DNA of 36,425 nucleotides from Actinomycetes bacterium (GTDB taxonomy: Bacteria; Actinomycetota; Acidimicrobiia; Acidimicrobiales; Bog-793): contig JAJZLV010000076.1 in assembly GCA_021803215.1 (NCBI GenBank), positions 1 through 36,425 of the forward strand, written 5' to 3'. Of the stretch, positions 1 through 36,425 are shown one piece after another. A model generated the notes under the pieces. The model did no database searches, was not told the origin of the DNA, and saw nothing but the letters and a program-made list of their open reading frames with translations. Numbering within the stretch: the stretch's first letter is position 1; each line of letters begins with the position of its first letter. The translations under genes were made by a program, and so were the position numbers.

Positions 1-371
1 CCAGCCAGGCCGGGCTCGCTTCCAATCAGCTCCCCGACCCGGGCGAGCACGGTCAGCTGCCCGGAGGTTCGAGGGCGCTCACCAAGCTCCAGCTCGAGAA
101 GGGCTCGAGCAGCCTGGAGCGAGAGCGGACTCTCGCGAAGCCGCCACCAGCCCACAGCCATCAGCAAGGGCTCCTCCTCCGCCGCCTCGGGTAGCCCGGC
201 CGGCTCCGGTCGTATGCCTCTGCACTCTCCGAGCGAGCTCGGCGCTCCCTTGTGCTCACGGGCGCGGAGAGCCCGGCGGACGCCACTCGGGCGGGCGAGC
301 CGGAGAACTGGGCGAGCCCGCTCGGTTGCAGGCAGCCACTGCAAGCACCGCCGCGACCTGGCAAAGCTCAT
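1..371 (-). CDS. Partial or degenerate unknown protein, runs off the left edge
   Basis: A minus-strand frame stays open from an ATG at 371 to base 1 with codon use like the neighbours; it reads ...LQAARALLELELGERP... near the edge. The family is not recognised. A second minus-strand frame, open from about 569 down to 256 and overlapping the end of the DUF1810 gene, also looks coding (contains SAEDCFEALLLGEVGRG, beginning at a GTG at 453). The two may be halves of one gene joined by a frameshift near 300-370, or the first may simply start at 371. No transmembrane segment or motif was found. The real start, the C-terminus (outside the window) and the function are unknown. Confidence 0.3.
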   Translation of the reverse strand, partial: MSFARSRRCLQWLPATERARPVLRLARPSGVRRALRAREHKGAPSSLGECRGIRPEPAGLPEAAEEEPLLMAVGWWRLRESPLSLQAARALLELELGERPRTSGQLTVLARVGELIGSEPGLA

Positions 372-566
372 CGACGTCGTCGTCTCGGGCCGGATGCGGC
401 CCTCTGCCGACCTCACCCAGCAGGAGAGCTTCGAAACAATCCTCGGCGCTCACCGGGCCTTCGACCGGCGCGAACCGGGTTGGACAAAGGTGGCGGCGCT
501 CGTCTCGGAGAAATGCGGGACGCAGGTGAGCGGTCGGGCCAGCTGCGAAGCCGCGGGCCAGATCCG

Positions 567-1019
567 CTAGGCCGGCGAGCGGCCCGAGAGGATCCCGTCG
601 GTGAGTGGATCGGGTCGCCCGCCGTAGTAGCGGTCGAGCACCTCTGAGAAGACGGCCCGCGAAGGATCTGCCCGCATGAACAGGGTCATCGAGCTCGCCA
701 CCTTCATGGCATCGAGGGCGCCGAGCACCGAGGCGGCATCGGCCCGCTCCAGTCCGAGAAGGGCGCGGCAGGCCGCCTCGAGCCGGTGGGACAGCTCCTC
801 GTGGGCGAGGTATGCCTTCGCCTCGGCCAGGGACGAGATGGCGAAGTGACGGGCCGCCGGGCTCTGCCCCAGCCCGGCCAGCTGGGGAAAGACGAACCAG
901 ATCCAGTGCGATCTCTTCTTCCCCCGCGCCAGCTCGCCGAGGGCCCGCTCATATGAGCCGGCCTCGTCCTGGGCCTGGAGGAAGCGCTCGAGATTGAAGT
1001 CGGCCTCGCCGGCGGCCAC
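567..1019 (-). CDS. DUF1810 family protein
   Basis: The 150-residue product matches the DUF1810 pattern: an N-terminal DFNLERFLQAQ stretch (residues 7-17), the hallmark RSHWIWFVFPQL (36-47) and a C-terminal acidic DRYYGGRPDPLTDGIL. The length is typical of the family. DUF1810 proteins are small soluble cytoplasmic proteins of unknown biochemical role. The start is a GTG at 1019, 9 bases after the stop of the upstream DUF885 gene, so the two are probably co-transcribed; no strong ribosome site is visible, so expression may depend on coupling. The family call is secure, the function is not known. Confidence 0.85.
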   Translation of the reverse strand: MAAGEADFNLERFLQAQDEAGSYERALGELARGKKRSHWIWFVFPQLAGLGQSPAARHFAISSLAEAKAYLAHEELSHRLEAACRALLGLERADAASVLGALDAMKVASSMTLFMRADPSRAVFSEVLDRYYGGRPDPLTDGILSGRSPA

Positions 1020-1028
1020 GGCGAGAGA

Positions 1029-2762
1029 CTATGGCCGGCGCCCGGTGCCGCCAGCGCGAGCGAGTCCTTCATAGCGAGCCATCTCGTCTCTGAAGGGGCT
1101 GAGCCCCATCGGCCCGAGCCGGAGCGCGTAGGCATGCCAGTCCTTCAGGTCGAAGCGGTGCCCGAGGCGGCGCCTCGCATCTTCCCGGCTCGAGAGGTAG
1201 GCCCGCTCGCCCGCCTTGTAGGCGATGGCCTGGCCGGGAGTCCCGAGGTAGCGATCCACCTCCGAGAGCGCCCGGTCTCGAGCGACGAGGGCCCGTTCGG
1301 TGAGGAGTGCCACGGCCATCTCGGAGTCCCAGGGTCGTCCGGAGAGATCGCCGAGCGAGCCGAGCCGGCCGAGAGCCTTCGGGACGGGCAGGTGGAGGTG
1401 AAGGCCGATGTCGAGCACCACCCGGGCCGCCCTCATCGCCTGCTTGGAGAGATACCCGAGCTCGTCGGCCGGGTCCGAGAGGGCGCCCAGCTCCTGCATC
1501 AGGCGCTCGGCGTAGAGCGCCCACCCCTCCCCGTAGGCAGAGACGAAGCCCTCGGTCCGCTGGAAGCGGCTCTGGCGGTCCACCGAGAGGACCGAGACGC
1601 CTCCCTGCAGGTGGTGCCCAGGGATGGACTCGTGATACCAGGTGGAGACGACTCGCCAGATGGGGAACCTGGTTCGACCGAGAGTCGGGTACCAGGTGAT
1701 GCCGGGACGAGAGAGGTCCTCGCTCGGACGGGTGTAGTAGGGGGCTCCGGCCGATCCGGCCGGGGCGATGCGGGCATCGCAAAAGCGCACCCGCGGATCG
1801 ATGTCGAAGTGCCGACCGTCGAGCATGACGGCGGCTCCTTCGGTGATGCTCCGCAACCTGGCCAAGAGGGCCTCGGTCCCCTCGATCGAGCGACCCTGCT
1901 CCTCGTCGAGAGCCGCGCCGGCCTCTAGCAAACAAGAGGCCCGCGGGACGAGCTCGCGAGCCAGCTCCTCCATCCGCTCGCCGGTCGCGAGGAGGTCTTC
2001 CAGCCCCCACTCATACAGCTCCCCGAGATCGAGCTCGGCCCCGTTGTAGAACTGCGACCAGAGCTCGTAACGAGCCCGCCCGACGCCATCCTCGCTCGGG
2101 CAGAGCGGGAGGTAGCTCTGGCGCATCCAGGCGGCCAGCTCACCGCAGGCGCCGTCGGCCACCCGGCCCGCCTCGACGAGCGCCTGCTCGTCCTCCACTC
2201 CTGCCCGCCCGGCAAGGCGGGAGGCGACGGCGGTGAACGACCCGGCTGCGAAGGTGTCGAGCTGGGCCAGCACGCCCGAGGTCTGGCGGCTCGAGTTCAG
2301 CTGACCGCCGGCCGCGTCGGATTCGAGGCTCCGTCGCCAGCTCTCGAGGGCGCCCGGCACGGCGAGCAGGCGCCGGCGAGCTGCCTCTGCCTCCTCTCTC
2401 GTGGAGGCAGGCTGCATCTCGAAGATCCGGCGGACGTCGGAGACAGGCGACCAGAGGACCGAGAAGGTCCTTTGGGCCTCCTTGGTCTCGAGGGTGGCAA
2501 GGCGCCGTTCGAGCCGCTCGGTCATGATGCTCTTCCCGATCCGGTCGACCTCGTCGCCCGGCGAGATCCGCTCGAGGGCGGAGAGAGTCCGGCGCACGAG
2601 CTCCTCCCAGGCGGCATAGTGCTCGGGCGAGAAGTCGTCGAGGGCATCGTCGTGGCCGGGGACGCCGAGACGGGTGGCCATCATCGGGCTCAGCTCGATG
2701 TGGCGCTCGACGTAGTCTTCGGCCAACGAGAAGAGCTCGGACTGACGTCTTTCTTCTGCCAT
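1029..2762 (-). CDS. DUF885 family protein, probable zinc metallopeptidase
   Basis: The 577-residue protein has the DUF885 signature WYHESIPGHHLQ, with H377, E378, H383 and H384 as likely zinc and catalytic residues; DUF885 proteins are related to gluzincin-type metallopeptidases. The N-terminal third is alpha-helical and charged (YVERHIELSPMMATRLG), as usual for the family, and the length is usual. No signal peptide is seen, so it should act in the cytoplasm on peptides; the substrate is unknown. The ATG at 2762 has a good GGGGAG ribosome site 6 bases upstream. It precedes DUF1810 by 9 bases and follows the phosphoesterase gene by about 127 bases, so it may start its own short transcript. 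Confidence 0.88.
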   Translation of the reverse strand: MAEERRQSELFSLAEDYVERHIELSPMMATRLGVPGHDDALDDFSPEHYAAWEELVRRTLSALERISPGDEVDRIGKSIMTERLERRLATLETKEAQRTFSVLWSPVSDVRRIFEMQPASTREEAEAARRRLLAVPGALESWRRSLESDAAGGQLNSSRQTSGVLAQLDTFAAGSFTAVASRLAGRAGVEDEQALVEAGRVADGACGELAAWMRQSYLPLCPSEDGVGRARYELWSQFYNGAELDLGELYEWGLEDLLATGERMEELARELVPRASCLLEAGAALDEEQGRSIEGTEALLARLRSITEGAAVMLDGRHFDIDPRVRFCDARIAPAGSAGAPYYTRPSEDLSRPGITWYPTLGRTRFPIWRVVSTWYHESIPGHHLQGGVSVLSVDRQSRFQRTEGFVSAYGEGWALYAERLMQELGALSDPADELGYLSKQAMRAARVVLDIGLHLHLPVPKALGRLGSLGDLSGRPWDSEMAVALLTERALVARDRALSEVDRYLGTPGQAIAYKAGERAYLSSREDARRRLGHRFDLKDWHAYALRLGPMGLSPFRDEMARYEGLARAGGTGRRP

Positions 2763-2889
2763 CGGATCTCCCCTCAGATGAAAAGCGCCCTCGATGCCCG
2801 CTGCGAGCTCGGCGCCCTTGGCCCGCCCGGGATCCGCGGGCTGTCCCCTCCCGTCTCACCTCGAGGGTAGGCGAGCTGGCGACCGGCTT

Positions 2890-3909
2890 TCAGCTCGGGA
2901 AGCGAAAGAGGCTGTGGGCGGCCCAGCCGCGGGCCTTCGCCAAGAGGGGCAGCCTGAAGTTCTCCTCGATCGTGGCGAGGAGGCCGTAGTGGCTCATTGG
3001 CGCGCCCAGCACGGTGCCGGGCGGGAGCCGAGGCGTGATCACGAGGGTGAGGATGTGGCCTCCGCCGCCCGAGGGGAGCACCCGGCCGGCTGGAGTGATC
3101 GAGCGGGGATCTCCGCCCGAGCCCTCGTCCCACGTGACGAGGAGCAGCCCGCCGTCGCGCCAGGCGGCGCTGGCCGTGATCTCCCGCACCAGACCCGTGA
3201 GGAACCGCCCTGCCAGGAAGAGGGGACAGCTGTGCCCGTCGTAGCAGACATTCGGCGTCACCCACACGAACGCGGGCGTGCGGCGGGCAGGTACCTCGAG
3301 AGCCGACCTCAGCTCCGCGTAAGGGCGGAGATGGCTGCAAAGAGCACGCCGCGAGCGGACGTCTCGGTAGTAGCGAAAGGGATTGTGCTTGGCGGCGTAC
3401 TCGCCGTAGGAGGTGCCGAGGTAGCAGCTCTGAGAGACGCTCTGGAAGTAGCCGTCCCACGAGAGGTGGGCGGCCTGCAGCTGTTGTGCCAGATTCGGTG
3501 CCGAGACGAAACAGGTGAGACAGTCCGAGGTGATCCCGAAGGTGCTGCCGCCGGTGAGGGCCAGGTAGTTCGGGAGGGAGGGGTGGGCGGCCGCGTAGGA
3601 GTTCGCCTCGTAGGCATAGCGGCGGGCGAGCCTGCCGATGGAGGGGTCGGCGAGAGCGGCAGCGAAAGGCTCGTTCTCCATGACGACGAGAAAGACGTGG
3701 CCGAAGCGGCGGGCCCTCTTCACGCCGGGCCGGGCGGGCGAGCTCGCCGCTGCGCTGCTCGGTGGGCCCGCCGAGCGCACAGCCGCGGGACGGCGGGCTG
3801 CCGGGCCGCCGCAGGCGCCTGACGCGACCATGAGGACGGCAAGAGCCGAGGCGACGGCTGACCGGCTGCACCGCAGGGCCCGGTGCTGCCCAAAGCGAGC
3901 CCTCGTCAC
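2890..3909 (-). CDS. Secreted phosphoesterase-family lipoprotein (acid phosphatase-like)
   Basis: From the GTG at 3909 the protein has 339 residues. It starts with a short basic region and a hydrophobic stretch ending in a lipobox-like ASGAC (Cys33), suggesting a lipoprotein. Phosphoesterase-family (alkaline phosphatase superfamily) motifs follow: HVFLVVMENEPF (71-82), HPSLPNYLALTGG (109-121), LLLVTWDEGSGGD and GGGGHILTLVITP near the end. Related proteins include phospholipase C-like and SapM-like acid phosphatases, so it probably cleaves phosphate esters outside the membrane. The frame stays open to a TTG at 3933, but 3909 is favoured because AGGGG, overlapping the stop of the DUF2891 gene, lies 8 bases before it. 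It is probably translated with DUF2891 and the sulfotransferase-like gene. Confidence 0.82.
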   Translation of the reverse strand: MTRARFGQHRALRCSRSAVASALAVLMVASGACGGPAARRPAAVRSAGPPSSAAASSPARPGVKRARRFGHVFLVVMENEPFAAALADPSIGRLARRYAYEANSYAAAHPSLPNYLALTGGSTFGITSDCLTCFVSAPNLAQQLQAAHLSWDGYFQSVSQSCYLGTSYGEYAAKHNPFRYYRDVRSRRALCSHLRPYAELRSALEVPARRTPAFVWVTPNVCYDGHSCPLFLAGRFLTGLVREITASAAWRDGGLLLVTWDEGSGGDPRSITPAGRVLPSGGGGHILTLVITPRLPPGTVLGAPMSHYGLLATIEENFRLPLLAKARGWAAHSLFRFPS

Positions 3910-3920
3910 CTCGGCGACCC

Positions 3921-4952
3921 CTAGGTGAGACAACGGAGGGCGAAGGCGACGAGCCAGTGCGACAGACCGTAGTCGGCACCGGCGACCAGCCCGAGCGAGC
4001 GGGCGGCGTTTGCCGCTGCCGCCGCCTCGAGTCCGGCGGACCTGGCGTCATCGGGACCGAGGGCGGCTGCTATCCGCCGCAAGGAGTGCGCCCGGCTCAA
4101 GTTGAGGCCATGCAGGTGAGAGGCGTACCAGTCGGCCTTGGGACCCGGGTCGGCCGGCGTCGCCAGAGCGGCTGGGAGCTGGCCGTCTTCTGGGAGGAGG
4201 AAGACTTCGAGGAAGGCCGCGAACTCATCTCGGGTCATGACCTCGGCCATGAGCTCGGCCTCGCTCAACGAGGGCGAGAGGAAGTCGGTCCCCGACGGCT
4301 CGAAGTGCGCCGCCCAGCCCCGGTCGGCTCCGAACCAGCGCCTCGCCGCCTCTTCGAGGAGGGTGGCGAGCTCAGGATCGAGGCGGCGCGCGTAGTCGAG
4401 GCCGAGTGAGAGGCAGAACGCGCTGTTGGCGTGAAGACCGTTCCTCACCGGGTAGCGGGAAGCCTCCACCCAGGCCCGGAAGCCCGCCGAGACGGTCTTG
4501 ACGAGCGGCGCCAGCGCCTCTTTCCATCGCCCGGCCGTGGCGGCCGGCAGTCGCTCGACCTCGGCGGCGAGCTCGAGGAACCAGGCATACCCGTAGGGGC
4601 ACTCGAGTCGGGGCAGGTTCTCGCGCTCGATTGCCAGCCGGTCGAGAGAGAGATGCTCGTCGAGCAGGGCGAGCAGGTCGTTGCGTGGTGTCATCGGGAC
4701 GTTGAGGCGCACGAGACGGGCCATTGCCCAGTGCATCTCCACTGCCGAATGCCAGTCGAACGCGCCGTAAAAGCTGGGGTGCAGCGCCCGAAAGGGGCGG
4801 GACGGCTGCTCGGGGGCATCGAGCAGGACGAGCTCGAGGTGAGGGAACTCCCGTCTGACGTTCGCGAGCGCCACCTCGGAGTAGGTCTTCGCCTGCTCTC
4901 CGGTGAGAAGGCCGGCGCCCGAGCCGGCGCTCCGGCCCGTCTCGGAGATCAT
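3921..4952 (-). CDS. DUF2891 family protein
   Basis: The 343-residue protein contains the DUF2891 features HPSFYGAFDWHSAVEMHWA (about 59-77), ECPYGYAWFLELAAE (about 117-131), HANSAFCLSLGLDYAR and FEPSGTDFLSPSL. The many conserved His, Trp and acidic residues resemble an alpha/alpha-toroid fold, but no reaction is established for the family. No signal peptide is evident. It lies between the sulfotransferase-like gene (9-base gap) and the phosphoesterase (start 12 bases beyond or overlapping, depending on start choice), so all three look like one transcript. Position in an ester-hydrolysing cluster hints at a hydrolytic role, but that is only inference. Confidence 0.85.
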   Translation of the reverse strand: MISETGRSAGSGAGLLTGEQAKTYSEVALANVRREFPHLELVLLDAPEQPSRPFRALHPSFYGAFDWHSAVEMHWAMARLVRLNVPMTPRNDLLALLDEHLSLDRLAIERENLPRLECPYGYAWFLELAAEVERLPAATAGRWKEALAPLVKTVSAGFRAWVEASRYPVRNGLHANSAFCLSLGLDYARRLDPELATLLEEAARRWFGADRGWAAHFEPSGTDFLSPSLSEAELMAEVMTRDEFAAFLEVFLLPEDGQLPAALATPADPGPKADWYASHLHGLNLSRAHSLRRIAAALGPDDARSAGLEAAAAANAARSLGLVAGADYGLSHWLVAFALRCLT

Positions 4953-4961
4953 GGGACCGTG

Positions 4962-6515
4962 CTAGCGGACCCGCACGCTTCCCGAGCGCCTGAGCGGATG
5001 CCCCGAGCCGTTGAGAGCTTGCACCTCTACGAAGCTGGGACGCCCCGGCAGGTCGATGGCCGTCTCGAAGCCTCGCTTGGGCGCCCTCCCGAGCACCCTC
5101 AGCTCCCGGGGCGTCGGGCCGCCCCGCACGACCCAATGGGCGACCGTCGCCGCCCCGTTCCAGCTGACGTAGGCGACCGTGCGAGCCCCTTCGCGCCGCG
5201 CGACCACCGCCGGGGGATAGTCGGGGAGACCCGCCCAGGGGGACTTGAAGGCCCGGTAGGACTCGAGCCCGGCTCCGTCGAGATGACCGTCGAGCAGCAC
5301 CTCTCCCTTCTCGTCGTACTCGGTGAAGTAGGTGGTGGTGCCCCAGCCGATGAAGCGATGGGCCCGGGGCAGGTCCTGCACGCTGCCGAGGACGACGGAG
5401 AACAGGGGCGGGTGATGCAGGTACTGGCGGACGAGCGTCGCCCGCCTGGCGGCTTCGTCGACCCGGAGGACGAGGCCCCGCGAGCGCTTCACCCGCAAGG
5501 CTCCCTCGTTGTCGAAGATCGTGTAGAGGCCGTTCGGCTGCGGCGTGACGTCGTGCTGCCAGGCGAACTCGGCGCCCGGGCCGAGCTCGAAGTCGCCCTT
5601 CTTGCCACCGAGCTGCCAGATGACCTGACCGGTCGTCCGGTCGACCTTGTAAAAGGCCCAGCACATCCGAGAGGAGATGATGAGGTTGCCGTCGGTCGGG
5701 TCGACCGCGATCGAGTTCAGGTGGAAGTAGTCCCACGGCCCTGACTTCGGGAGCTCGGCATAGGAAGCCTCGAAACCGACATGCGCGTCGCTCCGCCAGT
5801 AGAACAGGAGCTTGCCGCTTTCTATCTCGACCTCCTGCACCTCTCCGAAGAAGTACTTGCCCTGCCGGCTCCCTCCGACCGCCCGCAGGTCAGCGACAGC
5901 GGTGCCGTAGCTCGTGAACAAGGCGGTGTCCTGCGGCGTGATGAGGAAGTCGTGCAGGTCGCCCTTGAGCCCGTTGTGGCCCTGCACCGTGGCCACCTCC
6001 CTGTAGGACGTGTCGAGGATTCGGTAGTACCCCTCGCCATGCCCATCGGTGACGGCGCCGACGAAGTAGCTGAGGACCGGCTCGCCCTTGTAGCGCTGCA
6101 CCCGCGTGTTGAAGGCCCGCTGCTTGGGCGTGCCGTTGTCCGAGACGGCATAGAACCAGACGATCTCCCCGTCCCGGCCGATCAGCATCGGCCCCTGCTG
6201 GCCCCTGCCGTGGCTGTCGGTGACGACGAGACCGCCGTCTTGGCCCGGTCTGTTCACGTCCAAAAGGACGCGGGGCGGATGCAGGTCGGGCCTCGAGACG
6301 TAGCTGTAGGTGGTCGAGCCCTTCTTGACAAAGGCGCTCGCCCTCGCCTCGAGCGGCCGGGCGGAAAGGAGTCGCGTGCTGCCCGAGCTGGCGCCCTCGT
6401 CGAGGAGAGCCGCCACCGCACCCACACCGGCTGCGGCTATGAGCCCTCCGAGCAGCTCCCTGCGGCCGAAGCGAACCTCTCGGTCCCCGCGCCGGCGGTG
6501 TTCGGGGGCGCTCAC
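4962..6515 (-). CDS. Arylsulfotransferase (ASST)-family exported protein
   Basis: The 517-residue protein begins with a likely Tat signal: basic residues, GRRELLGG with the arginine pair at 18-19, then an Ala/Gly-rich hydrophobic stretch (24-38). The mature part matches the arylsulfotransferase beta-propeller family: GEIVWFYAV, HDFLITPQDTALF, HLNSIAVDPTDGNLIISSR (His265), GQVIWQLGGKKGDF and WQHDVTPQPNGLYTIFDNEG (His321). Characterised ASST enzymes move sulfate between phenolic compounds through a covalent histidine; many homologues are uncharacterised, so the true substrate is open. The start is a GTG at 6515 with only a weak upstream G-rich site. It appears to be first gene of a transcript reaching DUF2891 and the phosphoesterase. 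Confidence 0.85.
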   Translation of the reverse strand: MSAPEHRRRGDREVRFGRRELLGGLIAAAGVGAVAALLDEGASSGSTRLLSARPLEARASAFVKKGSTTYSYVSRPDLHPPRVLLDVNRPGQDGGLVVTDSHGRGQQGPMLIGRDGEIVWFYAVSDNGTPKQRAFNTRVQRYKGEPVLSYFVGAVTDGHGEGYYRILDTSYREVATVQGHNGLKGDLHDFLITPQDTALFTSYGTAVADLRAVGGSRQGKYFFGEVQEVEIESGKLLFYWRSDAHVGFEASYAELPKSGPWDYFHLNSIAVDPTDGNLIISSRMCWAFYKVDRTTGQVIWQLGGKKGDFELGPGAEFAWQHDVTPQPNGLYTIFDNEGALRVKRSRGLVLRVDEAARRATLVRQYLHHPPLFSVVLGSVQDLPRAHRFIGWGTTTYFTEYDEKGEVLLDGHLDGAGLESYRAFKSPWAGLPDYPPAVVARREGARTVAYVSWNGAATVAHWVVRGGPTPRELRVLGRAPKRGFETAIDLPGRPSFVEVQALNGSGHPLRRSGSVRVR

Positions 6516-6626
6516 CGGCCCGCTCGGTGGCTGGTGGGACGCAGATGTTGCAACGAGGACTCCTCGGCGGTCACGTGGGGCCAGCTCCGACTGCTCGAGC
6601 CTGCCTTGCTTAGGGACGAATTGTAA

Positions 6627-7586
6627 CTAGAACGCCGTCGGCCGGCTTGGACCGGCGGCTTCGCCGGCGTCCCGCTCGCCGTCGGAGGCCGGCCTTCGAC
6701 GGGCGGTCGCCAGCAGGGCGAGGTAGCTCTTGGTGACCACCCCGCCGAGGACCACGTCGACCAGTCGGCCGATCTCATACAAGAGCTCGCGGCGCCGCCC
6801 CTCTTCGAGCAAGGCGTAGGAAGACTGGGTGGCGAGCATGCCGAGGTAGCCATCCCGGCTGTAGCGGGCGAGCCACCGCTCGGCTCGCACTTCCGGCGGA
6901 GCGAACAGAGCCGAGACGTCCGGGGGCTCAGCCGTCTTGCGGTCGACCCGTGACCAGAGCTGGGCGACGTCGCCTCCGAGGGCGACCGATCGGGCCATCT
7001 TCTCCGCCGTCGGGAAGGACCAGGTGCCGAGCTCGGGCGCCAGGCGTTCGTGAAGTCGCCGGACCGGCCCGGCGAAGCGGGGGTCGGTATGGCTGCCCCC
7101 GGCGACGTGGCAGTTCGTGAGGAGCGCCAAGCATCCGCCCGCCCGCAGGAGGTGGGCCGCCTTGGCGAAGGAGACGGCCGGGTCCACCCAGTGGAAGGCC
7201 GTCGCCGAGACTACGGCGTCGAAGGATCCGGGGGCGGCCTCGAAGTCCTCGAATCTCGCCGTCACCACCTCGACATTCGAGAACCGGGCGAGGTTGCCCC
7301 GCGCCAGGGCGCTGAGCGCCGCACCAGGCTCGACGCAGCAGATACTGGCTCCCGAGGGTGCCAGGTCCCGGGTCAGCTGGCCGGTGCCGCAGCCGATCTC
7401 CAGCAGCCTCGAGGAGGCGTCGAGGCGGCAGCCACCGACGAGGGCGGAGACGATCCCGCCCGGGTAGCCGGGCCGGGCCCGGTCGTAAAGAGGCGCCAGG
7501 CCGTCGAAGGCCCTACCGGCCGCTCTCGGCTCCGAGAGCCGGGGGTCCGGGGGCAGGTACGGAGTGGAGGGCTCCTCTTCGGTCAC
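6627..7586 (-). CDS. Class I SAM-dependent methyltransferase
   Basis: The 319-residue protein has a Rossmann-type methyltransferase core: motif I LLEIGCGTGQLTRDLA (61-76), the motif II acidic residue in CVEPG, motif III FEAAPGSFDAVVSATAFHWV (about 113-132) and a post-III LLRAGGCLALLTN. The FHWV step places it with the Methyltransf_11/25-like group common in actinobacteria, acting on small molecules; the substrate cannot be told. The C-terminal half is helical and variable, perhaps substrate-binding. The GTG at 7586 has no strong ribosome site. It stands alone: 111 bases separate it from the sulfotransferase-like gene and about 120 from the decarboxylase, so co-transcription is possible but unproven. 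Confidence 0.88.
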   Translation of the reverse strand: MTEEEPSTPYLPPDPRLSEPRAAGRAFDGLAPLYDRARPGYPGGIVSALVGGCRLDASSRLLEIGCGTGQLTRDLAPSGASICCVEPGAALSALARGNLARFSNVEVVTARFEDFEAAPGSFDAVVSATAFHWVDPAVSFAKAAHLLRAGGCLALLTNCHVAGGSHTDPRFAGPVRRLHERLAPELGTWSFPTAEKMARSVALGGDVAQLWSRVDRKTAEPPDVSALFAPPEVRAERWLARYSRDGYLGMLATQSSYALLEEGRRRELLYEIGRLVDVVLGGVVTKSYLALLATARRRPASDGERDAGEAAGPSRPTAF

Positions 7587-7706
7587 CCCGAGAACGTAGC
7601 GAACGAGGATTCCAGTGCGCGGACGACAGTCCGGCCTACGGGGCAGATGCCTGCCAGCCCTCGAGGGTCGCCGCCCGGGCGTCGACCGCTGGCGTCACGC
7701 GGCTCC

Positions 7707-9107
7707 TCACAGGTGGTTGAACCCGCCGGCCTCCTTCGGCGACATGGCGACGGCGACAGGATGGCGCCCGAAGTGCTCGGCGGCGGAACGGAAGTCGTCG
7801 ACGAGGAGCGATGCGAGGTCCCGGTCGACCCCCTGGCGAACAAGGACCCTCTGCACGGCGATGTGCGAGGCGCCCCCGGTCAGGGTGTAGGCAGGGACCT
7901 GCCAGCCGCGGTTTCGCAGGCGGTCAGCCAGGTCGAAAAGCGTGTACCCCGGATCGGCGCCCTCGGCGATTCGCCACGTCACCGCCGGTATCCCTGTGCG
8001 AGGGTCGCTCGAGGCCAAAAGCTCGAAAGGACCGACGCGAGGTATCTGGTCGGCCAGATAGGCCCCGGTCTCGTAACAGGCCTGGTGGATCCCCTTGTAC
8101 CCGACGCGTCCGAGGCGCACGAAGTTGTAGTACTGGGCGATGATCTGGCCGGCGGGTCGGGAGAAGTTGAGGTGGAAGTCCGGCATGTCGCCACCGAGGT
8201 AGTTGACGTGGAAGATCAGCTCCTCTGGCAGCTGGGCCTCGTCCCGCCAGATGACCCATCCGGCGCCGAGCGGGGCGAGGCCGAACTTGTGGCCGGAGGC
8301 ATTGATCGACTTCACCCTCGGGAGGCGAAAGTCGAAGAGCACGTCGGGGGCGCAAAAGGGCGCCAGGAAGCCGCCGCTGGCGCCGTCGACATGGATGTCG
8401 ACGTCGAGGCCGGTCCTCTCCTCGATCTCGTCGAGGCAGGCCGAGAGCTCGGCCACCGGCTCGTAGCTGCCCGTGTAGGTGACCCCGAGCGTCGGGACGA
8501 CGAAGATGGTGTTCTCGTCGACGCGAGACTCCATCTCAGCGGGAGTGAGGCCGTAGCAGGAGGGCGCCATCGGCATCTCTCGCAGCTCCACGTCCCAGTA
8601 GCGGGCGAACTTGTGCCACACGACCTGGACAGGCCCGCAGACCATGTTCGGACGGTCGGCCGGCTTCCCCGCCTTCGCCCGCCTGGACCGCCAACGCCTG
8701 AGAGCCGCCATGCCGGCCAGCATGGCCGCCTCCGAGGAACCGATCGTCGAGGTCCCGACCGAGTTCTCCGCTTCGGGGGCGTGCCAGAGATCGGCCAGCA
8801 TGTGGACGCAACGGCGCTCGATCTCGGCCGACTGGGGGTACTCGTCCTGGTCGATGAGGTTCTTGTCGATGGCGAGGTCCATCAGGGCGTGCACCTGCGG
8901 CTCCTCCCAGGTCTGGCAGAAGGTGGCCAGGTTCTGCCGGGCGTTGCCGTCGAGCAAGAGCTCGTCCCGTACGACCTGGAAGGCGATGTCCGGATGCGTC
9001 GCGGCCTTCGGGAAGCGGTACTTCGGGAGCTCGTGAGCCAGCTCTGCCGAAGCGAAGACGCAGTCCGAGAGCTGGTCACGCACGTGCCGGCGGTTGTGAA
9101 GTGCCAT
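7707..9107 (-). CDS. gad: Glutamate decarboxylase (PLP-dependent)
   Basis: The 466-residue protein has the length and motifs of bacterial glutamate decarboxylase: [20 protein letters not shown] in the N-terminal part, [18 protein letters not shown] (phosphate-binding and substrate region), [13 protein letters not shown] with the PLP-pairing Asp, and [14 protein letters not shown] with the PLP Schiff-base lysine at K274. It converts glutamate to GABA and CO2 in the cytosol, consuming a proton. The ATG at 9107 has GGAG at suitable spacing. No glutamate/GABA antiporter lies in the window, so a full acid-resistance module is not seen here; the partner may be elsewhere or the enzyme may feed a GABA shunt. 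The enzyme call is firm. Confidence 0.95.
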
Positions 9108-9236
9108 GTGGTCTCCGTCCAGTAGGGCGATCCCTGTCTATCGCCTCCCGCTTGCGAAAGCGCTGCGCGCCGCCTTGCTCGCTCGGGCCCAGGCCGAGGA
9201 GCTCTGCGAGCCGGGCCGTGACAGCGAGAAGGGCGC

Positions 9237-9795
9237 AACTGGGCCCGTTCGCAAGGTGTGCGCCCGAAGGCCGCCTACCGCTCGTGACGGGAGGGTGCTT
9301 TCGCTGCCGGCGTGCCAGGTGAGCGCCCGCATGATCCTTGTCGAAGAGCCGGTACCGCGGAGTGGGGCCCTGGACCCTGCGCCCGGGTCTCCTGACGACC
9401 AGCGGGCCCATCCCGGACCGGCAGGTGGCTTCGCAGCCAGAACGGGCGGCAAAGGCCGCCCACAGGGTCCCACGGGTCGAGGCCGGGTTCGGCTCGACAT
9501 GAGCCGAACCCGGACCAAGCTCCGCCGGCTGCTCGCGGACCCCAAGGTGACCACCGTGGTGGTCGAGCGCCGCGACCGCCTGAGACGCATGAACACCGAG
9601 CTGGTCGAGGCGGCGCTGTCTGCGTCGGGCAGACGCCTGGCAGTTCTCGACGCCGGTGAGGTGGACGGCGACCTCGTGCGAGAGATGGCCGAGGTCCTAC
9701 GGGCTTCTGCGCCCGGCTCCACGGCCACCCTTCGGCGAGGAACCGGGCCCAGACGGCCCTCAGGTGCGTCGAACAGGCCCTGGGGCCGATGGGGC
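9237..9795 (+). pseudogene. tnpA: Decayed IS607-family serine resolvase (TnpA)
   Basis: Pieces of an IS607-type resolvase appear in the right order but in different frames. NWARSQGVRPKAAYR (from 9237) is the N-terminal MerR-like helix-turn-helix, followed by an in-frame TGA before REG. In another frame come LPACQVSARMILVEEPVP and SPDDQRAHP, matching the ARVSS-DQ-ADLDRQ catalytic start; then DRQVAS and VEAGFG one frame over; then RTKLRRLLADPKVTTVVVER and LVEAALSASGRRLAVLD; finally FCARLHGHPSARNRAQTALR after a shift near 9707. The catalytic serine region is not intact. At least three frameshifts and one stop make it dead. The family assignment rests on remembered family patterns and the collinear order, which chance would not give. 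Confidence 0.8.
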
Positions 9796-9817
9796 TCTGT
9801 CGTACCCTCCGGCGAAC

Positions 9818-10230
9818 ATGGCCCGCGGAGCCGCTAGGTCCGCCACCCTCAAAGCTGTCGCACAGGCGCCCGCTCTCCCCAGGATGCGCCCCGGCAGCCG
9901 CCTTCGCCTGAGCCAAAACGACATGGTGGTGCTCGCCTGCCTCGACCAGCACTCGAGCCGTCTCCAGGGCCGGGAGATCGCCCGGCGCTGCGAGGCGGGG
10001 CAAGGTCACGACGAGGTCTTCTGGGCAACCGCAAGCAAGTGCTCACCTCGAAGTGCTCGTCCGCGCCGGTCGGCGTGGCTCACCAAGCTCTCCAACAAGG
10101 CCCACGCCGCCGCCCGTCGGGGTCGACCTCGGCCGCTCGCTGGCAAGAAGCAGGCGATCCGAGCGACCAGGGAGAGCCTCGCTCCCTTGCTGCACAGCGC
10201 GTCCGAGCGCCAGGTGTTGCTCGCCCGAGA
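9818..10230 (+). pseudogene. Decayed 5' part of an IS607-associated TnpB-like transposase
   Basis: Directly after the resolvase wreck, one frame reads RLRLSQNDMVVLACLDQHSS and LQGREIARRCEAGQGHDEVF. After a shift near 10025 another frame gives RKQVLTSKCSSA, and after a second shift SAWLTKLSNKAHAAARR. This order matches the N-terminal part of the TnpB-like protein carried by actinobacterial IS607 elements (pattern: LxALDAHxxSLxGRDLARRC, RKRxLTxxSSxRWAGSITKAS). The catalytic RuvC and zinc-ribbon half is missing; the S53 peptidase gene begins 240 bases later. The call rests on family recall and on position next to tnpA, and the 3' limit is uncertain. Confidence 0.55.
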
Positions 10231-10293
10231 AGCGGTCGCCGCGAAGCACTCGGACAGGCGACCCCGTCGGATGATCGTGTCGACCCAGGGCTC

Positions 10294-10338
10294 CCAGCCG
10301 GCGCTGGGCCAGCCGGCACTGGGCCAGCCGGCGCCTGG
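10294..10338. repeat. Three tandem 15-bp repeats
   Basis: The unit CCAGCCGGCGCTGGG occurs at 10294-10308, with one change at 10309-10323 and as a slightly altered third copy at 10324-10338. Each unit holds an imperfect palindrome (CCAGC...GCTGG). It lies between the IS607 wreck and the S53 peptidase promoter region, so it may be replication slippage in decaying DNA or a binding site for a regulator; the sequence alone cannot decide. Confidence 0.75.
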
Positions 10339-10472
10339 CGGCTTCCGTCCGGCCGCAGACCGATCCTCCGGACGCCGTCCCAAGGCCCCGAGAGAGCAAG
10401 CAGTCCGAGCTCTCCCGACCGAGAGCTCCCTAGGCTGGCCCGCGGAGCACCTCAGTCCTGAAAGGGGCGAGC

Positions 10473-12053
10473 ATGCCAGAGAGCCAAGACCGTGTCAGCC
10501 TGCCCGGCAGCGAGCGCGCTCCGGCCCCTGGCGCCCGCCCGCTCGGCCCGGTGGACAAGGACGAGCCGGTCCGCCTCACGGTCATCCTGCGACGTCGCGC
10601 CGAGCTGCCCGACGACGTCCTGTCCGGCGAGCGGCAGCTCGGCATCGAGGAGCTCCGCCAGGCCCACGGTGCCAACCCGGCCGAGATGAGCCGGGTGGCC
10701 GAGCTCCTTCGAACGGCCGGAGCCGAAGTCATCGAGGCGGACCCGGGAAGCCGAAGACTGGTGGCGCACGGGACCGCCGGCCCGCTCGCCCGGCTCTTCG
10801 GTACCACCCTGCAGGCCGTCGAGAGCACCGACCCAGGCAGCGGGCAACCCGTGCGGCACCGACAACGCGTCGGGCCGCTCAGCCTCCCGGCCGAGTTCTC
10901 CGGCATCGTCACGGCCGTGCTCGGCCTCGACGACCGACCGCAGGCTCGGCCCCACCTGCGGGCCATCGCTCCGGAGGCGGCCCAGTCCTCCTTCACCGCC
11001 GATCAAGTGGCCAGGCTCTACGACTTCCCGGGCGGGACCGATGGCAGCGGTACGACGGTCGGGGTGGTCGAGTTGGGCGGCGGCTACTCTTTCTCGGACC
11101 TCACGAGCTACTTCGCCGCTTTGAACCTGGCCCTTCCGAGCATCACGGCCGTCGGGGTGGACGGAGCTGGCAACGCTCCGGGCGTCAGCCCCGGGGCGGA
11201 CAGCGAGGTGGCTCTCGACATCGAGGTGATCGGGGCCGCTGCTCCGAAGGCTGCCCAGCGGGTCTACTTCGCCCCCAACACCGACGCCGGCTTCCACGAC
11301 GCGGTGGCGAGCGCCGTGCACGCCTCACCGACTCCCGTCGCCATCAGCATCAGCTGGGGCGAGTCCGAGGACTCCTGGACCCCCCAGGGGAGGGAGGCCC
11401 TTGACGAGGCCGTGGCCGACGCCATCGCTGTCGGCATCACCGTGACGACCGCCGCCGGCGACAACGGCAGCTCCGACGGCATCTCTGACGGTCAGCCGCA
11501 CGTGGACTTCCCCTCTTCGAGCCCCTATTCCCTCTCGTGCGGAGGAACCCGCCTCGAGGCCGATCCGTTGCGGGGGATACAGAGAGAGATCGTCTGGGAC
11601 GACCTCCCCCTCGGCGGGGCCACAGGCGGTGGCGTGAGCGACGTCTACCCGACTCCGAGGTGGCAGGCCGCCTTGTCGCCGAGGCGAGCCGGCACCGCGA
11701 TCGCCGGTCGGGGCGTACCAGACGTGGCAGGGGACGCATCGCCCGAGACCGGCTATCTCGTGATGGTGGACGGCATCCAGCAGGTGGTCGGCGGCACCAG
11801 CGCGGTGGCGCCGCTCTGGGCGGCGCTTGTCGCCCGCCTCGCCCAGGCGCTCGGGCGTTCCCTCGGCTTGTTGCAACCGGCTCTCTACCAAGGAGCTGTG
11901 CCAGGGTCGTCGCCCGCCGGCTTTCGCGACATCACCTCGGGCGACAACGGCGCCTACAGCGCCGGGCCGGGCTGGGACCCCTGCAGCGGCCTTGGCTCGC
12001 CCGAGGGGAGCGCCCTTCTCTCGAGGATCAGCAAACCTGCCGGCTCTGCCTGA
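10473..12053 (+). CDS. S53 family serine-carboxyl peptidase (sedolisin/kumamolisin-like) with prodomain
   Basis: The 526-residue protein has the layout of a kumamolisin-type proenzyme. Residues 34-160 form an activation domain (VRLTVILRRR..., LVAHGTAGPLARLFGTTL, LPAEFSGIVTAVLGLD), followed by the catalytic domain. The triad is visible: E245 and D249 in DSEVALDIEVIG, oxyanion D330 in AAGDNGSS, and S443 in GGTSAVAPLW. The C-terminal DITSGDNGAYSAGPGWD gives the calcium site. S53 peptidases digest proteins at acid pH and are normally exported, yet no clear signal peptide precedes the prodomain, as in kumamolisin itself. The ATG at 10473 has AAAGGGG 6 bases upstream. It is convergent with the ferredoxin operon and stands alone. 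Confidence 0.93.
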   Translation: MPESQDRVSLPGSERAPAPGARPLGPVDKDEPVRLTVILRRRAELPDDVLSGERQLGIEELRQAHGANPAEMSRVAELLRTAGAEVIEADPGSRRLVAHGTAGPLARLFGTTLQAVESTDPGSGQPVRHRQRVGPLSLPAEFSGIVTAVLGLDDRPQARPHLRAIAPEAAQSSFTADQVARLYDFPGGTDGSGTTVGVVELGGGYSFSDLTSYFAALNLALPSITAVGVDGAGNAPGVSPGADSEVALDIEVIGAAAPKAAQRVYFAPNTDAGFHDAVASAVHASPTPVAISISWGESEDSWTPQGREALDEAVADAIAVGITVTTAAGDNGSSDGISDGQPHVDFPSSSPYSLSCGGTRLEADPLRGIQREIVWDDLPLGGATGGGVSDVYPTPRWQAALSPRRAGTAIAGRGVPDVAGDASPETGYLVMVDGIQQVVGGTSAVAPLWAALVARLAQALGRSLGLLQPALYQGAVPGSSPAGFRDITSGDNGAYSAGPGWDPCSGLGSPEGSALLSRISKPAGSA

Positions 12054-12303
12054 CTGGACGCCCGGGTGGCGACAGCCGCGACCGGTGGGCTCTGTCGGTC
12101 GCAGATGACCGAGTTGGCTGACCGCGAGCCCTGCCAGCCCACCGAGGAGGCGGTGCCAGGTGGCAGCGAGAGCGTCGATTGCCAGCGCCTTCCCCGGGCG
12201 CGGCGGGACGATCCGCATGAGCAGCCACCTGCCGGTGCCGCACAGGTTGAGCTGTCGCACCAGGCGCCCCCGCGGGCATCGATGCCGGGCGGAGCTCGAC
12301 CCC

Positions 12304-12720
12304 CTATCTGAGGAGGGGGCTGCCTCGCCCGGCTTTGCGCCGCACGAGCTCGCTCTTCGGGCATCGGGCGCCTCTGGCGCTCGGGCCGGAGCGGCAGCTG
12401 CTGCAGACCCACTCCCCTCCGGGGGGACGCCACATCATCGAGCTGCAGACCGGGCAGAGTGCCTCGCCCTGGCTGCATGCCCAACTGGCATAGCGGGCGG
12501 ACGACAGTGGGCATCCCCGCCCGAGACAGACCGCCTGGGTCGGGTCTCTCTCGAGGGCGCTCACCGGGCATACAGGCAGGCAGTCGAGACAGTCGTTGCA
12601 GCGCAGCGGGTCGACAATGTAGGTGACGAGGAAGTCTCCTGATTGGTAGATGGCGGCCGACCGACATGCCATCTCGCATGCTCCGCAGCCGATGCAGCTG
12701 TCGAGAACCCGGAGAGCCAC
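12304..12720 (-). CDS. Dicluster 4Fe-4S ferredoxin with C-terminal zinc-ribbon-like tail
   Basis: The 138-residue protein starts with two complete 4Fe-4S motifs: C9-x2-C12-x2-C15-x3-C19 and C41-x2-C44-x2-C47-x3-C51-P, separated by a 21-residue insert. An unusual 80-residue tail follows with C64, C69 and C81 and two CxxC knuckles (C88-x2-C91 and C105-x2-C108) that look like a zinc ribbon. It should be a cytoplasmic electron carrier. The start is a GTG at 12720 with AAGGAG 8 bases upstream. It is the last gene of a four-gene operon, 17 bases after the SCP2-like gene, and is the obvious electron donor for the diiron protein encoded two genes upstream. The ferredoxin part is certain; the role of the tail is unknown. 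Confidence 0.88.
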   Translation of the reverse strand: MALRVLDSCIGCGACEMACRSAAIYQSGDFLVTYIVDPLRCNDCLDCLPVCPVSALERDPTQAVCLGRGCPLSSARYASWACSQGEALCPVCSSMMWRPPGGEWVCSSCRSGPSARGARCPKSELVRRKAGRGSPLLR

Positions 12721-12737
12721 CGCGAGGCTCCTTCCGA

Positions 12738-13181
12738 TCAGCTGACCATCAGCTGGTGACCAAGGGAGTCGAACAGCGTCTGGAGGGTCTCCGCATACCG
12801 GAAGAACTTGTCCCTCCCGAGAGGGTCGGGCGACGAAACCTTGAGAGGCGTCTCGGCGATCGTGAGAGCGTTCAGGGTGTGGGCGCTGTCAGCCCGGCCG
12901 TTTCGCAGGATGTTGCGGATCATCTCCTGCCAGCTATCGAGATCACCCTCGAGAGTGGCGTCGGCGCCGAAGGCGTCGAGGTCGTCAAGCTCACCCTCGA
13001 AGGAGACGTCGTAGCCGTCGAAAGACAGGCCGTAGGAACGGGCCCGTCCGTCGTCCAACACCTTGAGCACCAGCCGGAAGTCGGCGAATCCCAAGCGCCG
13101 GTAGAGATCCGGGCGAGCCCCGGTGTCAGCCACCATCTGGTCGAACCAGGCAGGGGAGGGGAAGGTCGTCTCATCAGTCAT
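12738..13181 (-). CDS. SCP2 sterol-transfer-like protein
   Basis: The 147-residue product resembles the SCP2 fold: a beta-rich first half (FRLVLKVLDDGRARSYGLSF, DVSFEGELD) leading to ATLEGDLDSWQEMIRNIL and TLNALTIAETPLKVSS, the place where SCP2 proteins carry the 'sG.l....al..g.l.v.gd' segment. SCP2-like proteins bind lipids or other hydrophobic ligands and often sit beside oxidoreductases. No signal peptide is seen. The ATG at 13181 overlaps the diiron gene stop by 4 bases (ATGA), so translation is coupled. Here it may present a hydrophobic substrate to the diiron protein; that is inference, and the family call rests on pattern only. Confidence 0.62.
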   Translation of the reverse strand: MTDETTFPSPAWFDQMVADTGARPDLYRRLGFADFRLVLKVLDDGRARSYGLSFDGYDVSFEGELDDLDAFGADATLEGDLDSWQEMIRNILRNGRADSAHTLNALTIAETPLKVSSPDPLGRDKFFRYAETLQTLFDSLGHQLMVS

Positions 13182-14260
13182 GCCGGCACCTGTGCATCTA
13201 GGCCGGTCAACATCTGGGACGGCAGCTTCAGCCGCCCACGACGCGGCAGCCCTGCATACTCACAGCGCTGCAGGTACTCCGCGATCACCCGACCCCGCAG
13301 CAGGTCGGCCCCGGCGAGTCCGAGGTCCTCGGCCGCCTTCCTCGAGCCTGCGAGCAGGAGCGTCGTGGGCTCCACGACCTCAGGGGTCGAAAAGAGCATC
13401 CCGATGATCTCCTCGCCCTTGTCGAGGTAGCCGTGATAGTCCTCGGCCAGCGAGGGATCGCGCTCGAGCCGGTAGCGAAGGTGCATAGTGCCGTAGGCAA
13501 CATGGCGAGCCTCGTCCTGCATGCAGAGGCGGAAGATCTTCTTCTCGACCGGCGACGGTGCGATGAGCTCCCCGGCCCGGAAGAGCGAGAGGACGATTCC
13601 CTCTCCGAGCAGGTGCATGAGAGCCGAGCCCTCGTCGTAGCTGTCGGCGTCGAGGATCAACTTCAAGAAGCGCTCTACGACCGCCTTGGCCTTGCCGAGA
13701 CCTCCACCGTTGGCGAGCGCCCGCTTGCGGAAGACCTCGGTATGGCGCGCCTCGTCCATCACCTGGGTGCAGAGGAACATCTTCGCCTCGACGAAGTCGT
13801 GGTTGATCCGCCACACCCACTTGGCCGGAAAGTCCGACGCCACCATCTCGACCTCGGAGAGCACCGTGCTCAGCTGACACATGGCATGCTCGAGATCTGG
13901 ATCGAGCTCGGGCAGCTCGCCCCAGGGGATGTCCCTGGTGGCACTCCACTGCCGGCTCACCGCCTCCTCGTAGAGGTCGAGGAGGTTGTCGGCCCACACC
14001 TCGGACTTCTCATTGATGGTGTAGCCCATGTCCGGGACATCAGGGTCGACCTCAGAGCCCCTCGGCGCCATCGTCCGGCGGGGCGGGTGGTCCGGCACAT
14101 CACCGTAGGAGCCGACGGCGATGTCCCTCAGGGTGAGGCCGACCTTGCTCGGCCGGGCGCGCACCCCCCACTCTGAGCGGGTCTGCTCCAGCCATCCCCA
14201 ATCGAACCGGCCCTGTTGAGCCCGCTCGAGATAGGCGGAATCCACTGAGTCGACTGTCAT
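13178..14260 (-). CDS. Ferritin-like / R2-like diiron protein, probable oxidase or oxygenase
   Basis: The 360-residue protein has a full set of ferritin-like diiron ligands: E98 or E99 in LYEEAVSRQW, E170 and H173 in MDEARHTEVF, E220 in HLLGEGIVL, and E250 and H253 in QDEARHVAYG. The four-helix core with two DEARH motifs and the early DIPWGELPEL segment resembles ribonucleotide reductase R2-like and aminoarene N-oxygenase-like proteins, but no large R1 subunit is nearby, so nucleotide reduction is unlikely. The ATG at 14260 is preferred over upstream starts because GGAGGAGG lies just before it and it overlaps the upstream stop (ATGA). Neighbours are an SCP2-like protein and a ferredoxin, suggesting an O2-dependent oxidation of a hydrophobic substrate. 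Confidence 0.85.
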   Translation of the reverse strand: MTVDSVDSAYLERAQQGRFDWGWLEQTRSEWGVRARPSKVGLTLRDIAVGSYGDVPDHPPRRTMAPRGSEVDPDVPDMGYTINEKSEVWADNLLDLYEEAVSRQWSATRDIPWGELPELDPDLEHAMCQLSTVLSEVEMVASDFPAKWVWRINHDFVEAKMFLCTQVMDEARHTEVFRKRALANGGGLGKAKAVVERFLKLILDADSYDEGSALMHLLGEGIVLSLFRAGELIAPSPVEKKIFRLCMQDEARHVAYGTMHLRYRLERDPSLAEDYHGYLDKGEEIIGMLFSTPEVVEPTTLLLAGSRKAAEDLGLAGADLLRGRVIAEYLQRCEYAGLPRRGRLKLPSQMLTGLDAQVPA

Positions 14261-15633
14261 CGTGACCCTCCTCCCATTGCGCGGATCGAACCTCTGTCCC
14301 CGTGGTCGAAGACGTTCTCTGCCACGTGGGTGAAGCTGCGCAGCGTGCGGCTCGAAGGGTGCTTCAAGGTGACGGCGTGGGCACGGCTCGGGGCGGAGTC
14401 CGCCCAGAGTGCCATCCGGATGGCGAGGAGGGCGGCGCCCCCGCTGTGCCAGGGCCACAGGACGTCGTCGAGCGGCGACCACCGGGTACGGAAAGCGCTC
14501 GCCGGCAGAGCCTCCAAGAACCTGGCGACCTTGGCCATGTCGTCGAGGCGGTGGGCTTGGAAGCTCTCGACCAGCACGTCGAGGAGCTGCTCGGCTCCCT
14601 CTCCGGAGCCATCTCGCGCGACGGGCGGGCCGCCCTCCCTCTTGCTCTCCTCCCAGGAGCGCTGGAGGAGGGCGTGGAACGCAAAGCCCTCATGGAGACG
14701 AGCGGCGAGCGGACCTCCACCCTGGGCCCGCTTCAGGATCGGGCAGAGAACGCCGCTCTCGACCGAGTCATGGATGGCCACGGCTGCCAGCAGCCGCTCG
14801 CCCGCCCTCTCGCGCTCCGCGCCGGTGGACGCGGCGCCGAGGTCGTCGGCAAAGCGTGCGACCGAGCCGTCGAAGACCTCGAGCACCCGGCGGACCGAAG
14901 GCGCCTCGCCATGGGCCTCGCTCTTCAGCGCCTTGACGATCTCGCTGCGTGGAGAGCGGCCGGACCTGTCGTCGTGGAGAGGACCGAAGTGAGCCTGGCG
15001 CCATCCGGCCAGGCTCTCGATCACCCGCCCGCACAGGTCGCAGTCAGCCCGCTCTCCCGTCTCGCTCTCCCTCAGGCTGATGCTCAGCGCCTCGATCACC
15101 TGCTCGGCTTCCGTCCCAGCCACCGGGTAGAGGTTGTGCGGGGCCACCTCACTGCTGAGCGCCTGGAAGGACTGAAGCAGCTCGGACTTCCTGTCGTGCC
15201 CGCACCGCACCCGGTCGGCCAACGCCAACCCGTCCGGCAGCCCGTTGAGGATGGGGCAGACACCTTCTCGCGGCCCGGTCTCGGGCATCCCGACCGCTGG
15301 GCCGACGGCCTCCCGCAGGACCCGAACGAGATCGAGGCCGATCGAGAACTCGCTCCCCTCGCCGACGCCCGAGGCGTCGGGGAACACGAGCTCGCGCGGC
15401 AGGCGGGCGGCGACTCTTTCCAGCTCGGCCGTCCTCACGAGAGGCGAGCTCGCTCGCCTCGGGGCGTCTCCGGCCGTCCGGCTTTGACGCCGGCCGTAGC
15501 GGCGGTGGACCTGCAGGGCAGCCTTGAAGGCGGCGAATGCCACGACGCCGAGCAGGAGGCCCGGGAGCATGAGCGGCGCGAGAAGCACCGCGCAAGCTGC
15601 CAAGGCCGTGAGCAGCACGACAAGAAGACCCAT
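14257..15633 (-). CDS. Membrane-anchored protein with possible hemerythrin-like domains
   Basis: From the ATG at 15633 (GGAGG 7 bases upstream) the protein has 458 residues; an earlier ATG at 15744 has no comparable site. Residues 1-36 are a strongly hydrophobic anchor (two close stretches, LLVVLLTALAACAVLLAPL and LPGLLLGVVAFAAF), followed by a basic segment, so the bulk probably lies in the cytoplasm. The rest appears to hold two related helical halves, each with a C-P-I-L step (EGVCPILNGL, IHDSVESGVLCPILKRA); the second has the HxxxE spacing of hemerythrins but lacks a complete ligand set. A CDLC motif lies between. First gene of the operon, overlapping the diiron gene by 4 bases. It may dock the diiron complex at the membrane or sense O2 or iron. 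Domain identity is tentative. Confidence 0.7.
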   Translation of the reverse strand: MGLLVVLLTALAACAVLLAPLMLPGLLLGVVAFAAFKAALQVHRRYGRRQSRTAGDAPRRASSPLVRTAELERVAARLPRELVFPDASGVGEGSEFSIGLDLVRVLREAVGPAVGMPETGPREGVCPILNGLPDGLALADRVRCGHDRKSELLQSFQALSSEVAPHNLYPVAGTEAEQVIEALSISLRESETGERADCDLCGRVIESLAGWRQAHFGPLHDDRSGRSPRSEIVKALKSEAHGEAPSVRRVLEVFDGSVARFADDLGAASTGAERERAGERLLAAVAIHDSVESGVLCPILKRAQGGGPLAARLHEGFAFHALLQRSWEESKREGGPPVARDGSGEGAEQLLDVLVESFQAHRLDDMAKVARFLEALPASAFRTRWSPLDDVLWPWHSGGAALLAIRMALWADSAPSRAHAVTLKHPSSRTLRSFTHVAENVFDHGDRGSIRAMGGGSR

Positions 15634-15796
15634 CTCACGACCTCCAACCCTCTCTGTCGGAACCCTGCCTCGGTCTCTCGCCGAGCAGTGGCCCAACCCC
15701 ACCAGCCCCAAGCGGCCGCCGGCCTGCAGCGCCGCCGTTGACACCTGATCTCAGAGCTCGCACCCTCAGTCTCCTCCCAAGAGAGACTGCCGTCAA

Positions 15797-15840
15797 CTAG
15801 GTAACTCTACGTATTGTTTAAAGCTATATGTAAAATGCTG
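15797..15840 (-). promoter_or_regulatory. AT-rich patch, candidate promoter of the diiron operon
   Basis: In a region otherwise around 70% GC, this stretch is clearly AT-rich. On the minus strand it reads TTTTACATATAGC followed by TTTAAACAATACGTAG, giving a TTTACA box and TA-rich -10 candidates about 170 bases before the start of the membrane-anchored first gene. The direction is not certain; on the plus strand it could also serve the small frame at 16004. No operator repeat was recognised. Confidence 0.35.
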
Positions 15841-16003
15841 AGGCCGTCCCGCCTGCGGGGGGCCGCCGCCGGGATGCTGCCGGGGAGGATCCCCGCCTGT
15901 CCTGGGCCAGCCGGCCAAGCCTCGCATCCGGCCTGGCCGCCGAAGCCGCCGGCGCGATCGTCGGCTCGAGCCGCTCCTTGACCGGGCCGGGTGGAGCCCC
16001 GGC

Positions 16004-16336
16004 ATGCCCGAGCTCAAGGACTCGCTGGCGCACCGGGCACCGCGGCAGCCGTCGGACGAGCCCGGGGGCCGACAGGCGCCTATGGAGGCCGGCTTGGAGA
16101 TCGAGACCGGCCATCTGGCCGGCTGCCGAGAGGACCACGACCAGGCCCCTTTGCTCCTCGCCCGGCTCCTCGGCCACCGGGTTTCCTTGGGCGCGGCGCG
16201 ATCCGCTGTGAGATCTCCGGAGCTGCCGGCCTTGATCCGCGCGGCTTGTGCCCTCCAGCCCGCCGGTACCCGTTGCGACAAGGTGCCGCTCTGCGGGGAG
16301 GAGTCCCAGGACCTCGAAGCTGCTCATGGTCGATGA
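16004..16336 (+). CDS. Small hypothetical protein (doubtful)
   Basis: A 110-residue frame from an ATG with GGAG 8 bases upstream has third positions mostly G or C, like the true genes here, and a balanced composition (MPELKDSLAHRAPRQPSDEP...). It has no recognisable domain, signal or membrane segment; three cysteines lie in the C-terminal half. Overlapping frames on the other strand are longer (to 220 residues) but rich in Arg, Ser and Pro and read like shadows. The stop lies at the first copy of the 16-bp tandem repeat. It may be a real small gene in the 895-base gap between the diiron operon and the second S53 peptidase, or a chance frame. Confidence 0.3.
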   Translation: MPELKDSLAHRAPRQPSDEPGGRQAPMEAGLEIETGHLAGCREDHDQAPLLLARLLGHRVSLGAARSAVRSPELPALIRAACALQPAGTRCDKVPLCGEESQDLEAAHGR

Positions 16337-16402
16337 GCCAGACAGTCCATGAGCCAGACAGCCAAGGAGCCAGACAGCCAAGGAGCTCGAGAGCCAGACG
16401 GC
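16335..16402. repeat. 16-bp tandem repeat in the leader of the second S53 gene
   Basis: The unit GAGCCAGACAGCCAAG is present exactly at 16351-16366 and 16367-16382, with a copy changed at its 3' end at 16335-16350 and a degenerate further copy (GAGCTCGAGAGCCAGAC) to about 16402. It lies 130-190 bases before the chosen start of the secreted S53 peptidase. It could be a regulator-binding array, or a slippage product; if translated from an upstream ATG it would add a short SQTAKEPD-type repeat. Confidence 0.75.
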
Positions 16403-16528
16403 GAGAGGCCTCCGGGCCGGGAGTCCCACCTCAACGAGGTGGAGCGCTCCAGCAGCTCTGAAAAGACCTCTTCCCAAAGAGAACAACCTATGAAAGGATG
16501 TGGCAGATCAGAGGGACGGAGGCAGGAC

Positions 16529-17830
16529 ATGTCGTCTGGTGGGACTTCCCGGCCAACTGGCAGCACCCGGCGCCGGGTCGGCACCTTGGCAGCGCTGCTG
16601 CTGGGTGCGGCCGGCACCCTCGTGGCGGTCGGAGCCCCCGCCGGGGCCTCCCAGGCACGGGGACCCGCGCCGGCCGGCCGGTCGGGAGCTGCAAGACCCG
16701 GCTCGGGAGTTGCCACTCCTCCCTTCCGCGTGAAGGTGATCGGCCGGCTGCCGGACGGTCGCGCCAAACTGAGCGCTGGCAGCCCGACCGGCCTCTCGCC
16801 GTCAGCGATCCAGTCCGTCTACAACCTCTCGGGACTCTCCGCCGGCTCGGGAGCCGGCTCGGGGCAGATCATCGCCATCGTCGACGCCTACCACGACCCG
16901 AACGCCCTCTCGGACTTGAACACCTTCAATTCCCAGTACGGCTACCCGGCACTCGCGAAGTGCTCCTCGCTCACGCAGTCAGGTCCCTGCTTCGAGCAGG
17001 CTGACCCGCAGGGCAAGCCCAAGGTGAACAGCGGCTGGGCGCTCGAAGAGTCGCTCGACATCGAGTGGGCCCACGCCGAGGCCCCAGCGGCAAAGATCGT
17101 CCTCGTGGAGGCAGCCAGCAACAGCGACACCAACCTGTTCAACGCTGTGAGCTACGCCAACAGCCTCGGGGCCACCGAGGTCTCGATGAGCTGGGGCGGC
17201 TCGGAATCCTCGAGCGAGACCAGCTACGACGGCGACCTTGCCCACAGCGGTACCCTCTACACCGCCTCGGCGGGTGACAGCGGCCACGGCGCCGAGTACC
17301 CGGCCGCCTCTCCCAACGTGGTCGCGGTCGGCGGCACCACGTTGAACGGCTGCAGCGGCACCTCCTGCTCCGGGTTCACGAGCGAGACGGCCTGGTCGAG
17401 CTCGGGAGGGGGCATCTCCTCTTACGAGTCGATCCCGTCATACCAGGCGGGCTACACAGGCCCTGTCTACGGCGCCTCGACGATAAGCGGTCTGACGGGC
17501 GGTCAGAGAGGGATCCCGGACGTCTCATTCGACGCCAACCCGAGCACGGGGGTCTCGGTCTACGACAGCACCCGCTACGAGGGCCAGTCCGGCTGGTTCA
17601 CTCTCGGAGGGACCAGCGTCGGAGCGCCCAACTGGGCCGGCATCCTCGCGGCCGGCCAGGCGGCTGGCCAGACGGCGCTGCAAGGAGACTCGAACATCTA
17701 CGGCGGTGGCTACTCGACCAACCTGCGAGACATCAAGAGCGGCACGAACGGCAGCTGTGGCACCGACTGCACGGCGGGGCCCGGCTACGACCTCGTCACC
17801 GGTCTCGGAAGCCCGATCAACTACCCGTAG
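16529..17830 (+). CDS. Secreted S53 family peptidase without a standard prodomain
   Basis: From the ATG at 16529 (GGAGG 6 bases upstream) the product has 433 residues; the frame stays open to 16349 but those starts lack good ribosome sites. A signal peptide is clear: TRRRVGTLAALLLGAAGTLV, then APAGA cleavage region. After a short Pro/Gly/Ala linker the catalytic domain begins at about residue 85 (LSPSAIQSVYNLSG). Catalytic residues are E173 and D177 (EESLDIEWAH), oxyanion D250 (ASAGDSGHG) and S363 (LGGTSVGAPNW). Paired cysteines (CSGTSC, CGTDC) fit an extracellular enzyme, and a C-terminal DIKSGTNG gives the calcium site. The roughly 130-residue activation domain typical of S53 is absent, unlike in the other S53 gene of this window. 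Probably an acid-active secreted protease. Confidence 0.92.
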   Translation: MSSGGTSRPTGSTRRRVGTLAALLLGAAGTLVAVGAPAGASQARGPAPAGRSGAARPGSGVATPPFRVKVIGRLPDGRAKLSAGSPTGLSPSAIQSVYNLSGLSAGSGAGSGQIIAIVDAYHDPNALSDLNTFNSQYGYPALAKCSSLTQSGPCFEQADPQGKPKVNSGWALEESLDIEWAHAEAPAAKIVLVEAASNSDTNLFNAVSYANSLGATEVSMSWGGSESSSETSYDGDLAHSGTLYTASAGDSGHGAEYPAASPNVVAVGGTTLNGCSGTSCSGFTSETAWSSSGGGISSYESIPSYQAGYTGPVYGASTISGLTGGQRGIPDVSFDANPSTGVSVYDSTRYEGQSGWFTLGGTSVGAPNWAGILAAGQAAGQTALQGDSNIYGGGYSTNLRDIKSGTNGSCGTDCTAGPGYDLVTGLGSPINYP

Positions 17831-17889
17831 GCCGCCTCTGCAGCGGCTCCAGGACCAGCGAACTGACCCCTGACGCGGTCTTCCTTCAG

Positions 17890-18255
17890 CTACCTCCCAG
17901 ACCGCCAGTGGCGCGGCGTGGCAATCCAGTTCGCCTCGCAGCAGGCCACCGCAGGGCCCGGAGCTCCGTCGAGCCGTCCGCGGGCGCTGCGGTGCTCGAT
18001 GGTACGCAACAACAGCTCCAGCTCGTCTTGGCATCTTCCGCTGGCCGCCGGGTGCCACGGGCTCATCTCCCCGAGGCGGACAACGGGCTCCTCGATCCAA
18101 CGCCGCCACAGGAGCAGGCGAGGATCGCCATCCGCGACAGGAAGTTCCTCCTGGCTGAGGTCATGATCCTGCTGCGAGGAACGGGCGCTCGTTGCGCACT
18201 CGTAGAGACCTGCCAGCAGCCCGGGCCCGCCAGCCTCTTCGCCGTCAGCCGCCCT
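17890..18255 (-). pseudogene. 3' remnant of an unknown gene
   Basis: A minus-strand frame of 121 codons is open between a TAA at 18256 and the TAG at 17890, with natural-looking composition and GC-rich third positions; it reads ...PRLLLWRRWIEEPVVRLGEM and DELELLLRTIEHRSARGRL, ending ANWIATPRHWRSGR. No ATG, GTG or TTG lies near its beginning; the first ATG is halfway through. It therefore looks like the tail of a gene whose 5' part was lost, possibly when the adjacent TPR/ATPase block arrived. The family is not recognised. It fills most of the 510-base gap between the S53 peptidase and the TPR gene. Confidence 0.4.
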
Positions 18256-18340
18256 TTACCGGCACCGGTCCCTGCTCTCGCGGCCCACCTTCCCCCTCCT
18301 CGGCGCCTGAGGCCGTCGACCCTTCTAGGCTGGAGCGGCG

Positions 18341-19351
18341 ATGACCTCGGCCCTCGAGCAAGCCCTGCAACTCAAGAGGTCGGGCCGGCTGGACGAGGCG
18401 GTCATCGCCCTCGAAGGTGCGCTGGCCCAAGCACCGCACGACGGGTTCGCGCTCGGCCACCTGGCCGAGGTGCACTTGAGGCGAGGCCGGATCGACGCCG
18501 CCGCCGCCGCGCTGGACCGGGCCGAGGCTGAGGTCGGCACGACCGCCTTCACGGCCCGCCTTCGCGGTGACCTGTTGGTGAAACGGGGCGACTACGCCGG
18601 GGCGGCCCGCTCCTACGCCGACGCGGTGGCGCTCGGTGAGACCGGCACCTGGTCGCTGGTGCGCCTGGCTCGCTGCCGCCTGCGTACGAAGGACCTCGAA
18701 GGGGCCCGGGGGGCGGCCTCCGAGGCGCTTGAGCGGGAGCCGTCGTCGGCCGAGGCGTGGACAGTGCTGGGCGATCTGGCCCTACGCGAGGGGCGCCTCG
18801 ACGAGGCCGAGTCGATGTACGGGCGGGCACACGAGCACGCCCCCGCCGACGGGTGGGCCTACGCCAAGCTGGTGGAGGTCCGCCTGAGACGGTTACCGGC
18901 GGAACGGCGCGAGCGGGAGATCGAGGTGCTGCTCAAGACCACCGGCCGGGACAACGAGCACCTCCTTGGCGTGCTGGCCCGCCTGCGACGCGAGAGCGGC
19001 GACGACGAGGCCGCGGCCCGGGCCTGGGCGCAGCGCGCCGCCCGCACGGGGGACCTTTTCGCCCGCGAGCAGGCAGCGTTCGCGCTGCGCCGGGCCGGCC
19101 AGCTCGACGAGGCCGCCCGGGCGCTCGGCGCCTGCCTGGTCGACGATCCCGACAACATCATCCTGTTCCAGACCTACGTCCGCATGCAGCGCGAGCGCGA
19201 TGCCCTCGAGGATCTTCGTACCACGCTCGAAGCGGCGCTCGGGCGCGCTTCGGCGCGCCGGCGGGGCGCCTACCTCGGGCAGCTGCGCCGGCTGCCCTCG
19301 CCGCTTGAAGGTGGCGACTCCGGGCTCGAAGCCGGCGACGGCGAGAAGTGA
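18341..19351 (+). CDS. TPR-repeat protein, first gene of the ATPase-PglZ operon
   Basis: The 336-residue protein is almost wholly tetratricopeptide repeats: about eight helix pairs with the small-residue pattern A-L-x-x-G-R-x-x-E-A (RSGRLDEAVIALEGALAQAP, RGRIDAAAAALDRAEAE, REGRLDEAESMYGRAHEHAP, RAGQLDEAARALGACLVDDP). No signal, membrane segment or enzyme motif is present, so it is likely a cytoplasmic scaffold. The ATG at 18341 has GGAG 5 bases upstream. Its stop overlaps the GTG start of the giant ATPase by 4 bases (GTGA), so the two proteins are almost surely made together and probably interact. TPR proteins are known adaptors in several defence systems, but no specific family is claimed. 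Confidence 0.88.
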   Translation: MTSALEQALQLKRSGRLDEAVIALEGALAQAPHDGFALGHLAEVHLRRGRIDAAAAALDRAEAEVGTTAFTARLRGDLLVKRGDYAGAARSYADAVALGETGTWSLVRLARCRLRTKDLEGARGAASEALEREPSSAEAWTVLGDLALREGRLDEAESMYGRAHEHAPADGWAYAKLVEVRLRRLPAERREREIEVLLKTTGRDNEHLLGVLARLRRESGDDEAAARAWAQRAARTGDLFAREQAAFALRRAGQLDEAARALGACLVDDPDNIILFQTYVRMQRERDALEDLRTTLEAALGRASARRRGAYLGQLRRLPSPLEGGDSGLEAGDGEK

Positions 19352-22300
19352 CCAGGACCGAGCGGGCCGAGCCCGCCCTCGGCGACCTGCTCGACCTCGC
19401 CCAGGTCGACACCGTCGTCCGTCTCGACGGCAGCGACGGGCGTCTCGGGGAACTGGTCCTCACCGGCGACGTGGTGGCCAGCCTGACCCAGATCCTGGCC
19501 GCCGCCGCCGGTGAGGGGGGCGCCGGATTCTTCGTGGTCGGCCCGTTCGGGTCAGGCAAGTCCCACTTCCTGGCTGCTGCCGGGGAGCTGCTGGCCAGGC
19601 CGGGCGACCCGGCCGTACCGGCCCGATTGGCGAGATCCGCCGAGGCGGTAGCCCCTTTTACTCCGGTGGCCGTGCCGCTGGTCGACTACCGGTCCACCTC
19701 CGCTTTGGACGACGTGGTGGCCGAGAGGGCCCGGGCGGCGCTCGGCGCCTCCGGCCCGCCCGGCGGGGTCGACCGGCGGGCCACTTGGGACGGCCTGCTC
19801 GACGCCACCCCCGGACACAGCCTGGTGCTGCTGCTCGACGAGCTGAGCGAGTGGCTGCGGGCCAAGCAGGGGCCGGCGCTGACCGAGGATCTGCGGTTCT
19901 TGCAGTTCCTCGGGGAGTGGGCGGCCGAGCGGCGGGTGATCGTGCTGGCCGCCCTGCAGGAGAGCATCGAGGAGGTCGCCAACGTCTCCCGCCGGGAGCT
20001 GGCCCGCATCCGGGATCGTTACCGCCCGCCGCTGGCCCTGTCCATGCGCCACGTGGAGGATCTGGTGCGTGCCCGGCTGGTCCAGCTCCGACCGGGCGCC
20101 GACGAGTGGATCGCCCGGGCCCATAAGGAGCTGACCGGGGCGTTCCCGTCCTGGCCGGTGGACGCCGAGCGCTTCGCCCGCTGTTACCCGTTGCATCCCG
20201 ACACGCTGTCGCTGCTCGAAGGTCTGCGGTTCCTCTTCTCCCAGCAGCGCGGCGTGGTGGACTTCGTCTGCCGGCGGCTGCGCGACGCCCTAGGGCGAGG
20301 TTACGCCGAGCTGATCACCCCTGATGAGGTGTTCGACCACTTCCGGGGCCGGTTGCTCGAGCGGCCGGAGACCGCAGCGCTGGCGGAAACCGTCGTCGCC
20401 TACCACGAGCGGGCCGCCGATGAGCTCTTGGACCCGGAGGACCGGCTGCTGGCGTTGCGAACCGTCAAGCTGCTGTGTCTCCTCTCCGCCTCCCCCCTCG
20501 AGCGGCCCCGTCGAGCGGCCGAGCTGGCCGCCATGTTGTTGGTGCAGGTGAGCGATCTTGACCCGGCTGCCAACACCGCCTACCTGGAAACCGCCGTGCT
20601 CGGCCCGCTCGTCGAGCGCGGCGCCTACGTCGTCACCTCTGCCGACGGCACCTACTCGGTGGAGGCCCAGGCCGATGCGGTCGTGATCGCCCGCGACCGG
20701 GTCGAGCAAGCCCGCGCCGAGACCAGCCCGGCGGACCGCCGGATGGTCGCCACGCTGACGGCGCTCGGCTCGTCGGCCCAGCTGCCCCTGCAGCTTCTCT
20801 CCGAGCTGGGCCCGAGCCGGCGGGACGTCATCTGGCACAACACGCTGCGGGCGGTGCTGGTCGCCGGCGCGCGGCTGCTCGACCTCACCCCGGCGGATGC
20901 CGCCGAGCTGGTCGAGCAGGCCCAGGCAGTCGGAGCGGAGGGCTGCCTGCTCGTCGCCGAGGCCGAGCCGGTCGACGGGCCGGCCGCCGCCGAGCGGGCC
21001 GCGGCCCTGGTGTCGGAGCGGCTGTCGGTGTGGGTGCCGGCTCCGTGGCGGCCGGAGGAGGTGGGCACCGCCGTCGAGCTGTGCGCCAGGGCTCGGGTGC
21101 TGGAGGCGTGCCGGGAGGAAGGACGCTCCGAGCTGGTCGAGGTGCTCGAACGCAGCGCCGACGCCGACCGTGCGCTTGCGAGGGACCTGCTGCGCCGGGT
21201 GTACTTCGAGGGCTCGCTCCTGCCCGGCGGGATCGATCTTGCGGCCCTGTCCGGCCTGACCTTCGATCGTCAGCTGCCGTCGCTCGTAGACCCTCTGCTG
21301 TCGGGACTGCATCCCCGCCACCGGGAGGTGGCGCCGAGAGGCGAGCTGGTCGGCGACCGGCTCCTGCGCCAGCTGGTCGAGGATGTCATCGTCCCTGGGC
21401 GGCTGAGCGCCCCGGCTCTGGCCCGCGACCGGCTGCGGCCGCTGGTCGAGGGCTACCTGGTCCCGCTCGGGCTGGCCCGGCTGCGCGCCGACGGGGCGCA
21501 GGTCGCTCCGGACCCGGCGCGCTCGCCGGCGGTGGCCGAGCTGCTGGGTCTGGTGGGCGACTCCGAGCCGGTGGCCGGCCCAGAGTTGTTGGCCGAGCTG
21601 GCCGCCGGCCCACTCGGCCTCACCGGACCCGAGGCGGTGCTGCTCCTGAACGCCTGCGTCCAGACCGGACTGGTCGAGCAGTGGCGAGGCCGGCGCCGCA
21701 GCCAAGAGCCGTTCCTGTCGGTCACCTCGGCGGACAGGTTCGGTCCCGGCGAGCTGGTCGGCACGACCGTCCGGGCGGCCGTGGCCGAGCTGAGCCCGCT
21801 CACAGGCACCGGGCCGTTTGAGCCGTGGACCACGGCGGTGCAGAGCGAGGCCTGGGAGAGAGCCAAGAGCTGGCTGGCACAGCGCCGCGAGGATCTCGCC
21901 GAGGTGCGTTCGGGTTTGGCCTACCTGGCCGAGGTGCCTGCCTTCTCGACGGTCGACACCGCCGAGGTCATTGCCGATGCAGAGGCGGTCGGTGCGGTCG
22001 TCGAGAAGGTCGACCCTCGCTCAGGCGCTCCGGCGGGGCTGGCCGCCCTGGTCGAAGCGACCGCCGGCCACGAGGACCTCGCCGCGACGGGGCGGCGGCT
22101 GGCCGCCCTGGCCCGCTTCTTGCGCGACGACCTGCGCCGGGTGGAAGAGGCCGTCGCCTACGTAACCCACCCGGAGCTCACCGTCCCGGCCGATGACGAA
22201 GCTCTGCCAGCGCGAAGAGCCGAGGTCCAGGCGGCCGTCGACGACATGCTCCGCTTGGCCGCCGCCGACCGGGTCGACACCTTGCTCTCCGCCTTCCGGG

Positions 22301-24378
22301 ATTTCCGCTCCTCCTACCTGGCGCTCTACCAGCAGGCCCACGACAGCTTCCAGCAAGCCCTCGACCCGGAACGGGTGACGGCCGTGCGTGACGACCCCGC
22401 CTACCAGGCGCTCGTCCACCTCTCGGCCATAGGAGCGCTGGCCGTGCCCGACGACCGGATCAAGGTGGATCGGCTCCTCGCCGCCGTCCCCTCCGCCTGC
22501 CGGCGCCAGGTGGCGGTGGAGCTCAACTGGAAGCCCCGCTGCGGGTGCGGCTTCGAGCTCGGCGACCGGCCGGTCGCCTTCGACCCGGCAGAGGTGATCG
22601 CCGTGGTCCGGCACGGCCTCGAGGAGTACCGCCTCGAGCTGGCGCGCCCGGAGGTGGCCAGCCGACTGGAGGCCGCCGCCTCCGACCTGGCCCGCCTCGG
22701 CCGCGACGAGCTGGCCCATGACCTGACGCGCCTGACGCACGCCGAGACCGACGAGCTGATGCGGCTGGCCTCACCAGAGCTGGTGCGCACGGCCGGCGAG
22801 GTGCTCTCCGGCAGTCAGATCATCACAATCCGGGACCTGGCCGCCCTCCGGGAGAACGTGATCGGTCGCCGATACCCCCGGCGCAGGCTGGCCGAGATCA
22901 TCGAGGCGTGGGTCGATCCCGATGGCGACCTGCCCCCGGGCGGGTTCGTGGAGATCGTGGACAGCACTGACCCTGCCGGAACAGCCCCGGCCGCCCCCCG
23001 GTCGATCCCGGTTGGGGGGTCGGCCACCGCGGCCTTCCTGGCCAGGCGGTTTCCTGGGCTGGCAGCGCTGCTGCCCACCCGCCAGGCAGGCGACGCTTTT
23101 TGGCTGTCGGCATGGTGGGCCGGCCACCCGGCGCCGCCGGCATGGCTGCCGGCCGGCTTGCTGGACCAAGCAGACCGTCTGGCCGAGGCGGCCGAGGCGG
23201 CCCGAGCGGACCGCGGCGCCCTGGCCGAGCTGGCCGACCTCGACAGCCGGGTGGGGCCGGCGACGCTCGCCGGCAAGCAGATGGCCGCCTGCTTGGACCT
23301 GGGGTCCCGCCCGGCGGGCGAGATCGCCACGCTTTTGAGCCGCGAGCGGCTGCTGCGCCACCCGATCAGGCTGGCCGCCAGCCAGCTGCTGCAGCGGATG
23401 GGTGCCGACTTGGCGGTGGCCGCTCTCGTCGAGGCACCCACCGACCACCTGCTGGTTGAGCCCGGCGAGACCGAGGTGCTCCAGTTCGCCACCCGGGCGG
23501 CCGCCCATCTGGCCGCCCTCGAGCGGGATTTCTCCGATGCGGGCGGGCCGCTGCTGGTCGAGCACGCTTACCCCCTCCACTACGCGCCGGTCCGGGAGCT
23601 CCTCAGCCGTGCCGGCCTGGCGGCGGCCACCACGGGGCTGGTGGACAGCAGCGCTCTGGCCCCCCTCGAGCGCACCGCCGAGCGGGTCCTGCGCTCGGTC
23701 GACGGCCGCTTCGCGGACCTGGCCGAAGCAGGCTTCCCCGGGTGCCTGGCCGTGTGGGACGTCGGGCGGGAGGTCATCGAGCCGCTCTTGGCCGAGCACG
23801 GCCGGGTGGCGGTACTGGTGGTGGACGCCATGCGAGCCGATCTAGCCGCCCCGGTGCTGAGCTCGGTGCCCCGCCAGATGAGCAGCCTGCGCTGGGCGGT
23901 GGTCCCGGCCCCCACCCGCACCGCCGAGTCGGTGTCCTCCATGTGCCTCGGCCGCCCGGTGCCCGGCGGCGCGGCTGGGGACGGCTGGGGCCGGGTCGGA
24001 AGCGGTGTAGTGCCGTTCGCCCATCTGGGCTACGAGTCACAGCTGCTCATTGGCGCCGACAGCGACCGCCAGGCGGAGCAACTTCGCAGCCTGTGGAGCG
24101 CCGGACCGCCGCTTTCTGTCGCGGTAGCCACCAGCGTGGACGAGCGGCTGCACCGTTCGTCGGTGGAGCTGGCCGCCCTGATCGACGAGGCGGTGACCGC
24201 CCTCGGCCGGAGGGTCCTGCCGTCGCTCACCGCCATCCCGCCTTCCGTGCCACTGGTGGTGCTGGCCGACCACGGCTTTGTCGCCAACCCGCAATGGGGT
24301 CGCGGTCCCGACGGCCGCTACCGGCACGGCGGATCCTCCCCCGAGGAGTGTGTCGTACCGGTCGCCGTGTTCGCCTGA
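19348..24378 (+). CDS. DUF6079/BrxC-like P-loop ATPase fused to a C-terminal PglZ domain
   Basis: The 1676-residue protein begins with an ATPase of the DUF6079/BrxC type: FFVVGPFGSGKSHFL contains Walker A GPFGSGKS (65-72), LVLLLDELSEWL is Walker B (159-170), then LQESIEE and a basic RIRDRYRPPLALSMRHVEDLV block and FLFSQQRGVVDFV, all typical of DUF6079. The middle is helical with a CGC pair at 1065-1067. The last 200 residues resemble the PglZ alkaline-phosphatase fold: VLVVDAMRADL with metal Asp at 1493 and LVVLADHGF with D1641 and H1642. BrxC and PglZ are usually separate proteins of BREX phage-defence systems; here they are one chain. The start is a GTG overlapping the TPR stop. No methyltransferase domain is present. 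A role in antiphage defence is inference. Confidence 0.88.
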   Translation: MTRTERAEPALGDLLDLAQVDTVVRLDGSDGRLGELVLTGDVVASLTQILAAAAGEGGAGFFVVGPFGSGKSHFLAAAGELLARPGDPAVPARLARSAEAVAPFTPVAVPLVDYRSTSALDDVVAERARAALGASGPPGGVDRRATWDGLLDATPGHSLVLLLDELSEWLRAKQGPALTEDLRFLQFLGEWAAERRVIVLAALQESIEEVANVSRRELARIRDRYRPPLALSMRHVEDLVRARLVQLRPGADEWIARAHKELTGAFPSWPVDAERFARCYPLHPDTLSLLEGLRFLFSQQRGVVDFVCRRLRDALGRGYAELITPDEVFDHFRGRLLERPETAALAETVVAYHERAADELLDPEDRLLALRTVKLLCLLSASPLERPRRAAELAAMLLVQVSDLDPAANTAYLETAVLGPLVERGAYVVTSADGTYSVEAQADAVVIARDRVEQARAETSPADRRMVATLTALGSSAQLPLQLLSELGPSRRDVIWHNTLRAVLVAGARLLDLTPADAAELVEQAQAVGAEGCLLVAEAEPVDGPAAAERAAALVSERLSVWVPAPWRPEEVGTAVELCARARVLEACREEGRSELVEVLERSADADRALARDLLRRVYFEGSLLPGGIDLAALSGLTFDRQLPSLVDPLLSGLHPRHREVAPRGELVGDRLLRQLVEDVIVPGRLSAPALARDRLRPLVEGYLVPLGLARLRADGAQVAPDPARSPAVAELLGLVGDSEPVAGPELLAELAAGPLGLTGPEAVLLLNACVQTGLVEQWRGRRRSQEPFLSVTSADRFGPGELVGTTVRAAVAELSPLTGTGPFEPWTTAVQSEAWERAKSWLAQRREDLAEVRSGLAYLAEVPAFSTVDTAEVIADAEAVGAVVEKVDPRSGAPAGLAALVEATAGHEDLAATGRRLAALARFLRDDLRRVEEAVAYVTHPELTVPADDEALPARRAEVQAAVDDMLRLAAADRVDTLLSAFRDFRSSYLALYQQAHDSFQQALDPERVTAVRDDPAYQALVHLSAIGALAVPDDRIKVDRLLAAVPSACRRQVAVELNWKPRCGCGFELGDRPVAFDPAEVIAVVRHGLEEYRLELARPEVASRLEAAASDLARLGRDELAHDLTRLTHAETDELMRLASPELVRTAGEVLSGSQIITIRDLAALRENVIGRRYPRRRLAEIIEAWVDPDGDLPPGGFVEIVDSTDPAGTAPAAPRSIPVGGSATAAFLARRFPGLAALLPTRQAGDAFWLSAWWAGHPAPPAWLPAGLLDQADRLAEAAEAARADRGALAELADLDSRVGPATLAGKQMAACLDLGSRPAGEIATLLSRERLLRHPIRLAASQLLQRMGADLAVAALVEAPTDHLLVEPGETEVLQFATRAAAHLAALERDFSDAGGPLLVEHAYPLHYAPVRELLSRAGLAAATTGLVDSSALAPLERTAERVLRSVDGRFADLAEAGFPGCLAVWDVGREVIEPLLAEHGRVAVLVVDAMRADLAAPVLSSVPRQMSSLRWAVVPAPTRTAESVSSMCLGRPVPGGAAGDGWGRVGSGVVPFAHLGYESQLLIGADSDRQAEQLRSLWSAGPPLSVAVATSVDERLHRSSVELAALIDEAVTALGRRVLPSLTAIPPSVPLVVLADHGFVANPQWGRGPDGRYRHGGSSPEECVVPVAVFA

Positions 24379-24407
24379 GCGGACCCGGCGGGCGGGTCAT
24401 GAGAGCG

Positions 24408-24430
24408 GCCCGGAGACAAGCGCTCCGGGC
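24408..24430. terminator. Hairpin between convergent genes, likely two-way terminator
   Basis: GCCCGGAG (24408-24415) and its exact complement CTCCGGGC (24423-24430) enclose a 7-base loop. The 8-bp GC-rich stem lies in the 81-base gap between the stop codons of the ATPase-PglZ gene and the convergent helicase gene, so it can work for both. No run of T follows on either side, which is common for hairpins in high-GC actinobacteria; a Rho-dependent or imperfect stop is also possible. Confidence 0.6.
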
Positions 24431-24459
24431 TGAGATGAAGGCTCCGGCGTGATCCCAGC

Positions 24460-27400
24460 TCAGTCGAGCAGAGCCCGGATGTCCGCCGCGGACAGCCGGG
24501 CGGTCTCGAAGCCGCCGCCAGACATCACGCTGTCGAACAGGGCGGCCTTCTTGGCCTTGAGGGCCATCACCTTCTCCTCGATGGTGTCCTTGGCTACCAT
24601 CCGGTACACCATCACCTTGCGTGTCTGGCCTATGCGGTGCACCCGGTCGACGGCCTGGGCTTCGGTCGCCGGGTTCCACCACGGGTCGAGCAGGATGCAG
24701 TAGTCGGCCTCGGTCAGGTTGAGCCCGAACCCGCCGGCCTTGAGGCTGATGAAGAACACCGGTGCTTCGCCGCGTCTGAACCGGGCGATCACCTCGTCGC
24801 GCTTGCGGGTGCGCCCGTCCAGATAGCAGTGCCCGATACCGCCGGCCTTGGCTCTGGCCGCCGCTTTGGACAAGAAGCGGGTGAACTGGCTGAAGACCAG
24901 CACCCGGTGGCCGTCGGCGACGATCTCATCCAACATCTCGGCCAGGAGGTCAAGCTTGGTGGCCGGCACGCCCTCGCAGCGCTCTTCGACCAGCGCCATG
25001 TCCAAGGCAGCCTGCCGGAGGACGGTCAGGGAGCGGAGTATCTCGATGTGGTGACGGTCCATCTCGCCGAGCAGGCCGAGAATCTTCTGGCGTTCCCGCT
25101 GGAGGCGGGCCTGGTAGAGCCTCCGGTGCCTGGGCGCCAACTCGAGCTCCAGCACGTGCTCCTGTTTGTCTGGCAGCTCGGAGGCGACCTGATCCTTGGT
25201 GCGCCTCAGCATGAGCGGTCGGATGCGCCGCCGCAGCTGCGCCAGGCGTTCGGCGTCACCCTTGCGCTCGATCGGGACGCTGTAGCGCTCGGCGAAGCGC
25301 TCGGCCCGGGGGAACAGACCCGGGGCCGTGATGGAGAGCAGGGCCCACAGCTCCTTCAGGTTGTTCTCGATCGGAGTACCGGTCATCGCCACCTTGAACG
25401 GGGCCGGCAGCGCCTTGGCCCTCAGGTGCGCGATCGCGCGCGGGTTCTTCACGAACTGGGCCTCGTCGAGGAACAGGCCGGCCCACTCGATGCCTTCGTA
25501 GTCGTCGTACTCGAGGCGGAACAGGGTGTAAGAGCAGATCACCAGGTCGGACTTCTCGGCCAGGTCGGCCAGACCCACCCAGCGGCGGGCCTTGGTCTCG
25601 GCGACGGTCGAGACCCGAAGGTCGGGTGCGAACCGGCGACATTCGTGAGCCCAGCTCTCCACGACGCTCGTCGGCGCGACGACGAGGAACGGCTTGTCGA
25701 CGCCGAGCTCCCGGCGGGCGCGGCAGACGAGAGAGATGGCCTGCAGGGTCTTGCCGAGCCCCATGTCGTCGGCGAGTATCCCGCCGAGGCGGTGGGAGTA
25801 CAAGAACGCCAACCACTCGTAGCCGGACCGCTGATATGGGCGCAGCGTGGCCTCCACGCTCGCCGGCAGCTCTGCCGGCGCGACGTCGCCGGCTCCCGCC
25901 AGTGCACGCACCGCCGCCTCCCACTCCCCGGCCTGGGCAGTGACCACGCCGAGGCGCTGGAGGTCCTCCCAGAGCCCGGCCTGGAAGCGACTCAGGCGGA
26001 TCTCGTTCGGATCCCGGCCGTCGCGATCCTGCAGCGCTCTGGCCTCCGCGATCAGCTCGGCCAGCTCGGCCAGCTCGGGACGGTCGAGGGCGAAGTAGGT
26101 GCCCGACGGGAGCAGCATGTGGCTCTGGCCCTCGGCGAGAGCGACGAACAGCTCCTGGAAGACGACCCGCTCGCCGTCGATGCTCACCTCGACCCGCAGG
26201 TCGAACCAGTCCCCGTCGACGCCCCGCCCGGTCGATCCGAGCGACACCACGGGGGCGCTCTGGGTCTCGCGGTAGTCAGGGGCGTCACCTTCCTGCTCGA
26301 CGAGCAGGCCGGGGAGACCCGAAAGTACCGGGAGCAGGTCGTTGACCAGACGGGCGGAGTCCATGCCGACCAGCTCGACCGAGGTGGCCAGCCGGTCGCC
26401 CTCCCAGTGCGGCTCCAGCATGGCCGGAACGATCGGGCGGACCGTCTCGGTGGTCGCCGCCACCACGCCCTCCAGCTCCGGTTCGAGCCCGGCTCCTTCC
26501 CACAGGGGATCCCTCGACGCCGAGCCTTCCAGGGCTCGCCCCCAGCTGGCCACGCAGCGTGTGTTGTGGTGGCGGATAGAGAGAACCAACAGCAGGGATG
26601 GGAGGGCCGGCAGCTCGACCGATCCATCGCTGGACGCCAGCGCGACCGAACGAGCCAGCCGCGGGTAGAAGTCTTGCCAGAACTTCTCGCGCTGTCGCTG
26701 TGGTACCTCGATCGCCGGGCGGGCGATCAGCGCCTGCTGACCTGGGTTCAAAGGAGAGGAGAAGGGAGCCAGGCTCAGCTGCAGGCCCCCCTTTGGCCTC
26801 TGTCCTCGTTGCCACCAGGCCAGGCCGTGAGGCGGCGAGCCGACCATCACGCACGACTCCAGGGGTACCCGCTCCAGACCTGCTTGGACATGGGGCTGCA
26901 TCCTCAGGTCCCCCCCGTCGGCCAGCAGGTCGAGTCCCACCGCCGCCGGGGTGGGCACCAGGCGGACCGGTCCAGCCACCGGGCCGCTCGACACGAGCGG
27001 GATGCCGATCTCCTTGGCCTCCGCCAGCAGGTCCCACAGACGACGGCTCGTCACGTCCTCCAGCCACAGAGGGACATCGGGTGAGTAGCTCGAGTACTCG
27101 TAGCTGCTGTACCCCGACGACAGGCGGGTCAGGGCCCGCAGCTCCCGCAGCAGTGCCCTCCTTTCAGCGGAGGTGCCAACGGTCCCGTAGCTGTAGTCAA
27201 GCTTGGACCAAGACGTTCCCGTCCGGACCCAATTGCCGCTCGGACTGCGGACCACCGGGCGTACCTCGATACCCGGACCGGTGGAACCGCTCCTCGGCCT
27301 CCGGCGGTTGGCGACCAGCTGGAACTGCAGCGCCAGCCCCGACTCCTCGCCCGCGCCGGCGTCGGCCAAGCTCTCGACGACCTGTAACAGCGGTTTCTGC

Positions 27401-27804
27401 CAGGACGCGGCCGCCCGCGCTCTTCGAACCGGCGGCGCGCTCCGCACGGCCCGAGGCAGGCGCGTCGTGCCCGGCACGCCGGCAGCGCTGGAGCGGGGCG
27501 AGCCGTCGGCAACTCCCGAGGTCAGGAGGAGGGCGGCAACATGCTTGCAGTTCCGGCCGACCGGGCAGCTGCACTCCCCCTGCACCGCCTTGGCCAGTCC
27601 GCCCGGCGACCTGGTGAGGGTGGCCTCGACCTGGTAGGGCAGCGGGTCGCGGCCTTGGACCTCTCCGACGACGGTGTCGGACTCGGGTCCGAGGCTGTAG
27701 TCGATCACCGCGCCCGACGTGGCGTAGGACCACCCCCGAGCAAACGTGGCTGGGTCGAAGAGCCGGCTCACCACGGCACAGTCGACGGTCGCCGGATCGG
27801 CCAT
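24460..27804 (-). CDS. SNF2-family helicase/translocase with N-terminal SWIM zinc finger
   Basis: From the ATG at 27804 (GGGAG 7 bases upstream) the protein has 1114 residues; the frame stays open to 28110 but those extra 102 codons look non-coding. A SWIM finger is at C78-x-C80-x5-C86-x-H88 (ECSCPVGRNCKH). The SNF2 core has motif I DDMGLGKT with K685, motif II LFLDEAQ with D780 (DEAQ rather than DEAH), motif III MTGTPIENNLKELWAL, and in the second lobe ISLKAGGFGLNLTEAD, DPWWNPATEAQAVDRVHRIGQ with the arginine finger. It should be an ATP-driven double-stranded DNA translocase. It converges on the ATPase-PglZ gene. SWIM-SNF2 proteins also occur alone in actinobacterial genomes, so membership in a defence system is plausible, not proven. 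Confidence 0.92.
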   Translation of the reverse strand: MADPATVDCAVVSRLFDPATFARGWSYATSGAVIDYSLGPESDTVVGEVQGRDPLPYQVEATLTRSPGGLAKAVQGECSCPVGRNCKHVAALLLTSGVADGSPRSSAAGVPGTTRLPRAVRSAPPVRRARAAASWQKPLLQVVESLADAGAGEESGLALQFQLVANRRRPRSGSTGPGIEVRPVVRSPSGNWVRTGTSWSKLDYSYGTVGTSAERRALLRELRALTRLSSGYSSYEYSSYSPDVPLWLEDVTSRRLWDLLAEAKEIGIPLVSSGPVAGPVRLVPTPAAVGLDLLADGGDLRMQPHVQAGLERVPLESCVMVGSPPHGLAWWQRGQRPKGGLQLSLAPFSSPLNPGQQALIARPAIEVPQRQREKFWQDFYPRLARSVALASSDGSVELPALPSLLLVLSIRHHNTRCVASWGRALEGSASRDPLWEGAGLEPELEGVVAATTETVRPIVPAMLEPHWEGDRLATSVELVGMDSARLVNDLLPVLSGLPGLLVEQEGDAPDYRETQSAPVVSLGSTGRGVDGDWFDLRVEVSIDGERVVFQELFVALAEGQSHMLLPSGTYFALDRPELAELAELIAEARALQDRDGRDPNEIRLSRFQAGLWEDLQRLGVVTAQAGEWEAAVRALAGAGDVAPAELPASVEATLRPYQRSGYEWLAFLYSHRLGGILADDMGLGKTLQAISLVCRARRELGVDKPFLVVAPTSVVESWAHECRRFAPDLRVSTVAETKARRWVGLADLAEKSDLVICSYTLFRLEYDDYEGIEWAGLFLDEAQFVKNPRAIAHLRAKALPAPFKVAMTGTPIENNLKELWALLSITAPGLFPRAERFAERYSVPIERKGDAERLAQLRRRIRPLMLRRTKDQVASELPDKQEHVLELELAPRHRRLYQARLQRERQKILGLLGEMDRHHIEILRSLTVLRQAALDMALVEERCEGVPATKLDLLAEMLDEIVADGHRVLVFSQFTRFLSKAAARAKAGGIGHCYLDGRTRKRDEVIARFRRGEAPVFFISLKAGGFGLNLTEADYCILLDPWWNPATEAQAVDRVHRIGQTRKVMVYRMVAKDTIEEKVMALKAKKAALFDSVMSGGGFETARLSAADIRALLD

Positions 27805-28662
27805 CAGGGTCTCCCTCATCTCAGCGATGGAGGATACAAGCGAGTCGATGGCGGGACGTGGATAGGCGAGCTCAGCCAGCCCGCGCGGCTTCAGCCCCGT
27901 GACAGCCAGCTGCTGCCTCTCCGATGCTCTCACCTCTCCTCCAGGCGAGAAGCGCAGGTCTCGAGCGCCAACAGCCCCTTTCCATCGAGAACGACGAGCT
28001 GCACCATCGCAGAGCTCAGCCCTGAGAACCTGCCCGGCGACGCCAGGGATCGAGTTGCTCGCCCGGCCTGAGCTTGACTTCGAGGCTCTCATAGCGCGGT
28101 GTCTCGCCATGATCCATCCCGGATCGAGAGAGCCATGCCGGATCCAGAACGTGGGAGGAGCCGCTCTGGCAGCCCGGCTCCCGGTACAGCTTCGAGGACC
28201 GACGCACCTCCCGAGCGGTCTCCCGGGCGCTCAGGCTGGCCTCAGGAGGCCTCGCACCGCCCACCGGGGCAAGGGTCTTCCACCCCCGAGCAAGCGGGCG
28301 AGGGCACCGGCAAGAAGCTCTGGCCACGCGACGCCCTCGAGCCGAGCAGAGCCGACAAGAGCGGGCGGTAGGTACCAGGAGCGGCGGCGCGGGGAAGTCG
28401 AACGGTGTCGGCCGGCATCCCGGCTGCCTGGAAAGTCGTCTCACCGAGAGACCTGTCGGCCCTTGGCGATGCCGAGGCATCCCCATCGTCCCCGACCAAC
28501 CGCCAGATCAGACACTGCTCAGAGCAGCTCGATCCCCTCCCACCGATCCTCCCCTTCGTGGAGGCAGAGCTAATCGGCTGACCGAGATGACAGTTCCCGG
28601 AGCTCGTCTTGCGGCCCGAGCATGGGCGGTACAGCCGCGCACATACGCTCGTCTTGAGACGG
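27805..28662. other. Gap of 858 bases without a recognised gene
   Basis: Several overlapping frames of 80-224 codons exist on both strands, but all are rich in Arg, Ser and Pro and none shows a known motif. The part nearest the helicase start (27805-28110) probably contains its promoter and leader. A plus-strand frame at 28099-28371 and minus-strand frames at 28016-28486 and 28242-28499 were read and not accepted. No tRNA, repeat array or clear hairpin was found. Confidence 0.5.
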
Positions 28663-28986
28663 CTATCTGTGGATGAATCGCGGCGGTAAGATAATGAATT
28701 CCTGACTGTGGTTCACGACCGTCTCGATCACTCCGACTCTCATGCCGTATCTGAGCCGAGCTCGAGGGATGTGGGTCGCCCACACGGAGCTGCAGATATG
28801 TCCGGTGCCATGAGTCACGCAGATTCCCGTATGACCTGCGCTGAGTGCGTCGACACGCCCCACAAAAGAGCCGGTAACCGGCAAAGGAAAGCTACCGATG
28901 CGCGCTCCGGCCGCCTGAAGGCCTACGACGGTGGCGAGAGCCAAGCACACAATGAGCATGCCGAACATCAACACTCGCCGGTTCAC
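28663..28986 (-). CDS. Small exported or membrane protein, unknown function
   Basis: From a GTG at 28986 (GGAG 11 bases upstream) the product has 107 residues; the frame could also begin at a TTG at 29031 (122 residues) or an ATG at 28968. It opens with MNRRVLMFGMLIVCLALATVVG-type basic plus hydrophobic sequence, a signal peptide or single membrane anchor, followed by a compact domain with two cysteines (GICVTHGTGHICSS) and alternating hydrophobic residues ending VNHSQEFIILPP. The cysteines could form a disulphide outside the cell. The base composition is less GC-rich than most of the window. Family not recognised. It stands alone, about 140 bases from the SIMPL gene on the same strand. Confidence 0.6.
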   Translation of the reverse strand: MNRRVLMFGMLIVCLALATVVGLQAAGARIGSFPLPVTGSFVGRVDALSAGHTGICVTHGTGHICSSVWATHIPRARLRYGMRVGVIETVVNHSQEFIILPPRFIHR

Positions 28987-29128
28987 AGCGGTAGCAGCTC
29001 CATCAACTCTCCGGCATGGCGGCTGTTTCAACCCTCCCCGACTTCCAGATATTAGCTCAGCTCACCGACGGGGGCTCAGTTCTACCGAGGGTCGAGGGAC
29101 GGTGCTGCCCGCGGTGGCGTTGCGCCGG

Positions 29129-29866
29129 TCAGCTCTCGTCGATCGACATCGCGAGAGCGACAAAGCGGGCATCGACAGTTGCCGTGAGCGTCTGGGGAAC
29201 CGGGTCGAGTGACGGTACGTCACCACTGTCACCACCCGCCATGACGTGCTTGGCTGCGGCGGCCCTCACTGGCTGGAACTCCTGGCTTGCTCCGAGGAGG
29301 CCGACATCGGCAATCTGCTCGACCTGGCTCAGTGAGCCACCGAGCGCCTCGGCATAGTGACGCGCCTGGCGCACTGCAGCGCGGATTGCCTCGGCGCGCA
29401 CAGCTGGCCAGGCGGCGTTATCTCGGTCGACCAGCCACGCCACGTGGGCGATCTGCAGCTCGGGATGCTCGGCGAGCAGGCTCCCGATGCGCTGGAGAAG
29501 ACCGAAGTCGCGAACCGCCAGGTGCAAGTCCACCGATGCGACGACCCGTCCGGTCGGTTCGGTTCGACCGGTCTTGGCCTCGAGATCGCGCTCGACATGG
29601 GTACGGATGGAATGTGCCGACCAAGTGAGCTCCGAGAGCCCGTTCCGCGCTGTGAGCGGCACGCCACCAAGCTCGCCAAGGGCAGCTCTCAGGTGCTCCA
29701 GGACATCCGACACAGCTTCGAGCGCCTCGGGCTTCTCCTGTCGGCTCGAGGAAATGAAGCAACTGAGCACCACGCTGTCGGGTTCGACCATACGCTGCGC
29801 CACACCGCGGACCGAGATCACCGTGACCGGGGCTTCTCCTGTCATTGCCGTTCGGGAAAGGCGCAC
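29129..29866 (-). CDS. SIMPL (DUF541) domain protein
   Basis: The 245-residue protein matches the SIMPL/DUF541 family: VISVRGVAQRMVEPDSVVLS near the start, then helical ALEAVSDVLEHLRAALGEL, a beta-strand VASVDLHLAVRDFGLLQRIG, and AVRAEAIRAAVRQARHYAEALG followed by VEQIADVGLLG near the end. These are the usual family positions. SIMPL proteins form oligomeric assemblies; biochemical roles are poorly known and many are periplasmic, but no clear signal peptide is seen here. The frame opens at a GTG at 29866; an internal ATG at 29845 is equally possible. It stands alone between unrelated genes. Confidence 0.83.
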   Translation of the reverse strand: MRLSRTAMTGEAPVTVISVRGVAQRMVEPDSVVLSCFISSSRQEKPEALEAVSDVLEHLRAALGELGGVPLTARNGLSELTWSAHSIRTHVERDLEAKTGRTEPTGRVVASVDLHLAVRDFGLLQRIGSLLAEHPELQIAHVAWLVDRDNAAWPAVRAEAIRAAVRQARHYAEALGGSLSQVEQIADVGLLGASQEFQPVRAAAAKHVMAGGDSGDVPSLDPVPQTLTATVDARFVALAMSIDES

Positions 29867-30412
29867 TCTTGCGAGCCCGGTTCCCCATCCCCCTTTCGCG
29901 GGGTGTTGATTGCGCTAAGCACTGGGGCCTTTTCCAGTGGCCATCTGGCCGCGTAGCTTATCTGGGTGCCGGTTTTGGCAGCGAGCTGCGACTCGATGGT
30001 GCCCGCGGTGCCGGAATGAAGTCGGTGAGGAGATTGACGCTGAGGATGCCGTCTACCGCGCCAGAGCGGCCCGTGGCGGAGCGCGCGAGCGGGAAACGCA
30101 TCTGCCGGAGCTTCGCCCCCCGGCCTTGACGAAAGTGACTGGCCATAAAGAGCATCCCGGCGCTCGAAGGATCGAAATGCCCGTGCCCTCTCAGATCCAG
30201 CCGGTTCACAGCCGGTTCACAGCCGGCGAAGCCGACGTCGGGACCGCAATGCCCGCCTCGATCACCGAACCATCCCTCCCGTAGGGGAGGCGTCAACCTG
30301 CTCGTCGTCCCGTGCCTGGAGCCGCCCAGTGTCCGACACCACGCTGTCTCAATACCAACTGTTCACGGCCAGCGCTCGTCTTCGTAGCTGTGGCCGTAAC
30401 CGGACTCTCACG
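29867..30412. other. Gap of 546 bases without a recognised gene; holds a short direct repeat
   Basis: Frames of 95-115 codons exist on both strands (for example plus 29937-30284 with a CPRC pair, minus 29958-30296), but none has a domain or convincing start. The 11-base unit AGCCGGTTCAC occurs twice in tandem at 30199-30220, followed by a partial third copy to 30227. No hairpin with a T run was noticed. Confidence 0.45.
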
Positions 30413-30844
30413 CTAAGTCCTCGGAAGCCGCTGCCGCCTCCGCACAGCAGCAAGTGAACGAGCAATATGCCTCTTGGCAGCCGCCATCTCCGGAGTAAAT
30501 GGCTCAGTGTCATTGAGCCAGAAGTCCACCTTCCCACTCTCCAGACAACTGGTCAAGCTGACCTCCTCAGCACGCCCGCCGGCAATACGGGTCGCTACTC
30601 TCAGCGAGGGCAAGAGCTCAAGTTGCTCTTGACTCTCGACTTCGACCATGAGTGATCCTCTCAAATCCGCCCTACTCCGTAACAAGTGGCCCATCGCTTC
30701 CGTGAGCAGCTTTCGGGTCGTCGTAGGGTGTGGTGTTTGTCCCCCGGTTCCCGTCAAATCCTGGAAGATGTAGAACCAGGCCCCACCATGGTCCTCATCG
30801 AGGCAGCCCGTCGCGAGCGCAAGGTGTGTATCAGCCGTAACCAC
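30413..30844 (-). CDS. Hypothetical protein, possibly 5'-truncated
   Basis: The 143-residue frame has natural composition: ADTHLALATGCLDEDHGGAW, an FYIFQDLTGTGG segment, a central VEVESQEQLELLPSLRVATR and a basic C-terminal helix KRHIARSLAAVRRRQRLPR. No membrane segment, signal or known motif is visible, and the family is not recognised. The only upstream start is a GTG at 30844, with a TAG four codons before it and no good ribosome site, so the gene may have lost its true 5' end. Its third-position GC is lower than in the core genes, suggesting foreign origin. No neighbour helps to define a role. Confidence 0.5.
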   Translation of the reverse strand: MVTADTHLALATGCLDEDHGGAWFYIFQDLTGTGGQTPHPTTTRKLLTEAMGHLLRSRADLRGSLMVEVESQEQLELLPSLRVATRIAGGRAEEVSLTSCLESGKVDFWLNDTEPFTPEMAAAKRHIARSLAAVRRRQRLPRT

Positions 30845-31695
30845 CTCGATAGTCTATGGGAGTATCAGGAGTATCCGCGTCCGTGCTCCTGCTAGCCAAC
30901 TAGGGCGTTTACGGTTGAGCTAGAACAGAACCAGTGGCCATTGCGCGCCAGCTCGCACCTGTCACAGCGTGCCGCCGAGTTCTGCATGAGGGAGGGCTTG
31001 AAAGACCGGGGTCGCCAGGTCTCCGCAGAGCTCAGCTCACATCTCGGTCCATACGTCGTCATCGGGAGTCGCCGGTTCGCCCTAGTGCCGTTTTCAATGG
31101 GAGATGCACACCCGGGGAACCTCTCGGCAGATACCCGCACCCGATTCTGGACAAAGGCGAGAAGCACTCCGGGCCTGCACCATCCAGCGCGACCGAGAAA
31201 GCAGCCAGCGGTTACCAGACAGATCGGCTCCGACGCCGCCTTGGCTGCTCCCAGCCCTCCTGGGTGCCCCGGCCCGGCATCGACACGGGCCTCCCCGTTG
31301 ATCGAGACCGTCTCGCCTGCAGGAAGGGACGCTTTCCGCTTTACCAAGACGGCCGGGATCCGTCGGGTTCTCGAACAGGGCGCGCGCTAGCAGGTCTGCG
31401 GGCTCCACGGCGTTACTCGGGACCGCGCAGTTCCGAAGTGGTTGCACATCGTCCTGAGCGAAGAGCGGGGGCCTATCGCTGCGCGCAGTGGGAGTGGGAC
31501 CTCCTCGAAGCCCGCTGAACGTTCGCTCGGGACCCGGCAGGGCCCGGAGGTTGGCCAGGCTCGGTCGAGACAGGGACGCGGCTGCTCTGCGGTCCTCCTC
31601 TCCCGGATGGTGGCGCTTCGTCTTCCGAGCCGACGGACCCGTCGCCGCCATGATGACTACCATCGGCACCGAGGTCCGAGGACAGCCAACCCAAG
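30845..31695. other. Gap of 851 bases without a secure gene
   Basis: The best frame is minus 30892-31347 (151 codons, TTG start; contains RCDRCELARNGHWFC, a CxxC pair), but it has mixed codon use and no family match. Plus frames at 30934-31518 and 30941-31390 overlap it and are rich in Arg, Pro and Ser. The stretch just before 31696 must hold the promoter of the GH43-like gene; no consensus boxes could be picked with confidence. Confidence 0.4.
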
Positions 31696-32883
31696 ATGCC
31701 GTTGCAAGAGAAGCTTTCCCGCCGTGCCGGACGGGCGATCCTCGTGTTGGCCATCGGCACCGCTGCCTCGGTGTCGGTGGTCGTCGTGAGGACAGGTTCC
31801 CAGGCCCATGCCGCCGCCAGCCGACCGCCGTCCCACCAGGCTGCGCGAGGAGAACGGGTCCATCGATCGAACCGGTCGCCCGGAGCAGATCACCTGGCAC
31901 CTCGAGCCGACCCACTGGCTCCTGGCCTGCTCATCCTTCCGCGAAGGAATCTCCCCGATCCCTTCGTCCTCCCGAGCGGCGGGCGGTATTACCTGTACTC
32001 GAGCCAGACCAGCCTGTACAGCCCGCCCATCTCCCTTACGGTGAGCCGATCGAACTCACTCTTCTCCTGGAACCCCACTAGGGCGGCGCTCAGCCAGGTG
32101 CCCTCCTGGGCCTCGAACGGCTTTACCTGGGCACCCGACGTGCGGCGCATCCGGGGACGCTACGTCATGTACTTCAACGCCTGGATCAAGAAGCGGTACT
32201 ACTTTCGGCCGCAGCAGTCGGGCATGCGCCAGCGTGCCGAGTGCATCGGAGCGGCCACCGCCTCGAGCCCCAGCGGGCCGTTTCACCCGGTGGCCGGACC
32301 CCCGCTCGTCTGCCAGCTCAACCAGCACGGTGCCATCGATCCACGCTCGTTCAGGTCGCCCGCTGGGCTCCTCTACCTCGTCTGGAAGTCGGATGACAAC
32401 GCCTTTCCCGGTTCCCGTCCCACCCACATCTTCTCCCAGCGCCTATCGGGCGATGGGCTCCATCTCGTCGGGCAGCGCTACCTCCTCCTTTCCGGGACCC
32501 CCGACTTGTGGGACGACGGCCTTGTCGAGGCTCCCGACCTTGTCTTCGCCAAAGGCTCCTACTGGCTCTTTTTCTCGGGTTCTTGGTTCAACCAAGACAG
32601 CTACGCCATCGGACTCGCCCGCTGCGCCGGACCGCAAGGGCCCTGCCACCTGACCTCTCGCCATCCCTTCCTCGGCTCGAACGACCAGGGCAAGGCCCCG
32701 GGCGAGGAGTCTCTCTTTCACAACCAAGCAGGCTGGTGGATCGTCTACTCGCCTTGGTCTCTCTATGCCCACACGTACCGGCCGGTCGCCCTGGGCAAGA
32801 TCGACTTCGGCGAGGAGGGTCCCTACCTGGCGAAGTTCAGCCGTACGCCGGTCCTCGCGTCAACACCCCGGCACGTCCGCTAG
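31696..32883 (+). CDS. Exported GH43-like glycoside hydrolase
   Basis: The 395-residue protein starts with a signal peptide (KLSRRAGRAILVLAIGTAAS... to about residue 41, AHAA). The mature part matches a five-bladed beta-propeller glycosidase of the GH43/GH62 type with all three acidic residues: D88 in LPDPFVL (base), D215 in GAIDPRSF (pKa modulator) and E278 in LVEAPDLV (acid). Aromatic strands such as GRYYLYSS, RYVMYFNAW and GWWIVYSPW are usual for this fold. Such enzymes remove arabinose or xylose from plant or cell-wall polysaccharide; the sugar cannot be inferred. Most of the linker (42-75) is low-complexity. The ATG at 31696 has only a weak ribosome site. No sugar transporter or regulator lies beside it. 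Confidence 0.88.
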   Translation: MPLQEKLSRRAGRAILVLAIGTAASVSVVVVRTGSQAHAAASRPPSHQAARGERVHRSNRSPGADHLAPRADPLAPGLLILPRRNLPDPFVLPSGGRYYLYSSQTSLYSPPISLTVSRSNSLFSWNPTRAALSQVPSWASNGFTWAPDVRRIRGRYVMYFNAWIKKRYYFRPQQSGMRQRAECIGAATASSPSGPFHPVAGPPLVCQLNQHGAIDPRSFRSPAGLLYLVWKSDDNAFPGSRPTHIFSQRLSGDGLHLVGQRYLLLSGTPDLWDDGLVEAPDLVFAKGSYWLFFSGSWFNQDSYAIGLARCAGPQGPCHLTSRHPFLGSNDQGKAPGEESLFHNQAGWWIVYSPWSLYAHTYRPVALGKIDFGEEGPYLAKFSRTPVLASTPRHVR

Positions 32884-32980
32884 CGGAACCTTCCGGGCTA
32901 TCCCGTGAGGGAACGCCATTTGCCCAGGTGGAAGGCGGTGTTCCTGGTGTCGGTGTGTAGTACCTAACTGTCGGTCTGGT

Positions 32981-33343
32981 TCAGCCTCTCGGGGTGTAGG
33001 CGTCGAGGCCGAAGAGGTCTAGAGGCGGCGCTGGGTGGGGTTGCGCAACCCGTAGCCTGCCAGCACGGCCTGCGGCTCGACACGACTCGACACGACGAGC
33101 CTGGACCCGCTGGCCGAGCGCTCCGCTGGGCGCTCCTATCGTCGCGGGCTCGCATGCGCGCAGATCAAGCTGCAACCCGGTGGGAGCAACCATCCGGGCC
33201 AGCGCCGGGACCGAAAGCTGGCGGGCACCGGACTCATAGGCACTCACCACGCTCTGGGTTACCCCGGCCCGACGGCCCAGCTCCGCCTGGGATAAGCCGG
33301 AGCGGAGCCTGGCGCCCTGCAACAACACGGCAGCGGTGTCCAT
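32981..33343 (-). CDS. XRE-type HTH protein, probably a truncated HTH-nucleotidyltransferase fusion
   Basis: Residues 5-62 of this 120-residue product are a clear XRE helix-turn-helix: LRSGLSQAELGRRAGVTQS, VVSAYESGARQLSVPALARM, then TGLQLDLRACE. This variant is typical of actinobacterial proteins that continue into a MNT-type nucleotidyltransferase (RVFGSVARG, then an Asp-x-Asp). Here the expected catalytic part is missing; after GQRVQARR the sequence becomes low-complexity and ends LDLFGLDAYTPRG, which resembles the far end of that domain (LLDLxGL...VTPRG). An internal deletion is therefore likely. The protein may still bind DNA. The start is an ATG at 33343; no adjacent HEPN partner gene is seen. 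Confidence 0.7.
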   Translation of the reverse strand: MDTAAVLLQGARLRSGLSQAELGRRAGVTQSVVSAYESGARQLSVPALARMVAPTGLQLDLRACEPATIGAPSGALGQRVQARRVESCRAAGRAGRLRVAQPHPAPPLDLFGLDAYTPRG

Positions 33344-33657
33344 GACTTAGAGCGTCGCGGATCGTAGATGACTATCGCAGCGGTCTCGACTGCGAGGCTG
33401 CCCGCGTCGTGAGGTCGGAGCGCAGCGGTGTCCTCCGGCCGCTCCAGGCGGGCCGTTCTGCACTACGAGTGGAAACCGGAGTGCCGTTGTTCTGGCGCGG
33501 CGTTCGGTCCGTGCCTTCGGTGCGAAGGGGATGGTCTCGGAGAGGAGCGGCCGATCGTGATCCGGCAACCAGCCCAGCTCGGTCCCGACTGGTACCTCAG
33601 CACCTGCGGACTTGCCCGGATGGACCAGGCCGCTGCGGAATCAGCCAAGATGGATCA
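33344..33657. other. Gap of 314 bases before the ParB-like gene
   Basis: A plus frame at 33428-33730 contains CRCSGAAFGPCLRCEGDG, a four-cysteine pattern, but it overlaps the ParB-like gene out of frame and has no family match. Minus 33347-33568 is basic and Ser-rich. The segment may contain divergent promoters for the XRE gene (minus) and the ParB-like gene (plus); no consensus boxes were identified. Confidence 0.35.
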
Positions 33658-34041
33658 GTGCGCAAGCAGTACCACTTCTGGCCGGCCGGAGATGGCAGTG
33701 GCTTTGACGCCTGGGATGTCAACCGGCTGATCGAGTTGAGCCGAGAGTTGCCGGTCGAGGTGGTCCCGCTCGACTCGATTGGCGAGATCGACACCCCGTA
33801 CTGGTTCGACGGCAGCGACGAGAGCCCAACGGTGCGCAAAGTGGTCGAGCACACGGCGTTGATCCTCGAAGCAGATCTGACCTATCCGATCATCTTGGGA
33901 CATGACGGCCGGGTCATGGACGGCATGCACCGCGTCGCCCGGGCGCTCATGGTGGGCCGCTCGCACATCGACGCCGTGCGCTTCCCCGCTCCGCTCGAAG
34001 CGGACCACCGCAACTGCCAGCCACGCGACCTGCCGCACTGA
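33658..34041 (+). CDS. Small ParB N-terminal-like protein
   Basis: The 127-residue product begins at a GTG at 33658 (RKQYHFWPAGDGSGFDAWDV), the first start where codon use becomes regular; the frame itself is open back to 33409. The C-terminal half carries a ParB/Srx-like signature: ADLTYPIILGHDGRVMDGMH followed by RVARALMVGRSHIDAV, equivalent to the 'pIil..dg.ildGhHR..A' box of ParB-related domains, with Met in place of the usual His. Such stand-alone domains can bind DNA or nucleotides; several act in mobile elements or defence. No HTH domain follows, so it is not a chromosome-partition ParB. The GNAT gene starts 59 bases later on the same strand. Confidence 0.7.
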   Translation: MRKQYHFWPAGDGSGFDAWDVNRLIELSRELPVEVVPLDSIGEIDTPYWFDGSDESPTVRKVVEHTALILEADLTYPIILGHDGRVMDGMHRVARALMVGRSHIDAVRFPAPLEADHRNCQPRDLPH

Positions 34042-34100
34042 CCGCCCTGCGAGGATGGCCGCGACCGTAGCGACGCCGCCAGTGGAGTAACGATGGGACG

Positions 34101-34661
34101 GTGAGCGACCCTGCCGTCCGTCGAGCGCTGCCCGCTGACGCCGAAGCTGTCACCGGGCTGATCGAGCGAGCCATCCGGATCTCTACGGCAGGAGCCTACC
34201 CGGCCGACGCTGTGGAGGCCTGGGCGACTGGCAGGACCGCGGAGGGCGTGCAGTCGATGATCGAAGTCACCGACGGCTTCGTCGCCACCGTCGGCGAGGT
34301 CGTGATCGGCTGGGCTAATCTCGACGGCGACGAGGTCGACCAGCTCTACGTCGACCCGGACGTCGGAGGACAAGGTGTCGCCCGGCGGTTGTACGAGACC
34401 ATCGAAGCACTGGCTCGAGCGAACGGCCTCGACCAGCTGAGAGCGGTGGCCTCCTTGCGGGCGGAGCCCGCTTTCCGCCGGTTCGGGTTCCGAGAGGTCG
34501 ACAGCGACCAGGTGACCTTCAACGGCCATACCTTCACTGTCGTGCGCATGGCCAAGCGCCTCGACAGGCCCTTGCCGGGCCAGGCCGCGCCCACCGGGAT
34601 GGGCGCGGCCGCGACGTCGCCGGCCCTGATCACAACCGGGTCCGCCGCCGATGATGGGTAG
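34101..34661 (+). CDS. GNAT family N-acetyltransferase
   Basis: The 186-residue protein has the GNAT fold order: an N-terminal VRRALPADAEAVTGLIERAI, strand and loop GFVATVGEVVIGWANLDGD, the acetyl-CoA-binding motif A VDQLYVDPDVGGQGVARRLY (about 90-109), and motif B ASLRAEPAFRRFGFREVD. It should transfer an acetyl group from acetyl-CoA to an amine; the acceptor is unknown. The last 30 residues are Ala/Gly/Pro-rich and probably disordered. The start is a GTG at 34101. Its stop codon directly abuts the ATG of the DinB-like gene, so the two form a pair. Confidence 0.9.
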   Translation: MSDPAVRRALPADAEAVTGLIERAIRISTAGAYPADAVEAWATGRTAEGVQSMIEVTDGFVATVGEVVIGWANLDGDEVDQLYVDPDVGGQGVARRLYETIEALARANGLDQLRAVASLRAEPAFRRFGFREVDSDQVTFNGHTFTVVRMAKRLDRPLPGQAAPTGMGAAATSPALITTGSAADDG

Positions 34662-35171
34662 ATGAGCGATACCTTCCCGAGCCCGACGATCCCGGCCTCG
34701 TCGCGATCCGAGGTCTTCCTCGACTACCTCGATTATTTCCGGACTCGGATCATCGACAAGGTCGGCCAACTCGGCGGGCACGACCAGCGCAGCAGCCTTC
34801 TGCGGTCTGGGTGGACCCCTCTCGAACTGGTCAAGCATCTGAGCTACGTCGAGCTGCGCTGGCTGGAGTGGGGATTCGCCGGACGCAACGTCACGGACCC
34901 TTGGGGAGACCATCGTGACGGGCGGTGGTATGTCTCGCCGGACGAGACCGCCGATCAGCTCCTCTCGGCGCTGCGAGCTCAGGGCGAGCGCAGCCGGGCG
35001 ATCATCGAGACCAACGACTTGAACACCGTCGGCCGGCCAGGTCCCCGCTGGGACGGCGCCGACCCGGCGACCCTCGAACGGGTCCTGTTCCACCTGCTCC
35101 AGGAGTACGCCCGTCACCTCGGCCACCTCGATGTCGTCGTCGAGCTCGCCGACGGACCGGTCGGCGAGTAG
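34662..35171 (+). CDS. DinB/DUF664 family protein
   Basis: The 169-residue protein matches the DUF664 branch of the DinB four-helix fold: EVFLDYLDYFRTRIIDKV near the start, SGWTPLELVKHLSYVELRWL with the first metal His, FAGRNVTDPW, then RVLFHLLQEYARHLGHLDVV with the two C-terminal His of the three-His site. Related actinobacterial proteins are mycothiol-dependent transferases or detoxifying enzymes; the substrate here is unknown. It starts immediately after the GNAT stop with no gap, so translation is coupled and a shared small-molecule modification role is possible. It ends 7 bases before the convergent recombinase pseudogene. Confidence 0.9.
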   Translation: MSDTFPSPTIPASSRSEVFLDYLDYFRTRIIDKVGQLGGHDQRSSLLRSGWTPLELVKHLSYVELRWLEWGFAGRNVTDPWGDHRDGRWYVSPDETADQLLSALRAQGERSRAIIETNDLNTVGRPGPRWDGADPATLERVLFHLLQEYARHLGHLDVVVELADGPVGE

Positions 35172-35178
35172 CCCCAGT

Positions 35179-36072
35179 TCAGCACCACCCACCAGCCGAC
35201 CCCCTCGGTCGGGTCCGGCACCGGTGGTAACGGCCACGGTCGGTGACCGGTGGTCGACGAGACAGGAAACGAGAGCGGCTTTGAGCCGGGCGCCGAAGCT
35301 TGGGTCGCCGGGTCGGGCAGGGCGCGAGACGCAGTGTCGGAGCGGGTGGGGGCCGATCGGCTTGACGATGCCGGCCCGGCGGGCGACACGCCGGACGATG
35401 CGAGCTGCGCCGTGGCGGTCGAGGCGCAGGCCGGCCTCTGCCGCGAAGATCGGGCCAGCGGACCGTTCGCCGATGGCCAGGTCGACGGCGCGAGCGGTGC
35501 GCGAGCGGGATAGTGACGGTCTTGCCGCCCTTGCGAACCATGGTGAGCGTCCGATCTCCTCGCTCGACACCGAGGGCCTCGATTTCTGCCCCAATCGCAC
35601 CGGAAACCTGCAGCCCGCTGAGCGACAGCGAGATGAGCGCGTGCTCTGTGGCTGGGCCGAGCCCGGCAGCGACGAGAAGCGCGCCAAGCTGGTCGCGATC
35701 CAGGCCAGTGACGTGGGACTCGTAGTCGATCCTGGGGCGGCGGACATGCACTGCCGGGGAGTGAGCGATGAAACCTTCCTCTTCGGCGTAGCGGCAAAAG
35801 CCGGTGACGGTGCACAGCCGCCGGGCGATCGTCGCCGTTGCACCACCTCGAGTCTCAAGTTCCCGTCTGAAGGTCTCGATGTCGCTATGGCAAACCTCAA
35901 AGAGCCGGAGGTGACGCAACTCGCGGAAGGCGACGAGCTGGCGGAGATCAAGCGCGTATGCGCCCCGAGCGGAGCCCTGGTAGCCCCCGAGAACCCCTCA
36001 AGCGCGACATGTTCCGGGATCGACCAGGCCGGGGTCGTAGACGACGATAGCGGTGGAGGTGGTGGTGATCAT
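35179..36072 (-). pseudogene. Frameshifted XerC-type tyrosine recombinase
   Basis: A tyrosine recombinase is spread over several frames. It opens with an ATG at 36072 behind a strong AGGAGGT site (ITTTSTAIVVYDPGLVDPG), hits a TGA near 36000, and resumes one frame over with GAYALDLRQ, LRLFEVCHSDIETFRRELE, CRYAEEEGFIAHSP and the catalytic-core start ESHVTGLDRDQLGALLVAAG. After TVTIPLA the frame changes again to RTARAVDLAIGERSAGPIF and RRAGIVKPIGPHPLRHCV (the H-x-x-R box), then degrades; a RYHRCRTRP piece in the first frame may be the remains of the tyrosine box. At least three frameshifts make it inactive. In the core the usual RVSEA arginine box reads QVSGA, a further sign of decay. Confidence 0.85.
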
Positions 36073-36127
36073 GGCATACCTCCTGAGTCGATGAGACCCA
36101 GGAGACTAGGCCACCGGGCCCCTGTGG

Positions 36128-36223
36128 ATGAAGACCATCTTGGATCGTCCGCAAGGTCCCGCAGTCATCCACGCCATGGCTCTGCGAGCCAAGTATCGCC
36201 GGCTGCTGCCGCCAGGAGAATGA
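36128..36223 (+). pseudogene. C-terminal remnant of a BrnT/DUF4258-like toxin
   Basis: A 31-codon frame reads ILDRPQGPAVIHAMALRAKY and ends RRLLPPGE. The VIHAM-LRxKYxxLL end resembles the C-terminus of small BrnT/DUF4258-like toxins (VIHAMPxRPKF pattern). An in-frame TAG lies just upstream, so the toxin body is missing. It is directly followed by a ribbon-helix-helix antitoxin-like gene, the usual gene order for such pairs. The assignment is from pattern memory of a short stretch, so it is tentative. Confidence 0.4.
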
Positions 36224-36225
36224 CC

Positions 36226-36425
36226 ATGACGAAGGATCACGGACGCAAGGAAGACGGGACCCCCATCACTGACGAGATGGTCGAAGCGATGGCCGACGGG
36301 GCCGAAGCCGGCTATGACGTGAACGAGATCATCCGCCGACGCGGCGGCCGTCCGGCCATGGGTGCCGCTCCGGCCACCGTGGAATCGATGCGATTGGGGC
36401 CCGAGCTGAAGCGGGAGTTGATCGT
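36226..36425 (+). CDS. Ribbon-helix-helix antitoxin-like protein, cut by the right edge
   Basis: The visible 66 codons read MTKDHGRKEDGTPITDEMVE, then AMADGAEAGYDVNEIIRRRG, GRPAMGAAPATVESMRLGPE and LKRELI. The EAGYDV...RRGGRP linker followed by S-M-R-L-x-x-E-L-K-x-E-L is the start of a CopG-type ribbon-helix-helix DNA-binding domain as found in actinobacterial antitoxins. The ATG at 36226 is chosen because AGGAG (36214-36218) stands 7 bases before it; the ATG at 36220 is too close. It follows the toxin remnant by 2 bases. The C-terminal helices lie outside the window. It may be an orphan antitoxin if the toxin is truly truncated. Confidence 0.65.
   Translation, partial: MTKDHGRKEDGTPITDEMVEAMADGAEAGYDVNEIIRRRGGRPAMGAAPATVESMRLGPELKRELI

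Follow-up and report, generated by a model that had tools for sequence, protein, structure and literature searches.

Cyanobacterial ADO carries a metal site of four Glu and two His, is fed by ferredoxin and acts on a hydrophobic substrate. Two His and four carboxylates also form the metal site of most nonheme diiron hydroxylases (PMC12101540), and the N-oxygenases AurF, CmlI and DnfA have a 3-His/4-carboxylate motif in which the third His stands four residues before the last Glu, as in DnfA His209/Glu213 (PMC9478400). R2lox binds a fatty acid (PMC6399176). UbiJ and UbiT are SCP2-domain accessory factors in ubiquinone hydroxylation, and UbiJ-SCP2 binds hydrophobic intermediates (PMC6747719). 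NO dismutase is recognized by the replacement of His560 with Asn and of a catalytic-site Glu with Gln, together with loss of the quinol site (PMC10286720, PMC3413370).

Here we analyze a locus in a window of 36,425 nucleotides (the whole stretch of DNA examined, to which all positions refer) from an actinomycete genome assembly (G000; 2.64 Mb in 148 contigs). The locus encodes a diiron protein with a dedicated SCP2-fold partner and, in many lineages, a ferredoxin. This gene set is widespread in bacteria and previously undescribed in the literature that we searched, in which no relevant description of the combination was found.

Results

The locus comprises four minus-strand open reading frames (Table 1) arranged as the first-pass annotation had reported. 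ATGA overlaps join gene 1 to the diiron gene (14260/14257) and the diiron gene to the SCP2-like gene (13181/13178), and a 17-base gap (12721-12737) separates the SCP2-like gene from the ferredoxin gene. Within this gap, GGAAGGAG, a ribosome-binding-like stretch at 12735-12728, lies upstream of the ferredoxin start codon. The closest relatives of the window's module are found in Acidimicrobiia-type MAGs.

Table 1. Genes and predicted diiron ligands of the locus, in window coordinates.
Feature	Position	Strand	Basis
Gene 1, 458 aa, hydrophobic N-terminus, outside the conserved module	14257..15633	-	No homologue in 80 relatives' loci
Diiron oxidase, R2-like/AurF-like, 360 aa	13178..14260	-	ORF, invariant ligands, AlphaFold2 model
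SCP2-fold protein, 147 aa, partner of the diiron protein	12738..13181	-	Model, adjacency in 79/80 loci
Ferredoxin, 2[4Fe-4S]-type, 138 aa, GTG start	12304..12720	-	Pfam Fer4_7 6.8e-9, Cys conservation
Predicted diiron ligand E138	13849-13847	-	
Predicted diiron ligand E170	13753-13751	-	
Predicted diiron ligand H173	13744-13742	-	
Predicted diiron ligand E220	13603-13601	-	
Predicted diiron ligand E250	13513-13511	-	
Predicted diiron ligand H253	13504-13502	-	

In nearly all of the sample, the diiron and SCP2-like genes come as an obligate pair. A tblastn search of the four proteins against the loci of 80 relatives placed the two genes side by side almost throughout, and a stricter count has the SCP2-like gene immediately downstream of the diiron gene, in the same orientation, in 79 of the 80 loci, spread over Actinomycetota, Chloroflexota, Myxococcota and Pseudomonadota, with a median of 45 bases between the aligned ends. 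Grouped mostly by record titles, the pair is present in 55/55 actinomycetal, 7/8 Chloroflexota and 15/15 Myxococcota/Delta/other proteobacterial loci, as well as in the single gammaproteobacterial locus and the single one labelled Acidobacteria. The lone exception (L086) is a record that stops 597 bases past the diiron match. The carriers include a culturable species, Aciditerrimonas ferrireducens (L039). Among 296 genomes sampled from the class, 24 encode the SCP2-like family and all 24 encode the diiron family, and in a sample of 198 genomes from the phylum the same holds for 3/3 carriers. Five further class genomes have a diiron match and no SCP2 match; these matches cover the profile only in part (1e-46 to 1e-57) and look like members of the sister family. 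The co-occurrence in the class gives a Fisher p of ~8e-36, a figure that treats genomes as unrelated and thus overstates their independence. A search for viral carriage found none, and a plasmid search returned nothing beyond partial matches at 27-29%.

A ferredoxin often makes up the third member. Its gene comes next in 52 actinomycetal, seven Chloroflexota and one gammaproteobacterial loci of the 80. The diiron, SCP2-like and, frequently, ferredoxin genes constitute a conserved three-gene module. It is found beside none of the 13 Myxococcota/Delta modules with room to show one and is also missing in L071, and it is therefore not an essential encoded partner. The designation as a dicluster ferredoxin holds: besides the Pfam match, the window's protein has two CxxCxxCxxxC motifs, and the eight cluster Cys are conserved at 98-100% in 44 Actinomycetota-type members. 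The same 44 proteins share a C-terminal extension with eight more Cys (91-98% conserved), and the Chloroflexota-type ferredoxin is shorter (mostly 83-102 aa).

Gene 1 is not part of this module. The first-pass annotation had proposed a self-contained four-gene unit and a neighborhood search for all four families; such a search finds genes 2-4 together widely, but tblastn detected no gene 1 homologue in any of the 80 relatives' loci. The arrangement of genes 2-4 is far beyond chance and the position of gene 1 is not. Among 60 relatives, only G023 (68%) and G030 have usefully similar homologues of gene 1, in both cases away from intact modules, of which G023 has two. In G023 the homologue is followed by ATGACAGTCGACTCAG, which corresponds to the opening codons of the diiron gene in the window; past this short relic of a diiron gene start, the sequences diverge. 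Gene 1 and the diiron gene were thus probably neighbors in a shared ancestor, judging from this remnant, and their link is local to their own family and no part of the general module. The sole family resemblance of gene 1 is to hemerythrin, at a sub-threshold E of 0.068; we rejected this assignment, the G023 homologue being unmatched and the motif residues being altered in the G030 homologue. The wording 'membrane-anchored helical protein' can stand as a description of gene 1. With gene 1 outside the module, the membrane location proposed for the electron transfer loses its basis.

The diiron protein has all six ligands expected of such a site, as had been noted at first reading. The four Glu and two His of Table 1 are invariant in 48 module relatives, and the sister families and paralogues included in the comparison keep them as well; E138, rather than E136, was chosen as the first ligand because the sisters keep only E138. 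By its sequence, this ligand set fits the published pattern of nonheme diiron hydroxylases. The AlphaFold2 model (pLDDT 88.3) matches ADO (Z 21.7), the VlmB azoxy synthase (Z 20.2), R2lox (Z 19.8) and the MMO hydroxylase (Z 18.8), closely ranked ferritin-like folds that do not single out a function. In our tree, the SCP2-paired diiron proteins cluster together (98/98), next to a sister group that lacks the SCP2 gene (99/94). This supports, but does not prove, a single origin, as the root was placed at the midpoint and the tree has long branches that meet.

None of the named families accommodates this protein. R2lox shares the fold (Z ~19-20 over ~230 residues) and a site of four Glu and two His, but its score of 39.7 bits with the NCBIfam R2lox profile is below the curated cut-off of 194, and the residues of the Val-Tyr ether crosslink, which we take to be Val at Glu1+3 and Tyr five before Glu3, are replaced by Ala141 and Met215. 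No SCP2 partner is known for R2lox. The radical Tyr of ribonucleotide reductase R2 (first His ligand +4), which is missing from some R2 classes, is replaced by an invariant Phe177. ADO gives the highest structural Z, but the diiron protein is ~115 residues longer at the N-terminus and gives no PF11266 match up to an E of 1; among the annotated flanking genes, none was recognized as an acyl-ACP reductase. Membership in AurF, R2lox, R2 and ADO was rejected on these profile and residue grounds, the protein forming its own clade; the earlier statement that no named system has exactly this set agrees with these results and with the literature searched.

The AurF/CmlI/VlmB proteins deserve separate consideration, as they share the fold and the DExxH pairs with a second-sphere Asp, and a sequence search of the PDB gives 6d9f, a VlmB homologue, as the best match. 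One alternative is an amine or hydroxylamine N-oxygenase similar to AurF, CmlI and DnfA, which would be consistent with the place of VlmB among the best fold matches, with a weak AurF match (PF11583, 17.9 bits, E 0.0018) and with nitrogen-oxide genes near some loci. However, the AurF score lies under the Pfam gathering cut-off of 29.6, the gene partners differ, and the position of the seventh-ligand His (Glu-4) is Cys246 in 48/48 module proteins and Val or Cys in divergent diiron proteins, which leaves this assignment very improbable. Cys246 and Tyr256 are both invariant in the module clade. We do not claim a Cys-ligated diiron site, since position 246 is Val in the four members of a divergent branch that were examined.

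The label 'SCP2-like' for the partner stands on structure but not on family profiles: neither Pfam nor NCBIfam supports it, and Pfam SCP2 is unmatched in 52 members. The best PDB profile matches of the family are to Thermus SCP2 (E 0.065-0.082). The predicted model (pLDDT 92.3) aligns with Thermus SCP2 2cx7 at Z 12.7 over 123 residues and also matches human and insect SCP2 and UbiJ-SCP2, the last being the best Foldseek match (6.3e-5 to UbiJ), and these comparisons of a predicted structure support the assignment of an SCP2 fold. UbiJ and UbiT resemble the partner in fold and, as holders of hydrophobic substrates paired with oxidative enzymes (PMC6747719), possibly in role; their own partners are flavin monooxygenases or UbiU-UbiV, in contrast to the diiron protein here, and no Ubi genes were recognized in the annotated flanks. 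We treat the likeness as a functional analogy and claim no membership. An SCP2 fold can also serve as a dimerization or structural domain.

Genes around the module vary by lineage, and we found no single pathway shared among them, so the module has no fixed pathway. Four Myxococcota/Delta loci have a qNor-related gene near the module; it follows the SCP2-like gene after 38-39 bases in L105 and L108 and is farther away in L090 and L107. All four genes encode GISHN and FST(M/L)QV (HN for HH, Q for E), and the quinol-site residues are altered in the L108 protein relative to 3ayf; by these sequence signatures, they are candidate NO dismutases. An NO-dismutase-like gene at ≥65% identity is present in 5/23 non-actinomycetal carrier genomes and in 0/147 other genomes of one carrier's phylum (Fisher p 3e-5), an enrichment that is suggestive only, given the unequal phylum make-up of the groups and the relatedness of the carriers. 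These neighbors hint at an O2-using function.

In actinomycetal loci, a polyferredoxin and a Fer4/GltD-like flavoprotein are nearby in 12 loci each, and an Rrf2-type regulator accompanies this context in 10. The window's genome has the polyferredoxin and GltD-like pair on another contig. We rejected this pair as a fixed electron donor, the polyferredoxin being present in only 4/24 module genomes of the class sample. Such neighbors, together with the NO-dismutase-like genes, would suit a ferredoxin-driven scavenger of O2, peroxide or NO, comparable in role to rubrerythrin or flavodiiron proteins. The SCP2-fold protein would then have a structural part only, and the system would oxidize no organic substrate. 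The unfixed metabolic neighbors and the three-gene units that stand alone also agree with such a role. The nearest folds, however, belong to substrate-oxidizing enzymes, an obligate partner of a ligand-binding fold would be odd for a scavenger, and a divergent branch adjoins catabolic genes; we consider scavenging unlikely.

In that branch (L151, L152, L153 and L157), Amidohydro_2 and Hydantoinase_B genes accompany the diiron and SCP2-like genes, with Hydantoinase_A in addition in L153 and L157 and a ferredoxin gene in L151/L152. This context raises the prospect of a catabolic oxygenase that acts on a cyclic amide, ketone or aromatic compound and passes its product to amidohydrolases and hydantoinase/caprolactamase-type enzymes. 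Yet these genes are confined to the divergent branch and do not occur in the window's clade, and the change from Cys246 to Val means that the chemistry there may differ, so that as an account of the module at large this is quite unlikely.

Discussion

A model that we favor with some reserve, and regard as somewhat probable, is that the module encodes an O2-activating diiron oxidase, reduced by ferredoxin, which acts on a hydrophobic substrate presented by its obligate SCP2-fold partner. The ferritin-like protein (R2/AurF-type fold) would activate O2 at its 2-His/4-carboxylate site, which the ferredoxin would reduce, another reductant taking its place in lineages without one. The SCP2-fold partner would bind the substrate and either deliver it to the diiron enzyme or shield it there, a role modelled on UbiJ/UbiT, the probable holders of ubiquinone intermediates for their hydroxylases. 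The reaction may be a hydroxylation, a desaturation or one of another type. The activation of O2, the supply of electrons by ferredoxin and the hydrophobic nature of the substrate are what we infer from family and fold. A bolder and rather doubtful extension is that these proteins represent a new class of diiron oxygenase with the SCP2 fold as an integral substrate-presenting subunit, fed in some Myxococcota/Delta lineages with O2 made from NO by an adjacent NO dismutase.

Our study describes a diiron oxidase and a lipid-carrier fold whose strictly conserved pairing extends over several phyla and is unnamed in Pfam, NCBIfam or the literature searched. The pairing marks an uncharacterized reaction that probably depends on O2 and acts on a compound that is probably hydrophobic. 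As a diiron oxidation system with a carrier-type accessory protein, the module suggests that SCP2-fold accessory proteins of oxidative enzymes extend beyond ubiquinone synthesis. In addition, the NO-dismutase-like neighbors provide a rare genomic case in which O2 production inside the cell may be tied to a specific candidate for its consumption, a link that is testable.

The conserved module and its relatives

Cys246 of the diiron protein is an invariant residue located four positions before the last Glu ligand, the position at which the diiron N-oxygenase AurF carries its third His ligand. Val replaces this residue in four proteins of the divergent branch. In the sister family, which lacks the SCP2 gene, the diiron proteins of L118 (1057-2496), L119 and L120 show a weak TusA-like match over the N-terminal part, with a best E value of 1.7e-4, below the cut-off.

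A remnant of a diiron gene's start lies behind the homologue of gene 1 (the 458-aa protein gene overlapping the diiron gene) in genome G023 (L166, 1599-1642), and both intact modules of this genome are on contigs other than that of the relic. In G538, whose diiron gene belongs to the divergent branch, this gene is broken into two overlapping frames (L157, 6021-7183), which is a frameshift or an assembly error.

Genomic surroundings

In the Chloroflexota locus L085, the segment just upstream of the module (4696-7094) carries a pair of radical SAM genes, of the AhbC/NirJ and TIGR04053/AhbD heme-synthesis type. In L084 and L094, one from Chloroflexota and one from Myxococcota, it is flanked by a cluster of molybdopterin oxidoreductase, Fer4_11 protein and ethylbenzene-dehydrogenase-type subunit, annotated in L094.

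In the window, two sedolisin-like protease ORFs bracket the module; the second had zero Pfam matches at 1e-5. TPR, DUF6079 and SNF2-type helicase genes are grouped at 18341-28110, and the combination of DUF6079 and helicase points to a possible phage-defence cluster.

Features located in the window
Feature	Position	Strand	Remark
Cys246 codon, diiron protein	13525-13523		
Sedolisin-like protease ORF, first	10473-12053	plus	pro-kumamolisin activation domain, 5.5e-8
Sedolisin-like protease ORF, second	16349-17830	plus	called from sequence alone
TPR protein	18341-19351		
DUF6079 protein	19348-24378		1676 aa
SNF2-type helicase	24460-28110	minus	1216 aa
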